A DNA stretch of 64,000 nt, from positions 124,001 through 188,000 of the forward strand of contig JAUIJE010000006.1 of NCBI GenBank assembly GCA_030431455.1. Direction: 5' to 3'. Shown in pieces: positions 1 through 64,000 of this stretch. This stretch comes from a bacterium. GTDB taxonomy: Bacteria; Myxococcota; UBA727; JAUIJE01. The translations under genes were made by a program, and so were the position numbers. The notes under the pieces were generated by a model. That model was not told where the DNA came from, searched no databases, and saw only the letters and a program-made list of their open reading frames with translations. The first letter of the stretch is position 1. Every line of letters starts with the position of its first letter.

Positions 1-129
1 CACAAACGAACGATTCTCAAACTGCACAAACGCCTCCTTGGTTCTCGGCGGGGAGAGACCGCGGCCAGCCCGGATGGTCAACCGCGCCCCTCGGGTGACG
101 CGGAATTGATTTACAAAGCAGGACAATAG
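1..129 (+). other. possible 3' end of an upstream gene, or non-coding
   Basis: Frame 1 is open from the window edge to a TAG at 127-129, giving 42 residues with a basic start (HKRTILKLHKRLLG). Short open frames are common in DNA this rich in GC, so this may be chance. It uses AAA, ATT and TTG codons that are rarer in the neighbouring genes. No domain can be recognised in so short a piece. The following 10 to 50 bases before the SGNH hydrolase hold no promoter I would defend. Confidence 0.2.
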
Positions 130-181
130 CGCTCGGAACATGCTGATTTACCGGACCCCGGGGCCCTGGCACAACGTCACC

Positions 182-1270
182 ATGCCCCGGACGGCCCGTG
201 TCCTGTTTTCTCTGATCGGCTGTATCTGCCTGACTTTGCTCATGTTTGAGGCAGGCGCGCGGCTGCTCTGGGGGTCTGCCCGCGAGGTCCTGGCCATCTA
301 CCAGCCCGACGCCGCGCTGGGGGTCCGGCTCCGGCCGCTGGCCACCGCCACCCTGCGCACGCGCACCGGGCGGCAGAGCGAGGTGCACACCGGGCCGGAC
401 GGGTTCCGGCGGGGGCCGGACTGCGCGACCCCCACCGGGCGGTCCCGGGTCTTGCTGCTCGGCGACTCGCAGGTGTTCGGCTACCACATGGACGAAGCAG
501 AGACATTGGCGGCGCAGCTCGGCCGCGCCCTCGGGCCGCGGCATGAGGTGAAGAGCCTGGCCGTGCCCACCTACGGACCCTTCGAGTACGTGGCGGTGCT
601 GCGCGCGCACCTGGCCACGTGCCAGCCCGGCGCGGTGTGGTGGGTGGTCAACGAGGCCAACGATCACCACGAAGCGACGTCGCGCAACCGCGACCGGGTC
701 ACCGCCGAGGCCGGCTACGCCCGGCGGGCGGGGGCCGCGGAGAAGACCGGTCTGTCCGCGGCGCTCATGTCCTTGAGCGGCCACTCCGCCGCCGCCTACC
801 GGGGGTGGCGGGCCTTGTCCGCGGCCCGGGCGCTGCTCGCCGGGCCCAATGCTGTGGCATTGTCGTTCGCGGCCTCGCGGCCGGATGCCGAAGTGGACGC
901 CAGCACCGACGCGACCTTGGCCCACATCGAGACCGCCCGGGCCCTGTGCCGGGCCGCGGGATGCACGCTCTACGTGGCGATCTTGCCCCCCGACGTGCTC
1001 GTCGACGAGGGCGAGGCGCACAAGTACGCCCGCCCGCCCCAGGCCACGGGCCTGTCCCGCTACAGCCGCGCCCTCGGCGAGAAGCTCGCCGGCCGCGGTC
1101 CGGTGATTCACCTCGGGGACACCCTGCGCGCGCACAGCCCGGGGGCGTTTTTGCCCGATGACCCCCACCTGTCCCCCGCGGGCCAGCGCGCGGTGGCCGA
1201 GGCCATGGCCCGGGCCATGGCCGGGCACCAGCATCGAACAGTGACATTGTCCAAGGAGGGACAAGGATGA
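182..1270 (+). CDS. SGNH/GDSL-type hydrolase, membrane-anchored
   Basis: Predicted SGNH-fold esterase or acyltransferase, held in the inner membrane by one N-terminal helix (about residues 5-28, rich in Leu, Ile and Phe). Block I is GDSQVFG near residue 94, with the nucleophile Ser. Block V is DPHLSP near residue 327, with Asp and His. A VVNEAND stretch between them may be the Asn block. I chose ATG 182 because the membrane helix follows directly; ATG 140 would add 14 residues, and neither has a clear ribosome site. The stop overlaps the next ATG by 4 bases. The neighbours (ferritin-like, carbamoyltransferase, DUF5989) form a gene set seen in exopolysaccharide and natural-product loci, so a role in modifying a glycan or lipid is plausible but inferred. 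Confidence 0.72.
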   Translation: MPRTARVLFSLIGCICLTLLMFEAGARLLWGSAREVLAIYQPDAALGVRLRPLATATLRTRTGRQSEVHTGPDGFRRGPDCATPTGRSRVLLLGDSQVFGYHMDEAETLAAQLGRALGPRHEVKSLAVPTYGPFEYVAVLRAHLATCQPGAVWWVVNEANDHHEATSRNRDRVTAEAGYARRAGAAEKTGLSAALMSLSGHSAAAYRGWRALSAARALLAGPNAVALSFAASRPDAEVDASTDATLAHIETARALCRAAGCTLYVAILPPDVLVDEGEAHKYARPPQATGLSRYSRALGEKLAGRGPVIHLGDTLRAHSPGAFLPDDPHLSPAGQRAVAEAMARAMAGHQHRTVTLSKEGQG

Positions 1271-2001
1271 TCGACACCTCCCGCACCTTGCCCTGGGTGG
1301 TCCGGCTGGTCGCCCCGCTGGTCTACGCCTCCCGCGCCCGCCGGGCCCAGAAGCTGCTGGGCTTTGCCTCCACCGAGGCCGGCTCGGCCCTGGACATGCT
1401 CAAAGCGGCCGAGCTCGAGATCTGTCCCGAGCTGCGCCGGCTGTTTTTTCAGCACGCCCTCGACGAGGCCCGGCACGCGCAGATGTTCGAGCAGGCCGCG
1501 CACGAGATCGACCCCGCGGTGCAGCTGTCGCCCTACGCCCGGGCCCACGCGGACCGGCAAAGCCTGTACCAGACCATGCCCCTGGCCGAGTTCCTCGCGT
1601 TTTGCGTGATGGCCGAGCGCGCGGGGCAGTCACATTTCGCGGCCCTCGCCCGGCATTTCGGGGCCGGGAGCCGGCTCGGCGCGATGTTCTTGCGGATCGA
1701 AAAGGACGAGCGCTTTCACGTCCGCTACGCGCAAAAACAACTGCGAAAGCGGTTGCGTCCCGAGCAGGCCCGGCGGGCGATGGCCAAGGTCCGGCTCAGC
1801 GCCCTGTGGCAAGGCTGGCGCCGGCTCGGCCGCCGGCTCGGCGACGTCATGGCCAAGGGCGTGCTCGCGATCTTCTACGTCACGGTGTTCGCCCCGTTTG
1901 CGCTGTTGGTCCGCGCGCGCCCCGCGCCGGGGTGGACCCCGCCCGCGGCCGGCGACGGCGAACCCACCGATCCCCGCGTCAGCCTGACGCGGCAGTTCTG
2001 A
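1267..2001 (+). CDS. ferritin-like di-iron protein
   Basis: A 244-residue four-helix protein with the pattern of a di-iron carboxylate site: an early Glu in the AELEI helix, an EARH motif near residue 74, a Glu in MAERAG near residue 117, and EKDERFH near residue 150. Two ExxH-type motifs plus separate Glu residues fit the ferritin-like or desaturase-like superfamily. The last 60 residues contain a hydrophobic stretch (LAIFYVTVFAPFALLV) that may tether it to the membrane. It sits between the SGNH hydrolase and the carbamoyltransferase, overlapping the first by 4 bases. It could be an oxygenase or desaturase acting on the same product; no substrate can be read from the sequence. Confidence 0.68.
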   Translation: MIDTSRTLPWVVRLVAPLVYASRARRAQKLLGFASTEAGSALDMLKAAELEICPELRRLFFQHALDEARHAQMFEQAAHEIDPAVQLSPYARAHADRQSLYQTMPLAEFLAFCVMAERAGQSHFAALARHFGAGSRLGAMFLRIEKDERFHVRYAQKQLRKRLRPEQARRAMAKVRLSALWQGWRRLGRRLGDVMAKGVLAIFYVTVFAPFALLVRARPAPGWTPPAAGDGEPTDPRVSLTRQF

Positions 2002-2013
2002 GCGAGGCAGGTC

Positions 2014-3768
2014 ATGAAGGTGCTGGGTATTTCTGGACTGTTTCACGACGCGGCCGCGGCTCTGGTCGTCGACGGCCGCGTGATCTGCGCCGCGCAAGAG
2101 GAGCGCTTCACCCGCAAAAAACACGACCCGGCCTTGCCCCAAGAGGCGGCGGCGTGGTGCTTGGCCGAGGCGGGGTTGACCCCGGCCGACCTCGACCACG
2201 TGGTGTTTTATGAAAAGCCGCTCAAGAAGTTCGACCGAATCTTGCGCCAGCACCTGTCCACCTTTCCGCAGGGCTTGACCTCCTTCACCCAGTCGATGCG
2301 CACCTGGCTGTCGAGCCGGCTCTGGCTCAAGCGCGACCTGCTCTCCACATTTTCGGTGCGCGAAGACCAACTGCTCTTTTGTGAGCACCACCTGAGCCAC
2401 GCCGCGTCCGCGTTCTTCACCTCCGGGGCCCCCTCGGCGGCGGTGCTCACCGTGGACGGGGTGGGGGAGGACACCACCTGCGCGATTCACCACGCCCGCA
2501 ACACCGAAGACGGGGCGGTGGTGTTCGATGAGCTGCGCAGCTTGTCGTTCCCCCACTCCCTGGGGCTTCTGTACTCCGCGCTCACCGCCTACCTCGGCTT
2601 TGCCGTCAACGAAGGCGAATACAAGGTCATGGGCCTGGCCGCCCTGGGCACGCCCCGCTTTTTGCCCGCCATCGAACGGCTCGCCCACCTCGACGACGAC
2701 GGCGCCCTCACCTTGGACCTCGACTACTTCTTGTTCCACCGCCACCCGCAAAAGAGCTGCCACGAGCCGCGCATGACCGCGCTGTTCGGGGTCGGGCCCA
2801 AACCCCCCGCCGCGGCGTGGGACTTCGACGATCCCACCCACCAGGCCTACGCGGACATCGCCGCCAGCCTGCAAGCGTTCACCGAGACCTGCCTGTTGCG
2901 CTGGGCCCACCTCGCCCACGCCCTCACCGGCGAGACCACCCTCTGCCTCGCCGGCGGGGTCGCGCTCAACTGCGTGGCCAACCGGCGGCTGGCCGAGGAG
3001 ACCCCCTTCTCCGACGTGGTGGTGCACCCCGCGGCGGGCGACGCCGGGGGCGCGGTGGGGGCGGCGCTCTACGTCAGCCACGCCTTGGCCGCGTTGCCGC
3101 GACAAAAGATGCCAAGCCCCTACCTCGGCCCCGCCGCCGACCGGGCCGACCTGCACCAGTTCCTCACCGATTGCCGGGTCACGCACACCCGCTTCGACGA
3201 CGACCAGGACCTGTTCGACGAGGTCGCGGACCGTCTGTGCCAAGGCGAGGTGGGGGGCTTTTTCTCCGGCCGGGCCGAGTGGGGGCCGCGGGCGCTGGGG
3301 GCGCGCTCGATCATCGCCGACCCCCGCGACGCGGCGGTGCAGACCCGCATCAACGACAAGGTGAAGTTCCGCGAGCGCTTCCGGCCCTTTGCCCCGTCCA
3401 TCCGCGCGGCGGACGCGGATGCCTATTTCGATATTCCTGCGAATGCCAAATCGATGGCCCAGACCATGAACATCGCGGTGGCGGCCAAGGACCGCGCCAA
3501 ACAGTCCCTGCCCGCGGTGGTGCACGAAAACGGCCAAAGCCGGGTGCACGTCGTCGACGCCGAGGCCGCACCGCGGTTCGCCGGGTTGCTCGATGCCTTC
3601 GCCGCCCGCACCGGGGTGGGCTGCCTGCTCAACACCTCCATGAACCTCCACGACGAACCCATCGTCAACACCCACGCCGAGGCCTACGGGATGTTTGTCC
3701 GGTCGGACCTCGACTTTTTGGTGCTCGAGGATTGCCTCGTCGAGCACCGCGGAAGGAGCCGGCCATGA
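2014..3768 (+). CDS. carbamoyltransferase, NodU/CmcH/TobZ family
   Basis: Transfers a carbamoyl group from carbamoyl phosphate, through carbamoyl-adenylate, to a hydroxyl group on a sugar or natural product. The 584-residue length fits the family. The N-terminal ASKHA-like domain opens MKVLGISGLFHDAAAAL and carries EERFTRKKHD, the histidine cluster HHLSHAASAF near residue 125 and LTVDGVGED. The GGVALNC motif lies near residue 314. The C-terminal domain has SGRAEWGPRALGARSI and NTSMNLHDEPIV, both typical of the family. ATG 2014 has an upstream GAGGCAGG ribosome site. The stop overlaps the DUF5989 start by 4 bases, so the two are probably translationally coupled. Confidence 0.93.
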   Translation: MKVLGISGLFHDAAAALVVDGRVICAAQEERFTRKKHDPALPQEAAAWCLAEAGLTPADLDHVVFYEKPLKKFDRILRQHLSTFPQGLTSFTQSMRTWLSSRLWLKRDLLSTFSVREDQLLFCEHHLSHAASAFFTSGAPSAAVLTVDGVGEDTTCAIHHARNTEDGAVVFDELRSLSFPHSLGLLYSALTAYLGFAVNEGEYKVMGLAALGTPRFLPAIERLAHLDDDGALTLDLDYFLFHRHPQKSCHEPRMTALFGVGPKPPAAAWDFDDPTHQAYADIAASLQAFTETCLLRWAHLAHALTGETTLCLAGGVALNCVANRRLAEETPFSDVVVHPAAGDAGGAVGAALYVSHALAALPRQKMPSPYLGPAADRADLHQFLTDCRVTHTRFDDDQDLFDEVADRLCQGEVGGFFSGRAEWGPRALGARSIIADPRDAAVQTRINDKVKFRERFRPFAPSIRAADADAYFDIPANAKSMAQTMNIAVAAKDRAKQSLPAVVHENGQSRVHVVDAEAAPRFAGLLDAFAARTGVGCLLNTSMNLHDEPIVNTHAEAYGMFVRSDLDFLVLEDCLVEHRGRSRP

Positions 3769-3959
3769 CCGTGCCAAAAGCCGCCGCCCCGTCGTCGTGG
3801 CGGGTGCGGCTCTCCACCGCCCGGGAGCTGTTCAGCTATTTGGCGGACACGAACCCGGTCCTGCTTCCCCTCGTCGGGGCCCTGCTCATGTGCAGCGTGC
3901 TCCTCGTCGCGGTCTCGCTCGTCGAGTACGTCGCGCCGTTTGTCTACACCATCTTCTGA
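3765..3959 (+). CDS. DUF5989 small membrane protein
   Basis: A 64-residue protein with one strong membrane helix (LLPLVGALLMCSVLLVAVSLV) and the C-terminal end VAPFVYTIF, which matches the conserved tail of DUF5989 peptides. Members of this family often sit next to carbamoyltransferases and SGNH hydrolases, as here. The start overlaps the carbamoyltransferase stop (ATGA), and the gene ends 11 bases before the next ATG. Function unknown; it may be a membrane anchor or partner for the carbamoylation step. Confidence 0.8.
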   Translation: MTVPKAAAPSSWRVRLSTARELFSYLADTNPVLLPLVGALLMCSVLLVAVSLVEYVAPFVYTIF

Positions 3960-3970
3960 GGAGTCTTCTC

Positions 3971-4951
3971 ATGTTCCGCTTCCTCTCGGTTCTGTCTCTG
4001 CTCGTCGTCGGCACCCTGGCCATGGGGTCCAACTGTGACGACGCCCCAACCTGCATCGAAAACCTCGGCGAAGAATGTGAGGTCGGCCAGGGCCAATGTG
4101 GCTGTGACCTCGTGTGCTTCGACTTTGGCTACGGCTTTGGCGAGTGTGGCGAACCTCTCGCCAACGGGGTCGGCTGCTTTGCCCACACCGACTGCCAAAG
4201 CGGCCAATGCATCCAAGGGGTGTGCGGCGGGCCCGACACCATCCAAGATCCGCCCACGTGCGACGACGACTGTTGCGATCCCGATGGCTGCGTCGACGTG
4301 TGCGCGCCCCTGGGCGTGTCCTGCACCCTCGGCTGCTGCGACGGGCTGGTGTGTGTCGAGGGGGCCTGCGCCGAGCCGACCCGGGCCCCGACCTGCCGCG
4401 CCGCGGGCACAACCTGCGGCGGCGACGAGAGCTGTTGCCCGGGGACCTTTTGCTTGGCCTGGGAGTCCCCCTACCTCACCGAACCCGAGCACGTGTGCAC
4501 GCCGCTGTACCCCACGGGCACGTTCTGCACCGAAGACGCGCAATGCGAGACCGGCGCGTGCATCGACGGGTCCTGCAGCGAACCGACCTGCGGCGCGGTG
4601 GACGCGGCCTGCGACGCCGACCGCCCCTGCTGCGACGGCAGCTACTGCCAGGAATGGGCCAGCGCGTACGACCCGGAGCCCCACCGCTGCACCGCCCAGG
4701 TCCCCGACGGGGAGAACTGCTGGCTCGACGAGCAATGCCTGACCGGCAACTGCACCGGCAATGTCTGTGGACAACAATGTGTGCCCGAGGGCGGCCCGTG
4801 CGAAGTGGGCGTGGACCCCTGCTGCCAGGGCGCGTGCCATGACCTTGGCTACGGGTACGGCGATTGCGGGCCCCTCCTCGAGGCGGGTTCGTTCTGCACG
4901 CACGCGGAGGAGTGCCAGAGCGGGACCTGCGCGTTGAACCACTGCGGCTGA
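3971..4951 (+). CDS. secreted Cys-rich repeat protein (Dickkopf-like)
   Basis: 326 residues with an N-terminal signal sequence (FLSVLSLLVVGTLAMG) followed by Asn-Cys; a lipobox is not clear. The rest is densely packed with cysteines in repeating units of roughly 55-65 residues. The first and last units are alike: GxCGCDLVCFDFGYGFGECG near residue 40 and CCQGACHDLGYGYGDCG near 290, each followed by CxxxxECQSGxC. This resembles the Dickkopf N-terminal Cys-rich region found in myxobacterial surface proteins. I start at ATG 3971, after a GAGGAG site; the open frame runs further upstream, but only as an overlap of DUF5989. Probably exported and disulfide-bonded. Role unknown. Confidence 0.72.
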   Translation: MFRFLSVLSLLVVGTLAMGSNCDDAPTCIENLGEECEVGQGQCGCDLVCFDFGYGFGECGEPLANGVGCFAHTDCQSGQCIQGVCGGPDTIQDPPTCDDDCCDPDGCVDVCAPLGVSCTLGCCDGLVCVEGACAEPTRAPTCRAAGTTCGGDESCCPGTFCLAWESPYLTEPEHVCTPLYPTGTFCTEDAQCETGACIDGSCSEPTCGAVDAACDADRPCCDGSYCQEWASAYDPEPHRCTAQVPDGENCWLDEQCLTGNCTGNVCGQQCVPEGGPCEVGVDPCCQGACHDLGYGYGDCGPLLEAGSFCTHAEECQSGTCALNHCG

Positions 4952-5001
4952 GCCGTCGGCCGCGCTTTCGCTCCGGCCCCTGCGTGCAGTAGCGTCGGGG
5001 G

Positions 5002-5976
5002 GTGGACCCCATCACCCAAGGGGCCCTGGGCGCGGCCGTCGCCCAGGGCGTGCTCGGCGAGCGGCGCGGCCAGACCCGGGTGTGGCTGTACGGCGCGTTG
5101 TCGGGCATGGCCGCCGACCTGGACGTGCTGATCCGCTCGAGCGCCGACCCCTTGCTCGCCACCGAGTACCACCGGCACTTCACCCACTCGCTCGCGTTTG
5201 TCCCCGTGGGGGGCGCCCTGGTGGCGCTCCCCTTCTTGTTTCGGCGCACCGAGGGCAAAGTCGGCCTCCGCCCCGACGCCAAGCTCGTGCTGCTTGCGTG
5301 TTGGCTCGGGTATTTGACCCACGGCTTGCTCGACGTGTTCACCAGCTACGGCACAATGTTATTGTGGCCGTTCACGAACGCGCGGTACGCCTGGGATGGC
5401 ATCTCCATCGTGGACCCCATCGTCACCGTGCCCCTGCTCATCGGGGTCGTGCTCACCCGTCGTCGGGCGCACAAGAAGTTCGCCCGGGCCGCGCTGTTGT
5501 TCATGGGGCTCTATTTCGGGCTCGGGGCGTTTCAACACCACCGCGCGCTGTCCGCCCAGGCGGCCCTCGCCGCCGCCCGCGGTCACGCCCCCGAGCGGCC
5601 CCGGTGTATGCCCGGCCTCGCCACCCTCACCGGGTGGCGGGGCATCTACGTGCACCAAGGTGTGCTCTACGCCGACGAGGTGCACACCCCCTGGAGCGGG
5701 GCCGCCACCGCCCGCCCCGGGGAGAGCGCGCCCCTCGCCACCGCCTGGCCACAACATCCAGAAGCATTTGAACGGTGGCGCCATTTTGCCGATGGGTACA
5801 TCGCCTGGCACGACGGACCAGACGGGCGGTTCCTCGGCGACGAGCGGTATGGGCGGCGCCCCGGGGCCCTCGACCCGATGTGGGGCCTGGGCGTCGACGA
5901 CGAGGGGCGCCTGGTCCGCGTCAACCGACGGCCCGAGGTGTTCGCGGACGAAGCGGACCCGCCGCCGCGCCGGTGA
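5002..5976 (+). CDS. YdjM-like membrane-bound metal-dependent hydrolase (DUF457)
   Basis: 324 residues starting at GTG 5002, directly after a CGGGGG stretch that may serve as ribosome site. The opening DPITQGALGAAVAQ, then ADLD near residue 36 and YHRHFTHSLAF near residue 54, are the conserved features of the YdjM/DUF457 family, where the Asp and His residues probably bind a metal. Four or so hydrophobic helices span residues 60-185. The C-terminal half is soluble and has the composition of a periplasmic or cytoplasmic extension (WRGIYVHQGVLYADEVH). The substrate of this family is not known. No operon partner: the flanking gaps are 50 and 76 bases. Confidence 0.75.
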   Translation: MDPITQGALGAAVAQGVLGERRGQTRVWLYGALSGMAADLDVLIRSSADPLLATEYHRHFTHSLAFVPVGGALVALPFLFRRTEGKVGLRPDAKLVLLACWLGYLTHGLLDVFTSYGTMLLWPFTNARYAWDGISIVDPIVTVPLLIGVVLTRRRAHKKFARAALLFMGLYFGLGAFQHHRALSAQAALAAARGHAPERPRCMPGLATLTGWRGIYVHQGVLYADEVHTPWSGAATARPGESAPLATAWPQHPEAFERWRHFADGYIAWHDGPDGRFLGDERYGRRPGALDPMWGLGVDDEGRLVRVNRRPEVFADEADPPPRR

Positions 5977-6052
5977 GCGCGCCGTTTCTTGTTTACCGGA
6001 CGGCCGAGGGCACCGATTGTGGTTTGACCGCCCGGTTCGATAGCTTGTGCCG

Positions 6053-6706
6053 ATGTGGATCGGGTGCGCCATCATCACGGTGTTCGCGGCCGCGGCGCCT
6101 GCGCCGGGGGGCGAGGCGTCCGAGGCCCGGGCCCGGTTGGATCACGTCGACCGGTTGGTCGCCGAGCTCGAGTACGAACAGGCCCGGGAGGAGCTGTTGC
6201 TGTTGCTCGACCGCGACGATCTCGACGACCAGACCCGGCTCGAGGCGAACATGAAGGCGGGGATCGTGCAACGCATCATCGGGCATGACGTCGACGCGCG
6301 GTTGCATTTTATCAACGCGTTGACCATCGACCCTGACGTCACATTGCCGCCAGGCCAGCCCCCGAAGATCCGCACATTCTTTGAACTCGTGCGGCGGGAG
6401 TGGGAAGCCACCCGCCCCCCGCCCGAGCCGGTGGTGCACGAACCGCTGCCGCGGTCGGGCTCGGGCATGCGGTGGTGGTTGGTCGGCGGGGGCGCGGTGC
6501 TCGCGGGCGTGGCCCTCGTCGTCGCGGTGGCGGCAGTGGGGGCGGCCGCCTGGGGCGAGGTCACCTTCACCGACCCCAAAGAACGCACCTACACCCGGCG
6601 GACCGCCCGGACGGTGGCGGTGGCCGGGTGGCTGGCGGCGGCGTTGGCGGTGCCCGCGGCGTTGGGCGGCGGATCGGCGATGGCGGCGGGGGTGTGGGTT
6701 GAATAG
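6053..6706 (+). CDS. exported TPR-like protein with C-terminal membrane helices
   Basis: 217 residues. An N-terminal signal sequence ([18 protein letters not shown]) leads into a helical region of about 100 residues ([20 protein letters not shown], then [14 protein letters not shown]) that reads like two tetratricopeptide-type helical pairs. A proline-rich linker ([13 protein letters not shown]) then joins two hydrophobic helices near residues 140-165 and 185-210. Proteins of this plan are common in Myxococcota, but no specific function can be named. ATG 6053 is preferred; GTG 6047 would add only two residues. The stop overlaps the TTG start of the next gene. Confidence 0.55.
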
Positions 6707-8231
6707 AGCGATCGCAGCCTTGGGCTTGGCCCTGGTGGGGCTGGTTCTCGACGGGGCCTGCGTGTTTTTTGAGACCCGCGACCCCTGCTTGGCCGGGGTG
6801 GAGCCCTGCGGGGATGTGATGTGTCCTGAGGACGGTTTTTGCCCCCCGGGCACGACCCAAGGTCCGCCCGGCGACGGCGACGGCGACGGCGACGGGGATG
6901 GCGACGGCGACGGCGACGCGGGGGTTGACGCCGGTGCCGACGGGGGCCCGGGCCGCGACGCGGGCGACGATGGAGATGCCGGCCCCGACGCGGGGGTGGA
7001 CGCGGGCGGCGACGGCGGGATGGATGCAGGCACATGGGACGGTGGCTTGGACGCGGGAGCCCCGGATGTGATGCTCCCCGCGGCCTGTGACGAGGTGCCC
7101 AACGCAGGGTTCGCGGAGGGCTACCGCATCTGCGCCGGGGACGTGGACCGCTGCACGTTTGCGTTTTTCCAGGACGACACGAGCTGCTTCAGCGCCTGCC
7201 AAAGCGTGGGCCTCGCCTGTTATGAGATGTACGACAACGAGTCGAACGAAAACGTGCTCGAGGCGTGTGCCCCGGCGACGGGACTCGTGCCCTGCGGTGT
7301 CGTCGGCTATTCCTATATTTGTACCTGCGGTTCCGCCGACGATGTGGTCGACAGTGACAACGACGGCGTGTCCGACGACGTGGACAACTGCCCGTCGGTG
7401 CCCAACGCTACCCAGGCCAATCTCGACGGGGACGGCTACGGTGACCTGTGCGACCTCGACCGGGACAACGACGGCATCAACAACGGAGGGGACAACTGCC
7501 CCGACACCGCCAACCCCGCGCAGTACGACGAGGACGGCGACGGGGTGGGCAATGCCTGCGACAACTGCCCCACCGTGCCCAACCCCGGCCAAGCCGACAC
7601 CGACGGGCTCGCCGGCGATGGCGTGGGCGACCTCTGCGATCCCCATCCCGCGACCCCCGGCGACTACATCGCGGCGTTCGATGGCTTCAACGGCGACACC
7701 TTGGACGCCGCGTGGACGTCGACGGGCGGCGCGGGGTGCAGCTTTGTGCTCGACGGCGAAGGCAGACTCCTTCAAGAACAGATGGGCCCCACCGCCACCA
7801 ACTGCCGTCTCACCCGGGCCCATACGGTGACCGACCTGCACCTGAACACGTCGACCACCTTGGTGGGGGTCCCGGGGCTCACGCCCCAGGTCGACCTCAT
7901 CGTAGAGCCTCCGCCCCCCGGGGCTGGCACCCTCGGCTGTCACATCGCCGAAGGCACGATCCCCTCCGAGCGTTTGCTCCAGGTGGTGGAGTTTGCCGGC
8001 ACCGACCCGGCGAGCGCCGACGTGCTCGCCACCGTGCTGGCGACGTCGTTGGGGGCGAGCAACAATCAGTTCAACCTGAGCTTCAACACCGCCGACTCCG
8101 CGCTGGGCTGCGCGGTGGTGCCGGACGCCATCGCGGCCACCGCCGCCGGGGCGTCGGGCGCCCGAGTGGGATTGCGCGCCGCCCAAGTGGCGGTGCGGTT
8201 CGACTACATCATCATCTACGACGTCGAGTAG
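6699..8231 (+). CDS. surface lipoprotein with GD linker and thrombospondin type-3 repeats
   Basis: 510 residues from TTG 6699, which overlaps the previous stop by 8 bases and is the only start that keeps the signal sequence ([18 protein letters not shown]). A Cys near residue 18 could be lipidated, though the lipobox is imperfect. After a short Cys-rich part comes a Gly-Asp linker (about 6870-6918) and a Gly/Asp/Ala-rich segment. Next is a Cys-rich domain, then three calcium-binding TSP3-type repeats near residues 220-310 (DxDxDGxxDxxDNCP pattern). A C-terminal beta-rich domain of about 190 residues completes it. The gene at 41213-42745 has the same domain order and is a paralogue. Probably exposed on the outer surface. 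Confidence 0.72.
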
Positions 8232-8237
8232 GCGCGC

Positions 8238-9302
8238 TCAGCGCCGGGCGAAGGCGGGCAGCAGGCGCCCGGGCACATCGGGGCGGGTGGGGGTGAGGCG
8301 CTGGCCGAGGCGGACCATCTTCACCGGCTCGTCGCTCACCGTCCAATGCAACCGCTGCGAACGCCCGTCGGCGTCGCCGCCCACGTGGGTGTCCACCGGG
8401 CGATCAACCTCGACGGTCACGTCTTTGAGCAGGAAGTCGAGAATCTGCGGGTGGCGGTAGGTGCCCTTCCAGACCCCCGGGTAGAGGTTCTTCAGGATGG
8501 TGGGGATGCCGCAGTGGACCACCCGCAGTTGCATTGTGCCGGGCACCTGGCCGGCAAAGGGGAACATGGTGAAGCCCATGCCGAAGTAGGGGATGGTGCC
8601 CACGCTCAGCGCCGGGGCCGGTCCCTCGTACAGCACGCGCCCGGCGGGGATGTGCTCGGGCACGTCGCCGGCAGAGGTGTGCACCATCAACGTCGCGTCG
8701 TGGCTCGACGTCACCCGCACGATGGGGTCGGGGGTGGTGAGCCGGCGCGGCACCGTCCGGGTGAGCATCGCCCCGAGGTAGCCCCACACATTCTGGGCGA
8801 GGGCTTTTTTGAGCGGGGTCTGGGCCGCTTCCTTGAGCGCGTTGTAGTCACCGAGGACCTCGGCGTCGTAGCCCATGCCCGCGAAGGGCGCGAGCCGGCC
8901 GTCGTCGCTCTGCACAAAATAGACATCCTCGTGCGCGGCGGGGCCGTGGTGCACGATGTGGTACGCGTCGCGGCCGGGGCGCTTGGCCCCCAACGTGTTG
9001 GCCATGGCGTTGCCGGTGCCGAGCTTGAGCACGCCCACCGCGGGGAAGTCGCCGCCCAATGTCGTTTGGGCTTGGCGGAGGAAGGTCAGGGTCGAGACCA
9101 AGGTCCCGTCGCCCCCGCCGGTGAAGACCTGGCCGTAGCCGCGCCGCATGATGGTGTGCGCGAAGATCCGCGCCTCGTCCAGCGACCGGGTCACGAACAC
9201 GTCGCCGGCGGGCACGGTCGCGAGCAGCTCCCGAACCACCTGGTCGGTCACCGACTTGGCGTTCTGGTTGAGCACAAATGCGGTCCGGTCGGCAAAGCCC
9301 AT
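8238..9302 (-). CDS. diacylglycerol/lipid kinase family protein
   Basis: 354 residues with a DAGK catalytic domain at the N-terminus: FVLNQNAK near residue 8, the nucleotide-binding FTGGGDGTLVSTL near residue 63, and GVLKLGTGNAMAN near residue 93. This order (NPxxG-like, GGDGT, GTxN) is diagnostic for the family that includes YegS, DgkB and sphingosine kinases. The usual second beta-sandwich domain follows (FPFAGQVPG, VHTSAGDVPEH). I start at ATG 9302; the open frame continues upstream with no family resemblance. The gene is divergent from the GH44 gene and shares a 233-base intergenic region with it that contains a perfect palindrome. Substrate unknown; phosphorylation of a membrane lipid is likely. 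Confidence 0.85.
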   Translation of the reverse strand: MGFADRTAFVLNQNAKSVTDQVVRELLATVPAGDVFVTRSLDEARIFAHTIMRRGYGQVFTGGGDGTLVSTLTFLRQAQTTLGGDFPAVGVLKLGTGNAMANTLGAKRPGRDAYHIVHHGPAAHEDVYFVQSDDGRLAPFAGMGYDAEVLGDYNALKEAAQTPLKKALAQNVWGYLGAMLTRTVPRRLTTPDPIVRVTSSHDATLMVHTSAGDVPEHIPAGRVLYEGPAPALSVGTIPYFGMGFTMFPFAGQVPGTMQLRVVHCGIPTILKNLYPGVWKGTYRHPQILDFLLKDVTVEVDRPVDTHVGGDADGRSQRLHWTVSDEPVKMVRLGQRLTPTRPDVPGRLLPAFARR

Positions 9303-9395
9303 CGCGTCCTCCGTACCTGGGATGCAGCAAGTTCCAGGCCTTCGCGAGGACTGAGAAAAGTGGAGCAAAAACAGTGGCTTACCGTGCCGGGCGGC

Positions 9396-9414
9396 TCGCG
9401 GGTGACACCCGCGA
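9396..9414. promoter_or_regulatory. perfect palindrome in divergent promoter region (operator candidate)
   Basis: Nine-base arms TCGCGGGTG and CACCCGCGA flank a single central A. The site lies 94 bases upstream of the lipid-kinase start and 122 bases upstream of the GH44 start, inside their shared divergent region. Its symmetry and size fit a dimeric repressor or activator site. The regulator is not identifiable from here. Confidence 0.45.
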
Positions 9415-9535
9415 TGCCCAGTGGCGCCATCGGCCGTGTACCGCCTTACGCGCCTTCGTCGACGAGGGCTCGACGGGGGCGCCCGGGCCGAGGCGGCGGT
9501 CGCCACCTGGGGGGAAGGGTCGCTATGGTCCGCGC

Positions 9536-11701
9536 ATGCCAGCTGAACGTTCGCCGTCCCGCCGCCGCCTGACCTTCACCTTGGGGTTGGGGCTCGGGCT
9601 GAGTGTGCTTCTGGGGAGCACCTGCACCCGGCAAAGCCGGACCCCCGAGCCCCCCGCGGAGTACGTGCCCGGGACCCGGCAGCCCAAGCAGAACCCAGAC
9701 ACATTGCCGATCTACGTGCGCGCCTTCGCCGAAGGTTGGCACGACTACGGCTGGGCGCCGCGCACGGTGGAAGACGGAAAAAGTGCCAAGCTGGAGCTCA
9801 CCGCGGGAGACGGCTGGATTCTGGCCCATCCCGGCTCGCCGGTGCCCCCCGCGGGGGTCACGTTCAAGTACCGGACCCCGTCGCCGCGCGGGGATTTTCT
9901 CGCCGTGCGCTTGCACCTGCAGGACGATGAGTCCTTCCCCAAGATCAAGATCGGGCCCGAGCACCGGGTGAACCAAGGTGGGTGGGAGGTGGTCTTCGTC
10001 CCCCAGGCCGAACTCAACCCCGAGCGGCGGCCATTCGATCGGGTGCGCATCTATGCCTACCGCAACGTGGGCCAAAAAGCGGTCGAGCTCGACGAGATTC
10101 AGCTCGTGGGCATCACCCGCGACACCAAGCTCCCGTTGCCCAGCGCCGACATCCCCACCCCCGAGCGGGCCCAGTACGCGAAAAAGCGCGTGCGGGTGTC
10201 GTGCGACGAGACCCGCCACGCGGTCTCGGGCGGCATCTTCGGCATCGCCTACAGCCCGCGCCACGACGACACCGTCGACGTGTGGGGCCTGTCCCCCACC
10301 GGGCGCCGCTGGGGGGGCAACCCCGCGTCCCGGTACAACTTCAAGCTCGGCAACGCTTGGAACACGGGGGCGGATTGGTATTTCGAGAACGTGAACTACC
10401 GCGGGGACGCGGCCACCGGACCGGCGTGGCAAAAGTTCATGGATGACAACCAAAAACACGACGCGGACAGCGCAGTGACATTGCCGTTGGTGGGGTGGGT
10501 GGCCAAGGACACCTCTTCGTATTCCTTTTCGGTCAAGAAGTTCGGGGCCCAGGAAGCGGTGGACCCCTACAAAGACGATCCCGGCAATGGCATTGCGCAA
10601 GATGGCAGCAAGCTGCGGCCGGGGCCGCCCACCGTGACCAGCACCGCGGCGGATGACAAGTTCCTCGGGGAGTGGGTCAAGGCCATGGCCGGCTACGGCA
10701 AGAAAGACCAGCCCCACATGTACATTCTCGGCAACGAGCCCATGCTCTGGCACGACACCCACCGCGATGTGCACCCCGACCCCGCGGACTATGACGAGGT
10801 GCTCAAAAAGAGCATCGAGGCCATCGTCGCGATCCGGGCCCACGACGAGGACGCGGTGATCGCGGGACCCGCGGTGTGGGGCTGGCCCGCGTACTTCAAC
10901 AGCGCCAAGGACGTCGAGGTCTCGACCACCCTGCGCCCCGACCGCCGCCTGCACGGGGACGTGCCGTTTTTGCGGTGGTACGTGCGCGAGCTCAAACAAG
11001 AAGGGGAGAAGCGCGGGATGCGCATGCTCGACGTGCTCGACGTGCACTTTTATCCCCAAGGGGATCGCATCTACAGCGACGCGGCCGATTTCAGCACCGC
11101 CGGGCGCCGGATCCGGAGCGTGCGCGGGCTGTGGGACCAGGAGTACGTCGACGAGAGCTGGATCGACGAGCCGATTTATCTTCTGCCCCGGCTCAAGGCC
11201 CTCATCGCCGAAGAGGATCCGCGGCTCAAGCTCTCCCTCGGGGAGTGGAGCTTTGGGGGCGAAAAGGACATCAGCGGGGCGCTGGCGATGGCCGAGGCGC
11301 TGGGCCGCATGGCCGAGCATCGTCTCGACTATGCCTATTACTGGACCTACCCCGAGGAGAAGACCAAGGCCTGGGCCGCGTTTCGCGCGTTCACCAACTA
11401 CGACGGGAAGGGCGCCCGGTTTGCGTCGTCGTACCTCACCGCCGCGGTGCCCGACGGGCTCAGCGTGTTCCCCGCGCAGGACGCGGCCACGGGCCGGCTG
11501 ACGTTGGTGGTGGTCAATCCCGACCGCACCGCCGGGGTCGAAGCTGAGCTCAGCCTCAAGGGTTGCCCCACCCACAAGAAGATGCGCACCTTCGCGCTCA
11601 CCGCCCGCGACGATGTCCTGGTCGAGACCAGCAACGGCGCCCCCAAGGCGTCGGTGCTGGTGGCGCCCTATTCGGTCAATGTCATTGAGCTGACGAAGTA
11701 G
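9536..11701 (+). CDS. glycoside hydrolase family 44-like lipoprotein
   Basis: 721 residues from ATG 9536. A signal sequence (LTFTLGLGLGLSVLLGSTC) ends at a Cys that may be lipidated. An N-terminal beta-rich, CBM-like domain covers about residues 50-200. The catalytic part matches GH44 endoglucanase/xyloglucanase landmarks: GGIFGIAYSPR near residue 229, RWGGNPASRYNF near 258, WNTGADWYFEN near 275, and the acid/base Glu in ILGNEPMLW near 400. LDVHFYPQG near 502 and SLGEWSFGG near 567 probably include the nucleophile Glu. A C-terminal beta domain closes the protein. It may cut environmental or self-made beta-glucan; the EPS genes make the second idea worth testing. Confidence 0.85.
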   Translation: MPAERSPSRRRLTFTLGLGLGLSVLLGSTCTRQSRTPEPPAEYVPGTRQPKQNPDTLPIYVRAFAEGWHDYGWAPRTVEDGKSAKLELTAGDGWILAHPGSPVPPAGVTFKYRTPSPRGDFLAVRLHLQDDESFPKIKIGPEHRVNQGGWEVVFVPQAELNPERRPFDRVRIYAYRNVGQKAVELDEIQLVGITRDTKLPLPSADIPTPERAQYAKKRVRVSCDETRHAVSGGIFGIAYSPRHDDTVDVWGLSPTGRRWGGNPASRYNFKLGNAWNTGADWYFENVNYRGDAATGPAWQKFMDDNQKHDADSAVTLPLVGWVAKDTSSYSFSVKKFGAQEAVDPYKDDPGNGIAQDGSKLRPGPPTVTSTAADDKFLGEWVKAMAGYGKKDQPHMYILGNEPMLWHDTHRDVHPDPADYDEVLKKSIEAIVAIRAHDEDAVIAGPAVWGWPAYFNSAKDVEVSTTLRPDRRLHGDVPFLRWYVRELKQEGEKRGMRMLDVLDVHFYPQGDRIYSDAADFSTAGRRIRSVRGLWDQEYVDESWIDEPIYLLPRLKALIAEEDPRLKLSLGEWSFGGEKDISGALAMAEALGRMAEHRLDYAYYWTYPEEKTKAWAAFRAFTNYDGKGARFASSYLTAAVPDGLSVFPAQDAATGRLTLVVVNPDRTAGVEAELSLKGCPTHKKMRTFALTARDDVLVETSNGAPKASVLVAPYSVNVIELTK

Positions 11702-11708
11702 CCGGCGC

Positions 11709-12758
11709 TTACTCCACCACGATGGAGCCGAGCACCCGCTCCTTGCCCAGGATGTCCACGGTGCGCCGCACGTCGGGGACCCGGCTTTTGCCCTTGCCCA
11801 CCGCGAGCAGCACGGCGTCCACCGCCCGGGCGATGGGGGTGCAGGTGGCGTTGGCCAGCAAATTGGGAAGAGCCAGCAGCACCCCGTTGAACTGCCCGCG
11901 CCCCTTGGCGATGTACTCGAGCAGCTGGGGCACGTAGATGTGGCTCAGCTCGGCCGAGGTCAGGCCGAGCTCTGAGCCGTCGAGGAGCTTGTAGCCGTAG
12001 CCGGGCACGTCCTTGACCGCGGACGCCATCGAGCTGACTTGGGTGGTGCCGTGAGACTTGGCCGCGTTGGACAGGTCGACCACCAGCACCTGGGCGTACG
12101 GGTTGAGCGCGGCCATTTGGGCAAAGCTCTCGACCACGGGCAGGGTCAGGGTGTCGTGATCGGTGGGCACCACCGCGAGGGAGCGCCAGGAGTCGTCGCG
12201 CACCAGCTCGAACCACACGTGCTGCAGCTCCACCGGGGGCGGCTTGCGCGCGGGCAAGTCGAGGCGGGGCTTGCTGACCTCGAGGGCGATGTTGACCCGG
12301 CGGGTGACGCCGGTGACCTCTTCCTCGTCGTCGTCCTTGTCGAGCTCGGGGGGCGGGCTGCGCTCGGGCGCGGGGCGGGGGCGCGGGCTGGCCCCCGCGG
12401 CTGGGCCGGTGTCGACGGGGCGGGGCACCTCCGAGGTGAACACCGATCGCAACACCACCCGCAGAATGCTCTTGCCCACTTTGATCTGGTCGCCGTTGTG
12501 CAGGCGCGCGGTGCGCACGCTGCTGCCGCCGTTGATGCGGAAGCCTTGGCGGGAGCCCATGTCCTCGATGGCGACCTGGCCAAACTTGAACCACACCTTG
12601 GCGTGCGCGTTGGCCACGCCTTTGCTGCGCAGGCGGATGTCGGCCTGCTCGCCCGAGCCGATGATCGCTTCGGAGCCGTCCTCGAGGACAAACTCCGCGC
12701 TGTCGGCCTGGCCTTCCGAGACCCGAATCAGGCAACCGGTGGTGGGGCTGAGCGCCAT
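11709..12758 (-). CDS. FHA-domain protein with degenerate CpsD/BY-kinase-like ATPase domain
   Basis: 349 residues. Residues 1-105 are an FHA phosphopeptide-binding domain (EAIIGSGEQADIRL, VANAHAKVWF, DMGSRQGFRING, LHNGDQIKVG). A Pro- and acid-rich linker spans 110-160. The C-terminal 180 residues follow the layout of CpsD/Wzc-type ATPases: WRSLAVVPTDHD at the Walker A position, AQVLVVDLS at A', FNGVLLALPN at Walker B, then the family-like tail RRTVDILGKERVLGSIVV. The Walker A has no GKS/T and Walker B lacks Asp, so nucleotide hydrolysis is unlikely. It ends 8 bases from the convergent GH44 gene. I infer a regulatory or scaffold role in polysaccharide export, because the Wzz-type protein at 32403-33908 lacks a kinase domain. 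Confidence 0.72.
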   Translation of the reverse strand: MALSPTTGCLIRVSEGQADSAEFVLEDGSEAIIGSGEQADIRLRSKGVANAHAKVWFKFGQVAIEDMGSRQGFRINGGSSVRTARLHNGDQIKVGKSILRVVLRSVFTSEVPRPVDTGPAAGASPRPRPAPERSPPPELDKDDDEEEVTGVTRRVNIALEVSKPRLDLPARKPPPVELQHVWFELVRDDSWRSLAVVPTDHDTLTLPVVESFAQMAALNPYAQVLVVDLSNAAKSHGTTQVSSMASAVKDVPGYGYKLLDGSELGLTSAELSHIYVPQLLEYIAKGRGQFNGVLLALPNLLANATCTPIARAVDAVLLAVGKGKSRVPDVRRTVDILGKERVLGSIVVE

Positions 12759-12864
12759 CGGGCGACGTTAGCGCGTTTTGCCGGGGTTGGACCAGAAGCT
12801 GTTGGGGGTGCATCGAACCCACGAACGGCTTGTGTCCGGCGAGGTCGGCTGCGAAAACCCCGCC

Positions 12865-14016
12865 GTGGCACGATTTGATTTTCCGTCCGGGATCGAGGTC
12901 ATTCGCACCGCCGAGGGGCTGTCCGGCGAGGTCCGCGAATTCTGGGAGCGGCACCAGGACTATCCCGATCACGACATCGATTATTTTCGGGGGGAGCTGA
13001 CCTCGATGCCCGGGGTCAAGCGTCCGCACGTGCTGGTGCTGCGCGCCCAGGGCGCGATCCGCGCGGTGGTGGTGGGACGCATCCGGTCGGCGCCGCTGCA
13101 CTGGAAGCTCGGGTACCTCGAAGCGATCCCCCGCCCGGTGGACACCCTGGAGGTCATGTACGGCGGGTTTTTGGGGGACATCGACGCCGACACCGCGCAG
13201 ACGTTGGTCAAGGCGCTGCAAGCGAGCCTGCGCGACGACGGGGTGGCCCTGGCCACGATCAGTTACATTGGGGTGGACAGCCCCGTGCACCGGGCCCTCC
13301 TCGAGGTGCCCCCGCGGGCGCTGCGCGACACCCGGGCCGAGCCGGTGGGCCACTACGTGCTCGACCTCGAGGACAGCGTGGACGCATTTTTGGCCTCTCG
13401 GAGCAAGAGCACCCGGGGCCAGCTGCGCAACAAACGCAACCGGATCGAAAAGAAGTACGGCGACGCGCTGGTGGTGCACGGCTTTCGGGACGTGTCCGAC
13501 GTCCAGCGGGCGGCGAAAATGGTGGAGACGATTTCCGCCACCACCTACCAACGGCGCATCGGGGTCAGCGTCGAGGACAGCCCCGAGCAGCGGGCCTATT
13601 GGCGGATGCTCGCCGAGCGCGGGTGGATGCGCATCTTTGTGCTCTGCCTCGAGGACCGGCCGGTGGCGTTTTGGTCCGGGGTCAAATACCGCGGCTCGTT
13701 TGCGGTCAGTTACACCGGGTTTGATCCGGAGTTCAGCGATGATCGGCCCGGGCGGTATCTGTTGCTCAAGATGATCGAAGAGTTCTGCGCCGAGGGCGCC
13801 ACCCGGGTCGACTACGGGTGGGGCTTTGCCGACTACAAAAAGCAGCTGGGCACGCGGAGCTTTGACGAGGTCAATGTCTATGTGTTCGCGCCGAGCCCCG
13901 CCGGCTTGGCCCTCAAAGCGGCCCGCAGCGGCCTGGTCCGCGCCAACGACGGGGCCAAGCGGGTGCTTGAGCGCTACGACGTGCTCGACAAGGTGAAAAA
14001 GGTTCTCCGGCGCTGA
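12865..14016 (+). CDS. CelD/BcsL-family GNAT acetyltransferase
   Basis: 383 residues with two GNAT-type halves, as in the CelD/BcsL (Acetyltransf_6) group that acts in cellulose and other polysaccharide systems. Key segments are YFRGELTSM near residue 35, SKSTRGQLRNKRNRIEKKYG near 180, SATTYQRRIG near 222, and RYLLLKMIEEFCAEGATRVDYGWG near 297-320, with the closing YKKQLGTR that precedes the last strand. No ATG exists near the start. GTG 12865 places the first strand (FDFPSGIEVIRT) properly; GTG 12832, GTG 12808 and TTG 12778 are alternatives. It probably N- or O-acylates a sugar or a lipid-linked precursor. Confidence 0.72.
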   Translation: MARFDFPSGIEVIRTAEGLSGEVREFWERHQDYPDHDIDYFRGELTSMPGVKRPHVLVLRAQGAIRAVVVGRIRSAPLHWKLGYLEAIPRPVDTLEVMYGGFLGDIDADTAQTLVKALQASLRDDGVALATISYIGVDSPVHRALLEVPPRALRDTRAEPVGHYVLDLEDSVDAFLASRSKSTRGQLRNKRNRIEKKYGDALVVHGFRDVSDVQRAAKMVETISATTYQRRIGVSVEDSPEQRAYWRMLAERGWMRIFVLCLEDRPVAFWSGVKYRGSFAVSYTGFDPEFSDDRPGRYLLLKMIEEFCAEGATRVDYGWGFADYKKQLGTRSFDEVNVYVFAPSPAGLALKAARSGLVRANDGAKRVLERYDVLDKVKKVLRR

Positions 14017-14058
14017 GGCTTTGACCCGGACGGCCGGACATGGCCTACACTCCGGGCC

Positions 14059-15189
14059 ATGTTGGGACGCATCACTCTTGTCGTCGCCTGCGCGCCCTTG
14101 GTGTTCGCCGGCTGTCCAGACCCCAAGCCCGATCCTCGGCCGGTCCCCGCGCCCCCCCTCGCCACCGAGGACGTGCCCCCGGCCGAGCCGGTGGCCCTCG
14201 CCGAGCTGCTCACGCGGATCGAACAGGCCCAAAAGGACACCTACCCCACCACCGCGACCATGCGCCGGGACGCGCACCCCAAGCACCACGGTTGTGTGCG
14301 GGCCTCGTTCCGGGTGTTCGACAATGTGCCCGCCCACCTCGCGGTGGGGGTGTTCCAGCCCGGTCACACCTACGACGCGTGGGTGCGCTTTTCCAACGCC
14401 AGTCGCATTGTGCAACCGGACGCCGAGCCGGACGCGCGGGGCATGGCGATCAAGCTCCTGGGCGTGCCCGGGGCCAAGCTCCTCGCCGATGAGCACCACA
14501 CCCAAGACTTTGCGCTCATCAATCACCCGGTGTTCTTTGTCGACGACGCCGCCCACTACGCCGCGTTCGTGCGCAACGACCTGCGCGACCAACCGCTCAA
14601 CTACTTCTTGGGCCTGCGCAGCCCCAAGACTTGGCAGGTCAAAGGCCTCCAGATCGTGACCCAGATCTTTGGCCAGAAAGTGGGCAACCCCCTCGACACC
14701 ACCTACCACTCGATGACGCCGTTTTTGCACGGCGACAAACCCCAAGCGGTCAAGTACCGGGCCCGGCCCTGCCTCCCCCGCCACACCCCCACGCCGAAGA
14801 CCCCGGCCGACGATTACCTCCGCCACGCCCTGGCCGAGAGCTTGTCGACGGGGGACGCGTGTTTTCGCTTCGATGTGCAGCTCCAGACCGACGCCGAAAA
14901 AATGCCCATCGAGGACGCGACCACCCTCTGGGACCCGCAGCTATCCCCCTTTGTGCCCATGGCCGAGATCAAGATCTTCGCCCAGCAGTTCGACACCCCG
15001 CGGCAGCAACGCTTCTGCGAAGACCTGAGCTACACCGTGTGGCACGCGCTCCCCGCGCACCGCCCCCTGGGGGGCCTCAACCGCATCCGTCGCCCGGTGT
15101 ACGAGCTGGTCAACAAGCTGCGTCACACCCACAACGGCCGCACGCGGTTTGAGCCCACCGACCTGTCGATTCCCGCGGACCGCCCATGA
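14059..15189 (+). CDS. catalase-family lipoprotein
   Basis: 376 residues with signal sequence and lipobox (LVVACAPLVFAGC), so the protein is probably lipidated at Cys19. The catalase-like core has HPKHHGCVRASFRV near residue 74 (distal-His region), YDAWVRFSNAS near 112 (the usual RFS element), and ALINHPVFFVDD near 153. The C-terminal LSYTVWHALPAHRPLGGLNRIRRPVYE is near 327, where small catalase-like proteins end. It is shorter than true catalases (about 480 residues) and fits the catalase-like heme-peroxidase group. An exported heme protein of this type could use peroxide with another substrate. The family call is fairly safe; the activity is not. Confidence 0.75.
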   Translation: MLGRITLVVACAPLVFAGCPDPKPDPRPVPAPPLATEDVPPAEPVALAELLTRIEQAQKDTYPTTATMRRDAHPKHHGCVRASFRVFDNVPAHLAVGVFQPGHTYDAWVRFSNASRIVQPDAEPDARGMAIKLLGVPGAKLLADEHHTQDFALINHPVFFVDDAAHYAAFVRNDLRDQPLNYFLGLRSPKTWQVKGLQIVTQIFGQKVGNPLDTTYHSMTPFLHGDKPQAVKYRARPCLPRHTPTPKTPADDYLRHALAESLSTGDACFRFDVQLQTDAEKMPIEDATTLWDPQLSPFVPMAEIKIFAQQFDTPRQQRFCEDLSYTVWHALPAHRPLGGLNRIRRPVYELVNKLRHTHNGRTRFEPTDLSIPADRP

Positions 15190-15264
15190 CCGCCGCGCTC
15201 ACCTGCACCGGGGCTTGCCATAGATAGGCGACCCGACCTGCCCGCGCTCACCGCGGCACGGTTC

Positions 15265-16337
15265 GTGGCCGCTTTGTGGGTCGTGATCTATCACCTGTGG
15301 CGATGGGATACGTGGACCGCGCCCGCGGCGGTCACCCGGATGGTGGCCGCGGGACCGCTCGCGGTGACGTTCTTTTTTGTGCTCTCGGGTTTTATCCTCG
15401 TCTATGCCTACACCGACGACCACGGCGAGCTGCGCACGACGACGGCGCGCTTTTTCCGGGCCCGGTTTGCGCGCATTTACCCCGTGTACCTGCTGGGCTT
15501 GGTGATCGCCTTTCCCGTGGTGGTCGCGCTGTGGCGCAAAGCCGGCGCCGACCCCGGCGCGTTTCGCCTCGAGATGATCAAGGGCATCGCCGCCGCGGGG
15601 CTGGTGCAGAGCTGGGTGCCCGACTGGGCCCTGGCCTGGAACCCCCCCGCGTGGTCCATCGCGGTGGAGGCGAGCTTCTACGCGCTGTTCCCCTGGGGGC
15701 TGCGACCCTTGGCCAAGCGCACCGCGGCCCAGCTCGCGGGGTTGGCCACGGGGCTGTGGGTGCTGTCGCTGCTGCCTTCGGTGGCCTACCTCGCCTGGTC
15801 CCCCGATGGGCTCGACGTCGTCGACCACCGCACCCACGCGTTTTGGATCGACGCGCTCAAGTACCACCCGCTGGCGCGGCTGCCCGAGCTGCTGATGGGG
15901 ATGTGCGCGGGGGCGCTTTTTGTGCAGAGCCGGTCGACGGCCCGCCCCGAGGGCGCGGTGCTGGGGTTGGTGGTGGCGGGGGTGGTGATCGCGAGCGGGG
16001 TCGTTCCCTATGCCCTGTTGCACAATGGTTTGCTCGCCCCCGCGTTTGTGCTCGTGGTGTGGGGGCTGACCGCGGTGCGGCGCGTGCCCCGGCTGGCGGT
16101 GTGGCTGGGGGAGTCCAGCTATGCCCTATATATTCTTCACGTACCGGTGCTGTTCTGGATCGTGGGGTGGGGGCAGCGGCGGCATGAGGTGGACAACATT
16201 CTGGAGCGTCCCGGCGCGGCGGCGGCGGCGGCGGTGGCCTGCGTGGCCCTCTCGGGGCTGGTGTACCGCGCCTTTGAGTCCCCCCTGCGGCGGCGCCTGC
16301 GCGGGCGGCGGCCCGTCGAGGAGCCGGACGCGGCGCC

Positions 16338-16341
<4 letters not shown>
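15265..16341 (+). CDS. acyltransferase-3 family membrane protein (start uncertain)
   Basis: Multi-pass acyltransferase of the OafA/NodX type, which moves an acetyl or other acyl group onto a sugar. Conserved marks are VVIYHLWRW with the active-site His near the start, FFRARFARIYPVYLLGL about 70 residues on, and WSIAVEASFYALFP. About ten hydrophobic helices follow, with the basic tail RRRLRGRR. Family members normally begin with a segment like the upstream in-frame RPDLPALTAARF, yet no ATG, GTG or TTG lies between the stop at 15187 and GTG 15265. Either ATA 15220 (or CTG 15238) is used, or the protein is slightly short. The stop overlaps the next ATG. Confidence 0.8.
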
Positions 16342-18407
<2,066 letters not shown>

Positions 18408-18424
18408 GCCCAAAAGGAGACGCA

Positions 18425-19084
18425 ATGAAACGGCAAGCGCTGGTCGTGGGTTTGGGGCAGTTCGGGATGTCGGTGTCCCGGGCCCTGGTGGCCCGGGACG
18501 TGGAGGTGCTGGCGGTGGACGTCGACGAGGAGCGGGTGCGGCGGGCCTCCGCGTTTGTCACCGAGGCGGCGTGTTTTGATGCCACCGACGAGGCCCACCT
18601 CACCCGGACCTCGCCCGAGCGGCGGGATTTCTGCTTGTGCGCCATCGGGGATGAAGCCAAGGAGGCGTCCATCATCTGCACCGCCCTGCTCAAACAGATG
18701 GGGGCCAAGCGGGTCATCGCCCGGGCCAACGACGACCTTCACGCCCGCATCCTGTCCCTGGTGGGCGCGGCCAAGGTGGTCAATCCCGAGCACGAGTACG
18801 GCGATCGATTCGCCAACCAGGTGCTCTACGAGGGCATTCGTGGCGAAATGCCACTGGGCGCGGGGGTGTTGATCACCGAGGTGACCACCCCGGAGGCGTT
18901 TGTGGGCCGGGCCCTGCATGAGCTGCAGCTGCCCAAGCGCTTCGGGGTCACGGTGATGGCGGTGCGCCGCAGCGGGGAAGGGGCGGTGGTGTTGCCCACC
19001 CCCGACACCGCGCTCCAGGCCGGCGACGTGATGGTGGTGGTGGCCAAAGAAGGCGCGGTGGCGCAGATGATGGAGAAGGAATAG
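18425..19084 (+). CDS. TrkA/KtrA regulatory subunit
   Basis: 219 residues made of an RCK_N Rossmann domain (ALVVGLGQFGMSVSRALV, with the GxGxxG nucleotide site, then VLAVDVDEERV) and an RCK_C domain (residues 140-219, ending in AGDVMVVVAKEG). It binds NAD(H) or ATP/ADP and gates the transporter encoded just upstream. AAAAGGAG lies 6 bases before ATG 18425 and gives a clear start; the open frame extends far upstream but only as an overlap of the transporter gene. The stop is followed after 2 bases by the HAMP protein, so all three are one transcript. Confidence 0.93.
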   Translation: MKRQALVVGLGQFGMSVSRALVARDVEVLAVDVDEERVRRASAFVTEAACFDATDEAHLTRTSPERRDFCLCAIGDEAKEASIICTALLKQMGAKRVIARANDDLHARILSLVGAAKVVNPEHEYGDRFANQVLYEGIRGEMPLGAGVLITEVTTPEAFVGRALHELQLPKRFGVTVMAVRRSGEGAVVLPTPDTALQAGDVMVVVAKEGAVAQMMEKE

Positions 19085-19086
19085 CC

Positions 19087-19794
19087 ATGGAGCTTCGTCG
19101 CGAATTGTTGCTCACCATGGGCGCCCTCGTCGTGCTCAACCTGTTGCTCGCCTTGGGGGCCATCGGCCTGTTTGTGCGCATGGGGCCGGCCATCGATCGC
19201 ATCCTGCAAGAGAACGTCTACTCCATCGTCGCGGCCGAAGAGATCCTCGGCGCCCTGGCCGCGCCCCGGGAGGGCGCCGACCGCGCGACCTGGGCGTTGA
19301 CCGATGCCGACCGGCGACAGGTGCTCGAGGCCCTGGCCAACGCCGAGCGCAATGTGACTGAAAAAGCCGAGCGCCCGGTGTTGCACACCCTGGAGCGGGT
19401 GTTGCCCGCGGCGATGAACGGCGAAGCCACCGCGCGCCGACAAGCGGTGGCCGCGGTGGGCGAGCTCATCCAGATCAACCGCCAGGCCATGCGGGTGGTC
19501 GATGAGGAAGCGCGCCGGCTGGGCACCGCCGGGGCCTGGGCCGCGGTGTTCGTGGGCTTTTTGTCCTTCTTGCTCAGCGTGCTGGTGTTCGTCCGGTTGC
19601 AGCGCCGGGTGGTGCGCCCGCTGCTCGACCTGCACGACGTGCTCGAGGACAACCGCCACGGCCAAAAGCTGCGCCGGTGCCGCCGGACCGAAGCCCCCCG
19701 AGAGGTCATCCAGGTCAGCGAAGCGGTCAACCACCTGCTCGACGAACGCCTGCAGCGCCGGGCCGACCGCGGCGCGGCCGACGCGGGGACCTGA
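19087..19794 (+). CDS. membrane sensor with periplasmic helical domain and HAMP, no output domain
   Basis: 235 residues. A first membrane helix (LTMGALVVLNLLLALGAIGLFV) precedes an alpha-helical extracytoplasmic domain (residues 35-150) of the four-helix-bundle kind. A second membrane helix (AAVFVGFLSFLLSVLVFV) and a HAMP-like segment (RRVVRPLLDLHDVLEDNRHG) follow, and the protein ends after a short coiled coil. There is no kinase, methyl-accepting or cyclase domain, so it is a full sensor input without an output. It may be a truncated histidine kinase kept for signalling to KtrA, or an anti-factor-type partner. It starts 2 bases after the KtrA stop. Confidence 0.6.
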   Translation: MELRRELLLTMGALVVLNLLLALGAIGLFVRMGPAIDRILQENVYSIVAAEEILGALAAPREGADRATWALTDADRRQVLEALANAERNVTEKAERPVLHTLERVLPAAMNGEATARRQAVAAVGELIQINRQAMRVVDEEARRLGTAGAWAAVFVGFLSFLLSVLVFVRLQRRVVRPLLDLHDVLEDNRHGQKLRRCRRTEAPREVIQVSEAVNHLLDERLQRRADRGAADAGT

Positions 19795-19810
19795 GCCCTT
19801 CGCGGCCAAC

Positions 19811-19827
19811 TTGGCACGAAAGCCGCA
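19811..19827 (+). promoter_or_regulatory. weak sigma-54-like promoter
   Basis: The sequence TTGGCACG followed by AAAGCCGCA has GG and GC pairs ten bases apart, as in -24/-12 promoters. The -12 part deviates (CCGC in place of TTGC). The GC pair is 22 bases upstream of the ATG of the small membrane protein. It is much weaker than the site at 20307. Confidence 0.25.
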
Positions 19828-19848
19828 GACCTCGGGGCCGGAGGTGAC

Positions 19849-20277
19849 ATGTCCACACCGGTGTCTTCGGTCTTGTTGTTTGTGCTCGCGGCCGCGCTCG
19901 GCGCCTGGGGCCAATACCTCTACCGCGAGGGTGCAGGGGCATTGTCACAAGGCGTGCTCGCGTTCGTGACCAGCCCCCACATGTGGGGCGGCGTTGTCTG
20001 CTACGTCGCGGTGATGGCGCTGTTCGTGGGCGCGTACCGCATCGGGGGATCGTTGGCGGTGCTGTACCCGGTGTACGCGAGCACGTTCGTGTTCGGGCTG
20101 CTCATCGCGGCCCGGACCGAAGGGGTGCGCCTTTCGTGGGTGCACGCGGCCGGGGTCGTGCTCCTGATCGGGGGCATGGCGTTGCTCGGGGCCGGGCAAA
20201 AAAAGGGCGCGGGCCCAACACCCTCTGCACACCAGGCGGCGTCAACGCGCCCCGCGGTTTCACACCCGCGGGGTTGA
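19849..20277 (+). CDS. small four-helix membrane protein, SMR/EamA-like
   Basis: 142 residues with four hydrophobic helices (about 8-27, 42-62, 66-88 and 98-118), which is the size and topology of small multidrug-resistance or half-EamA transporters. GQYLYREGA in the first loop and YPVYASTFVFG before the third loop resemble that group; the second segment is rich in Gly and Ala. The last 25 residues are Pro/Ala/His-rich and probably disordered. GGAGGTGAC precedes the ATG. A lipid-precursor flippase role (ArnE/F-like) is possible given the lipid genes downstream, but this is only inference. Confidence 0.55.
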   Translation: MSTPVSSVLLFVLAAALGAWGQYLYREGAGALSQGVLAFVTSPHMWGGVVCYVAVMALFVGAYRIGGSLAVLYPVYASTFVFGLLIAARTEGVRLSWVHAAGVVLLIGGMALLGAGQKKGAGPTPSAHQAASTRPAVSHPRG

Positions 20278-20306
20278 GCCCGGGGCGGCGGGGCGGGGTT
20301 TTGCCC

Positions 20307-20323
20307 CTGGCACGCGGATTGCG
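20307..20323 (+). promoter_or_regulatory. sigma-54 (-24/-12) promoter for phospholipid genes
   Basis: CTGGCACG, four bases, then TTGCG: this matches the sigma-54 consensus (YTGGCACG-N4-TTGCW) at every position except the last. The expected start point lies near 20334, about 26 bases before the ATG of the CDP-alcohol phosphotransferase. Sigma-54 promoters need an enhancer-binding ATPase; no such gene is in the window. The site is on the same strand as the cdsA- and plsC-like genes it would serve. Confidence 0.65.
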
Positions 20324-20359
20324 TTGTGGCGGGAGAACGCCCCCGCGGTGGAGGACGCA

Positions 20360-20974
20360 ATGTCTTTGTATTTGCTCAAGCCCCGATTTCAGCGATTGCT
20401 GCGGCCCGCGGTGGATGGGCTCGCCCGCGCCGGGGTCAGCCCCAACGCGGTCACCACCAGTGCCATTGTGCTCAGCCTCGCGGTGGCCGCGGGGGTTCCT
20501 GGGGCGGCGGCGGAGGTGGGGGGCCTGGCGTTTTTGGCCCTCCCCGCCGCGCAGCTTTTGCGCATGGCGCTCAACGCGGTCGACGGGGAGATCGCCCGGC
20601 GCCACCGGCGCAGCACCCGCGCGGGGGCGGTGCTCAACGAAGCGGGCGACGCGCTCAACGCGGCGCTGTTCGTGGTGCCGTTTTTGTTTGTGCCCGCGGT
20701 GCCCGCGTCGGGGGTGGTGTTGTTGGCCGCGGCCTGCGTGGCCAGTGAATACGCGGGGGTGTTGGCCTGGGCGGTCACCGGGGTCCGCCGGTACGACGGG
20801 CCGTTGGGCAAGGCCGACCAAGCCTTGGCCACGTCGGGGCTGGCGTTGTGGGTGGCGGCGGGCACCCCCGGGCCGGCCGGGCTGGGGACAGCCCTGGTGG
20901 GGGCGTTGGTGGTGCTGGCGGTGATCACCGCGGGGCGGCGGTTGCGCCTGGCGCCGGGTGGGGTGAAGGCATGA
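20360..20974 (+). CDS. CDP-alcohol phosphotransferase, YnbA-like variant
   Basis: 204 residues with about six membrane helices. It exchanges the CMP of a CDP-alcohol for another alcohol in phospholipid synthesis. The family motif is present near residues 74-98 as DGEIAR, eight residues, then GAVLNEAGD. The usual motif ends G-x3-D-x3-D; here the first of those two Asp is Asn, as I recall for YnbA-like members of the family. GGAGG sits 5 bases before ATG 20360. The stop overlaps the start of the cytidylyltransferase gene, so substrate (CDP-diacylglycerol) and user enzyme are made together. Confidence 0.8.
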   Translation: MSLYLLKPRFQRLLRPAVDGLARAGVSPNAVTTSAIVLSLAVAAGVPGAAAEVGGLAFLALPAAQLLRMALNAVDGEIARRHRRSTRAGAVLNEAGDALNAALFVVPFLFVPAVPASGVVLLAAACVASEYAGVLAWAVTGVRRYDGPLGKADQALATSGLALWVAAGTPGPAGLGTALVGALVVLAVITAGRRLRLAPGGVKA

Positions 20975-21921
20975 TCGGCTTGTATTTGGCATTGGGTCAG
21001 CTGCAGGCGCCGGTGCAGTTCGTGTTGGGGTTGGCGGCGTTTTTGGCCGCGGTCACCGGGACCCTCGAGGTCACGGCGGGGCGATGGCCCCGGCCGCGGT
21101 TCGAGGAGATCTCCGCCCGGTTGGTGACGTGGTGGGTGTTGCTGGCGGTGTTCGCGGGGGCGGTGGTGCTGTGGCCGCCGGGTCTCATCTTGTTTGCGCT
21201 GGTGATGAGCTTGTGGGGGCTGCGGGAGTTCTTCGCGATGATGCCCTATCGCATGGCCGACCGGCGCATCTACGCGCTCGCGTTCTTGGCGGTGGGGTTC
21301 CAGTATCTTTGGGTTGCGCTCGACTGGTACGGGATGTTCATCATCTTTGTGCCCCTCTACTGTCTGTTGTTGGTGGCCCAGCAGGTGACGTTCCTCGAGC
21401 AGCCGCAGGGGGCGTTCGCCACGTTGGGCCGGGTGCAGCTCGGGTTGTTGTGGGTGGTGTTCTGCTTGAGCCACGCCGCGTACTTGTTGGTGTTGCCGGG
21501 CGGCGGTCCCTCGTCGGAGGGATTGGGGTTGTTGTGTTTCGTGGTGGTGATCACCGAGCTCGGCGACGTCGGCCAGTACGTCTTCGGCAAGGTGTTCGGC
21601 CGGACCCGGGTGCTGCCGGTGGTCTCGCCCAACAAGACCCTCGCCGGCGTGTTCGGCGGGGTCTTGGTCTCGGTGGGGCTGGCGGTGTGGTGGGGCCCCT
21701 GGTTGACCCCGCTGTCGACGGGCATGTCCGCCTGGATGGGCGTGCTCATCGGGCTCGGGGGCTTCGTCGGCGACGCGGCGATGAGCGGGCTCAAGCGCGA
21801 GCTGGGCGTCAAGGACACCAGCGCGGCGCTCCCCGGTCACGGCGGGGTGCTCGACCGCATCGACTCGCTTCTGTTCACCGCTCCGCTGTTCTTCCACGTC
21901 GTGCGCTATGTGCACTATTAG
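20971..21921 (+). CDS. cdsA: phosphatidate cytidylyltransferase
   Basis: 316-residue integral membrane enzyme that makes CDP-diacylglycerol from phosphatidate and CTP. The C-terminal signature is intact: SGLKRELGVKDTSAALPGHG near residue 271, followed by GVLDRID. VVSPNKTLAGVFGG near 222 is the other conserved loop. About eight helices precede it. The ATG overlaps the previous stop. E. coli has a parallel pair (ynbA-ynbB) in which a variant CDP-alcohol transferase sits beside its own cytidylyltransferase, so this may be a second, specialised CDP-DAG supply rather than the housekeeping enzyme. Confidence 0.9.
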   Translation: MIGLYLALGQLQAPVQFVLGLAAFLAAVTGTLEVTAGRWPRPRFEEISARLVTWWVLLAVFAGAVVLWPPGLILFALVMSLWGLREFFAMMPYRMADRRIYALAFLAVGFQYLWVALDWYGMFIIFVPLYCLLLVAQQVTFLEQPQGAFATLGRVQLGLLWVVFCLSHAAYLLVLPGGGPSSEGLGLLCFVVVITELGDVGQYVFGKVFGRTRVLPVVSPNKTLAGVFGGVLVSVGLAVWWGPWLTPLSTGMSAWMGVLIGLGGFVGDAAMSGLKRELGVKDTSAALPGHGGVLDRIDSLLFTAPLFFHVVRYVHY

Positions 21922-21954
21922 AGCGCATCTCAAAATCGAAGATGCAGTGCGCTC
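21921..21954 (+). other. stem-loop between cdsA- and plsC-like genes
   Basis: Arms GAGCGCA and TGCGCTC enclose 20 bases, with an inner TCT/AGA extension. It begins on the last base of the cytidylyltransferase stop. No T-run follows, so it is more likely an RNA processing or stabilising hairpin than an intrinsic terminator. Confidence 0.3.
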
Positions 21955-21999
21955 GCCAGGGCCCTCGACCAGGCCACGACGAGCGCCCCGAGGATAGAG

Positions 22000-22647
22000 A
22001 TGTTTCGAGCTTGGTTGTTCACCTGGTTGGTCCGTCCGCTGCTCACCGTGTGGTGCGGCTTTCGCGTCGTCGGCGCCGCGCACCTGCCCCGCACGGGGCC
22101 GGCCTTGGTGGTGGCCAACCACCAGAGCCACCTCGACATCGTGAGCGTGCTGTGCGCGTTCGATCGCACGGCCCGCCGCCGGGTCTACGCCGCGGCCGCG
22201 GCGGACGTGTTCTTCCGCGGGCCGGTGCGCGCGTTCCTCACCCGGCTGCTGTTCGGGGCCCGCCCGGTAGAGCGCGACGGCGAGGGCGACCTCGACCAAC
22301 GACTGGCCCCGGTGCGCCGGGTGCTCGAGCGGGGGGGCATCGTGGTCCTGTTCCCCGAGGGCACGCGCGGTGATCCCCGGGTGGCCCAACCGTTTCGGCG
22401 CGGTGGGTTGGCCTACCTGTGCAGTCACATGGACGACCTCGCGGTGGTCCCGGTCTACCTCGCGGGGCCGGAGCGGGCCATGCCCCGGGGGACATGGCTG
22501 CCGCTGCCGTCGCCCATCGAGGTGCGGGTGGGCCCGGCGCTGCCACCGTCGGCCCCCGACGACGTGGCCCTCACGGCGCAGCACGCGGTTTCGCTCCTCG
22601 CCCATCCCCCCGGCCCGGCCCCGGAGGTGCGTCATGCGGCGTCGTGA
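22000..22647 (+). CDS. lysophospholipid acyltransferase (PlsC family)
   Basis: 215 residues. The acyltransferase motif HX4D is present as NHQSHLD near residue 47, and the glycerophosphate-binding motif as FPEGTRG near 125. A hydrophobic N-terminal helix (WLFTWLVRPLLTVWCGF) anchors it to the inner membrane. It acylates lysophosphatidate or a related lysolipid to give phosphatidate, the substrate of the neighbouring cytidylyltransferase. Gap from that gene is 78 bases with a hairpin. The stop overlaps the start of the next gene by 14 bases. Confidence 0.88.
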   Translation: MFRAWLFTWLVRPLLTVWCGFRVVGAAHLPRTGPALVVANHQSHLDIVSVLCAFDRTARRRVYAAAAADVFFRGPVRAFLTRLLFGARPVERDGEGDLDQRLAPVRRVLERGGIVVLFPEGTRGDPRVAQPFRRGGLAYLCSHMDDLAVVPVYLAGPERAMPRGTWLPLPSPIEVRVGPALPPSAPDDVALTAQHAVSLLAHPPGPAPEVRHAAS

Positions 22648-23377
22648 CCTCCTGACCGGCGTTTCCGCCATCGGCCTGGGCGCCCTTTTGCCCGCCCCGG
22701 CGAAGGCCCGCCCGTCGACGTGGACCGGGCGGCGCTTTTCCCTGTCCGCCGCGCGGGGGCTCGAGGCCCAGCTGTCGGCCGCGGCCGTGGCCGCGCCCAC
22801 CCCGGTCGCGCTCGTCGACGCCGCCCGCGGCTGTTTGTGGCGCGGGTTGGTCGAGACGATGTTCACCGGGCGCGCCGACGCTGCGGTGTACGAGCGGGGC
22901 CAGGCCTTTGCCGAACAATGCCAACGCATCGCAACCGCCGACGCCGGCGGCTACTTCTTCGAGGCCATCCACCGGGCCAAGCGGGCGGAGATCCGCGGGG
23001 TGGTGGCCAGCGTGTTCGAGCTGCCCACACTCCAATCGTTGATGGGCACCGTCGACCGGCTCGCCCCGGGCTACGGGTTTGGCGGCACCGCGCGGTTTTG
23101 GGGGGCGGTGGCGGCCAAGACCCCGGCCTTCTTGTTGCGGCTCAAAGGCTCGTCCCTGGACGAGGGCGACGCGTATTTTCGAAGGGCGATCCAGACCGCG
23201 CCGGGGTACGCGGGCAACCACGTGCTCCGCGCCCCCTTGCTGGCCCGGATGTCCGGTGACCGCGCCGCCCGCGACAGCCTGCGCCGGGCGGCGGCGATGC
23301 CCCGCGACGACAACCCCGCGATCGAAGCCTGGAACCGCCTGTACCGCGAGCAGGCCCGCCGGGCGCTCGCCCGGTGA
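22634..23377 (+). CDS. Tat-exported TatT-like helical repeat protein
   Basis: 247 residues. MRRRDLLTGVSAIGLGALLPAPAKA is a twin-arginine-type signal (pattern RRxDLL, then a hydrophobic core and AKA cleavage site). The mature part is helical with TPR-like spacing; YGFGGTARFWGAVAAKTPA and DAYFRRAIQTAPGYAGNHVL resemble the TatT family of TRAP-transporter-associated periplasmic proteins. No TRAP permease is near. Start ATG 22634 lies within the end of the plsC-like gene, so translation is coupled and the product may act on envelope lipids. Function is not established. Confidence 0.55.
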   Translation: MRRRDLLTGVSAIGLGALLPAPAKARPSTWTGRRFSLSAARGLEAQLSAAAVAAPTPVALVDAARGCLWRGLVETMFTGRADAAVYERGQAFAEQCQRIATADAGGYFFEAIHRAKRAEIRGVVASVFELPTLQSLMGTVDRLAPGYGFGGTARFWGAVAAKTPAFLLRLKGSSLDEGDAYFRRAIQTAPGYAGNHVLRAPLLARMSGDRAARDSLRRAAAMPRDDNPAIEAWNRLYREQARRALAR

Positions 23378-23398
23378 CCCGCCCCTCGGCTTAAGTGT

Positions 23399-23426
23399 TT
23401 GAAAAATATAGCAAAAATGATACAGT
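23399..23426 (+). promoter_or_regulatory. sigma-70-type promoter
   Basis: TTGAAA and TACAGT are separated by 16 bases in one of the most AT-rich stretches of the window (about 23391-23425). The -10 box ends 18 bases before the ATG of the Cache-domain gene, leaving room for GGGGAGGAGG. The local composition contrasts sharply with the flanking genes. Confidence 0.5.
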
Positions 23427-23444
23427 CGGCGGGGAGGAGGCCGG

Positions 23445-23867
23445 ATGGCCCGGGACCTGACCAGCCGCATCAAAGCCGCCCGGCACGCGGTGGCGCTCGC
23501 CCGCCGCCTGCTGGCCGAGCATGGCCCGCTCCATGTCAAAGGGGACGAGATGTTCGCCGGGGCCACGTTGCTCAACGGGGACGAGAGCATCGTGGACGCG
23601 GTCTACGAGGAGACCTTGTTCGGCTGCACCATTTTCCTGGGCCCGGTGCGCATCGCCACCCGCGCCACCGCCAAGGGCACGTCCCGCCGGGCGCTTTACA
23701 CCCGGGCCAACGACATGATCATCGCCCACGTGCTCGAGGGCGGCGAGGTCTTCGCCGGCCAAACAGAGACATTGGGAAAATCCTGGGCCATCGTCTACGA
23801 GCCCCTGGACGATGCCCAGGGCCATCGCATCGGCATGATCGCGGGCTACCGCGAACTGCTGGGCTGA
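23445..23867 (+). CDS. soluble single-Cache-like sensory protein
   Basis: 140 residues without signal sequence or membrane helix. The core (VKGDEMFAGATLLNGDESIV, TIFLGPVRIATRA, VFAGQTETLGKSWAIVYEPL, RIGMIAGYRELLG) follows the pattern of sCache_3-type ligand domains: the YEPL and GxIxG parts are typical of the C-terminal strands. Cache domains normally face the periplasm, so a free cytoplasmic copy is unusual. GGGGAGGAGG precedes the ATG and gives a strong start. Converges on the PilZ gene with a 10-base gap. Ligand unknown. Confidence 0.6.
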   Translation: MARDLTSRIKAARHAVALARRLLAEHGPLHVKGDEMFAGATLLNGDESIVDAVYEETLFGCTIFLGPVRIATRATAKGTSRRALYTRANDMIIAHVLEGGEVFAGQTETLGKSWAIVYEPLDDAQGHRIGMIAGYRELLG

Positions 23868-23877
23868 CCGCGGGCGC

Positions 23878-24393
23878 CTATCGTCGTCGACGACGGGGGG
23901 GCGGGGGCGCGCCCGCCTCGGTGGCGCGGGGGCCGCCTTCTTGGCGCACCTTCCACTCTTCCCAGAGGTTGAGCACCAGGGAGATCTGCGGGACCTCGAG
24001 CTCCTTCTCGATGTGCGGGAACTCGCCCACCAGGCTCTCGTAGAACACCCGGTAACGCTCGGGGGTGAAGTACCGCAGCAGGGTCTCGCGCGCGTTCTGG
24101 TCGACGTTCTGGAACTCGACGCCCATGCCCGCATCGAAGCCCTCGTCGGCTTCATGTTCGTTGCGGTGCACGATGCGACCGGCCACCGCCAGCGGGCCGT
24201 CGGGGAGCATGAGCTCGACGGTGAGATCGACCCCGACCCGCATCAACGTATCGGTGGTGACGAACACGCCCCCGAGGCAGAGGTTGCCGGTGTGGCAGAA
24301 GGCCTCGAAATAAAGCTCGCCCCCGTCCACGATGAACAGGCGGCAGGGCAGTTCGATGTCGATGCGTTCGTATTGTCGTCTGGAGTCGGCCAT
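23878..24393 (-). CDS. PilZ-domain protein (c-di-GMP receptor candidate)
   Basis: 171 residues. Residues 1-110 are a PilZ domain: RRQYERIDIELPCRLF supplies the RxxxR loop, and NLCLGGVFV takes the place of the D/NxSxxG motif with Cys instead of Ser. VEFQNVDQNARETLLRYF closes the domain. A C-terminal helical segment (FPHIEKELEVPQISLVLNLW) and a basic PPPRRRRR tail follow. Probably binds c-di-GMP and controls motility or polysaccharide output, which suits the EPS locus. The Ser-to-Cys change may alter affinity. Confidence 0.8.
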   Translation of the reverse strand: MADSRRQYERIDIELPCRLFIVDGGELYFEAFCHTGNLCLGGVFVTTDTLMRVGVDLTVELMLPDGPLAVAGRIVHRNEHEADEGFDAGMGVEFQNVDQNARETLLRYFTPERYRVFYESLVGEFPHIEKELEVPQISLVLNLWEEWKVRQEGGPRATEAGAPPPPRRRRR

Positions 24394-24450
24394 GCCGCAC
24401 GCTTAGCCCGCAACGGACGCAGAGAAAAGCACGCTTCGGCCCGCGGTGGT

Positions 24451-25404
24451 CTATTCCTGGTTCGGGGTGATCACCCCGAACACGCCCCCGGCCGGGGAAC
24501 GCAGCACCGCGAGTTGGCCCACCCCCGACACCTGCCGCGGCGCGATCAGCACCGCGGCCCGCAGGGACCGGGCGCGCTGCACCGTCTCCTCCACCGCCGC
24601 CACCTGCACCACCGGCAGCCACCGGCTGGCCTGTCCCGCCGGGGCGTGCACCACCACCGCCCGGCGGCGGGCCTCCCCCTCGAGGACCAGGTAGTGCACG
24701 TCTTGGTACGTGTACTTGATGGTGCTGTAGCCCCCGACGAGGGGGTAGAAGTTCATCGCGGTCTGGAACTGCTTGGTCCACAGCTGGCTCCAGTACCAAT
24801 CGCCGTCGCGCGGGTTGGTGTCGGGGCCGTCGCCGTCGTCTGCGCGCACAATGCCGAACACCCCGCCGGTGGGTCCCTTCACGAGGGCCCGGCGCTCGCG
24901 CCGCACCGTGCGCGGCGCCTCGACGATCGTGCCCCCGTTGCTCTCCACGTCGCGCATCATGTCGTCGACGTCGAGCACCGAAACCCAGCTCACCCACCCC
25001 TGCGGCAACTTGCGCCCGGGGTCCACGCTCCGGATGCGCCCCAAAAACCGCGCGCGGTTGCGGATTTGGTACACGGTGTCGCCGTCGTCGTCGGCCCGGT
25101 CCACCCGCCAGCCGAACAGCGCGTGGTAAAACGCCGCCGCGTCGTCGGGGCGGGACGAAATCAACTCGAAGCGCACGAACTTGCCGGGGTGGCGCTCGGG
25201 CTCTTCGGCCTGGTCCGCGTCCGCGTCCCCGGTCGTCGGGGGGGGCCGCAGGGTGTCTTCGTCGTCGTCGGCCGGGGCCTCGTCGGCCGCGTCCTCGCCG
25301 GAGGCGGTGGGCGCGGGGGCCGCGGGCTGTTCCGCGGCGCGGTCGGTCTGGCAGGCGGCCAAGCCGCACAACAGCAGAGCCGCAAAGCGGGGCAGGCGGG
25401 TCAT
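24451..25404 (-). CDS. lipoprotein with two VOC (glyoxalase-like) domains
   Basis: 317 residues. A signal sequence with lipobox (LLCGLAAC) is followed by 50 acidic and Ala/Pro-rich residues, then two tandem VOC halves. The first starts KFVRFELISSRPDDAAAFYHALFGW near residue 72 and ends GPTGGVFGIVRAD. The second starts DWYWSQLWTKQFQTAMNFYPLV near 206 and ends SPAGGVFGVITPN. VOC proteins bind small molecules or metal and include glyoxalase I, dioxygenases and antibiotic-binding proteins. Here metal-ligand residues cannot be assigned with certainty. Exported VOC lipoproteins are uncommon. Confidence 0.72.
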   Translation of the reverse strand: MTRLPRFAALLLCGLAACQTDRAAEQPAAPAPTASGEDAADEAPADDDEDTLRPPPTTGDADADQAEEPERHPGKFVRFELISSRPDDAAAFYHALFGWRVDRADDDGDTVYQIRNRARFLGRIRSVDPGRKLPQGWVSWVSVLDVDDMMRDVESNGGTIVEAPRTVRRERRALVKGPTGGVFGIVRADDGDGPDTNPRDGDWYWSQLWTKQFQTAMNFYPLVGGYSTIKYTYQDVHYLVLEGEARRRAVVVHAPAGQASRWLPVVQVAAVEETVQRARSLRAAVLIAPRQVSGVGQLAVLRSPAGGVFGVITPNQE

Positions 25405-25416
25405 GGGGTCTCCACC

Positions 25417-25444
25417 AAAAAACGCCCCCGGGGGGGCGCCTTTT
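25417..25444 (-). terminator. intrinsic terminator after the hydroxylase gene
   Basis: Read on the minus strand: GGCGCCCCC, a short turn, GGGGGCG, then TTTTTTGG. A GC-only stem with a six-T tail is a textbook rho-independent terminator. It lies 20 bases past the stop of the fatty-acid-hydroxylase-like gene and just upstream of the VOC gene. It is the clearest terminator in the window. Confidence 0.75.
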
Positions 25445-25463
25445 GGTCGTCGTCGGCCGCGCC

Positions 25464-26195
25464 TCAGGCGGCGGCGCGCAGCGGGGCAGCGGGCTGGGCC
25501 GCGGGGGTGCGCAGGGCGTATTTTTTCCGCGGGGCCATCGCCGCCTGCAGCTTCTTGCCGCGCGGGCTCCGGGGCACGACGTAGCCGAGGCGCATGGTCT
25601 CGCGGACGTCGCCCAGCCGCGGCGTGGCCACGGTGCCGAGCACGAAGTCGGCGAAGGGGCACACCACGTTCATGTTGTTGCCCGCGGCGCGGTGGTGCAT
25701 GAAATGGTGGAAAGCGAGCCGGCGGAACAGCGTGGTCTTGGCCCACCACACGTCGCGGGGGATGTGCATCTGGGTGTGGATGGTGTTCCACGCGACGACG
25801 TGGGCCAAGCCCCCGAGGCAAAAGATCACGCCCACCACCGGCGAAATCGCGGTGACGAGCAGAATGAACGGCGAGATCACCAGGCCGATCTGCACCTGCT
25901 GCCCCATCGAGGTGGTGAGGTTGCGGTGTTTGCCATCTTCGTCGGGCTCGTAGTCGAACTGCTTGTAGTACTTGCCGTGGTGCAGCACCGCGTGCTCGTT
26001 CCACAGGTAGTCGAACACCGGGAGCACGTAGGCGAAGTTCGGGAGGTTCTTGAAGTGCATCATGTTCTTGTGGATCCAGTGCTCCACGAACGAGATGACC
26101 ACGTAGGTCATCACCGCCCCAATCCCGATGTGCGCCGTCCAGCCCAGCGCGGTCGTGGGGAGCTGGGCGATGAGGTAATCGAGAACAACTTGCAT
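25464..26195 (-). CDS. fatty acid hydroxylase/sterol desaturase superfamily membrane enzyme
   Basis: 243 residues with three or four membrane helices and clustered histidines: EHWIHKNMMH near residue 38, HAVLHHGKYY near 68, HTQMHIPRD near 140 and FHHFMHH near 159. This eight-His arrangement is the di-iron site of the fatty-acid-hydroxylase superfamily. It would hydroxylate or desaturate a lipid or fatty acyl chain. GGAGGCGTC precedes ATG 26195 and fixes the start; the open frame continues upstream without meaning. The C-terminal 30 residues are basic and Ala/Pro-rich. A terminator follows. Confidence 0.8.
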   Translation of the reverse strand: MQVVLDYLIAQLPTTALGWTAHIGIGAVMTYVVISFVEHWIHKNMMHFKNLPNFAYVLPVFDYLWNEHAVLHHGKYYKQFDYEPDEDGKHRNLTTSMGQQVQIGLVISPFILLVTAISPVVGVIFCLGGLAHVVAWNTIHTQMHIPRDVWWAKTTLFRRLAFHHFMHHRAAGNNMNVVCPFADFVLGTVATPRLGDVRETMRLGYVVPRSPRGKKLQAAMAPRKKYALRTPAAQPAAPLRAAA

Positions 26196-26408
26196 GACGC
26201 CTCCTGACAGGGCCGAGGGGTAGCAGGCTGATGCCGGGCCCACAACGCGGAGTTGGCGCGCAATCACCTGATCTGTCACCGCTTTTTGGCACTCGCGACG
26301 CGCGGCTGCCAGGGGCCAAGACCGGATCCTGGCCGCGGTGCCGGCCGGCGTGCCGCCGGGGCCTGGGGCGTCGGCTGCGCCCACACGCGCAGATCGTATC
26401 CTGAGACC

Positions 26409-27257
26409 ATGCGGGGGTGCGGCACCGGGACCGGGGATCGCAGGCGGCGCGCGGCGGTGGCGCTGACGCTTGCGGCCGCGTCCGCCGGGTGCGGGGGCCT
26501 TCAGCTGCCTCGACCGCTGACCGGGTTCACCGCGGTGCGGGTGATCAGCTCGATGGCGTTTGATGCCGGGGGCCGGCCGACGGCGACGCTGTCGCTGACC
26601 CTCGACGGTGTCGACCACCAGGATTTTGGCTGCCTCCCGCCCGACACCAACGTGTTCTACGGCGGGCATCTCCTCGCTCCCCGCGCCCCCAACGAACTCG
26701 CGTGCAATGGCATTACCCCGATGTACCGGTTGACGCTGGGCGCGGACGACACCGCGGCGATCGCCCAGGACGGCCGGGTGTCGGTGCGGTTTGTGAGTCC
26801 GCAGGCCAGCGAGGAGGTGCGCGCGTTCTCGGTGCTGGCCCCGGCTCCCGCGGGCGTGCGGGTGACCGCGGTGGATGGGCAGCCCACGGAGGTGCGGCCC
26901 GACCAGGCGGTGGCGGTCTCGCCGGGGGGCCGGGTCACGCTCCGCGTCGATGACCCCGGGGAGCGCCTCAGCCTCGCCGAGGCCACAGTGTCATTGTTGC
27001 TCGAAGGCCGCCAGGTGGCCTTGGTGGCCCTCATCGAAAGCACCCGCGAGTTCGAGTTCGGGGCTGCGTTGGGGGTCTGGGTGGAGGACACCGGGGCCAC
27101 GGGACCGGGCGTGCTTCGCGTCGCGATTCCGCGCCACGAGATCGGCGAGGACGACGATGGTTGTCATGAATCTCTCGTCTGCCGGTACGAGCCGCGTTGG
27201 GTGGTCTTCGCGCAGCTCATCGAGGTGGTCGATCCTCCCGCCGCGGCGGCGGACTGA
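26409..27257 (+). CDS. lipoprotein of unknown function
   Basis: 282 residues. A twin-basic start and signal sequence end in ASAGC, a good lipobox, so the Cys near residue 28 is probably lipidated. The mature part looks beta-rich, with pairs of strands and two Cys (FGCLPP, ELACNG) and a late CHESLVC. I see no known catalytic motif. ATG 26409 is the first start giving the signal peptide. It is divergent from the hydroxylase gene with a 213-base gap, and followed after 23 bases by the HNH gene. Confidence 0.5.
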   Translation: MRGCGTGTGDRRRRAAVALTLAAASAGCGGLQLPRPLTGFTAVRVISSMAFDAGGRPTATLSLTLDGVDHQDFGCLPPDTNVFYGGHLLAPRAPNELACNGITPMYRLTLGADDTAAIAQDGRVSVRFVSPQASEEVRAFSVLAPAPAGVRVTAVDGQPTEVRPDQAVAVSPGGRVTLRVDDPGERLSLAEATVSLLLEGRQVALVALIESTREFEFGAALGVWVEDTGATGPGVLRVAIPRHEIGEDDDGCHESLVCRYEPRWVVFAQLIEVVDPPAAAAD

Positions 27258-27280
27258 GCGCGCAGAGGGTACGACGGAGC

Positions 27281-27586
27281 ATGGCCGCCGCGACCCACTG
27301 CGCCCTGTGTACGCACCCGGACCCCGGGCTCACCTTCCACCACCTCATCCCCAAGCGGGTGCACAAGCGCCGGCGATTCCGCGACCTGGATGCAAACACA
27401 TTGCAGAGCGGGCTGTGGCTGTGCCGTCGCTGCCACAAGATGGTGCACCGCTCGGCCGATCACCTGACCTTGGCCACCGCCCACCGCTCCCTCGACGGTC
27501 TGCTCGCGCATCCCGGCATCGGCCGGTACGCGGCCTGGGCGCGCGCGCACCCCCAGCCCCACCAACGCCCGGGCCGGGCCGACTGA
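27281..27586 (+). CDS. HNH endonuclease-like protein
   Basis: 101 residues with the zinc-finger-type HNH core: CALC near residue 7, TFHHLIPKRVHKRR near 18 (the first His pair), LCRRCHKMVH near 46. The order Cys pair, HH, Cys pair, H is that of small HNH nucleases such as those annotated beside YisB-like proteins. ATG 27281 has GACGGAG upstream. No restriction methylase, phage or toxin gene is next to it, so its target is unknown. Confidence 0.7.
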   Translation: MAAATHCALCTHPDPGLTFHHLIPKRVHKRRRFRDLDANTLQSGLWLCRRCHKMVHRSADHLTLATAHRSLDGLLAHPGIGRYAAWARAHPQPHQRPGRAD

Positions 27587-27613
27587 CCGAGGACACGTCT
27601 CAAATCGCGTTCG

Positions 27614-27685
27614 GCGTTGCCGCAGCAACGAGGCGCGTTGCCGCAGCAACGAGAAGCGTTGCCGCAGCAACGAGGCGCGTTGCCG
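27614..27685. repeat. three tandem 21-base hairpin-forming units plus a partial fourth
   Basis: Units start at 27614, 27635 and 27656, with a partial copy at 27677. Each contains GTTGC and GCAAC arms around CGCA, so each unit alone can fold into a short hairpin. Units 1 and 3 are identical; unit 2 differs in its last two bases. The array fills most of the gap between the convergent HNH gene and the histidine kinase gene, and could act as a bidirectional transcript end or a protein-binding array. Confidence 0.8.
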
Positions 27686-27712
27686 GGCGCCCCCCTTTTT
27701 GCGGCCTGGGCT

Positions 27713-29464
<1,752 letters not shown>

Positions 29465-29635
29465 GTGTCAGAACCCCCCAGCGACGACGGCCCCCGGGCC
29501 CGCCCTCGCACCCGTTCAACATGCCAGACCACGGGGGCGGCAACAAGCGTTCGTCCCGCCCGGCCCGCAGACCCGCGGGTTCTCAGCAACGTTGTCCAGC
29601 CTTCGCCGACGCCGAAGCCGGGCAACCCGCCGACC

Positions 29636-30886
29636 TCAGTCGTCGCTCTTCTCGGCTTCGCGGGTGGTGCGCACCCACTCCTGTTGCTTTTTGCCGCCCC
29701 GGGCGAACAACACCTTCCACACCACAAACACCGGCGCCCAGCCCAGCGTCCACAGACCGCGGAAAAAGCCGAGCCCGCTGAGGGCCACGCCGCGCAACAC
29801 GTACAGCACGATCGAGGCCAAGCCCGCGAGCCACAACCACAATGTCACTTGACCCGAGACCTCGCGGAGCATGCCGGCCACGTGGGCCTCGCCGGCGAGG
29901 GCAAAGCCGGCGAAAAGCCGCACCGCTTCGACCCCCACCCCGAGCCCCACCACCGCGGCCACCGTCGACAACGGCGGAATCAGCAGCTCCATGGCGAGAT
30001 CGAGCTTGACCAACTGGAAGGTGCGCAAATATCCGCCCAGGAGCTTTGGCACCTTGTCGAGGGCGAGCTGGACCCGTCCGCCCTCCCAACGTTTGCGTTG
30101 GCTCACCGCCTCCTTGGCCGTGCTCACCATCTCACCGTACACCGCGGTCTCGTGGGCATAGGCGACCCGCACCCCGGCGAGGGCGAGGTCGGCGGCGAAC
30201 TCCACGTCCTCCACCAGCCCGTAGGCTTGGTGCCGGTGTTGTTCGAGGAGCCGGCGGGAAAAGCACATCCCGTTGCCGCGCAACACCGCGGACACCCCGA
30301 GGTTCTCTCGGGCCGAGGCCCGCACTTCACAGATCGCGGCCATGGAGATGGACATCAGGCGCGTCCGCCACGATGCATCGACATTGGCGACCCGGTACTC
30401 CGCCTGGGCGCAGATTTCGCCGCGGCCCAGGCAGGCGGCAAACGCGCGCAGGATGTTGGGCTTGACCTGGGTGTCCGCGTCCACGATGACAAACGCGTCG
30501 GTGCGGCCCTCCTCCATCAACCGATCGAAGGCGTGCTCGAGGGCGTAGCCCTTGCCGCGCAGCTCTTGGTTGTGCCGCACCATCACCCGGGCCCCCGCGG
30601 ATTCGGCCGCGGCCGCGGTGCCGTCGCTGCAGTTGTCCGCCACCACCACCACGTCGTAGCGATTCTGTGGATAGTCGACGACGCCGCGGAGGTTCTCCAC
30701 CGTGCCCGCGATGCCGAGCTCTTCGTTGTGGGCCGGCACCACAAACGTGAAATGCACGGGGGCATCGTCGGGCAGGGGGCGGGACCGACGCCAGGACAGC
30801 ACCGCCAACAGACCAAGATAGAACGACCAAGGGAGCCCGACGACCATCAACCCCAACGAAGCAAACAGCAGGACGGAGTCGATCAC
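29636..30886 (-). CDS. membrane glycosyltransferase, GT2 family
   Basis: 416 residues. One N-terminal membrane helix, a GT-A domain (FTFVVPAHNEELGIAGTVENL, DADTQVKPN as DxD near 129, LVEDVEFAADL near 213 and QRKRWEGGR near 252), and three C-terminal helices. QxxRW plus ED marks a processive or lipid-linked sugar transferase. It is the last gene of the minus-strand EPS operon and starts at GTG 30886, overlapping the polymerase stop by 4 bases. It likely adds one sugar of the repeat unit. Confidence 0.88.
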   Translation of the reverse strand: MIDSVLLFASLGLMVVGLPWSFYLGLLAVLSWRRSRPLPDDAPVHFTFVVPAHNEELGIAGTVENLRGVVDYPQNRYDVVVVADNCSDGTAAAAESAGARVMVRHNQELRGKGYALEHAFDRLMEEGRTDAFVIVDADTQVKPNILRAFAACLGRGEICAQAEYRVANVDASWRTRLMSISMAAICEVRASARENLGVSAVLRGNGMCFSRRLLEQHRHQAYGLVEDVEFAADLALAGVRVAYAHETAVYGEMVSTAKEAVSQRKRWEGGRVQLALDKVPKLLGGYLRTFQLVKLDLAMELLIPPLSTVAAVVGLGVGVEAVRLFAGFALAGEAHVAGMLREVSGQVTLWLWLAGLASIVLYVLRGVALSGLGFFRGLWTLGWAPVFVVWKVLFARGGKKQQEWVRTTREAEKSDD

Positions 30887-32379
30887 GCGGCGGTCTCCTC
30901 GAGGTCAAAGGTGCCCCGGACCCGGGCGAGCACCGAGACGTGGGCACACAGGGCCCCCATCAACACCGAGCCGAGCAGGGACTGCAGTCCCATGTCGCCA
31001 AAACACTGGGCGAGGTAGCAGGTCATGCAGCCCAACGCGGCGACGCACAAAAGCCGCTCTCCGGGGCGTTCGCACCGCAGCAGGGTGCGGGCGATGGTGA
31101 AGGCGAACACCGCGAAGAACAGCCAGATGGGGGTCGAGAACAAGATGCCCCCGATGCCCATCAGGCCCAGGACCGAGTTGTGGGGCACGAAGCGGTAGGC
31201 CTCGAACACGTGACTGATGTCGGGCATGTGCACCGCCTCGACGTATTCGTGGCCGAAGCCGGAGCCGAGCACGGGGTTTTGGCGGTAGGTGGCGACGAGG
31301 TTGTAGTTCTCGATCACCCGTGACTGGGATGAGCCGTCGGACCCCTCGGACACGGTGCGGAGCGATTGCACCGGGGAGGCCCACGACGCGTTGCTGTTCC
31401 ACGCGGCCGCGACGTAGAGCAAGGCCACCGGCACCGCGGCGATGCCGAGGAGGTGGATGCGGCGGCGCACCACCCGGTCGACGACAAAGTAGAGCGCGAT
31501 GCAGCCCAAGGCGAGCCCGACAAACGCGATGCGGCGGTTGTTGACCACCACAAAGAAGAACACGATCAATGTATAGGGAACGAAGAGCGCGAGCACCCGC
31601 AGCCGGGGCCGGGTGATCATGGTGTAGATCGCCACCAACAGCGCGGTGCACATCAGGATCGAGTCGCTGTGGGTCATCACGTAGTTGCCGCTGCCCGCGC
31701 CCTGGTAGGGGCCGATGACCCCGGAGTGAAAAATCGTCGCCCAATAAAAGATGCCCACCAGCGAGCGGATCAACGCCGCCCCGAGAATGGCCAACACCAG
31801 CGAGGTCGCGGTGCGGGTGGAGAAGACGTGCACCATGATCAGGGCAAACGCGCACAAGGTGATGAAGGGGCGAATCTGCAACAGGGACAAGCGGGTGTCG
31901 CCCCCCCGGGCCGCCCCCCACACCTCGAGGAACAGCCACATCAAGAGCGCGATGAACGCCGCGGTGATCAGGGGGTCACGGGAGGTGGTGGCGGTGGTGC
32001 GGTTTTTGACACGAAGCCAGCCGACCCCGGCGAACACCAACAGGATGGCCTCGACCCCCATCAGCTTGCCCCCGGGCAGGCCGAGGGTCTTTTCGAAGGT
32101 GTCGTACATGAAGCGGCCGGCCTGGGTCAGCGGGCTGTCGAACAGGCCCATGCCCGGCCGCTCGCCGATGTTGTCGACGACGATGGCGGCGAAGAAGAGC
32201 ACCACCATGAGGGTGTCGAGCCGGGCCCGGCTCGCCATCGCCACCAGGATGATGAGCACCGCGGGGACGAAGCCGATGAAGACGTTGCCGGTGACGAGGA
32301 CCAACGCCACCGAGACCACCGCGAACACCGCCACGAGGGCGAGGTAGGCAACCGGACGGTCTTGGGTGACAGGGGCCAA
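30883..32379 (-). CDS. O-antigen ligase/polymerase family (Wzy-like) membrane protein
   Basis: 498 residues with about ten hydrophobic helices and a large extracytoplasmic loop (about 305-405) containing SSQSRVIENYNLVATYRQNP and GSGFGHEYVEAVH, typical of Wzy/WaaL proteins (loop with Arg and His). It would join the lipid-linked repeat units made by this operon, or ligate the chain. TTG 32379 is the only start codon that keeps the first helix; GTG 32334 is inside that helix. It starts 23 bases after the Wzz-type gene and overlaps the GT2 gene. Confidence 0.83.
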   Translation of the reverse strand: MAPVTQDRPVAYLALVAVFAVVSVALVLVTGNVFIGFVPAVLIILVAMASRARLDTLMVVLFFAAIVVDNIGERPGMGLFDSPLTQAGRFMYDTFEKTLGLPGGKLMGVEAILLVFAGVGWLRVKNRTTATTSRDPLITAAFIALLMWLFLEVWGAARGGDTRLSLLQIRPFITLCAFALIMVHVFSTRTATSLVLAILGAALIRSLVGIFYWATIFHSGVIGPYQGAGSGNYVMTHSDSILMCTALLVAIYTMITRPRLRVLALFVPYTLIVFFFVVVNNRRIAFVGLALGCIALYFVVDRVVRRRIHLLGIAAVPVALLYVAAAWNSNASWASPVQSLRTVSEGSDGSSQSRVIENYNLVATYRQNPVLGSGFGHEYVEAVHMPDISHVFEAYRFVPHNSVLGLMGIGGILFSTPIWLFFAVFAFTIARTLLRCERPGERLLCVAALGCMTCYLAQCFGDMGLQSLLGSVLMGALCAHVSVLARVRGTFDLEETAA

Positions 32380-32402
32380 TGGTACTGTGAGGAGGCTGCG
32401 GG

Positions 32403-33908
32403 TTAGATTTGAAGATCGGTGTCGGACGAGCGGGGCACAAGCCCGAGCACGGGCACGCCGGTGGCGACCTCCACCTGCCAAGGTTCGAACACGCGGCGCG
32501 ACCACACGTCCCGGCCCACCGCGGCGAAGAACGCCACGATGAGGGCGAGCACAAAGCCGCCGCCGAGCACGAGGGGCTTTTTCGGTTTGACCGCTTTGCG
32601 GGGGAGCAGCGGGGGCAATGTGACGCGGTAGCGGTACTGGAATGCGCGCTCGGCCACGTCGACCTCGATGCGGGCCTCGGCCAGGCGCTCGACCAACGTG
32701 TTGTGCGACGACACCGTCGACCACAGCTCACGAAACTGGGCCGCGGTCTCGGGGTCGTCGAGGTCTACCCGGCTGTCCTCGGCCGCGGCCTGCACGCTCA
32801 CCGGCACCTGCACCGTCTCGTACAGGTCTTGGCTGCTCGACGAGCCGGACTTGGCCTCGCGCTTGAGCCGGGTCAGCTCCCGCTCGAACTGCGCTTCCTC
32901 TCGCTTGAGAAAGCCCAGCTCCTGCGGCGGTCGCGAGCGCTCCTCGACGGTGCGCACCGCGGCTTGGAAATCGGGGTGGGCGGGCCCGAGGCTTTGCCGC
33001 AGGGCGGCGAGGGTGGCCTCCGCCTCCTCGCGTTTGCGGTTGTACTCGACCTCGAGGCGTTCGATCGCGCTGCGGGTCTCTTCGAGGTTCTTTTCGAGTT
33101 CGTTCTTGCGGGCCACGCTCACCGCACTTTTTTTGCGGGGGGCGGTGACGCCCTTCTTTTTTACCTGCACCGTCTTCATCACCGTCTTGGTCTTTTTCTC
33201 CGAGCCGGTCTTTTGGTGCAGAAAGGTCGTGACCTGCTCGGTGGCTTCCTCGACGCGCTGGCGGGACTCTTCGACCTTCTCCGACAACAGCCGCACCGTC
33301 TCGTTGACCTCGCCGAGCTCGGCCTCTTTGCGCGCCCGCAAGAACCGGCGCTTGGCCACCTCGGCGATCTGCACCGCGTCGACCCGGTCGTGCCACTCGA
33401 CGCGAATCACCACGACGTCGCCCTCGACGTACGGCATCAACCGGTCGGCGAGGGTGTGCAAGATGACCTCGTGCAGATCCTCGCGGCTCATCTCCCCGAA
33501 CACCGCGGCGAAGATGTCGTCCTTGAGCGAGCGCACCGTGCCCCGGGTCTCGGGCCAACGATCGATGAGGTTGGCCTCGGAGATGATGCCGGAGAGGTTC
33601 TCCCGGGAGTTGATGAGCTCGACCGCGTGCCGGGTGCCCGGTGCCTTGAGGCTGCCCGAGCGCGACTGGGAGACCAGCGCGGTGATGAGATAACTCTCCT
33701 GGGTGAGGATGCGGGTCTCGACCCGGTAGGTGCTCTTCATCACCATCAGCGCGGCGATGACGAGCACAAACGTAAACGTCGCCACCAACGCGAACAGCCG
33801 CCGGTGCCGGCCGAGGGCGCCAAAGCAGAACAGCACCAACTGCCAAAGTCGCTGCACGTCATCGAGTTCGCCGGGGGCACGGCCGGTGGCGGGCATCGGG
33901 CCGCTCAT
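32403..33908 (-). CDS. Wzz/GumC-type polysaccharide co-polymerase without kinase domain
   Basis: 501 residues. Membrane helices near residues 36-58 and 455-475 bracket a long periplasmic region: a Wzz head (TYRVETRILTQESYL, ENLSGIISEANLIDRWP) and two long coiled-coil arms (about 155-215 and 240-330), with a Lys-rich turn between them (VKKKGVTAPRKKS). After the second helix only about 30 residues remain, so the cytoplasmic BY-kinase domain found in Wzc is absent. It sets chain length or couples polymerisation to export through Wza. Its stop precedes the polymerase gene; its ATG overlaps the receiver gene. Confidence 0.88.
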   Translation of the reverse strand: MSGPMPATGRAPGELDDVQRLWQLVLFCFGALGRHRRLFALVATFTFVLVIAALMVMKSTYRVETRILTQESYLITALVSQSRSGSLKAPGTRHAVELINSRENLSGIISEANLIDRWPETRGTVRSLKDDIFAAVFGEMSREDLHEVILHTLADRLMPYVEGDVVVIRVEWHDRVDAVQIAEVAKRRFLRARKEAELGEVNETVRLLSEKVEESRQRVEEATEQVTTFLHQKTGSEKKTKTVMKTVQVKKKGVTAPRKKSAVSVARKNELEKNLEETRSAIERLEVEYNRKREEAEATLAALRQSLGPAHPDFQAAVRTVEERSRPPQELGFLKREEAQFERELTRLKREAKSGSSSSQDLYETVQVPVSVQAAAEDSRVDLDDPETAAQFRELWSTVSSHNTLVERLAEARIEVDVAERAFQYRYRVTLPPLLPRKAVKPKKPLVLGGGFVLALIVAFFAAVGRDVWSRRVFEPWQVEVATGVPVLGLVPRSSDTDLQI

Positions 33909-34282
33909 GAGGTGAGCTCCAGCATCCGCTTGACCTTGGCCAAGAGGCGCTTTTTGTTGAACGGCTTCTCGAGATAGCCGTCCGCGCCCACGTCGATGGC
34001 CCGGGCGTGGTCCTCGAGCTCGGTGCGGGCGCTGACCACCAACACCGGCAGGTCGCGGGTGGACTCGGTCTTGCGGAGCTGGGCGATGAACTCGAAGCCG
34101 CTCACCCCGGGGAGCGCGAGGTCGACGAGGAACAGGTCGGGCATGGCCCCTTTTTCGATCTCGTCGATGGCGGTCTCGGCCCGGGAGAAGGTGCGCACGT
34201 TGGCGTCCAGCGACCGCCGCAGCATCTGCTCGACGAGCGTGGCGAGCTCGTTGTCGTCCTCGATCACATATATCTCGGTCAT
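33905..34282 (-). CDS. receiver-only response regulator
   Basis: 125 residues comprising one REC domain: acidic pair in YVIEDDNELA, phosphoacceptor Asp in LFLVDLALPGVSG near residue 52, Ser in VLVVSARTELEDH and the Lys in GYLEKPFNKK near 105. There is no output domain. Lying between the small membrane protein and the Wzz gene, with overlaps on both sides, it is most likely a phosphorylation-controlled partner of the EPS machine. The kinase might be the GAF hybrid at 27713-29464, though that one carries its own receiver. Confidence 0.9.
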   Translation of the reverse strand: MTEIYVIEDDNELATLVEQMLRRSLDANVRTFSRAETAIDEIEKGAMPDLFLVDLALPGVSGFEFIAQLRKTESTRDLPVLVVSARTELEDHARAIDVGADGYLEKPFNKKRLLAKVKRMLELTS

Positions 34283-34461
34283 CAGAGCTTCTCCGCGATC
34301 ATGCCGCCGGCAAAGTAGAGGCCCACGCCATACACCGCGTTGAACGCGGCGCAAACGTACAAGGCCCGCTTGAGCGCGCGGCGCGGGTGCGGGGCCCGGG
34401 CCACGAGGAGGGGCACGAACAGCACACACAACACGATGCTCAACAGAAAAAGTGAAACCAT
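34282..34461 (-). CDS. 59-residue two-helix membrane peptide in the EPS operon
   Basis: A short reading frame fits exactly between two EPS genes. It starts at ATG 34461, 17 bases after the barrel-protein stop, and its TGA shares one base with the ATG of the receiver gene (TGATG), the usual sign of coupled translation. The product has a first helix (LFLLSIVLCVLFVPLLVA), a basic turn (RAPHPRRALKRA) and a second hydrophobic segment (YVCAAFNAVYGVGLYFAGG). No relative is recognised. It may steady the Wzz/Wzy complex or link it to the receiver protein. Confidence 0.65.
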   Translation of the reverse strand: MVSLFLLSIVLCVLFVPLLVARAPHPRRALKRALYVCAAFNAVYGVGLYFAGGMIAEKL

Positions 34462-34478
34462 TCCCGCGCGTCCTTCGC

Positions 34479-35945
34479 TCAGCCGAACAGGGTGCTGCGG
34501 GCGATAAGCCCGACGAAGACCGCCCCCCGCAGCGCGAAGTTATCGAGAACCGGCCAGTAGGGCCAACGGGCCGAGGCCGAGCCGGTGGCCCCCGCCCGAA
34601 CCGAGACACCGGGCGTGGCCTGCCAAATCAGCTGGGCCCGGGCCGCCCCCACGTGGTGCGACGCGCGCGGGTCGGGCAGCGGCTGCCACGGCGACAGCGA
34701 CGACACCGGGGCGAGCTCGACCTCGCCGGGCCGGGGCAGGGTCACGCCCGCCCGGCGATCGCCGAGCACCCACACCACCTGCGCGGCCTGCGCGTCGAGG
34801 ACCACGCTCAGCCGCGACGAGGCCCGGACCTGGGCGGTGACGGTGACGTCGAGGCGCTCGGTGAGCCCGCCGAGGAAGGCATCGTACTGGGGGTACAGGC
34901 CCGCGCTCAGGGTCACGCTGTCGCCGAGCGAGGTCGCGCTCCTCGTCGAGTAGTTGGCGGTGAGCTGCGCGATGGGGAACGCGGTGAGCCAGGTGTCGGT
35001 CTTGCGCAACATGTCGAACTGCGCGCCGGTGAGCACCCCGGTGCGCGACTGCACCGACCACAGCCGGGTCAGGCGGTAGTTGGCGTCGACCACCGCGGAG
35101 GTGGCGAAGAACTGGCGGTCGTCGAGGGTCCACACCGCTTGGGCATCAGCTTCGCCGGACAGGGTCAGGCGGCGGGTGAGGATGTGGTCGGTGCGCACAA
35201 ACGCGCGGGGTTGCATCTGGGGGGCGATGGACCCGGTGGGGTCGGACAGGGGCAGGCCGAGGGCTTGCCACAAAGGCAGGCCGGGGGTCTGGTCGGAGCC
35301 GCCGCCCCCGAGCCAGGCCACGCTCACCCCGGTGGTGCCGAAGGTGCGCCGGTCGAACTGTTTGGTCGCGGTGGTGCCGAGGTTGATGGCCAAATATGAG
35401 AACAGCCCCAACGTCTGGTCGAGGCCGGCGGGGGTGCCGAGGGACAGGGCCGCGTCGGCCACGTCGGAGGTCCCGCCTTGCAGGGACATGGTGGTGGAGA
35501 GCCGGAGGTCGCGGGCGGGGTTGCCGAGGTCGGCCTGGGTGGTGAGGTTGTGCTGGCCGAAGGGCGAGACCCCCAACAGGTAGCCGCGTGCAGAGACATT
35601 GCCATCGTAGCGCCCCACAAACGAGAAGTTGCGCTTGCGCTTTTGGTAGCTGAGGTAGGGGGCGATGGTGCCGTCGACGAAGGGGGCCGCGGGCAGGGTG
35701 ATGGCGGGGAGGTCTTCGTCGGCGAGGAAGAAGGGCCACACCAACGGACTGTCGAACTCGAGGGTGCCGCGGCCGTTGAGCTCGATTCCGGCCTCTAGGG
35801 CCTCGGCCCGGATGTTGCCCCGGTCGTCGGACAGGCCGCGCAGCTTTCCGTCCGCGATGCCCGCGGGGGCGGCGCGGCTGGGCACCGGGGACGCGCTCCC
35901 CGGACCGGCCGCGAGCAGGGTGCAGAGCACCCACGCCCCCGTCAT
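34479..35945 (-). CDS. outer-membrane beta-barrel protein of the EPS operon
   Basis: 488 residues with a signal sequence (VLCTLLAAGPGSASP). The rest alternates short amphipathic strands with aromatic ends (LSYQKRKRNFSFVGRYDGNV, LTTQADLGNPARDLRLSTTM, ARAQLIWQATPGVSVRAG) over the full length, which is the pattern of a barrel of 16-20 strands. Overlaps the Wza-like gene by 4 bases. Comparable barrel genes sit in myxobacterial EPS loci. It could be the outer-membrane exit channel, since the Wza-like protein here is short and lacks the usual C-terminal helix. Confidence 0.65.
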   Translation of the reverse strand: MTGAWVLCTLLAAGPGSASPVPSRAAPAGIADGKLRGLSDDRGNIRAEALEAGIELNGRGTLEFDSPLVWPFFLADEDLPAITLPAAPFVDGTIAPYLSYQKRKRNFSFVGRYDGNVSARGYLLGVSPFGQHNLTTQADLGNPARDLRLSTTMSLQGGTSDVADAALSLGTPAGLDQTLGLFSYLAINLGTTATKQFDRRTFGTTGVSVAWLGGGGSDQTPGLPLWQALGLPLSDPTGSIAPQMQPRAFVRTDHILTRRLTLSGEADAQAVWTLDDRQFFATSAVVDANYRLTRLWSVQSRTGVLTGAQFDMLRKTDTWLTAFPIAQLTANYSTRSATSLGDSVTLSAGLYPQYDAFLGGLTERLDVTVTAQVRASSRLSVVLDAQAAQVVWVLGDRRAGVTLPRPGEVELAPVSSLSPWQPLPDPRASHHVGAARAQLIWQATPGVSVRAGATGSASARWPYWPVLDNFALRGAVFVGLIARSTLFG

Positions 35946-36544
35946 TCGACCACGATGATGTCCCCATCCACGAGGACGTAGGTCAGGCCTTTGCCTTGGC
36001 CCGACGTGAGCTGGGTGTAGGAAAAGCGCACCCGGGTCTGGCCCGGCCGGACCAAGAAGATGCGCTCTTTGCGCGCGAACTCGGTGGGGCCCCCGGCGCG
36101 GGCGAGCACGTCGAGGATCGTGTCTTCGGGCCGCAGCTCGACGCGGCCGGGATTGCGCACCTCGCCCACCAGCGTGACCGCGTGGGGGGTCTGGCTGAGC
36201 ACGGCCACGGTGACGCGGGGATCGCGCACGATCCCGTCGAGGCGTTTTTGGATGACCTTGGCCGCGGCCTCGGGGGTCAGGCCCACCACCGACACGTCCC
36301 CGATGAGGGGCAACGTGATGTTGCCGTCGGGGCGCACCAGCACGTCGCCGGTGAGCTCCTCTTGTTTCCAGATGGAGACCCGGAGGCTGTCGCCGGCCTG
36401 CAGGCGGTAGGGGGCGATCTTGTCCGCGTCATCGGCGAGCTCGTCGACCCACACGAAGGGGGCCTCGGTGGCGCACCCCGGGGACAGCCCCGCCGACAAT
36501 GCAACTGTACAGAGCAACGCGACGATGGGCCGAATACGCTTCAT
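35942..36544 (-). CDS. Wza-like polysaccharide export lipoprotein
   Basis: 200 residues: signal sequence with lipobox (ALSAGLSPGC), a poly_export domain (YRLQAGDSLRVSIWKQEELTG near 47, VRPDGNITLPLIGDVSVVG near 70) and one SLBB domain (AVTLVGEVRNPGRVEL near 122, VLARAGGPTEFARK). At 200 residues it lacks the C-terminal amphipathic helix by which E. coli Wza (about 380) crosses the outer membrane, so it probably needs the adjacent barrel protein. ATG 36544 overlaps the flippase stop by 4 bases. Confidence 0.9.
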   Translation of the reverse strand: MKRIRPIVALLCTVALSAGLSPGCATEAPFVWVDELADDADKIAPYRLQAGDSLRVSIWKQEELTGDVLVRPDGNITLPLIGDVSVVGLTPEAAAKVIQKRLDGIVRDPRVTVAVLSQTPHAVTLVGEVRNPGRVELRPEDTILDVLARAGGPTEFARKERIFLVRPGQTRVRFSYTQLTSGQGKGLTYVLVDGDIIVVE

Positions 36545-38064
36545 GACCTCCCCAGTCGGGCCATGACTTTCCTCCCGAGCGGGCCCAAAAACGGCAGCTG
36601 CCCGAGGAAAAAGGCGCCGAGCAGGAACGCTAGCACCTCGACGGGCACCGCCCAAAGGTCGAGTGGAAAAAGCACGAACACGTGCAGGCCCAAAAGGAGC
36701 GCGCCCAGGGTGGCGCACGAGCCGATGGTGACGAACAGGTGCTTGTCGACGCCGGCGCGGCCCAGGGCGTAGAGCATGAGCGCGGCCGCCACCAACTCCG
36801 AGAGCACCGACGTGGTCGCCGCGGCCAGGCCCCCGCCCCCCTCGCCGTACAGCGCCGCGAACCACGGGATGAAGAACACGTTGAGCACGGGGTTGAGCAC
36901 CAGACCGAACAACGAAATCTTGGTCACCGACCAGACCTTGTCGACCTGGACCAGGTGCATGGAGCCGAGCACGGCCATGTACGTGAGGGGAAACAAGAAC
37001 GAGAGCATGCGCAAGCTCGGCACCGCGTTCTCGTAGCGGTCGCCGAAGATGAGCGTGGTCCCGGATTCGGCGTGCAGCCAGAGCATGACCGTGACCAGCG
37101 AGCCGATGACCAGCGCGCCCCGCACCGCCGCGCGCATCACCCGGTTGAGCTCGTCACGGCTCGCCTGCCCGATGCGCGCGCCCATGGGCAGCACCACCGC
37201 GTTGAGCACCGGCAAAAACAGAATGCCCCCGAGGGCGAGGTTGGCCGCGGCCCCGTAGTACCCGACCTCCTTGTCGTCGGTCATCACCGACAGCATCTGC
37301 ACGTCGATGCGGTCATAGATGCGCGTGGCCACGAAGTTGACGAAGTAGGGCACGCTGCCGAGCAGAACCATTTTGGTCACGCCCAGATCGACGCGAAAAC
37401 GCAGCCTGAGCCGGCGCCGGGCCACCGCGAACAGCACCGGGGTCTGGATCGCTTCCCCGACGAGAAACCACACCGCCACCCAGCGCACGTCCCGGTAGAA
37501 CAACAGACAGCTGCCGATGCCGAGCCCCCACACGATCTTCGAGGCCACCCGGACCAGGGCGAGCTCGTCGACCTCGCCCTTGGCGTTGAGCAGCGCGGAG
37601 AACGTCTGGTTGGCGATGAGCGCGACCTGCCACCCGGCGAGGATGAAGCACAAGGTCATCTCCAGCCGGCCTTTTCCGATCAACCACAAGATCGGGAACA
37701 TCAGCCCGCAGAGCAGCACCGAGAGCACCGCCCGGACCAGGACCATGCCCCCGAAAAACTCGCTCGCGTGTTCGGTCCGGGTCGAGACCTCCTTGCCGAT
37801 GTAGTCCGCCACCCCCAGCGCGGTGAAGAGGTACAGCGCCTCACAGAATGCTTCTGCAAAATGAAACTGCCCGAAGGTGGCGGGCCCCAAGCTGCGGGGC
37901 AACCAAAACCGGATCACAAACGCCACCGTGAGGGTGGCGCCCATCGACAACATCAGCTTGGCCCCATTCTTCGCGGCCAAGCGGGTCTCGCGCTGGCTCG
38001 CCTGGGCCCCAGCGTCGTCCTCGGACGGCGCGGGGTCAGCGGGGGCAGGGGGCTCGGAGGTCAC
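36541..38064 (-). CDS. Wzx-type oligosaccharide flippase (MOP family)
   Basis: 507 residues with 12-14 hydrophobic helices. After an acidic, disordered start of about 30 residues, MLSMGATLTVAFVIRFWLPRSLGPATFGQF is typical of polysaccharide_synt / MATE-like flippases, and KEVSTRTEHASEFFGGMV is the usual first loop. It moves the undecaprenyl-linked repeat unit across the inner membrane. Second gene of the operon, 83 bases downstream of the priming transferase gene and overlapping wza by 4 bases. Confidence 0.9.
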   Translation of the reverse strand: MTSEPPAPADPAPSEDDAGAQASQRETRLAAKNGAKLMLSMGATLTVAFVIRFWLPRSLGPATFGQFHFAEAFCEALYLFTALGVADYIGKEVSTRTEHASEFFGGMVLVRAVLSVLLCGLMFPILWLIGKGRLEMTLCFILAGWQVALIANQTFSALLNAKGEVDELALVRVASKIVWGLGIGSCLLFYRDVRWVAVWFLVGEAIQTPVLFAVARRRLRLRFRVDLGVTKMVLLGSVPYFVNFVATRIYDRIDVQMLSVMTDDKEVGYYGAAANLALGGILFLPVLNAVVLPMGARIGQASRDELNRVMRAAVRGALVIGSLVTVMLWLHAESGTTLIFGDRYENAVPSLRMLSFLFPLTYMAVLGSMHLVQVDKVWSVTKISLFGLVLNPVLNVFFIPWFAALYGEGGGGLAAATTSVLSELVAAALMLYALGRAGVDKHLFVTIGSCATLGALLLGLHVFVLFPLDLWAVPVEVLAFLLGAFFLGQLPFLGPLGRKVMARLGRS

Positions 38065-38147
38065 GGGGGCACACCGTACCCTGTGCGGCGGGGGCCAGGC
38101 CCGCGGGCACAGAAACGTCTCAGGTTGTCGAGGACCGCCTGCTCAGC

Positions 38148-39545
38148 TCAGGACGCACCCTTGCCGAACAGCACCACCGGCACGGTGGCGAGGATCAAGG
38201 CCACGTCGCGTTTGAGCGACCAGTGGTCGACGTAGCGAAGGTCGAGGTCCATCCACTCGTCGAACCCGATCTCGTCGCGGCCGCCGACTTGCCAGTAGCA
38301 GGTGAGGCCGGGCCGCACCGAGAGGCGACGACGTTGCCAGGTCTTGTACTGGGCCACTTCCCGCGGGAGCGGGGGCCGGGGCCCGACGATGGTCATGTCG
38401 CCCCGGAGGATGTTGAGCAGCTGGGGAAGCTCATCGATGGAGTACTTGCGAATGAAGCGGCCGAAGGCGGTGACGCGGGGGTCGTTCTTCATTTTGAACG
38501 CCGGGCCGGTGCGCTCGTTCTGCTGGTCTTGGATGAGTTTGTCTTTGAGCGCGTCGGCGTTTTGCACCATCGAGCGGAACTTCAAAAAGCGGAACTCGGC
38601 CCCGTGCAGGCCGACCCGGCTTTGGGTGTAGAGAATCGGCCCGCCGTCTTGGAACTTGATCACCAACGAGACCACCAGCAGCAACGGCGAGAGCACGACG
38701 AGGGCCGCGGTCGAACACACGATGTCGACGATGCGCTTGAGCGCCCACTGGAAGGGCTTGGGCTTGGTGTTGAGGTAGTGGAGGTAGCCGTCGGGGGTCC
38801 CGCCTTCGAGGAGGGTGGCGCGGTTGTAGCGCAGGCTGTGCAGCGGGACCGCAAACGGCACGCCGATTTCTTCGAGGGACTTGACGAGCTTTTGGATCAA
38901 CAGACCGTGGTTGAGCACCCGCTTGGCGAGGTAGACCTCGTCGACGGTGTGCTCTTCGAGGACCTTGAGCAGGTCGGTGGCTTTGCCCAGCACGGGGGCG
39001 CGCACCATCCGGGGCAGGGCGCTGTCGTCGTCACACTGGAGAAAGCCCACCACCCGGACGGGGGTGCCGTTTTCGCGGGAGATGAGCCGCTCGTAGGTCG
39101 CGACCCCGAGGGGGTCGGTGCCGACGATGAGCACGTCGGTGCTGGGGGCGGCGTTCTTTTGCAGGGGGCGCCACACGATGGTCTGGGTCAGGGCCAACCC
39201 GAGGGCGAGGGTGGCGCCGAAGGTGAGCAGGTGAAAGGAGGAGAGCGAGCCGTACAGCAGCAGCCACATGCCGGTGAGGCCGGCGGTCATCACCACCGCG
39301 GCGACCAGCGCCAGGGCCACGTTGTCGAGCTTGGAGCGCGGGGTGTAGGGGTTGTAGAGCCGGAGACTCGCGGTGCCGAAGAGCCAGGCCACCACCGCCG
39401 CGCCCATCACCGAGGTCCCCGCGGCGTCGAACGTGAGCTGGAAATCGGTGGCCAACAACAAGGCCAACACCACCAAGATCAGGTCGCACAGCAGGGTCAA
39501 TTTCCCGTGAAGGCCGGGGGTGAGCTTGTCGAGCATGCGGTTCAT
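38148..39545 (-). CDS. WbaP/EpsZ-type polyprenyl-phosphate sugar phosphotransferase (priming)
   Basis: 465 residues. Four or five N-terminal helices and a CoA-binding-like Rossmann region (VLIVGTDPLGVATYERLI near 135) precede the bacterial sugar transferase domain. That domain has KRIVDIVCSTAALVVLSPLL near 265, the basic QSRVGLHGAEFRFLKFRSMV, the catalytic Asp-Glu of YSIDELPQLLNILRGDMTIVG near 375, and RPGLTCYWQVGGRD. It attaches the first sugar phosphate to undecaprenyl phosphate. It opens the minus-strand EPS operon, so the promoter should lie in 39546-39986. Confidence 0.92.
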   Translation of the reverse strand: MNRMLDKLTPGLHGKLTLLCDLILVVLALLLATDFQLTFDAAGTSVMGAAVVAWLFGTASLRLYNPYTPRSKLDNVALALVAAVVMTAGLTGMWLLLYGSLSSFHLLTFGATLALGLALTQTIVWRPLQKNAAPSTDVLIVGTDPLGVATYERLISRENGTPVRVVGFLQCDDDSALPRMVRAPVLGKATDLLKVLEEHTVDEVYLAKRVLNHGLLIQKLVKSLEEIGVPFAVPLHSLRYNRATLLEGGTPDGYLHYLNTKPKPFQWALKRIVDIVCSTAALVVLSPLLLVVSLVIKFQDGGPILYTQSRVGLHGAEFRFLKFRSMVQNADALKDKLIQDQQNERTGPAFKMKNDPRVTAFGRFIRKYSIDELPQLLNILRGDMTIVGPRPPLPREVAQYKTWQRRRLSVRPGLTCYWQVGGRDEIGFDEWMDLDLRYVDHWSLKRDVALILATVPVVLFGKGAS

Positions 39546-39697
39546 GGTGGGCTCTCCGTGTCTCTGGATGCGACGATTGGTACCTTAGATGCGCGGGCTA
39601 GCCCAACCCCAACCAGCGTGACCAATGTCCCAGTGTGTGTCATGACCTTATCGGACACCAACCTACATGGTTGCGGGGGGTGCGGCATCGGATCATA

Positions 39698-39727
39698 GGC
39701 TGATCGATTTACCAAAATAAATCAGCC
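39698..39727. promoter_or_regulatory. 13-base inverted repeat, AT-rich centre
   Basis: Arms GGCTGATCGATTT and AAATAAATCAGCC pair at 11 of 13 positions around ACCA. It lies about 155 bases upstream of the EPS operon start. Its local AT content is far above the neighbourhood. It may be an operator, or an RNA hairpin in the leader of either divergent transcript. Confidence 0.5.
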
Positions 39728-39803
39728 ACTTAGGGTGGTCCTTTGGGATCCTCTGACCCCGGGTCAAAACCTTGAAAAGGGCGACCGCCGCCGCCCCCAG
39801 ATC

Positions 39804-39833
39804 GGGGGTTCGATCCCCCACATCACCCGGCCA
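39804..39833 (+). other. tRNA-like T-arm followed by CCA
   Basis: GGGGG, loop TTCGATC, CCCCA is a T-arm in sequence and spacing (TTCRANY loop), preceded by AGATC as a variable-loop-like stretch. ACCCGG-CCA follows 5 bases on. Partial acceptor partners exist upstream (CCGGGT at 39759, GGGTGGT at 39733), but no D-arm or anticodon arm forms with either, so a working tRNA is not supported. It could be a tRNA remnant or attachment-site relic, or chance. Confidence 0.3.
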
Positions 39834-39907
39834 AATGTGTCCAGTGACACAGGTTTTTGTCTCCTGATGAGACAGGTGGGGTGTTGTGCGGCTGTCTCGC
39901 CCGGTGA

Positions 39908-39924
39908 GAACGTACGTTCGAACG
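39908..39924. promoter_or_regulatory. GAAC-N4-GTTC dyad (LexA-box-like)
   Basis: GAACGTACGTTC is a perfect 12-base palindrome and overlaps a second one, CGTTCGAACG. The GAAC-N4-GTTC form equals the SOS box of Gram-positive and actinobacterial LexA; deltaproteobacterial LexA sites are generally different. It is about 85-100 bases upstream of the gene at 40007. Confidence 0.35.
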
Positions 39925-40006
39925 ATGTTGGGCTCGTCACGCGCCCGGTGCCGCGTGTATTTTGGCGCTCCCTCCGCCGCCCACAATGCAACTGGAGGGA
40001 AGAGAG

Positions 40007-41161
40007 GTGTGTGTGCCCGCGTTCCAGTCGATGCCTGCCGAGGCGTTCTATGCGATGTGCGACCCGATCTGCGATGCCGGGTTCGAGCGTTGCTACAACC
40101 CGAGCACCAAGGTGTGGGACCGCCAGCTCATGGACAAAGAGTGGCGGGGCACGGCGGAGTTCTACCCCACCGAGGACCTCACCAGCACCGCGATCTGTTT
40201 GATCGGGGCGAGCCGCGCGGGGGTGGATCTCGCGCGGTGGGGCATCGACCCTGCAGAGACATTGCAAGCGATGGTCCAGCTGCAGCGGGACCGCGACTAT
40301 CCCGGCGGGTTCGGGCTGACCGCCTGGGCCAACGCGGTGTGGTCGGGGGTGTCGGTGGCCCAGCTCGCGCGCAAGACCGGGGTGGCGTTGACCCGGGTGG
40401 ACAAGCTCATCGGGACGCTGACGACCATGGAGACGTCGTGGTTGTTGAGCGGGCTGTGCCACGAGTACGCGCGGTTTGAAGAGCCCGGGGTCAAGGATAT
40501 GGTGGATACCGTGGCCCGGGAGCTGGTCGAGGTGCGGTTCGTGCCCGAGACCCGGATCGTGAGCCACGCGGGCGACGCCCCGGGGCTGACCCACGGCCTG
40601 CGCCGGTGGATCGCCAACTTCGCGGACCAGATCTACACCGTGCAGTCTTTGTCGTTCGCGAGCATGGTCACGGGCAACGAATCGTACAAAGACATTGCCG
40701 CGCAACTCGCCGGCACCATGGTCGAGCTCCAGGGGGACAAGGGCCAATGGTGGTGGCACTACGACGCCAAGCGCGGCGGTTCGCCCCAGCCGTACTCGGT
40801 GTACTCGGTGCACCAGCACGGCATGGCCCCCATGGCCCTTCGCGCGCTCCAGGCCGCGGGAGGCCCGGCGTTCGAGGAGGCGATCGTGATGAGCCGGAGT
40901 TGGCTCGATGACAACGAACTCTCCGCCGAGATGGTGGACACCGCGACCCCCACCTTGTGGCGCAGCCTGGACATGGACCAGAACAAGCTGGAGGACGGGT
41001 TCAAGAAGGCCCAGTCCCTGCTCGGCATCGCCGGCGACAAGTCGAAGGACGCGCCGCCCAAGCTGATGGTCAACCACGAGTGCCGCCCCTATGAATATGC
41101 ATGGTGCGCGTATGCGGGCGCCATCGAGCGGGGTCGGGAAAAGGGCCCCCACCTGGTGTAG
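40007..41161 (+). CDS. protein of unknown function, probable alpha-helical toroid
   Basis: 384 residues from GTG 40007, which has GGAGGGA six bases upstream; ATG 39986 is an in-frame alternative but lacks a ribosome site. There is no signal sequence. The protein reads as repeated helix pairs with Gly-rich turns: TSTAICLIGASRAGVDL near 58, LSGLCHEYARF near 148, QWWWHYDAKRGGSPQPYSVYSVHQHGMAP near 248 and ECRPYEYAWCAYAG near the end. Such spacing fits an (alpha/alpha)6 toroid, the fold of many polysaccharide lyases, epimerases and hydrolases. Conserved-looking His, Trp and Tyr could form a sugar site. Divergent from the EPS operon; an EPS-processing role is only a guess. Confidence 0.6.
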   Translation: MCVPAFQSMPAEAFYAMCDPICDAGFERCYNPSTKVWDRQLMDKEWRGTAEFYPTEDLTSTAICLIGASRAGVDLARWGIDPAETLQAMVQLQRDRDYPGGFGLTAWANAVWSGVSVAQLARKTGVALTRVDKLIGTLTTMETSWLLSGLCHEYARFEEPGVKDMVDTVARELVEVRFVPETRIVSHAGDAPGLTHGLRRWIANFADQIYTVQSLSFASMVTGNESYKDIAAQLAGTMVELQGDKGQWWWHYDAKRGGSPQPYSVYSVHQHGMAPMALRALQAAGGPAFEEAIVMSRSWLDDNELSAEMVDTATPTLWRSLDMDQNKLEDGFKKAQSLLGIAGDKSKDAPPKLMVNHECRPYEYAWCAYAGAIERGREKGPHLV

Positions 41162-41174
41162 TAGGACGTCCTAC
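41161..41174. promoter_or_regulatory. 14-base perfect palindrome GTAGGAC/GTCCTAC
   Basis: The palindrome begins at the last base of the preceding stop codon and lies 39 bases before the lipoprotein ATG at 41213. The same heptamer pair, spaced out, is found upstream of the lipoprotein gene at 63778. A TATAGT box near 41198 would put a promoter just downstream, making this an operator candidate. Confidence 0.4.
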
Positions 41175-41212
41175 GGGGTTCGCTTTTGGCCGGCACGCTA
41201 TAGTGATCGGCC

Positions 41213-42745
41213 ATGAAGCGGCTCTTCCCCTGGGCTTTGGGCGTGTGGTGGGTGTTGTGGTGCGCGGGCGCGTGTGGCCCCGGGATCACCGACCCAGACC
41301 AGACGCCGTGCAACGACGACTACGACTGCGGCGGGCGCGACGTGTGCCGCGACGGTGTGTGCACCGAGAGCACCGGCGACGGGGACGGGGACGGGGACGG
41401 TGACGGGGATGGTGACGGTGACGGTGACGGGGACGGGGATGGTGACGGTGACGGTGACGGGGATGGGGACTGGCCGCCGGACGGCGGAGCCCCCGACTCC
41501 GGTTCTTCAGGGGATGGGGACGGTGACGGGGACGGGGATGGTGACGGCGACGGCGACGCGGGGGTCGACGCGGGCGGGGGCCTGGACGCGGGGCCTGACG
41601 CGGGGGTCGACGCCGGCGTCGACGCCGGGCCGGTGGATTATTGTGCCCCCTATGACCCGGTGGACGACGTGGAGGTCTGCGATCCGCGGCCCACCGGGTG
41701 TCAGGTGGCCTACGGGGCCGGGCTGGGCTGTCCCGCGGCGTGCCAGGCCGGGGGGTTGGTCTGCGTGGACTCGTACGACGACGCGAACAACGACAACTGC
41801 ACCCCCGTGGACGAGTCCTTGGCCTGCGCTGACGTGGGCAACACCGCCGAGATCTGTTTTTGCGACGTCGCCCCCGACGCGGATGGGGACGGGGTGGCGG
41901 ACGCGACCGACAACTGCCCGGGGGTGCCCAACCCCGATCAAGACGACAACAATGACAATGGGGTGGGCAACGCGTGCGAACCCAACGGCGACTTTGACGA
42001 CGACGGCGTCAACAACGGGGCCGACAACTGCCCCACCGTGCCCAACGAGTGGCAAGGCGATGAAGACGGGGACGGCATCGGGGACCAGTGCGACAACTGC
42101 CCGCTGGTGACCAACCCCGGCCAAGCCAACACGTTGGAGCCCGCGGACGAGGCCGACGGGGTCGGCGACGTGTGCGATCCGCACCCCGCGGAGGGCGGCG
42201 ACCGCCTGGCTTTGTTCGTGGGGTTCGACGATGGCGAGCCGCTGCCGTGGATTCTCGACACCGGGACCAACTGCGATTGGGCCGTGTTCGCCGGGTCGCT
42301 GTCCACCAACAGCGGCGCCAACTGCCGGGTGTTGTTCGACCTGGACCTCGGGGTCGCGCCCTCGTACGTCCGGGTGTCGACCCGGGCCACGGGCCTGAGC
42401 GCGGTGGGCCCGGGGGCGCGGATGGGCCCGTTGTTTGACGCTGCCCCCGACGAGGACACGGGCCTCTGTGCGGTGGACGCCCAGGACTTGGTCAGCCTGG
42501 AGCGGGTCGCCACCGATGGCACAAAAACCGTCTACCCGGGGGCGGTGACCAACCCGTTGGTCAACGCGGCCACCGCCCAGTTTCAAATTGCCGAGCGTCG
42601 CGCCGACGGCACCGCCGCGTGTTCCCGCGCGAGCGCGACCGCGACCGCGGAGGTGTTGGGCATCGACGCCGACGAGTGGGCGGGGTTGTTCAGCGACGGG
42701 GCCGCGGCCCAGTTCGACTATTTGATGGTGATGGTCCAGGACTGA
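41213..42745 (+). CDS. surface lipoprotein with two GD linkers and thrombospondin type-3 repeats
   Basis: 510 residues. Signal sequence with AGAC lipobox near residue 20, then a small Cys-rich module (DDYDCGGRDVCRDGVC). Two Gly-Asp runs (41375-41471 and 41511-41560) follow, then Asp-Ala-Gly repeats, a Cys-rich domain (TGCQVAYGAGLGCPAACQAG), TSP3-type calcium repeats (DGDGVADATDNCPGVPNPDQ and two more) and a C-terminal beta-rich domain. The order, and even the length, match the gene at 6699-8231. Probably displayed on the outer membrane with calcium-stiffened stalk. It converges on the GT2 gene with a 4-base gap. Confidence 0.75.
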   Translation: MKRLFPWALGVWWVLWCAGACGPGITDPDQTPCNDDYDCGGRDVCRDGVCTESTGDGDGDGDGDGDGDGDGDGDGDGDGDGDGDGDWPPDGGAPDSGSSGDGDGDGDGDGDGDGDAGVDAGGGLDAGPDAGVDAGVDAGPVDYCAPYDPVDDVEVCDPRPTGCQVAYGAGLGCPAACQAGGLVCVDSYDDANNDNCTPVDESLACADVGNTAEICFCDVAPDADGDGVADATDNCPGVPNPDQDDNNDNGVGNACEPNGDFDDDGVNNGADNCPTVPNEWQGDEDGDGIGDQCDNCPLVTNPGQANTLEPADEADGVGDVCDPHPAEGGDRLALFVGFDDGEPLPWILDTGTNCDWAVFAGSLSTNSGANCRVLFDLDLGVAPSYVRVSTRATGLSAVGPGARMGPLFDAAPDEDTGLCAVDAQDLVSLERVATDGTKTVYPGAVTNPLVNAATAQFQIAERRADGTAACSRASATATAEVLGIDADEWAGLFSDGAAAQFDYLMVMVQD

Positions 42746-42749
42746 GCGG

Positions 42750-43787
42750 TCAGGGACGCAAGGCCCGCCGGCGGTCGGCGCGGTACCGCAGGAAGTCCCG
42801 GGCCACGCGGCGCTTGGAGCCCGCGGCTTTGGCCACCCCCCGAAAATACTCGAGGTTGTAGCTCACGGTGCAGCCCTTGATCGCCACCGCTTCGAGCCCG
42901 GCGTCGTCGAGGGCTTCGGACGCTTCCAGGCCCCAGCGGCGCAGGGCCTCGCCGAGCCGGGGCGACATCGCGCTGGCCAGGAGCAGCGGGCGCGACACGG
43001 GGTGCGCGAGGTGAAAGAGCCGCCAGGGGCTGGCGATCTCTTGGCCCGGGTGCTTCTCGGCGATGTGCGCGTCGTGCACCCCGTAGAGGTAGGCCCGGCG
43101 CAGCCACTTGTCCCGGTCCTCGTGATCGGTGTGGTGGATGCTGACCGCTTCCTTGGCGAACACGAGTTTTTTGCCCGCCATCTCGAAGCGCAGGCCCAGG
43201 TCCCGGTCCTCGCTGCGGCGCAGGCTGGTGTCGAACCCGCCCACGGCAAAGAACGCCTTGCGCTTGAATGACACATTGCCGGTGCAGAGATGAACCCCGC
43301 GCACCTTGCGGGTGCCGTCTTCAAAGCTGCGCACCCAGTTGTCGAGCTGGGTGAGATGGAACCGTTCGAACAGGGGGAGCCGGCCCACGTGGGGGGGCGG
43401 CCGGATGTGACCGAGCACCACGTCGGCGCCGGCGGCGTGGCGCGCGCGGTGGGCGGCGAGGAAATCGGGCGGCAACCGCATGTCGTCGTCCACGATCACG
43501 ATGATGTCGCCCTGGGCGCGCTCGGCCCCATTTTGCCGGGCCCCGGCTTGGCCGGTGTTGGTCTGGCGCACCAATGTCATGGCAAAGCGGGTCTTGATGT
43601 CACCCACCGCATCGGCCGCGGGGGGCTCGGAGCCGTCGTCGACGACGATGAGCTCAAACTCGTCGTCCCCCAGGGTCTGGGCGCCCAGGTCGGCGAGGAG
43701 CTCGGCGAGCTTGGGCCCGCGGTTGTAGGTGGCCACCACCACCGAGAGCAAAGGGGGCGCCGGCGCGCGGCGATCCCGTTTGCTCAA
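42750..43787 (-). CDS. glycosyltransferase family 2
   Basis: 345 residues, no membrane helix. GT-A features: LLSVVVATYNRGPKLAELLADLG near residue 13, IVVDDGSE near 47, IIVIVDDDMRLPP as DxD near 95, CTGNVSFKRKAFFAVGGFD near 168 and SEDRDLGLRFEMAG near 190. It adds a sugar from a nucleotide donor to a lipid-linked glycan. Its start overlaps the acetyltransferase gene by 4 bases; the three minus-strand genes 42750-44960 are one unit that complements the EPS operon. Confidence 0.87.
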   Translation of the reverse strand: MSKRDRRAPAPPLLSVVVATYNRGPKLAELLADLGAQTLGDDEFELIVVDDGSEPPAADAVGDIKTRFAMTLVRQTNTGQAGARQNGAERAQGDIIVIVDDDMRLPPDFLAAHRARHAAGADVVLGHIRPPPHVGRLPLFERFHLTQLDNWVRSFEDGTRKVRGVHLCTGNVSFKRKAFFAVGGFDTSLRRSEDRDLGLRFEMAGKKLVFAKEAVSIHHTDHEDRDKWLRRAYLYGVHDAHIAEKHPGQEIASPWRLFHLAHPVSRPLLLASAMSPRLGEALRRWGLEASEALDDAGLEAVAIKGCTVSYNLEYFRGVAKAAGSKRRVARDFLRYRADRRRALRP

Positions 43788-44326
43788 GTCGAGGCCCCGT
43801 ATGCCAAAGCCACTGGATCGTCGTTTTGTCCAAGTTGGCGCACGACCTTGGCGGGCATGCCCACCGCCACCGCGTCCGCGGGGATGTCCTCGAGGACCAC
43901 GGCGTTGGCCCCGATCACCGCCCGATCCCCGATGTGGATGGGGCCGAGGATGCGCGCCCCGGCCCCGATCACCACGTCGTCGCCGATGGTCGGGTATCCA
44001 TTCTCTTTGGCGGTGCCCACGGTGTTGTTGCCGAAGAACCGGACCCGATCGCCGATCTTCGCGTCTCCGCCGATGGTGATGCCGATGGGGTGGATGAAGT
44101 ACACCCCGGTGCCAATCTGGACATCGTTGCCGATCTCAATGCCGAACACCGCAGTCTGGACAATGCGCAGGGCGTGGGGGGCGCCAGGCACCCGCCACCG
44201 ACGAGCAGACTCCCGCGCCCGCTGCACCGCCAACACCCGAAACGCATCCATGGACACCACGGCCGGTTTGCCACCCCCAGGGGCAGCATACAATGCCTTT
44301 GCGTCAGCCAGCACCCGGCGCAACAT
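43784..44326 (-). CDS. CysE-like serine/sugar O-acetyltransferase (hexapeptide repeat)
   Basis: 180 residues from ATG 44326, which has GGAGACGCCC upstream; TTG 44347 is also in frame. A helical N-terminus of about 65 residues is followed by the left-handed beta-helix: [20 protein letters not shown] with the catalytic His, [37 protein letters not shown], then [20 protein letters not shown]. This is the layout of serine acetyltransferases, but in EPS loci such proteins usually acetylate sugars. Overlaps both neighbours (4 and 23 bases). Confidence 0.85.
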
Positions 44327-44960
44327 GGGCGTCTCCTTCTGGAACAAATTTCTCGGGATCGATCTCGCCGACCTTTCGCGCCGGCACCCCGGCCACGATG
44401 GAAAACGGCGGGACGTCGTTGGTCACCACCGCGCTGGTGCCGACCACCGAGCCGCGACCAACGGTCACCCCTTTGAGCACGGTGGATTTGGCCCCCAGCC
44501 ACACGTCGTCTTCGATGACGACGGGGTGCGGGTGGGGCCGCAGGTTGCGCTGGTGCAGGCCGTGGAAGTCAGAGTCCACGATGAGCACGAAGGTCCCGAT
44601 CCGCACCCGGTTGCCAATGCGGATGGATGACAGGCAGCCGATGGACGTGCCGTAGTTGATGTTGACCTGATTTCCGATCTCGAGCACGCCCCCCGGGCCG
44701 GTGGCGAGCTCGACCGGGACCATCACCGAACGAAGCTGGACATCATCGCCGAGGGTGATGGTGCCGAGGTTGTCGATGCGAGGGCGCCCCTCGGTGCGGG
44801 GGCGGGCGCCCACGTGGTCGACGCCCCGAAGATAGAGCCGGGCCATGCCGCGGGCCTTGGCGTAGCGGGTGAGGCGGTGGGCGATGACGCGGGCGGACAA
44901 GGGTCCGTCCTTCTCGAGGCGCGTCCGGGCGTCGGCCCAGAGCTCTTGGGGGGTGGACAT
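44304..44960 (-). CDS. hexapeptide-repeat O-acetyltransferase (WbbJ/maltose type)
   Basis: 218 residues. The beta-helix has [40 protein letters not shown] and [18 protein letters not shown], with the active-site His in the DSDFH loop. [20 protein letters not shown] and [12 protein letters not shown] close it, the standard end of xenobiotic and sugar acetyltransferases. Acetyl-CoA is the expected donor; a hydroxyl on the EPS repeat unit the likely acceptor. First gene of its three-gene unit and 2 bases from the lipoprotein stop at 44963. Confidence 0.87.
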
Positions 44961-44962
44961 GA

Positions 44963-46132
44963 TCAGCCTTGGAACCGAACGGTGTAGGTGTCGCCGGGGC
45001 CGGGGGCGAGGTCACCGCTGGTGTCCTCCCACTCGACCACGTACCAGGTGGAGGTTTGGTTCTGTGCGTCGGGGAGCACGGTGTTGGCGAAGTAGTACGC
45101 CGCCGCGCGCGTGCCCTGCACCAGCAGGCCCCCGCCGAACACGATGAGCGCCCCGCGGTCGGGCTCGACAAAGATCTCGAGCTGAAAGACATCGTGGCCG
45201 TCGTTGAGCTGGGCGGCGTCAAAGCTGAACACGGTGATGTCATCGGTCTGCCGGACGAAGTCGTAGCTGGTGCCGCCTTCGTCCACCCGGATGCGCGCGA
45301 GCTCGGCGGTGGTGACGTAGTCGGCGAGACGTTGGCCGAAGGTGCCGCCTGCCACCACAATGGTATTGCCCCCCGGGAGGAGGGGCTGGCCGGTGGTGAC
45401 ATCGAGCACGGCGGGGTCGTCTTGGTCCGCGGGCGCCGCGGTCACGTTGGGGCACGCCAGGGCGATGGCCGCGGCCATGTTGTCCCCGGCGGTGTTGTCC
45501 CCGTCGAACAGGCCTTGCATCGAGTGTGCATTGTCATTGCCGCACAGGTTCGCCCACGACACCGCCGTACAGGTGGGCAGGCTCGAGCAGAAGTTGGCGG
45601 TCCCGCATGCGGTGCCGCACATGCCGCAGTGATCGGGGTCGTTGGCGGTGTCGACGCAGACCGTGTCGCAACAGGCGAGCGCGCCCGGGCAGTCGTCGTC
45701 GAGCCCACTGGGGCATGCCGATCCCACGCCCGCGTCGACCCCGGCGTCGATGCCCGCGTCAATCCCAGCGTCGATGCCCGCGTCAAACCCAGCGTCGATG
45801 CCCGCGTCCACCCCCGCGTCGAAACCAGCGTCAAACCCCGCGTCGATCCCGGCGTCCACCCCGGCATCGGGGTCGCCGTCGCCGTCACCGTCGCCGTCTC
45901 CATCTCCATCCCCGTCTCCATCCCCATCCCCGTCACCGTCGCCGTCGCCGTCTCCATCCCCGTCCCCATCGCCGTCGCCGTCTCCATCCCCGTCACCATC
46001 TCCATCCCCGTCGCCGTCTCCATCTCCGTCGCCGTCTCCATCCCCGTCGCCGGCGTCGGGTTGGGGGCACCCAAACAGGAGTGGGACTGTTCCGCACAAT
46101 GTAAGCGCAAGAAGCAAGTATTTGATTTTCAT
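44963..46132 (-). CDS. lipoprotein with very long GD and DAG repeat stalk
   Basis: 389 residues from ATG 46132. Lipobox LLFGC near residue 22. Then about 60 residues of Gly-Asp repeats and about 45 of Asp-Ala-Gly-hydrophobic repeats ([15 protein letters not shown]), a small Cys cluster ([25 protein letters not shown]), and a C-terminal globular domain of about 180 residues ending TYTVRFQG. That domain shows alternating strands and no motif I recognise. The repeat DNA at 45731-46056 is a hexamer- and nonamer-based microsatellite, so stalk length can change in frame. Divergent from the DUF1592 gene. Confidence 0.7.
45877..46056. repeat. hexanucleotide microsatellite encoding Gly-Asp
   Basis: About thirty six-base units of the form GGNGAY (minus strand) lie in tandem, with third-base variation between units (GTC/ATC and CCC/TCC/GCC when read on the plus strand). 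Unit changes keep the frame of the lipoprotein. Shorter versions are at 6870-6918, 41375-41471 and 41511-41560. Confidence 0.85.
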
Positions 46133-46208
46133 TGGCAATCCCAGCATGCGAACCCCGTCTCGAAAGATGCAGAACACCCAGCGACAGTGTAGAACCTAGC
46201 CACACGAC

Positions 46209-46232
46209 GACAAAACGATACGTCGTTTTGTC
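46209..46232. promoter_or_regulatory. perfect 10-base inverted repeat in divergent promoter region
   Basis: Arms GACAAAACGA and TCGTTTTGTC are separated by TACG. The dyad lies 77 bases upstream of the GD-lipoprotein start and 30 bases before the DUF1592 ATG, in their shared 129-base region. Its AT-rich arms stand out locally. It fits a TetR- or LacI-size operator that could block transcription of the DUF1592/DUF1552 pair. Confidence 0.55.
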
Positions 46233-46261
46233 CAAAGCTGGCTCAACCCTCGAGGTTTGTC

Positions 46262-48643
46262 ATGTCCCTTCGCGGTTGGTTCTCTGGCCTGTGTGGCCTG
46301 GTGGTCGCCGGGGGTGCCCTGACCGGCTGCCCTGGCCCGGATGGAGACTGTGTCTCCGCCGAGCGCCAATTTCAGGATGAAGTGTTCGAACCCATCCTCA
46401 AAAACCGCTGCATCACCTGTCACAACGACAGCGGTCCCGCGGCTTCGACCCGCCTGATCATCGACGAGAACGACATGGACCGGACCCGGCGCGGGGTCCT
46501 CCAGGTCGCGCTCATCACCCTCGACGGCGCCCCGCTTTTGACCCAAAAGCCGAGCGGGGCGGTGTCGCACGGCGGCGGCACCGTGCACCCGCCGGGCACC
46601 CCCGAGATCGCCGCCCTGGCCGCGTTTGCGGAAAAGCTCCGCAACCCCGACAGCTGCGACCCGGTTCCGTTCGCCGAGATCGCCTGCCGCACCCCCGAGA
46701 CCTTGCCCGCCCGGGTGCAGGTCCTGACCCGCGATGAGATGGACACCACCCTCTCGGTGGTGTTCGGCATCGATGACACGCCGGCCCAGCGCCTGCTGCC
46801 CGCCGAGCCGGTGGTCAACGGCTACAACAACAGCGCGGACGTGGTGCGCATGCAGCCGCTCCGGGTGGAGCAAGTCCACGCCCTCGCGGCCGACATCGCG
46901 CCCGAGATCGCGCTCGACGTGAGACAACGTGACTGCTTCAGCCAGGGCGGTGACGAACGCGAGTGCACCCGCGCGTGGCTCGAGGAGATCTTGCCCACCG
47001 CCTACCGGCTGGTGCCGTCGAGCGAAGACATCGATCCCCTGCTCGCGTTGTACGACGGTGAGATCGACCGCGCGGGCACGCCCCTGGAGGCGCTCACCGT
47101 CGCGGTGCGCGGGCTGCTCGTCTCCCCCTACTTCCTGTATCGCCGGGAGCTGGGGGCGTCGGGCCGCCTCGGCGCGTTCGAGACCGCAGAGAACCTCGCC
47201 TACGTGGTCACCGCCGGGCCGCCCGACGAGGCGTTGCTGGCCGCGGCGGTCGACGGGTCGATCATGGACGGCGATGTGCGCCGGGAGCACGCCCTGCGGT
47301 TGTTCGGCACCGAGCTCGGCCGCCGGCAGTTCGAGCGATTCATCTACCAATGGCTCGACGTGCGGAAGATCGCCCAAACCGAGAAGAGCTCGGTCGAGTA
47401 CCCCAAGTTTGGGTCGGCCACGCGCACCGCCATGGATCAAAGCCTGCGTCTGTACGTGCGCCACATCCTCGACAATGAAGGCACATTGCAGGCGCTGCTG
47501 TCGTCGCCCGCGACCTTCTGGAACAGCCACCTCGCCGACGTGCTCGGCGCCGAGAGCGGCGGGGGCGGGGGCGGCGGCGGGGCGGTCACCATCCGCCTCG
47601 AGGAGGAGGACATGGCCGAGGAGCCGAACGACCTCGGCTATGCCACCGGCGGCAACGCCGGCGGCTCCTGGATCGTGTGGGCCAACGGCGGGGTGCAAGC
47701 GCCCTTCGTCGTCGACGACGGGGGCAGCTACCAGGTTCGCGTCGACGTGGCCGCGGACTGGGCGTTTGATGTGGGCGCGGACTTTGACGTGCTGGTCGAT
47801 GACGCCCTGCTCGGCTCCGACCACACCGACGAGTACCAGGCCTACGAGACCTTCACCTACAATGCGACATTGGACGCGGGCAGCCACATGGTCACGGTGC
47901 GTTTCACCAACGACGTATACGACGAGGACACCGGCGCCGATCGCAACCTGTACGTCGACTTCGTCGAGATCACCGGCCCCGACGGGGCCAGCCCCGGCGA
48001 CCCCGGCGACCCCGGCGAGAGCTTTGGGCCGGAGCTGACCCTCACCGAGCAGGCCGGCCGGCCCGGCATTCTCACCCGGGCCGCGGTGTTGGCCGCCCAC
48101 AGCACCCCCGACGGCAGCTCGCCGATTCGGCGCGGGGTGCTCATCCGCGAGCGCGTGTTGTGCCAGGGCTTGCCGCCGCCGAGCAGCAACGTGGAGATGA
48201 TTCTGCCCGACTTCGACGAGGAGGTCGTCACCACCCGCGACCGCACCGAGGCGCACCTCAACGCCCCGAGCTGCGCCTCCTGCCACGCGCTGATCGACGG
48301 GCTCGGCTACGCCTTCGAAGGGTTCGACGGGGTGGGCGCGATCCGGACCGAACAGGGCGGGGCCACCATCGACCCCTCGGGCTCCATCCTGTCCACCCTG
48401 AGCACGGACGGCGATTTCGAAGACGTGCATGGGTTCATCGGCCTGCTCAAAGACAGCGACGAGGTGGAGCGGTGCTTCGCCAAGAACTACCGCATGTACA
48501 GCCTCGGGGCCGCCGACGACTTCAACCAAAGCTGTGTCGATGGCGCGGTGCTCGACGCGTTCGCCTCCTCGGGCGGGCGCTTTGAAGACCTTCTCGGGGC
48601 GCTGGTCGCGTCCCCGCGTTTTGTGGCGAGGAGCAACCCATGA
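46262..48643 (+). CDS. DUF1592/DUF1588/DUF1585 cytochrome-like lipoprotein with inserted carbohydrate-binding-like domain
   Basis: 793 residues. Signal and lipobox LTGC; a CITCH heme-c-type motif near residue 50; then the block order of planctomycete/myxobacterial cytochrome proteins: DUF1587-like (VLTRDEMDTTLSVVFG near 155), DUF1595/1592 (RLVPSSEDIDPLLALYDGE near 250; RQFERFIYQWLDVRKIA near 355), DUF1588 (RRGVLIRERVLCQGLPPP near 623) and DUF1585 near the C-terminus, with a second CASCH motif near 672. Between about 435 and 580 sits a beta-sandwich (IRLEEEDMAEEPNDLGYATG, ADRNLYVDFVEITGPDG) like CBM6/36-type binding modules. Exported and probably heme-bound. It overlaps the DUF1552 gene by 4 bases. 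Confidence 0.82.
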   Translation: MSLRGWFSGLCGLVVAGGALTGCPGPDGDCVSAERQFQDEVFEPILKNRCITCHNDSGPAASTRLIIDENDMDRTRRGVLQVALITLDGAPLLTQKPSGAVSHGGGTVHPPGTPEIAALAAFAEKLRNPDSCDPVPFAEIACRTPETLPARVQVLTRDEMDTTLSVVFGIDDTPAQRLLPAEPVVNGYNNSADVVRMQPLRVEQVHALAADIAPEIALDVRQRDCFSQGGDERECTRAWLEEILPTAYRLVPSSEDIDPLLALYDGEIDRAGTPLEALTVAVRGLLVSPYFLYRRELGASGRLGAFETAENLAYVVTAGPPDEALLAAAVDGSIMDGDVRREHALRLFGTELGRRQFERFIYQWLDVRKIAQTEKSSVEYPKFGSATRTAMDQSLRLYVRHILDNEGTLQALLSSPATFWNSHLADVLGAESGGGGGGGGAVTIRLEEEDMAEEPNDLGYATGGNAGGSWIVWANGGVQAPFVVDDGGSYQVRVDVAADWAFDVGADFDVLVDDALLGSDHTDEYQAYETFTYNATLDAGSHMVTVRFTNDVYDEDTGADRNLYVDFVEITGPDGASPGDPGDPGESFGPELTLTEQAGRPGILTRAAVLAAHSTPDGSSPIRRGVLIRERVLCQGLPPPSSNVEMILPDFDEEVVTTRDRTEAHLNAPSCASCHALIDGLGYAFEGFDGVGAIRTEQGGATIDPSGSILSTLSTDGDFEDVHGFIGLLKDSDEVERCFAKNYRMYSLGAADDFNQSCVDGAVLDAFASSGGRFEDLLGALVASPRFVARSNP

Positions 48644-50097
48644 GCTTCATCCGCACGTCCCGTCGACGGTTTTTCCAGAACGCGGCCATCCTCGCCGCGG
48701 GCGGATCGATTTCGTCCTTGTTGTTGTCCTCCCGGGCCCGGGCCCAAGAGGCGTTCGCCCAACGGGCGCTGTTCATGTTTTCGCCCCACGGGGCGGCCTA
48801 CGAGTATTGGCAACCGCGGGGATCGGGCGCGGACTGGGACATCAGCTACGAACGCTGCACCCTCGCGCCCCTCGCGCCCCTCAAAGACAAAATCTGCGTG
48901 CTCGACGGGCTCGACATGAAGGTCTTGTACGAGGGGGGCGAGGACGACGGTCTCATCTACTCCGGGCACGAAGGGGGCATGAGCGCCTTTTTGACCGGGT
49001 CCAAGCCGGTCTATCTCGGGCCGGGCACGTACGTGGCGTCGGGGCGCAGCATCGACCAGGAGATCGCCGACCATTTGATCAGCCGCGACATCATCCGGCC
49101 TCACCGCTCGCTGGAGCTCGCCCTCGGGGAGCGGTCGGGCACGGTGACCAACGACACCATCAACTACGGGTACGGCGACGGTGAAGAAAGCCGCATCCAG
49201 GGGGTGCACGACCCGAGCGTGGCGTTCACCCGGCTGTTCGGTGACGGTGACGTCGAGAACCCCGAACAGCTCCTGCGCATCGTCGCCCGGAAACAATCGA
49301 TTCTGGATCACGTGGTGGACCAGATCGGCCGGCTCTCGCCGACCTTGACCTCGTATGAACGGGAGAAGCTCGACCAGCACCTCGAGGGCATTCGCCAAAT
49401 CGAGCAGCGCCTCGAGGGGCTCGCGGGCGGCACCTGCGGGGCCAACATCGCGGTGGAGGGGCTGAGCCTCGACCCGTTGTCGGTGAACAACATCCCGGCG
49501 GTGGCCGAGCTGCACAGTGACATTCTGGCCCAGGCGTTTGCCTGCGACCTGGTGCGGGTGGCCACGCTGCAGATCGGGAGCGGGGGGGCGGACCGGCCCA
49601 TGCCCTGGCTGGGGATCGAACAGAACCCGCACCAAGACCTCGCCCACCAGATTTACGGCGGCAACCGACAGCTCAACACCGACCCCAATGTGCTGGACCC
49701 GTTTTTGGCCATGCAGACCTGGTATTGCGAGGTCGTGGCCTCGGTGTTGACCAAGCTCGACGCGGTGACCGAGGAGAACGGCCGCACCATCCTCGACAAC
49801 AGCCTGGTGGTGTGGGGCAACGAGCTCGGCGACGCCACCGTGCACGGCAACGTCAACATCCCGATGATCGTGGCCGGGGGGGCCGGGGTCTACGAGATGG
49901 GCAAACACCTGGTGTTTTCCCAGAGCCCCAACGACAGCTGCGCCTACTACCAAGGCGAGTGCGAGGGGGATTGGGACAATCAGTACCAGTACCTCAACGC
50001 CCACAATCACGTGTGGGTCAGCGTGGCCCAGGCCTTCGGCATGAACATCGAAACGTTTGGAGACGACCGGTACGTGGGGCCGCTTCCCGGGCTATAA
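48640..50097 (+). CDS. DUF1552 protein, Tat-exported
   Basis: 485 residues. TSRRRFFQNAAILAAGGSIS is a twin-arginine signal (SRRRFF) with cleavage near ARAQ. The body follows DUF1552 members: RALFMFSPHGAAYEYW near 43, DGLDMKVLYEGG near 89, YSGHEGGMSAFLTG, DHLISRDIIRPHRSLEL and NSLVVWGNELGDATVHGNVN near 388. This family is nearly always paired with DUF1592-type cytochromes, as here. The fold resembles alkaline-phosphatase or sulfatase-like exported enzymes, but no activity is known. It is followed by the PKS after 9 bases. Confidence 0.87.
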   Translation: MSFIRTSRRRFFQNAAILAAGGSISSLLLSSRARAQEAFAQRALFMFSPHGAAYEYWQPRGSGADWDISYERCTLAPLAPLKDKICVLDGLDMKVLYEGGEDDGLIYSGHEGGMSAFLTGSKPVYLGPGTYVASGRSIDQEIADHLISRDIIRPHRSLELALGERSGTVTNDTINYGYGDGEESRIQGVHDPSVAFTRLFGDGDVENPEQLLRIVARKQSILDHVVDQIGRLSPTLTSYEREKLDQHLEGIRQIEQRLEGLAGGTCGANIAVEGLSLDPLSVNNIPAVAELHSDILAQAFACDLVRVATLQIGSGGADRPMPWLGIEQNPHQDLAHQIYGGNRQLNTDPNVLDPFLAMQTWYCEVVASVLTKLDAVTEENGRTILDNSLVVWGNELGDATVHGNVNIPMIVAGGAGVYEMGKHLVFSQSPNDSCAYYQGECEGDWDNQYQYLNAHNHVWVSVAQAFGMNIETFGDDRYVGPLPGL

Positions 50098-50106
50098 CCG
50101 GCAGCC

Positions 50107-53100
50107 ATGGGGTCGGGGGCAGACATCGACGAGAACGCCATTGCGATCGTGGGGCGCGCCTGCCGCGTGCCCGGCGCGTCATCGGTGGCGGCCTATTGGA
50201 ACAACCTGGCCCGGGGGGTGGAGTCGATCCGCCGCCTGTCCGACGACGAGCTGCGCGCCCGGGGGGTGTCGAAGAAGGACCTGGCCGCGCCGAGCTACGT
50301 CAAGGCGGCCGCGGTGTTCGACGACCTCGAGATGTTCGACGGTCGCTTCTTCGGCTTTTCGCCCAAAGAGAGCGCCATCCTCGACCCGCAGCACCGCCAC
50401 TTCCTCGAGGTGTGTTTCGAGGCCTTGGAGGACGCCGGCCACATGCCCGAAGGGTTCGACGGGGCCATCGGGGTGTTCGGCGGGTCGGGGCACAACGCGT
50501 ACATGCCGTATCATTTGTTCACCAACCCCGCGCTAATGCGCTCGACGGGGTTGTTCTTGGTGCGGCACACCGGCAACGACAAAGATTTCCTCACCACCCG
50601 GGTCTCGTACTGTCTCGACCTCCAGGGCCCCTCGGTGAACATCCAGACCGCGTGCTCGACGAGCCTGGTGGCGGTGCACTGGGCCGCGCAGAGCTTGCTC
50701 GCGGGGGAAAGCGACCTGGCCTTGGCCGGCGGGGTGACGCTGGAGTTGCCGCACGGGCGCGGGTACCACTTTGCCGAGGGCGAGATCCTCAGCCCCGACG
50801 GACACTGTCGGGCGTTCGATGCGAAATCGGCGGGAACGGTGTTCGGCTCCGGGGCCGGGGTGGTGGTGTTGCGTCGTCTCGAAGACGCGCTCGAAGACGG
50901 TGACACCATCCACGCGGTGGTCTTGAGCAGCGCGATCAACAACGACGGCGCGGGCAAGGTCGGGTATCTCGCCCCATCGGTGGACGGGCAGGCCGCGGCC
51001 ATCGCCGAGGCCATCACCCTCGCGGACCTGTCCGCCCGCGACATCTCTTACGTCGAATGCCACGGGACCGGCACCGCGGTCGGCGACCCCATCGAGGTCA
51101 CCGCGTTGAGCCAAGCGTTCCGCGGTTTCACCGAGGACAAGCAATTCTGTCACATTGGGTCGGTCAAGACCAACATCGGCCACCTCGACACCGCCGCCGG
51201 GGTCGCGAGCCTGATCAAGGTCGTGGAGATGATGCGCCACCAAGCCCTGGTCGCGACCCTCCACTACGAAAGCCCCAACCCCAACATCGACTTCGAACGC
51301 TCGCCGTTTCTGGTGTCCGCCACCCATCAGCCCTGGACCAGCCCCGGCCCGCGGCGCGCCGGGGTCAGCTCGCTCGGGGTGGGCGGCACCAATGCTCATG
51401 TCATCCTCGAGGAGGCCCCGGCCCCGGCCGCGCCGGCCCCCGCCCCCCGGGGCCAACATCCCCTGGTGCTCAGCGCCCGCAGCGAACCCAGCGCCCAGGC
51501 CTTGTGCCACGCCCTCGCCGACGCCCTCGACACCGGCGCCGTCGACCTCGCCGACGCCGGCTATACCCTCCAGACCGGACGGCGGTCGTTCGCCCACCAG
51601 GCCGTGGTCGTCGCGGGCGATGCCCCCACCGCCGCGGCCGCGTTGCGGGCGCGGGCGGGGCGGCGCGTCGCGGCGCAGCCCACGGTCAAAGGCCGGGTGG
51701 CGTTTATGTTCCCCGGCGGCGGCGCCCAGTACCCCAACATGGCGCGCGCGCTCTACGACCAGGAGCCGGTGTTCGCGCGGGCGGTCGAAGAGGGCATCGC
51801 GTTGGTCAAAGCCCAAGAGGGCTTTGACCTGTTCCCGTTGATGTTCCCCGACGAGGGAGACGAGGAAGCGGCCGCGCAGGGGTTGCTGCAAGCCACCTAC
51901 GCGTTGCCCGCGCTGCTGTGCACCGAGCTTTCGTACGCTGCGCTCTGGCGCTCGTGGGGGCTCGAGCCGGAGAAGCTCATCGGCCACTCCCTCGGCGAGT
52001 ACGCCTGCGCCCAGCTCGCGGGGGTGTTGCGCCTCGAGGACGCGTTGTCGGTGGTGGCGCTCCGCGGCCGGCTGTTCGACAAGCTGCCCGCGGGGGCGAT
52101 GTGGAGCGTGGCCTTGTCCGAGGCCGAGGTGTTGGCCCGGTTGTTGCCCGGGCTGGATCTCGCCGCGGTCAACGCCCCCGGGTTGTGCTTGGTGTCGGGG
52201 CCCGCGGACCAGGTCGACGCGTTCGGGGCCGCGCTCTCCGAAGCCGACATCGACGCGCGCAAGCTCCCCCTCGACGTGGCCGCGCACTCGCGCATGCTCG
52301 AGCCGGTGCTCGAGGAGTTCGGCGCCGCGCTCTCCACCATTCGGTTCAGCCCCCCCACCGGCCTGCGCTGGGTGTCCAACCTCACCGGTCGCGACATCAC
52401 CGATGAAGAGGCCACCGACCCCGCCTACTGGGTGCGCCACCTGCGCTCGACGGTGCGCTTCTGCGACGGGGTGCAGGCGCTGTGCGAGCAGGGCATCGAC
52501 ACCCTGGTCGAGGTCGGCCCCGGCCACGCCTTGAGCCAGCTCAGCCGCCTGTCGCTGGACGGCGGCGGGGTGCGCATCATCTCGTCGGGGGCCCATCGCA
52601 AGGACGAGCTCGACGCCCACGCCGCGATGCTGTCCGCCTACGGCGAAGTGACCCGGGCGGTGTCCCTCGACCCGGCCGCGTTTTGGGGGCCCGGCCGGCG
52701 CCGGGTGTCCCTGCCCACGACCCCCTGGGAACACCAACGACACTGGGTCGAGCCCGGCCGGGGCTTTTTCCTGTTCGAGGACGAAGAGGAAGGCCTGCGG
52801 CGACAAGCGGACCCGGGGCAATGGTTCTACACTTCTGTATATGATGAAGTAGAGCCCACGGCGCCCCGCGATCCCCAGGGCGAACGTTGGCTGTGGTTCG
52901 CCCCCGACCACGTGGCCGGCGCGGACATCGAGCGGGCCCTGCGCGCGCGGGGGGTGCACGTGGTGCGGGTCACCCGGGGCGACGCGTTCGCCGCTTCGGG
53001 CGACGCGGCCACGGTGCGGCCGGGCGAGGCCGCCGACCACGACGCGTTGCTGGCTTGGGCCGAGCCGGTGACCCAGGTGGTGTGGGGGTGGTCGCTCGAC

Positions 53101-56100
53101 GACGACGGGCCCGCGCCCGAGCGGGACGTGTTCTTGCCCTTGCTCGCGTTCGGCCAAGCGTTGAGCTTGTCCGCTCTGGACGACGACCTCGAGGTGGTGG
53201 CGTTGACCCGCGGCGACCTCCGGGGGGATGCCGGGCCCCGGCCGGCGGCCCAGCTCGTCGAGGGGCCGCTGTGTGCGATGGACAAAGAAATCGTCGGGGT
53301 GCGGGCGCGCCGGGTGGACCTCGGTCCCCAGGTCGCGGCCGCCGATGTCGCGGCTGAACTGTTGCGGGCGGGTCCCGACGTGGTCGCCCTCGACGCGCGG
53401 GGCGCGCGTTGGTCGCGCGACGAACGCGGGCTCGCCTTGGCCCCCGCGCTCGACGAGGCGACCCGGTTCTGGGACGGGGTGGTCTTGATCACCGGGGGCC
53501 TGGGCGGCTTGGGCTTGGCCTTCGCCGCGTCGTTGATGGCGCGCGGCGCTTCGAAGGTGGCGCTGTTGAGCCGCAGCGGGCTGCCCGACCCAGAGGAGTG
53601 GGACGCCTACTGCGCGATGCACGACGCGCGCGACCTGACCCGGGCCCGGATCGAAGCCGTGCGCCGGTTGCAGGCGCAGGGCGAGGTGCGGGTGGTGACC
53701 GCCGACGTCGCCGACGCCGCCGCCCTCGAGGACGCGGTGGCGGGCATCGAGGAGGACTTCGGCCCGGTGGTCACGGTGCTGCACGCCGCGGGGGTGCTCG
53801 ACGACGGGCTGTTGTCGATGAAGGACCACGACGCGGCCCTCGCGGTGCTCGCCCCCAAAGTGGGCGGCGGCCGCGCGCTCCACCGCGTGTTTGGCCACGG
53901 CGAGCGGGCCGCGCGGCTGCGTTCGATGGTGCTGTTCTCGTCGACGAGCGCGGCGTTGGGGCCGCCGGGCCAAGCCGACTACGTGGCCGCCAACGCCTAC
54001 CTCAACGGGCTGGCCGCGCGGTGGGCCCACGAGCAGCCCCAGGCCCGGGTCCTCGCGGTGCAGTGGGGCATCTTCGCGGGCACGGGCATGGCCGCCCGGG
54101 CGTACCGGGGGGCGGGCCCGAGCGTCAGCGGCGACCGGGTCGACCACCCGCTGCTGTCCCGGTGCGTGGAAAAAAGCGAACACCGGGTGGTCTACGGCGC
54201 GGTGTTCGACGTGCGCGACCTCTGGGTCCTCGACGAGCATCGGGTGCGCGACCAAGGCGCGGTGCTGCCGGGCACCGGGTATCTGGAGATGGCGCGGGCC
54301 GCGTTCGCCCACGCCACCGGACACCAAGGCCCGGTGGAGCTGCGGGATGTGTTCTTCACCGGTCCGTTGTGGGTCGACGACGAGAGCCCGCGTGAAGTGC
54401 GGGTGGTGCTCAGCGGGGCCGAGGACGGCGGGTTCGGCTTTGTGATCGAGAGCCGGGCCGGGCCCCAGGACGCGGACTACACCGAACATTGTCGAGGCCA
54501 GGTCCTGGCCGGGGGCCCCGAGCGCCCCGGACCGGTGCCGCCCGACGAGCCGGTGGTGCGGCAACAGGATGGCCAAGGCAACCCTGTGACATTGCCGCAG
54601 GAGGATCGGCTGCTGTTCGGGCCGCGCTGGAAAGTCGTCACCAAGGTGGTGGAGCAGGCCCAGCGCGCCGAGGTGTGGTTGCGCAGCGCGGCCGACGCCC
54701 CCGAGCGCCAGCAGTTCGTGCTGCACCCGGCGTTGTTGGACATGGCCAGCGGCGGGGGGTTTGGGTTGCTGCCGGGCCAACGCGGCGACCGGTTGCCGAT
54801 TCCGCTGTCCTATCGCCGGCTGTGGGTGCGCGGCCCGGCGGGGGCCACGCTGCAAAGCCGGGTCTTCCGTACCTCGGGCAGCGACGATCTCGGGACGTTG
54901 CGGGTCGAGGTCAGCGACGAGGACGGCCTGTGGGTGAAGGCCGAAGGCTACGCGGTCCGCACCGTGCCCGCGCAGACGGTGCGGCGGGCGATGGCCAAAG
55001 AGCGCGCGCCCACGTTGCTCGATGAGTGGATCGAAGAGGGCCTGACCGCCGAGGAAGGCGCGGACGCCTTGGTGCAACTGTGGAAAGCGAAGACCGACCC
55101 GGTGGTGTTGGTCTCGCCCCTGTCGGTGCTGGGCATGCGCGAACGGGTCCTGGCCCACAGCGCCAAGGCCCCGCGTAAGGCGGCCCCGGCGGCGTCGGCG
55201 GGGGGCACGCCCCGGGAGGATGGCCCCCGCGACGACGTGGAGCGCACGTTGGCCGGGCTGTGGCACGACCTGTTGGGCGCGGCCGACGTGGGGCTGGACG
55301 ACGACTTCTTCGACCTCGGGGGGCAGTCATTGGTCGCGGTCCGGCTGTTCGCGCGGATCAAAAAAGCCTACGGCGTCGATCTGGAGATCTCGGTCCTGTT
55401 CGATGCGCCCACCATCCGGACCTGTGCCGAGCGCATCCGACAAGAGCTCGGCATGGCGTTTGTGCCCGACGGCCCCGCCGCGGCCGACGCCCCCCGGGTC
55501 GCGCCCGCCGCGCCGAAAGCACAGTACCAATGCCTGGTGGCGATCCAGCGGGGCGCCGAGGGGCGCACGCCGTTTTTCTGTGTGCACGGGGCGGGGGGCA
55601 ACGTGCTCAACTTCCGCGACCTGGCGCGGCACCTCGGCGACGATGTGCCGTTTTACGGCCTGCAGGCGGTGGGGATCGACGGGCGGGCCACGCCCCAGAC
55701 CCGCATCGAGGACATGGCCGCCCGCTATCTCGAAGACGTCCTGTCACATTGGCCGGAGGGCCCCTACTTGTTCGGCGGCTACTCGGGGGGCGGGGTGGTG
55801 GCCTTTGAGATGGCGCAGCAGCTCAAGGCCCAAGGGCGCGACGTGGACCACGTGGTGTTCCTCGACACCTTCATGCCCCAGATCGAATGGAAACCGCTCA
55901 CCCTCAAGCAACGCCTCGAGGGGGTCCGCCGAGAAGGGGCCGGCTACTTCCAGCGCCGGGCCAAAGCCCGGGTCAAATGGGAGCTCGACCGGCTGCGCAC
56001 CGAGGTCCGGCTCCGGCTCCTGCTGCGGGAGGACGTGGCGTTGCCGTTCGACCTCCGAGAAGAACACCTCACCCGGTCGTTCCTCACCGCCGCCGCGCAG

Positions 56101-56328
56101 TATCACCCCCAACCCTACGACGGCGCAGTGACATTGTTCAGGGCCCAAGAGGTGGCCGATGTCTTCGCCCACGCCGGGCGCACCCTGGGGTGGGGCCCGT
56201 ACGTCCGCGACATCACCATCCACGAGGTGCCCGGCGACCACGACAGCCTCGTGCGGGAGCCCAACGTCCAGGTCCTCACCAGCCGCCTGCGGGCCCTGCT
56301 CGAGCAGGCGGGGCCGGGGCGTGGGTGA
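50107..56328 (+). CDS. type I polyketide synthase, one module with thioesterase (KS-AT-KR-DH-ACP-TE)
   Basis: 2073 residues. KS about 12-435 with Cys183 in TACSTS, His319 in HGTGT and His359 in NIGH. AT about 535-830 with Ser628 in GHSLGEY. After a structural region of 250 residues comes KR about 1125-1300 (LITGGLGGLGLAF; SSTSAALGPPGQADYVAANA). DH about 1345-1610 has His1378 in DEHRVRDQGAVLPG and Asp1545 in HPALLDMAS. ACP Ser1741 is in DLGGQSL. TE about 1810-2065 has Ser1893 in GGYSGGG and His2045 in PGDHDS. All active residues are present. KR before DH is not the usual order; it recalls PfaA-type synthases. The product should be a short enoyl or longer iterative chain, released or cyclised by TE. 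Confidence 0.93.
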   Translation: MGSGADIDENAIAIVGRACRVPGASSVAAYWNNLARGVESIRRLSDDELRARGVSKKDLAAPSYVKAAAVFDDLEMFDGRFFGFSPKESAILDPQHRHFLEVCFEALEDAGHMPEGFDGAIGVFGGSGHNAYMPYHLFTNPALMRSTGLFLVRHTGNDKDFLTTRVSYCLDLQGPSVNIQTACSTSLVAVHWAAQSLLAGESDLALAGGVTLELPHGRGYHFAEGEILSPDGHCRAFDAKSAGTVFGSGAGVVVLRRLEDALEDGDTIHAVVLSSAINNDGAGKVGYLAPSVDGQAAAIAEAITLADLSARDISYVECHGTGTAVGDPIEVTALSQAFRGFTEDKQFCHIGSVKTNIGHLDTAAGVASLIKVVEMMRHQALVATLHYESPNPNIDFERSPFLVSATHQPWTSPGPRRAGVSSLGVGGTNAHVILEEAPAPAAPAPAPRGQHPLVLSARSEPSAQALCHALADALDTGAVDLADAGYTLQTGRRSFAHQAVVVAGDAPTAAAALRARAGRRVAAQPTVKGRVAFMFPGGGAQYPNMARALYDQEPVFARAVEEGIALVKAQEGFDLFPLMFPDEGDEEAAAQGLLQATYALPALLCTELSYAALWRSWGLEPEKLIGHSLGEYACAQLAGVLRLEDALSVVALRGRLFDKLPAGAMWSVALSEAEVLARLLPGLDLAAVNAPGLCLVSGPADQVDAFGAALSEADIDARKLPLDVAAHSRMLEPVLEEFGAALSTIRFSPPTGLRWVSNLTGRDITDEEATDPAYWVRHLRSTVRFCDGVQALCEQGIDTLVEVGPGHALSQLSRLSLDGGGVRIISSGAHRKDELDAHAAMLSAYGEVTRAVSLDPAAFWGPGRRRVSLPTTPWEHQRHWVEPGRGFFLFEDEEEGLRRQADPGQWFYTSVYDEVEPTAPRDPQGERWLWFAPDHVAGADIERALRARGVHVVRVTRGDAFAASGDAATVRPGEAADHDALLAWAEPVTQVVWGWSLDDDGPAPERDVFLPLLAFGQALSLSALDDDLEVVALTRGDLRGDAGPRPAAQLVEGPLCAMDKEIVGVRARRVDLGPQVAAADVAAELLRAGPDVVALDARGARWSRDERGLALAPALDEATRFWDGVVLITGGLGGLGLAFAASLMARGASKVALLSRSGLPDPEEWDAYCAMHDARDLTRARIEAVRRLQAQGEVRVVTADVADAAALEDAVAGIEEDFGPVVTVLHAAGVLDDGLLSMKDHDAALAVLAPKVGGGRALHRVFGHGERAARLRSMVLFSSTSAALGPPGQADYVAANAYLNGLAARWAHEQPQARVLAVQWGIFAGTGMAARAYRGAGPSVSGDRVDHPLLSRCVEKSEHRVVYGAVFDVRDLWVLDEHRVRDQGAVLPGTGYLEMARAAFAHATGHQGPVELRDVFFTGPLWVDDESPREVRVVLSGAEDGGFGFVIESRAGPQDADYTEHCRGQVLAGGPERPGPVPPDEPVVRQQDGQGNPVTLPQEDRLLFGPRWKVVTKVVEQAQRAEVWLRSAADAPERQQFVLHPALLDMASGGGFGLLPGQRGDRLPIPLSYRRLWVRGPAGATLQSRVFRTSGSDDLGTLRVEVSDEDGLWVKAEGYAVRTVPAQTVRRAMAKERAPTLLDEWIEEGLTAEEGADALVQLWKAKTDPVVLVSPLSVLGMRERVLAHSAKAPRKAAPAASAGGTPREDGPRDDVERTLAGLWHDLLGAADVGLDDDFFDLGGQSLVAVRLFARIKKAYGVDLEISVLFDAPTIRTCAERIRQELGMAFVPDGPAAADAPRVAPAAPKAQYQCLVAIQRGAEGRTPFFCVHGAGGNVLNFRDLARHLGDDVPFYGLQAVGIDGRATPQTRIEDMAARYLEDVLSHWPEGPYLFGGYSGGGVVAFEMAQQLKAQGRDVDHVVFLDTFMPQIEWKPLTLKQRLEGVRREGAGYFQRRAKARVKWELDRLRTEVRLRLLLREDVALPFDLREEHLTRSFLTAAAQYHPQPYDGAVTLFRAQEVADVFAHAGRTLGWGPYVRDITIHEVPGDHDSLVREPNVQVLTSRLRALLEQAGPGRG

Positions 56329-57148
56329 ACGCCGCCGGCGCGTGTCCCGTGCGGTTCTGGTCGGCGCGTCGGTGCTCGCGCTCGCGGGGGGGCTGACCCT
56401 GATCGGAGGGCCCGCGCGCCGCTATCCCGACCTGTCCCGGGCCGGCCCCCCGTCGGGGGCGCCGCCGCCCGGGTTTGTCGCCACCACCGTCGAGGGCGCG
56501 GGCGGCCATCGCCTGCGCGCGTTCGTGCGCGCGGGACCGGAGATGGTGTACTGGATGGACGGCAACGACCCGGCCCCGCTCGCCGCGGGGGCCGCGCACG
56601 CCGCCGCGGTGCTGCCCGACGACGTGGGCATCACCGTGATCGCCCCGCGCGGGTTCGAGCAGGACGGCGGCCACCTCGCGCCCGGGGTGCTGCGCGCCGA
56701 CGCCGAGGCGATCCGCGCGCGGGTGCTGGCCGACGCGGACGGGCCGGTGGTGTTCGGGGGGTTTTCGCTCGGTACGCTGTTCACGCTGTTCGCGGCCCAT
56801 CGGGCGCCCGACGTGTGCGCGGTGCTGCTGGCCCCGCTCACGGACATCGGCGTTCGTCCCGCCGCCGGCCCCGGCGTGCTCACGCGGCTGTGGAGCCGGG
56901 TGTATGCCCCGCGCTACGACGCCCGGGGGGTGCGGTTGATGGGGCCGGCGTTGGCCGTGCGCGGCGCCCTCGACGAGGACAGCACCGCCGATGACCTGGC
57001 CGCGCTGAGCGCCCAGGGCCCGGACGTCGAGGTGATGCAGGTCCCAAAAGTGGGACACGCCACGCTCCCCGACGCCCCCGCGGTCCAAAAAGCGGTACAA
57101 ACCTTTGTCGCCAAGTGCCGCGAACGTCACACCAAGGGGGGCTCATGA
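56321..57148 (+). CDS. alpha/beta hydrolase, membrane-anchored
   Basis: 275 residues from GTG 56321, which overlaps the PKS stop by 8 bases. A basic start and hydrophobic helix (AVLVGASVLALAGGLTLIGG) anchor or export it. The hydrolase core has GGFSLGT with nucleophile Ser near residue 149, ALAVRGALDED with the acid near 212 and VGHATLP with His near 244. It may act as type-II thioesterase, esterase or acyl-releasing enzyme on the PKS/NRPS product, but on the outer face if the helix is a true anchor. The stop overlaps the NRPS-like start (ATGA). Confidence 0.7.
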   Translation: MGERRRRVSRAVLVGASVLALAGGLTLIGGPARRYPDLSRAGPPSGAPPPGFVATTVEGAGGHRLRAFVRAGPEMVYWMDGNDPAPLAAGAAHAAAVLPDDVGITVIAPRGFEQDGGHLAPGVLRADAEAIRARVLADADGPVVFGGFSLGTLFTLFAAHRAPDVCAVLLAPLTDIGVRPAAGPGVLTRLWSRVYAPRYDARGVRLMGPALAVRGALDEDSTADDLAALSAQGPDVEVMQVPKVGHATLPDAPAVQKAVQTFVAKCRERHTKGGS

Positions 57149-60100
57149 GCGGTCGGCAGTTTCGTTGTGTCATCGTCGGGGACGGGTCGCTCACCGTGCA
57201 CGCGGCCCAGTCCCTGCTCGCCGGCGGTCACACCCTGGTGGCGGCGGTGACCGACGAGCCCGCGGTCGAGGGCGTGTGTCGACGCCACGACGTGCCCGTG
57301 ATGCGGTTTTCGCGCCACCTCGCCGAGCAGCTCGCGGCCGAGCCCTTCGACATCCTGTTCTCCGTGGTCAACCTGCGCCTGCTGCCCGAGGACGTGCTGG
57401 CCTTGCCCCGGGAGATGGCGATCAACTTCCACGACGGGCCGCTCCCGGATTGGGCCGGGGTCAACGTGACGACGTGGGCGCTGTTGCGGGACCGGCCCGC
57501 CCACGGGGTGACCTGGCACCTGATGCAAGGCGAAGCCGACACCGGGGACATCCTCGTGCAGGCCCCGGTGGACATCGCCGACGACGAGACCTCGTTTTCG
57601 CTCAACGCCAAGTGCTACGCGGCGGGCATGGCCACCTTCGACGACCTGCTCGCCCAGCTCGAAGCCGGGACCTGGCGCAAGACGGCCCAGGACGCGTCCG
57701 CTCGGCACTATTTCGACTTCTACGACCGGCCCGCGCACGGGGGCGCCCTTGACTTCGCGGCCTCCGCGGCCGACATCGCGCGCACGGTCCGCGCCCTCGA
57801 CTTCGGGGCGGGCTACGAAAATCCGCTGGCCTCGGCCAAAGTGGTCACCGCCCATGGCGCTGTGCTCGTGGGCCAGGCGGCGCCCGCCCCCGGGCAAGGC
57901 GCGCCCGGCACGCTGCTCGAGGTGCAGCGGGACGGCATCGTGGTCGCGGCCGGGGACGGTGCGGTGGCGTTGACCAAGCTTCGCAATGTGTATGGGCGCA
58001 CCCTCGACGGTGCCGGCGTACTGGCCGCCCTTCAGGTGGCGGTGGGGGCCAACCTGACCGCCCCCGACGCCGCCGGCCTGGAAGCGACGGTGCGCGCGGT
58101 GGCGCGGAGCGAAGGCTTCTTTCGGCGTCGGCTGCTCACCGCCACCGACGACAACCTCGTGCTCAGCGGAACCCAGGCCGCGGCCCCCGGGGCCCGGCGG
58201 GGGCAGGCCCCGGTCGCGTTGCCCGCCGTCGACACCCCCGACGCGGCCGCGGGCGCGTTGTGCGCCGCGCTGGGGCGGCTCACCGGGCGGGCGCGCTACT
58301 TGGTGGCGGTGTCCACCGACGACCTCGCGGCCGCGGCCGACGGGCAGGGCGGGTTGTTGTCGTCGTGGGTCCCGCATCGGCCCCAGGGCGGCCTCGACCA
58401 ACCCCTCGCCTCGTGGACAAAAGCGGCCGAAGCCCAGCTGCCCGCGCTGCGCGCCCGGGGGACGTTTTTGCGTGACCTCGTGGCCCGCACCCCCGGTCTC
58501 GCCGCCCACCGCGATGGCTTGCGGCTGGGGGTCCAGCTCCACCTCGGGGCCGGGCCCGCGCCCGACACCGGGGCCCCGGTGGTGTTCTGCATCGATCCCG
58601 CGGGGGCGGTCACCGTCGAGGTGGCCGAGCGCACCGGGGGCGTGACCGCCTCCGAGCTCGCGGCCCGGGTGAGCACCTTCGCGGCCGCGGCCGCGCGCGG
58701 GGGCGCGGTGTCCTCCATCGACATTGTGACGGCGGAGGAGCGCGCGTTCCTGTTGGGCGAGGTCAACGACACCGCGCGGGACGTGCCCCGCTCCGACACG
58801 CTGGACGCGGCGTTCGCGCGCCAGGTGCAAAAGACCCCCGACGCCCCCGCGCTCACCGTGGGCGGTGAGACCCTCAGCTATGCCCAGTTGGCCGCGCGGT
58901 CCCGGGGGGTGGCCCAGGCGTTGATGGCCCGGGACGTCGGTCCCGGGCACCGGGTGGGCATCTACGTCGAGCGATCCGCGGACATGATGGTGGCGGTCCT
59001 GGGCACCTTGATGGCGGGGGCCGCGTACACGCCCCTCGACCCCGCGTACCCGGCGCAGCGGGTGGCGTACATGATCGAGGACGCCAAGCTCAGCGCGATC
59101 CTGGTACATCCCCGGTCCGCGGGCCGGTTGTCGGGGCACGAGGACGTCCTGCTCGACGTCGCCGGCTGCGCCCCGCAGGACGACGCAGTGGCGGCCCGGG
59201 CCACGGGCCGCGACCTCGCCTATGTCATTTACACCAGCGGGTCGACGGGCAAGCCCAAGGGGGTCATGGTCGAGCACCACAACGTGGTCAACTTCTTCGC
59301 GGCCATGGACGAGGTCATCGCCCCCTCCACCCCGCGTCGCTGGTTGGCGGTCACGTCGCTCAACTTCGACATCAGCGTGCTGGAGTTGCTCTACACCCTG
59401 ACCCGCGGGTTTGAGGTGGTGCTGTACCAGGACGCCGAGCGCGCGGGGACGGCGATGGGGGAGTCCGCGGCCCGGGGGCCGGCGATCGATTTTTCGTTGT
59501 TCTACTTCTCCGCCGACGAGGGCGAAGCGGGGGACAAATACCGCCTGCTCATCGAGGGCGCGAAGTTCGGCGATGCCCACGGCTTCTGCGCGGTGTGGAC
59601 CCCGGAGCGTCACTTTCACGCTTTTGGAGGTCTCTACCCGAACCCTTCGGTGACCGGCGCGGCCTTGGCCATGGTCACCCAGAACGTTCAAATCCGGTCC
59701 GGCTCCTGCGTCAGCCCCTTGCACTCCCCGATTCGCATCGCCGAGGAGTGGAGCGTGGTCGACAACCTCTCGGGGGGGCGGGTGGGGCTGTCCTTCGCCG
59801 CGGGTTGGCAGCCCAACGACTTCGCGATCCGGCCCCACGCGTTCAAAGACCGCAAAGACCAGATGTTGCGCGACATCGACACCGTGAAGCGGCTGTGGCG
59901 CGGGGAGGCGGTGGAGTTCGCGGACGGCACGGGCAAGAACATCGAGGTGCGGACCCTGCCGCGCCCGATCCAAGACGAGCTGCCGGTGTGGGTCACCGCC
60001 GCGGGCAATCCAGAGACATTCCGGGCGGCGGGTGAGCGCGGGGCCAACCTGTTGACCCACCTCCTGGGGCAGACCCTCGAGGAGCTTGACGAGAAAATTC

Positions 60101-61755
60101 GCGTCTACCGCGAAGCCTATGCCGCCGCCGGGCACCCCGGCCGCGGCGTCGTGTCGTTGATGCTGCACACCTACGTGGGCGAGACCGACGACGAGTCCCG
60201 CGAGACCGCCCGCGAGCCGATGAAGCAGTACCTCAAGAGCGCGGTGGGCCTGGTGCAGAAAGCGGCCTGGTCGTTCCCCACGTTCAAGAAGAGCACCACC
60301 CTCGACGATGGCACCTTCTCCACCTCGCACCTGTCCGACGAGGAGATGGACGCGTTGTTGTCGTTCTCGTTCGAGCGCTATTTCGACACCTCGGGGCTGT
60401 TCGGCTCGGTGGAGACCGCCACCGCGTTCGCCCACCAGGTGGCCCAGATCGACGCCGACGAGATCGCGTGCTTGATCGATTTCGGGGTCCCGACGGACAA
60501 GGTCCTCGCGCAACTGCCGCGGTTGGCGGAGGTCTTGCGCCGGCAGAAGGCGAGCGCGGCCAGCGCCCCCACGGGGAGCGAAGCCGGCCTTGGGGTGACG
60601 CACGCCTCCGCCGCGGAGCTGATGCAACGACATGGGGTGACCCACGTGCAGTGCACGCCGAGCATGGCCCGGATGTGGATGGCCGACGACGCCACCCGCC
60701 AGGCGCTCGGGCAGGTGGGGCAAATCCTGATCGGCGGTGAGGCCTTCCCCGCGCCGCTCGCCCGGGATCTGCTCAGCGTCAACGACAACGTGCACAACAT
60801 GTACGGGCCCACCGAGACCACGATTTGGTCGTCGACCCACCAGGTCGAGCCGCGGGTGCCGAGCGTGCCCATCGGCCGCCCCATCGCCAACACCGAGATG
60901 TACATCCTCGACGACAACCGCCGGCTGCTCCCTCCCGGGACCCCGGGGGAGCTGTACATCGGCGGGCGCGGGGTGGTGCGCGGCTATTTTGAGCGGCCCG
61001 AGCTCACCGACGAGCGGTTCGTGCCCAATCCCTTCGGCGAAGGGAGGCTGTACCGCACCGGTGACGTGGCCCAAGTGCGCGCGGACGGGGTGTTTGAGTT
61101 CCTCGGCCGGGCCGACGACCAGGTCAAGATCCGCGGCCACCGCATCGAACTCGGCGAGATCGAGACCGCGCTCAGTGGGCACCCGAGCGTCTCGGCGGCG
61201 GTGGTCATCGCCCGTGACGACGACGGCACCGGGCCTCGGTTGGTGGGGTACGTCATCGGCAAGGGGGCCGCCGATCCCGATCCTGTGGCATTGCGCGACC
61301 ACCTGCGCCAGAGCCTGCCCGAACACATGGTGCCCGCCGACTTTGTGACCCTGGACGCCTTCCCCCACACCCCCAACAAGAAAATCGACAAGAAGGCGCT
61401 GCCTGCGCCCAAGCGGGCGGGGCCGCGGCGCGCCCGGACCGCGCCCCCCGAGGGCGAGACCGAGGAGGTCTTGGCCCGGATTTGGTCATCGGTGCTCGGT
61501 CTGGACCAGGTGGGGGTCGACGAGAACTTCTTCGACCTCGGGGGGCATTCGCTGCAAACCGTCGAGGTCCTGGTGCAGGTCAAAAAGGAGCTGTCGCCGG
61601 AGGTCAGTCTGGTCGACTTGTTCCGGTACCCGACCATCCGGGCGCTGGCCCAAGCCCTGGCCAAGTCCGGTGACACCCCCTCGGCCGCGACCGCGGGACA
61701 AAAACGCGCCGAGGCCCGCATGCGGCGCCGCAACCAACGTCGACGAGGGGCCTGA
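57145..61755 (+). CDS. NRPS-like protein: formyltransferase-like domain, A domain with inserted luciferase-like monooxygenase, carrier protein
   Basis: 1536 residues. About 1-230: formyltransferase-like (INFHDGPLPDWAGVN near 94, EADTGDILVQ near 131). About 300-545: remnant resembling the end of a condensation domain, without HHxxxDG. A domain starts near 552 (LTVGGETLSYAQLAARS; A3 YVIYTSGSTGKPKGVMVEH near 695). At about 763-1140 it is interrupted by an FMN-dependent luciferase-like monooxygenase (IDFSLFYFSADEGEAGDKYR, WTPERHFHAFGGLYPNP, RIAEEWSVVDNLSGGRVGLS). The A domain resumes near 1153 (NMYGPTETT; LYRTGDV; VKIRGHRIELGEIE). Carrier near 1440-1510 has Ser in DLGGHSL. This is the MupA/Atu3671-type plan. 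Predicted to activate, oxidise and perhaps formylate an amino or acyl unit. Confidence 0.9.
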   Translation: MSGRQFRCVIVGDGSLTVHAAQSLLAGGHTLVAAVTDEPAVEGVCRRHDVPVMRFSRHLAEQLAAEPFDILFSVVNLRLLPEDVLALPREMAINFHDGPLPDWAGVNVTTWALLRDRPAHGVTWHLMQGEADTGDILVQAPVDIADDETSFSLNAKCYAAGMATFDDLLAQLEAGTWRKTAQDASARHYFDFYDRPAHGGALDFAASAADIARTVRALDFGAGYENPLASAKVVTAHGAVLVGQAAPAPGQGAPGTLLEVQRDGIVVAAGDGAVALTKLRNVYGRTLDGAGVLAALQVAVGANLTAPDAAGLEATVRAVARSEGFFRRRLLTATDDNLVLSGTQAAAPGARRGQAPVALPAVDTPDAAAGALCAALGRLTGRARYLVAVSTDDLAAAADGQGGLLSSWVPHRPQGGLDQPLASWTKAAEAQLPALRARGTFLRDLVARTPGLAAHRDGLRLGVQLHLGAGPAPDTGAPVVFCIDPAGAVTVEVAERTGGVTASELAARVSTFAAAAARGGAVSSIDIVTAEERAFLLGEVNDTARDVPRSDTLDAAFARQVQKTPDAPALTVGGETLSYAQLAARSRGVAQALMARDVGPGHRVGIYVERSADMMVAVLGTLMAGAAYTPLDPAYPAQRVAYMIEDAKLSAILVHPRSAGRLSGHEDVLLDVAGCAPQDDAVAARATGRDLAYVIYTSGSTGKPKGVMVEHHNVVNFFAAMDEVIAPSTPRRWLAVTSLNFDISVLELLYTLTRGFEVVLYQDAERAGTAMGESAARGPAIDFSLFYFSADEGEAGDKYRLLIEGAKFGDAHGFCAVWTPERHFHAFGGLYPNPSVTGAALAMVTQNVQIRSGSCVSPLHSPIRIAEEWSVVDNLSGGRVGLSFAAGWQPNDFAIRPHAFKDRKDQMLRDIDTVKRLWRGEAVEFADGTGKNIEVRTLPRPIQDELPVWVTAAGNPETFRAAGERGANLLTHLLGQTLEELDEKIRVYREAYAAAGHPGRGVVSLMLHTYVGETDDESRETAREPMKQYLKSAVGLVQKAAWSFPTFKKSTTLDDGTFSTSHLSDEEMDALLSFSFERYFDTSGLFGSVETATAFAHQVAQIDADEIACLIDFGVPTDKVLAQLPRLAEVLRRQKASAASAPTGSEAGLGVTHASAAELMQRHGVTHVQCTPSMARMWMADDATRQALGQVGQILIGGEAFPAPLARDLLSVNDNVHNMYGPTETTIWSSTHQVEPRVPSVPIGRPIANTEMYILDDNRRLLPPGTPGELYIGGRGVVRGYFERPELTDERFVPNPFGEGRLYRTGDVAQVRADGVFEFLGRADDQVKIRGHRIELGEIETALSGHPSVSAAVVIARDDDGTGPRLVGYVIGKGAADPDPVALRDHLRQSLPEHMVPADFVTLDAFPHTPNKKIDKKALPAPKRAGPRRARTAPPEGETEEVLARIWSSVLGLDQVGVDENFFDLGGHSLQTVEVLVQVKKELSPEVSLVDLFRYPTIRALAQALAKSGDTPSAATAGQKRAEARMRRRNQRRRGA

Positions 61756-61756
61756 G

Positions 61757-62506
61757 ATGCGCATCCTCAACAGCCGGTTCGACGAGGTCACCACCGCCGA
61801 GGTCGCGGACCAGGTCATCGACATGATCCGCGCGGGGGAGCGGGGCTGGCTGTGCACGGTCAACGTCGCGATCCTGATGATGATGCAGGACGATGCCCAA
61901 CTGCAGCGGTTCGTGGACCAGGCGAGGTTCGTGGTGGCCGACGGCCAGCCGCTCATCTGGGCGTCGAAGCTCGCCCCCCGGGCGTTGCCCGAGCGGGTCA
62001 CCGGGGTGGACCTGGTCGAGGAGCTGTGCGCGCGCGCGGCCCGGGAAGAGCTCGGGGTCTACCTCCTCGGGGCCCAGCGCGACATCGTCGACCAGGTCGA
62101 GCGCAAGCTGTGCCAACGCTATCCAGGGTTGCACATCGCGGGGGTCGACGACGGCTACTTCACGTGGGACGAGGCCCAGGCCCGGGCCGAACACGTGCGC
62201 CAGAGTGGGGCCCACATCCTCATCGTGGCCATGGGTGTGCCCCGGCAAGAACGGTTCATCGAGGAATACTGGGAGCAGCTGGGCGTGCCCTTCGCCATCG
62301 GGGTGGGCGGCAGCTTCGACGTGGTGGCCGGCCTCCGCCAGCGCGCGCCCCGGGTGGTGCAAGCGGTGGGCATGGAGTGGGCGTTCCGGTTGGCCCAAGA
62401 GCCCCGGCGACTGTTCAAGCGCTATCTGATGACCAACTCCCGCTTCATCTGGCAGATGAGCAAAGACATTGCCACGGGCCGCAAGGGCCTTTCGGAGGAT
62501 TCATGA
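61757..62506 (+). CDS. WecG/TagA/CpsF-family glycosyltransferase
   Basis: 249 residues with the GT26 pattern: TVNVAILMMMQDD near 35, VADGQPLIWASKL near 61, VTGVDLVEELC near 81, VYLLGAQ, and VAMGVPRQERFIEEYW near 157, then IGVGGSFDVVAG. These enzymes move ManNAcA or ManNAc onto lipid-linked GlcNAc. ATG 61757 comes 1 base after the NRPS-like stop, so it is part of that transcript. The epimerase that makes UDP-ManNAc follows directly. Confidence 0.9.
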   Translation: MRILNSRFDEVTTAEVADQVIDMIRAGERGWLCTVNVAILMMMQDDAQLQRFVDQARFVVADGQPLIWASKLAPRALPERVTGVDLVEELCARAAREELGVYLLGAQRDIVDQVERKLCQRYPGLHIAGVDDGYFTWDEAQARAEHVRQSGAHILIVAMGVPRQERFIEEYWEQLGVPFAIGVGGSFDVVAGLRQRAPRVVQAVGMEWAFRLAQEPRRLFKRYLMTNSRFIWQMSKDIATGRKGLSEDS

Positions 62507-63609
62507 GCGCCCGGCGCAAACTCATGGTCGTGCTCGGCACCCGTCCCGAGGCGATCAAGCTCGCCCCGGTGATCCTCGGGGCCAAGGACCGTGCAGACAC
62601 ATTTGAGACGGTCGTCATCACCACCGGGCAGCACAAAGAGATGCTCGCCCAGATGCTCGACGAGTTCGGCATCACCCCGGACAAAGACCTCCAGATCATG
62701 AAGCCAGACCAGACCCTGGCCCACATCACCACCGCCGCCCTTGAGGGGCTGTCCGACGCGATCACCGCACACCAGCCCGATTGGGTCGTGGTCCAAGGCG
62801 ACACCACCACCACCTTCGCCGGCGCCCTCGCGGCGTTCTACCAGAAGGTCAAGGTCGCCCACGTCGAAGCGGGGCTGCGCACCTACGACAAGCACCAGCC
62901 CTACCCCGAGGAGATCAACCGAACCCTCACCGGCCATCTCGCCGACATTCACTTCCCCCCGACGACGATGAGCCGGGACAACCTCCTCCGCGAGAACATC
63001 CCCGCCGATCGCATCTTCGTCACCGGCAACACCGCCATCGACGCGTTGTTCTTGACCCTGAAAAAGATGGGCCGGACCCCCAACAAGGCCGGGCCGGTGC
63101 GCCCCCGGGAGCGGATCTTGCTCACCGCCCACCGCCGGGAGAACCAAGGTCCCAACCTGGAACAAATCTGTGACGCGGTGCTCACCCTCGTCGACCGCTA
63201 TCCATCTTTGCAGGTGACCTATCCCGTGCACCTGTCGCCCCGGGTTCGGGCCACGGTGATGCCCAAGCTCGGTGACCACCCGCGGATCACGCTCACCGAC
63301 CCCCTTGGCTATCCAGAGTTTGTCCAGGCGATGGACGACGCCGACATCATCCTCACCGATTCCGGGGGGGTGCAAGAGGAGGCCCCCTCCCTGGGCAAAC
63401 CCGTGCTCGTGTTGCGCGAAAGCACCGAGCGCCCCGAGGCCAGCGAGGCCGGCACCGCCCGCATCGTGGGCGCCGACCGGGATGTGATCGTGCGGGAGAC
63501 CGCCCGGCTGGTGGACGATGACCAGGCCTACGCGGCCATGGCCCGGGCCGACAATCCCTACGGGGACGGCACCGCCGCGGCCCAGATCCTCGACCGCCTC
63601 GCGGGCTGA
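62503..63609 (+). CDS. wecB: UDP-N-acetylglucosamine 2-epimerase (non-hydrolysing)
   Basis: 368 residues. Diagnostic parts: VVLGTRPEAIKLAPVI near 9, TGQHKEML near 40, VVQGDTTTTFAGALAAFY near 92, VEAGLRTYDKHQPYPEEINR near 116 (catalytic Asp and Glu), TAHRRENQG near 207, and ILTDSGGVQEEAPSLGKPVL near 285. It converts UDP-GlcNAc to UDP-ManNAc, the donor precursor for a WecG-type enzyme. GGAGGATTC and an ATGA overlap fix the start at 62503. No ManNAc dehydrogenase (WecC) is nearby, so ManNAc rather than ManNAcA may be used, or wecC is elsewhere. Confidence 0.93.
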   Translation: MSARRKLMVVLGTRPEAIKLAPVILGAKDRADTFETVVITTGQHKEMLAQMLDEFGITPDKDLQIMKPDQTLAHITTAALEGLSDAITAHQPDWVVVQGDTTTTFAGALAAFYQKVKVAHVEAGLRTYDKHQPYPEEINRTLTGHLADIHFPPTTMSRDNLLRENIPADRIFVTGNTAIDALFLTLKKMGRTPNKAGPVRPRERILLTAHRRENQGPNLEQICDAVLTLVDRYPSLQVTYPVHLSPRVRATVMPKLGDHPRITLTDPLGYPEFVQAMDDADIILTDSGGVQEEAPSLGKPVLVLRESTERPEASEAGTARIVGADRDVIVRETARLVDDDQAYAAMARADNPYGDGTAAAQILDRLAG

Positions 63610-63676
63610 CCCGCGGTCGCGCCGTCCAAGCGCGCACTGGCGCGGATCTCGGCACCCAGCACCATTGGTGGGTGTA

Positions 63677-63733
63677 TGTAGGACACACGCGCACCCGTCG
63701 TACGTATTGCGACACCGCCCTTCACGTCCTACA
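63677..63733. promoter_or_regulatory. inverted TGTAGGAC / GTCCTACA pair upstream of lipoprotein gene
   Basis: TGTAGGAC (63677-63684) and GTCCTACA (63726-63733) face each other 41 bases apart, inside the 168-base gap before ATG 63778. A further perfect repeat, AACGAT/ATCGTT (63735-63740 and 63749-63754), follows. The heptamer is the same as in the palindrome at 41161-41174. Spacing would allow two bound dimers or a small loop. Confidence 0.35.
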
Positions 63734-63777
63734 CAACGATCTCACGCGATCGTTGCGTCTGGCTGTGTGAGGTCCCC

Positions 63778-64000
63778 ATGTTGTGTCGTTCGTCCGTCGT
63801 CACCGCCGCCCTGGTCGGCATCTCCCTGTTGGCCCACACCGGGTGCCCCTCCGACGACGGCCTCGACGACATCGTGCCCTACATCGAAGTCGGCGACCCC
63901 CTCGAAGAGGGCGGCACCATTTGTGACGAAGACCGCTTCTCCAACTGCGCGTATGCGTTCGGTGAGGTGAGCGTGGGCGAAGGCCGGACGTTCAAGCTCC
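63778..64000 (+). CDS. lipoprotein, 5' part, possible ASH/choice-of-anchor domain
   Basis: Only the first 74 residues are in the window; the frame is open at the edge. Signal sequence (VVTAALVGISLLAHTGC) with lipobox-like HTGC, so Cys22 is probably lipidated. The mature start is acidic (SDDGLDDIVPYIEVGDPLEE) with a short Cys pair, and CAYAFGEVSVGEGRTFKL looks like the first strands of an ASH-type (ASPM-SPD2-Hydin) choice-of-anchor beta-sandwich. TGAGG precedes the ATG by 5 bases. Similar lipoproteins often have several such domains. Confidence 0.6.
   Translation, partial: MLCRSSVVTAALVGISLLAHTGCPSDDGLDDIVPYIEVGDPLEEGGTICDEDRFSNCAYAFGEVSVGEGRTFKL

Follow-up and report, generated by a model that had tools for sequence, protein, structure and literature searches.

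A candidate sigma-54-dependent ynbA-ynbB-plsC-tatT operon predicted to serve a side branch of phospholipid synthesis

Four genes on the same strand, encoding (i) a YnbA-like CDP-alcohol phosphotransferase homologue, (ii) a CdsA, (iii) a PlsC-like acyltransferase and (iv) a TatT-family protein, are closely spaced in the analyzed window, a 64-kb stretch of genomic DNA (Table 1). The ynbA stop codon overlaps the ynbB start codon (ATGA), a gap of 78 bases separates ynbB from plsC, and the start of tatT overlaps the end of plsC by 14 bases; tatT, which is absent from the first-pass annotation, is probably the fourth gene of the operon. The ATG at 20360 is probably the right start of ynbA, since the protein aligns with E. 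coli YnbA from residue 1. Assignment of TatT corresponds to a PF16811 match of 37.3 bits (gathering score 26.5 bits) covering residues 90-246, and the N-terminus of the product carries what we take to be an RRxLL-type motif. The small membrane-protein gene upstream of ynbA was left out of the operon, and tblastn yielded no match for it in 80 related loci. Behind the operon, across an AT-rich gap, a small single-Cache-domain protein (PF17202) is encoded at 23445-23867.

Table 1 Features of the ynbA-ynbB-plsC-tatT locus (positions refer to the window)
Feature	Position	Strand	Basis or remark
Sigma-54 (-24/-12) promoter element TGGCACG-N4-TTGC, TGGCACGCGGATTGC (candidate)	20308..20322	+	Sequence reading and pattern scans
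Predicted transcription start	20334	+	12 bases after the -12 C; inferred
Ribosome-binding sequence GGAGGA	20350..20355	+	Sequence reading
Perfect inverted repeat CCCCGCGG-N8-CCGCGGGG	20250..20273	.	Centre ~72 bases upstream of the predicted start
YnbA-like CDP-alcohol phosphotransferase homologue, 204 aa; N72 D75 N93 D97, Q154 A101	20360..20974	+	Pfam CDP-OH_P_transf, above cut-off
YnbB-type CdsA, 316 aa	20971..21921	+	Pfam CTP_transf_1, above cut-off
PlsC-like acyltransferase, 215 aa	22000..22647	+	Pfam Acyltransferase, above cut-off
TatT-family (PF16811) protein, probable fourth operon gene	22634..23377	+	Pfam TAtT

The window encodes no other CDP-alcohol phosphotransferase or CdsA; the cluster, described at first as a second one for phospholipid synthesis, is therefore not a second one within the window and could be so only with respect to the genome, in which just two CTP_transf_1 matches are present. 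The CdsA of the window shares 39% identity with E. coli YnbB over 282 aa, and it aligns with E. coli CdsA and with the other CdsA of the genome only in C-terminal pieces (124 and 112 aa, respectively). As judged from these alignments, it is of the YnbB type and not the housekeeping enzyme, which supports the earlier proposal of a dedicated CDP-DAG supply. In PMC6362211, E. coli YnbB is described as non-essential and as unable to replace CdsA. TatT is described as periplasmic and as containing a hydrophobic pore, and a role in lipid carriage was proposed for it (PMC5812351); the structure of the sterol-carrier protein BstC, a member of the same superfamily, was reported to resemble it (PMC10942540).

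A structure model of YnbA, calculated from 45 sequences (mean pLDDT 93.2), finds its best structural matches in PIP synthases and AF2299, the ten best rows reaching Z values of 17.2-18.6 and rmsd values of 2.8-3.5 over 179-191 residues (top match: Z 18.6, rmsd 3.5, 191 residues) and 6wmv matching with an E of 5.7e-5. According to this model, YnbA has the six-helix fold of class I CDP-alcohol phosphotransferases. With the PIPSynth model of NCBIfam, YnbA scored 29.5 bits, far below the cut-off of 170. A named YnbA family does not exist in NCBIfam, whose best models here, those for archaetidylinositol phosphate synthase and PIP synthase, both remain far below cut-off.

The class I signature comprises eight residues described as absolutely conserved (PMC4634129), and in PgsA1 its four Asp bind two metals, with D93 as the presumed base (PMC6506517). 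Profile alignment places N72, D75, N93 and D97 of YnbA opposite D68, D71, D89 and D93 of PgsA1, i.e., the protein deviates from the strict signature DxxDGxxAR...GxxxDxxxD by Asn at the first and third Asp. Since two of the eight signature residues are missing, activity of YnbA is not certain. PgsA1 and PIPS, the best profile relatives, thus share with YnbA the fold, the second and fourth metal positions and an Arg (R195), and differ in having Asp at the first and third metal positions and Arg (R155) where the window copy has Gln.

An Asn in place of one metal-binding Asp had been pointed out in the first-pass annotation as suited to a different alcohol or mechanism. The variant is real, but it affects two Asp rather than one and is not special to the locus: the Asn pair is shared by every one of the 45 aligned members and by each of the 81 relatives whose sequence was read, among them E. 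coli YnbA (79 scored by script and two, in which the Arg of the AR differs, by eye), and it recurs in all eight plasmid-borne relatives read out of 30 found (five by script, and three by eye because the script pattern had slipped by one residue). The pattern MALNAVDG employed in the search for relatives favours the first Asn; no such bias applies to the second Asn, to E. coli YnbA or to the plasmid search. By this comparison, the Asn pair is a mark of the whole YnbA family and not of a special local enzyme. The window protein itself combines the subfamily motif (N-xx-DG ... G-xxx-N-xxx-D) with full-length similarity. Elsewhere in the genome, the five remaining CDP-alcohol phosphotransferase domains, located in four ORFs, have Asp at all four positions. 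Two such domains follow each other within one 483-codon ORF (L086/L088, G000:C8:709288-710235), each with the complete set of four Asp.

Invariant in 45 of 45 members are D97 (the presumed catalytic base), D75, the Gly/Ala residues, N29, T32, K151 and R194. R154 and D101 are each present in 44 of 45, the window copy having Q154 and A101 instead; both residues are usual in the YnbA subfamily. Inositol phosphate is bound in MtPIPS by two Arg, R155 and R195 (PMC4634129), and reading of the profile alignment equates them with R154 and R194 of YnbA. These equivalents suggest that the YnbA family uses a phosphorylated acceptor, while Q154 and A101 suggest that the window copy differs in this respect. 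Alternatively, YnbA may be non-catalytic, binding CDP-DAG or acting as a scaffold for YnbB, such that the activity of YnbB represents the output, e.g., formation of an MPIase precursor as in E. coli. Such a role would agree with Asn at two positions which bind metal in PgsA1, with the further loss of R154 and D101 in the window copy, and with the report that overproduction of YnbB in E. coli leads to more of the glycolipid MPIase (PMC6362211). It is nevertheless unlikely, as the invariance of the residues named above, from D97 to R194, is the pattern of a kept function and the family is spread across phyla. No report on the reaction of YnbA was found in the open-access literature searched, though other papers may exist.

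Among the closest known counterparts is ynbA-ynbB(-ynbC-ynbD) of E. coli, where both genes are adjacent in the same order, YnbA shares the Asn pair as well as 39% identity over 198 aa with the window protein, and YnbB is the CdsA-type protein compared above. The further partners differ: a hydrolase/methyltransferase (PF12146 plus PF12147) and a phosphatase in E. coli and also in Stenotrophomonas, PlsC and TatT in the window. For PF12147, the YnbC partner methyltransferase, no match at E 0.001 or better was obtained in the present genome. The first three genes of the window operon recur, in unchanged order, as ynbA-cdsA-plsC clusters in Staphylococcus, Kroppenstedtia, Kaistia, Kangiella, Pseudanabaena and others (11 of 80 related loci; L207), with that of Pseudanabaena, unlike the window, having PF12147 alone after PlsC. 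Among the remaining loci, nine have ynbA followed by adjacent plsC-cdsA, 32 have plsC-cdsA about 3.5-5 kb downstream, eight have cdsA on the other strand and five upstream, three are partial, and 12 have none in the DNA covered. The window TatT gave no tblastn match in any of the 80 loci, the ynbA-cdsA-plsC clusters included. No YnbA orthologue was matched in 15 other genomes of the class (0/15), so that footprinting among close relatives was impossible; horizontal gain of the operon is possible. No YnbA relatives were confirmed in viral contigs. On plasmid pNP7-2 of Moraxella osloensis (L209:3501-4778), a frame of 426 aa begins as YnbA-like and continues as a YnbC-like hydrolase, representing either a fusion or a frameshifted gene pair that is absent from the listed genes.

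In front of ynbA, direct reading reveals CTGGCACG-CGGA-TTGCG at 20307-20323 with all 11 specified bases of TGGCACG-N4-TTGC, ten bases from GG to GC, and 37 bases (20323-20359) between the site and the ATG. The near-consensus sigma-54 site previously noted 37 bases before the YnbA-like gene is therefore an exact match, and its spacing is confirmed. Sigma-54 promoters generally start transcription 12 bases past the -12 C, from which the start in Table 1 is predicted. No further exact match to the pattern is present in the window, and no sigma-70-type site was found upon scanning 19700-20500. The inverted repeat may possibly be an activator site or a weak hairpin ending the upstream gene; in GC-rich DNA such a repeat is weak evidence. 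A weaker sigma-54-like sequence (TGGCACG-N4-CCGC, two mismatches) is located at 19812-19826, 22 bases before the small membrane-protein ORF 19849-20277.

The exact pattern TGGCACG-N4-TTGC has five matches in the 7.7 Mb genome and its reversed form one. Allowing up to one mismatch, 115 places match compared to 134 for the reversed pattern, i.e., there is no excess by count. From the 110 one-mismatch places among the 115, ~3 exact matches are expected by chance, such that the number of five would alone be weak evidence; with the one-mismatch sites not over-represented by count, only location was used as evidence. All five exact matches are intergenic, compared to 10.5% of random positions. Thirty sites per pattern (30 of 115 for the sigma-54 pattern, 30 of 134 for the reversed one and 30 of 115 for a spacer one base longer, i.e., 5 bases) were examined, comprising the exact matches plus the entries at the top of the list (low-numbered contigs) rather than a random draw. 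Of the sigma-54-pattern sites, 20 are intergenic (5/5 exact, 15/25 one-mismatch) and 11 lie 10-90 bases before a same-strand gene start, as opposed to 3/30 and 0/30 with the reversed pattern and 3/30 and 2/30 with the longer spacer. These calls were made with a simple codon-usage gene finder written for the analysis, which missed ORF 19849-20277 (ending before the site) and misplaced some starts (ynbA at 20348 versus 20360), so the distances between sites and genes are approximate. Two-mismatch sites with GG and GC fixed showed no intergenic excess (7/69 versus 14/111 in controls) in a 464 kb sample, which was picked to contain exact sites and whose exact-match count is thus no rate. The genome appears to use sites of the form TGGCACG-N4-TTGC at this spacing, and their intergenic and pre-gene placement makes it probable that the site at 20308 is used.

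Two further observations concern related sites. At one exact site (L094, G000:C18:657877-657891), an activator-like gene ends before and a response-regulator-like gene starts 32 bases after the site, both on its strand and named from their translations; the identical 15-mer recurs at L093. At L116, L117 and L118 (the latter two at G000:C4:344948 and 346702), TGGCACG-N4-CTCGCA precedes related tandem genes for ~480-aa proteins by ~50 bases, possibly reflecting a sigma-54 regulon of duplicated proteins.

RpoN is encoded once in the genome (E 1.3e-61), and the sigma-54 activator domain is matched 42 times, in 36 cases at an E value below 1e-19. The window contains no activator gene, and among the matches listed the nearest one on the same contig starts ~120 kb from the site. 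As far as upstream sequences can be compared, evolutionary conservation does not back the promoter: within 400 bases before ynbA (less in some of the regions), none of 81 upstream regions, i.e., those of the 80 relatives (ynbA-cdsA-plsC clusters included) and of E. coli, harbours a site with at least 10 of 12 consensus bases (best 9, window site 11), and no such site precedes the eight plasmid-borne ynbA copies. Sigma-54 control, if real, would therefore be local to this lineage. The control by sigma-54 suggested in the first-pass annotation is nonetheless likely in view of the within-genome placement controls, the presence of RpoN and the number of activators. A link of sigma-54 to lipid and envelope genes was proposed from comparative genomics (PMC3162934).

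It is likewise unlikely that the site represents a chance or unused match, with transcription by read-through or from a housekeeping promoter missed by the simple scan. The ~3 exact matches expected genome-wide and the missing conservation in relatives would agree with chance, and read-through could be favoured by co-directional upstream genes with short gaps (TrkH, TrkA-like, sensor-like, small membrane protein) and by a stretch at 20278-20307 in which no terminator-like site was found; yet a chance match would hardly account for five of five exact sites being intergenic, for the lack of such placement with the reversed and changed-spacer controls, or for the fitting distance to the start codon.

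The locus is thus best read as a sigma-54 (RpoN)-dependent operon, ynbA-ynbB-plsC-tatT, constituting a side branch that makes CDP-DAG and a minor phospholipid (probability roughly 0.6). This reading draws directly on the placement of pattern sites before genes in the genome, the gene families, the YnbB type, the predicted fold and the motif. With respect to promoter use, operon transcription, enzyme activity, acceptor and the role of TatT, we infer the following course. The promoter at 20308 would open when required, through an activator whose gene lies elsewhere in the genome; development or stress had been suggested as the occasion in the first-pass annotation. PlsC would form phosphatidic acid, which the YnbB-type CdsA would convert to CDP-DAG. 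YnbA, with Asn replacing the first and third metal-ligand Asp, would then move the phosphatidyl group onto an alcohol, possibly a phosphorylated one, and TatT may serve as a periplasmic carrier of a lipid or fatty acid.

More tentatively, one may speculate that YnbA stands for a branch of the CDP-alcohol phosphotransferases that is widespread, has Asn/Asp/Asn/Asp as its natural metal site, hence uses metal differently, and makes an undescribed minor phospholipid. In the present organism, supply by PlsC and YnbB as well as a periplasmic lipid carrier would have been tied in under sigma-54, and the loss of R154 and D101 would reflect a changed acceptor. The YnbA family, represented in E. coli K-12 and across several phyla, is widespread but little studied. 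A family departing from the "absolutely conserved" signature would offer a direct test of metal use by these enzymes, and the sigma-54 promoter, if true, would make it possible, in one organism, to induce the pathway and find its lipid.

Follow-up and report, generated by a model that had tools for sequence, protein, structure and literature searches.

A PKS and glycine-module NRPS pair recurring beside polysaccharide genes: a possible source of acyl groups for bacterial surface glycans

In myxothiazol and melithiazol synthesis, a monooxygenase (MOX) domain placed within the A domain hydroxylates the alpha carbon of glycine, and a subsequent cleavage leaves an amide (PMC10204066, PMC11342130). 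Four glycine domains with a MOX have the specificity code DILQLGMIWK in common (PMC12283262), and DILQVGLIWK has also been given as a glycine code (PMC4169593). The stretch of DNA analyzed here (the window; 64,000 nucleotides, bases 124001–188000 of one contig) comes from the 7.7-Mb genome of a myxobacterium-like organism and contains a module with a MOX at the same A-domain site, in an operon with genes for sugar transfer.

Enzymes of the WecG/TagA/CpsF family act on a polyprenyl-diphosphate-linked sugar as acceptor; by family, WecG would extend a sugar on a lipid carrier and not a PKS/NRPS product itself. The M. xanthus eps locus (EpsA) and the Caulobacter holdfast locus (HfsJ) are Wzx/Wzy loci with a transferase of this type. 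To our knowledge neither contains a PKS or NRPS, whereas the locus in the window is accompanied by a PKS/NRPS line.

Organization of the operon and its sugar-gene neighborhood

Five genes followed one another on the + strand in the order PKS, alpha/beta-hydrolase, FT-(half C)-A(LLM)-T, wecG and wecB, with domain content checked against Pfam and NCBIfam. The PKS gene (50107–56328) overlapped the hydrolase gene by 8 bp if GTG 56321 was taken as the hydrolase start. The hydrolase stop, at 57148, was shared with the preferred start of the NRPS-like gene (ATG 57145; ATGA, 4-bp overlap), which ended at 61755 and was separated by a single base from wecG (ATG 61757–62506), and wecB (ATG 62503–63609) overlapped wecG by 4 bp, again as ATGA. 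A sequence-only reading of this DNA had stated that these genes overlap or lie at most 1 base apart, and both the sequence and the domain calls bore this out; such spacing suggests that the five-gene string is carried on a single transcript. The transcript may begin at 46262, because the gene for a DUF1592/DUF1588/DUF1585/DUF1587 protein with CBM60 (46262–48643, + strand; possibly the first of the operon) and that for a DUF1552 (HXXSHH) protein (48640–50097, + strand; a possible operon member) overlapped each other by 4 bases, with the PKS starting only 9 bases further on. A scan of the operon region for consensus promoters returned no site, which says little for this organism.

The 2073-aa type I PKS had the domains KS-AT-KR-DH-ACP-TE, as judged from Pfam domains and catalytic motifs, and consisted of one complete reducing module with a thioesterase. 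Catalytic motifs of all six domains matched in the window protein, and most of them in 49 homologues. The KR preceded the DH, which is an unusual order. The next gene product (56321–57148, + strand) had no Pfam match and was assigned by fold and homology to the alpha/beta hydrolases; a single hydrophobic helix at residues 2–28 is its predicted membrane anchor. The hydrolase found at the same place in Myxococcaceae was ∼30% identical to it, with Ser149, Asp218, and His246 invariant.

In the NRPS-like protein (57145–61755, + strand), Formyl_trans N and C domains, a split AMP-binding domain and a carrier domain were all found by Pfam and NCBIfam, and the FT and T domains were intact by motif. The FT, whose nearest kin are Met-tRNA formyltransferase and ArnA-like enzymes, carried the motifs INFHDGPLP, kept in most homologues, and GEADTGDIL. 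Its catalytic Asn-His-Asp stood ahead of A-T, as in the formylating initiation module of the LgrA type, but the A domain did not come straight after it. The intervening ∼250 aa had no Pfam condensation match, and had the fold of a partial C domain (E 5e-8, TM 0.61 on the query, rmsd ∼6 Å). The LLM/MOX insert (TIGR04020, 500 bits; 59491–60534, + strand) covered residues 793–1140 and was flanked by FDISVLEL and NMYGPTE, which places it between A4 and A5, where MtaG and MelG have theirs; its closest solved relative was PuwE (6ket). The A-domain code, DILQIGMIWK, was counted as agreeing with the glycine code DILQLGMIWK. The pattern DILQ[VILM]G[MLV][IV]W was found in 73 of 74 aligned A domains from many phyla (sole exception, L090), a comparison in which position 517, Lys in the window, was poorly aligned. 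Given a MOX-type glycine code and an LLM at the myxothiazol/melithiazol MOX site, a glycine-oxidizing starter unit is a prediction well founded in the sequence.

The wecG product (+ strand) was above the cut-offs of both PF03808 and TIGR00696 (207 bits and 172 bits), and fell short of the cut-offs of the WecG, EpsA, and TarA equivalogs. That of wecB (+ strand) was a non-hydrolyzing UDP-GlcNAc 2-epimerase by the TIGR00236 equivalog, at 476 bits against a cut-off of 210. By family, ManNAc would be made by WecB and transferred by WecG, and having wecB as a neighbor agrees with ManNAc as the predicted donor sugar of WecG. The operon's wecG was the only WecG gene in the genome, and lay 22 kb from a Wzx/Wzy locus.

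This locus occupied 29636–44960, ∼5–20 kb ahead of the PKS start and on the opposite (minus) strand, to which all of its following genes belong. PHPT, Wzx, Wzy, and glycosyltransferases occurred together at 29636–39545, with the Wzx, Wzy, and PHPT genes at 11–20 kb from the PKS, as expected of a Wzx/Wzy exopolysaccharide locus: a GT2 glycosyltransferase (29636–30886), a polymerase of the Wzy/O-antigen ligase family (30883–32724; PF04932), a Wzx flippase (36541–38064), and the polyprenyl-phosphate sugar-1-phosphate transferase (PHPT; 38148–39545; PF02397, 224 bits) that initiates Wzx/Wzy polysaccharides, the strongest match of three PHPT genes in the genome. Beyond them were a second GT2 (42750–43787) and two hexapeptide-repeat acyltransferases (43784–44347 and 44304–44960), both candidates for acyl transfer. 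The earlier statement that an EPS operon adjoins the five genes was therefore correct. The carbamoyltransferase that had been proposed as an adjacent decoration gene does exist (2014–3768) but, at a distance of 46 kb, is not adjacent; together with distant acyltransferases it lies 34–50 kb off the operon, and these genes were kept out of the model.

Spread of the pair and its linkage to polysaccharide genes

The LLM domain was present in 65 of the 195 genomes of the phylum Myxococcota and at no fewer than 585 sites in GTDB contigs, the best 80 of which (L036–L115) were used for locus comparison. A PKS adjoined FT-A(LLM)-T in ∼50 of these best 80 loci, from at least eight phyla going by their record titles. 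Phyla were strongly mixed on the LLM tree, where the phylum changed 27 times among 13 groups. This points to gene transfer, subject to the reservation that metagenome bins make up most of the records; the best reading of the pair is that of a horizontally spread module. The window LLM clustered with those of Planctomycetota, Cyanobacteria, Rhodothermota, Ignavibacteriota, and Myxococcaceae. Among 15 other genomes of the window's own order, neither LLM nor FT was detected at the thresholds used, and WecG was present in four. Two of the WecG-bearing stretches of this order were checked (L148 and L151), and no other of the window EPS genes searched for was found in them.

For 47 carrier genomes, the distance of the FT-A(LLM)-T gene to every WecG and PHPT gene was computed. 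WecG lay within 20 kb in 14 genomes and within 30 kb in 16, against 0.40 and 0.60 expected. For PHPT the numbers were at least 14 within 20 kb (1.12 expected) and at least 18 within 30 kb (1.67 expected), counted from the matches listed, where the weakest are absent, and thus slightly low on the observed and expected sides alike. Among the matches listed, 22 of the 47 sampled genomes had neither marker within 30 kb. Ordinary NRPS loci of the carrier genomes served as control (33 loci; 43 genomes): WecG was near one of the 33 at either distance, PHPT near none within 20 kb and one within 30 kb, and either marker near two. Chance neighborhood was therefore rejected, both the background rate and these ordinary loci speaking against it. 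A condensation domain was wholly absent from 24 of the 43 carrier genomes, and the pair consequently does not single out genomes rich in secondary metabolism, an explanation that was rejected for most carriers. Relatives are not independent, however. The WecG label changed at most seven times over the LLM tree and that for either marker nine times, which implies several, and not dozens, of independent associations; since many of the associated genomes are Rhodobacteraceae, the statistical support for linkage overstates their independence.

Recurrent neighbors of the pair were genes for GT4, GT2, PHPT, Wzx, Wzy, Wzz, BY-kinase-like, PPTase, hexapeptide, and sugar-nucleotide proteins. Lineages with WecG linkage were Rhodobacteraceae, Hydrogenophaga, Novosphingobium, Microvirga, Planctomycetota, and two Myxococcota. 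In many loci of Rhodobacteraceae and Hydrogenophaga, a GT2 gene was directly between the PKS and the NRPS, and behind the pair came PPTase, Wzz, BY-kinase-like, sugar-nucleotide, and GT genes. One of the two Myxococcota (L112) had FT-A(LLM)-T, PKS, PPTase, and WecG consecutively on one strand, and the other (L097) had WecG and PHPT between the PKS and the NRPS. In three cyanobacterial loci (L041–L043), PHPT and a hexapeptide transferase immediately preceded FT-A(LLM)-T, and behind it a type I PKS was absent. Downstream there were instead a discrete ACP, SDR, AMP ligase, and KAS III in L041, and a PLP decarboxylase, ATP-grasp, KAS III, and DegT aminotransferase in L043; a KAS III in this position agrees with a starter-unit role of the glycine module.

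The wecG-wecB genes, on the other hand, are not a fixed partner of the pair. Myxococcaceae carried PKS, hydrolase, and FT-A(LLM)-T in the same order with no EPS marker within ∼20 kb, their WecG being elsewhere in the genome where this was readable, and adjacent wecG-wecB genes were found in the EPS loci of L149 and L150 without PKS/NRPS. Each half of the window operon can therefore occur without the other. Among the best 80 LLM loci, only L069 had a WecB match in the locus stretch. A conserved or obligate partnership was rejected, since only 16 of the 47 genomes had a WecG gene within 30 kb of the pair. The coupling of PKS/NRPS to glycan genes proposed by the sequence-only reading thus stands in its general form, as glycan genes, WecG included, are linked to the pair recurrently and far above chance, and falls where it required wecG-wecB. 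Relatives with the PKS/NRPS part and no WecG-WecB nearby had been named as what would count against it, and the Myxococcaceae, with PKS, hydrolase, and NRPS and no WecG or EPS gene near, are partly such a case. The wecG-wecB pairing seen in the window is a single example of a broader pattern, in which the recurring feature is the association with polysaccharide loci and not ManNAc transfer as such.

Acylated polysaccharide or free metabolite

We give about even chances to the explanation that in this operon a widespread two-enzyme line for acyl assembly is coupled to a Wzx/Wzy surface-polysaccharide locus, a short glycine-derived acyl group decorating the repeat unit. The overlapping genes, the genome's sole WecG, the Wzx/Wzy/PHPT genes nearby, and the recurrent linkage in other genomes speak for it. 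Glycine would be loaded on the T domain, N-formylated, and oxidized by the LLM. The oxidized glycine unit would then be the starter for the PKS, with the direction from NRPS to PKS and the fate of the unit both presumed, and the PKS would add one or more malonyl units, reduce, and dehydrate. The repeat unit may be started by the PHPT and built with a share of the GT2s, WecG adding ManNAc, and be exported and polymerized by Wzx/Wzy. Either the TE or a hexapeptide acyltransferase could move the short acyl to a sugar or amino sugar of the lipid-linked unit, and the membrane-anchored hydrolase might trim or transfer it outside the inner membrane. The choice of glycine, its formylation and oxidation, the single reducing PKS module, and the supply and transfer of ManNAc are the predicted steps with sequence support, and the structure of the acyl group and the way it is attached are deduced mostly from gene context. 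Against this explanation stand the Myxococcaceae loci without EPS markers and the 22 sampled genomes with neither WecG nor PHPT among the matches listed; in addition, no dedicated enzyme joining acyl to sugar was identified, and the EPS block of the window is on the opposite strand. Its extension to a whole class of surface polysaccharides, spread by gene transfer over at least eight phyla and bearing a repeat-unit acyl made from N-formylated, oxidized glycine and malonate by a dedicated PKS/NRPS pair, is put forward tentatively.

The main rival, which we hold to be possible but rather doubtful, is that the pair makes a free small metabolite, a glycine-derived, formylated, and oxidized acyl. 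EPS genes would then be near because of a surface or biofilm life style or an insertion hot spot, and wecG-wecB would merely share the transcript. The Myxococcaceae loci distant from EPS genes fit such a product, as do the roughly half of sampled loci without WecG or PHPT, the wecG-wecB genes that form an EPS module alone in other myxobacteria, and the free metabolites from which LLM-containing A domains are otherwise known (PMC10204066, PMC11342130). It accords poorly with a linkage that recurs in several lineages and is missing from ordinary NRPS loci of the same genomes, with the GT gene within the PKS-NRPS operon of many loci, and with a cyanobacterial version sitting in a locus of the sugar-acylation type.

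Should the product be a glycolipid or glycosylated metabolite, ManNAc or another sugar would be added to it directly by WecG or a GT2. The operon structure and the GT between PKS and NRPS in many loci would suit this, and PKS-glycolipid pairings are known, for example those of heterocyst glycolipids. It is nevertheless improbable given the polyprenyl-diphosphate-linked acceptors of the WecG/TagA/CpsF family and the Wzx, Wzy, and PHPT genes nearby; moreover, a single-module PKS would yield a short chain and no lipid, unless it were iterative. A metal-binding hydroxamate-like group, e.g., N-formyl-N-hydroxyglycine in a free or polymer-bound chelator, might be imagined from a glycine module that carries both an FT and a flavin monooxygenase, and the TIGR04020 family also occurs in siderophore pathways. 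This we regard as very improbable, since alpha-carbon hydroxylation is what LLMs within glycine A domains carry out in the described pathways (PMC10204066, PMC11342130) and no siderophore receptor or transport gene was among the annotated genes of the window.

If polysaccharide acylation is correct, assembly-line chemistry would tailor the sugars of biofilms, holdfasts, or capsules from Cyanobacteria to Rhodobacteraceae, and the hunt for the product would shift from culture extracts to the cell-surface polymer. Small PKS/NRPS pairs of this kind could easily be classified as orphan antibiotic-like clusters. The recurrence of the present pair beside polysaccharide genes in several phyla raises the possibility that bacteria equip their surface sugars with acyl groups made to order.

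Comparison with described systems

The individual parts of the operon are of known kinds, and no account of their recurrent union with polysaccharide loci turned up in the part of the literature that was searched. In open-licence papers, no PKS/NRPS pair in a Wzx/Wzy locus was found, which is weak evidence of novelty. The terminal modules MtaG and MelG of myxothiazol and melithiazol synthesis share with the window protein a glycine-type code (DILQLGMIWK versus DILQIGMIWK in the window) and a MOX at the same A-domain position, between a4 and a5. The window module differs from them in standing alone, with an FT and half C at its head and without a TE, and in being paired with a separate one-module PKS. 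Like the FT-A-T initiation module of LgrA (linear gramicidin), it has an N-terminal formyltransferase fused to A and T domains, and the A domains are related; unlike LgrA, it has an LLM insert, a half C between FT and A, and a glycine code, with no elongation module in the same protein.

In its sugar genes (PHPT, Wzx, Wzy, GT2, and a WecG-family gene), the window resembles Wzx/Wzy loci with a WecG-type transferase. The adjacent wecG and wecB genes in the EPS loci of the Myxococcota L149 and L150 were 42–48% identical to those of the window and had Wzy or Wzx and GTs near, but these loci differ in having no PKS, hydrolase, or FT-A(LLM)-T. Conversely, the Myxococcaceae loci (L038–L040 and L116–L125) share the three genes PKS, hydrolase, and FT-A(LLM)-T in the same order, with LLMs 63–66% identical to that of the window, and differ from it in having no wecG-wecB and in lying away from EPS genes.

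Genes upstream of the PKS and other genes of the window

Immediately upstream of the type I polyketide synthase (PKS) gene (50107-56328, + strand) were two overlapping genes (46262-50097), encoding a CBM60-containing protein of the DUF1592 type and a DUF1552 protein, which the PKS transcript may perhaps also take in. Consecutive genes at 140-3768, for an AlgX-like SGNH protein, a protein resembling rubrerythrin and a carbamoyltransferase, may form a further sugar-modifying group. The gene at 9278-11701 encoded a protein of glycoside hydrolase family 44 (212 bits).

wecG in other settings

The wecG-wecB pair was found without PKS/NRPS genes in exopolysaccharide loci of other Myxococcota (L149, 4537-6443; L150, 9459-11263). 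In genome G228, a WecG gene was <1 kb from a different NRPS cluster (C44:52761-69519), with several C domains and a second luciferase-like monooxygenase (LLM) protein.

Related FT-A(LLM)-T loci and their records

Locus L038 (BNCN01000003.1, titled Comamonas sp. KCTC 72670) was identical in match and coordinates to genome G141, which belongs to a Myxococcaceae-like genus (g64); the Comamonas name looks like a mislabel.

The cyanobacterial loci of the formyltransferase NRPS-like protein FT-A(LLM)-T (L041-L043, about 4700-18400) contained no type I PKS. They carried separate ACP, KAS III, SDR, AMP-ligase, PLP-decarboxylase or ATP-grasp genes, with a polyprenyl-phosphate sugar-1-phosphate transferase and a hexapeptide transferase adjoining FT-A(LLM)-T.
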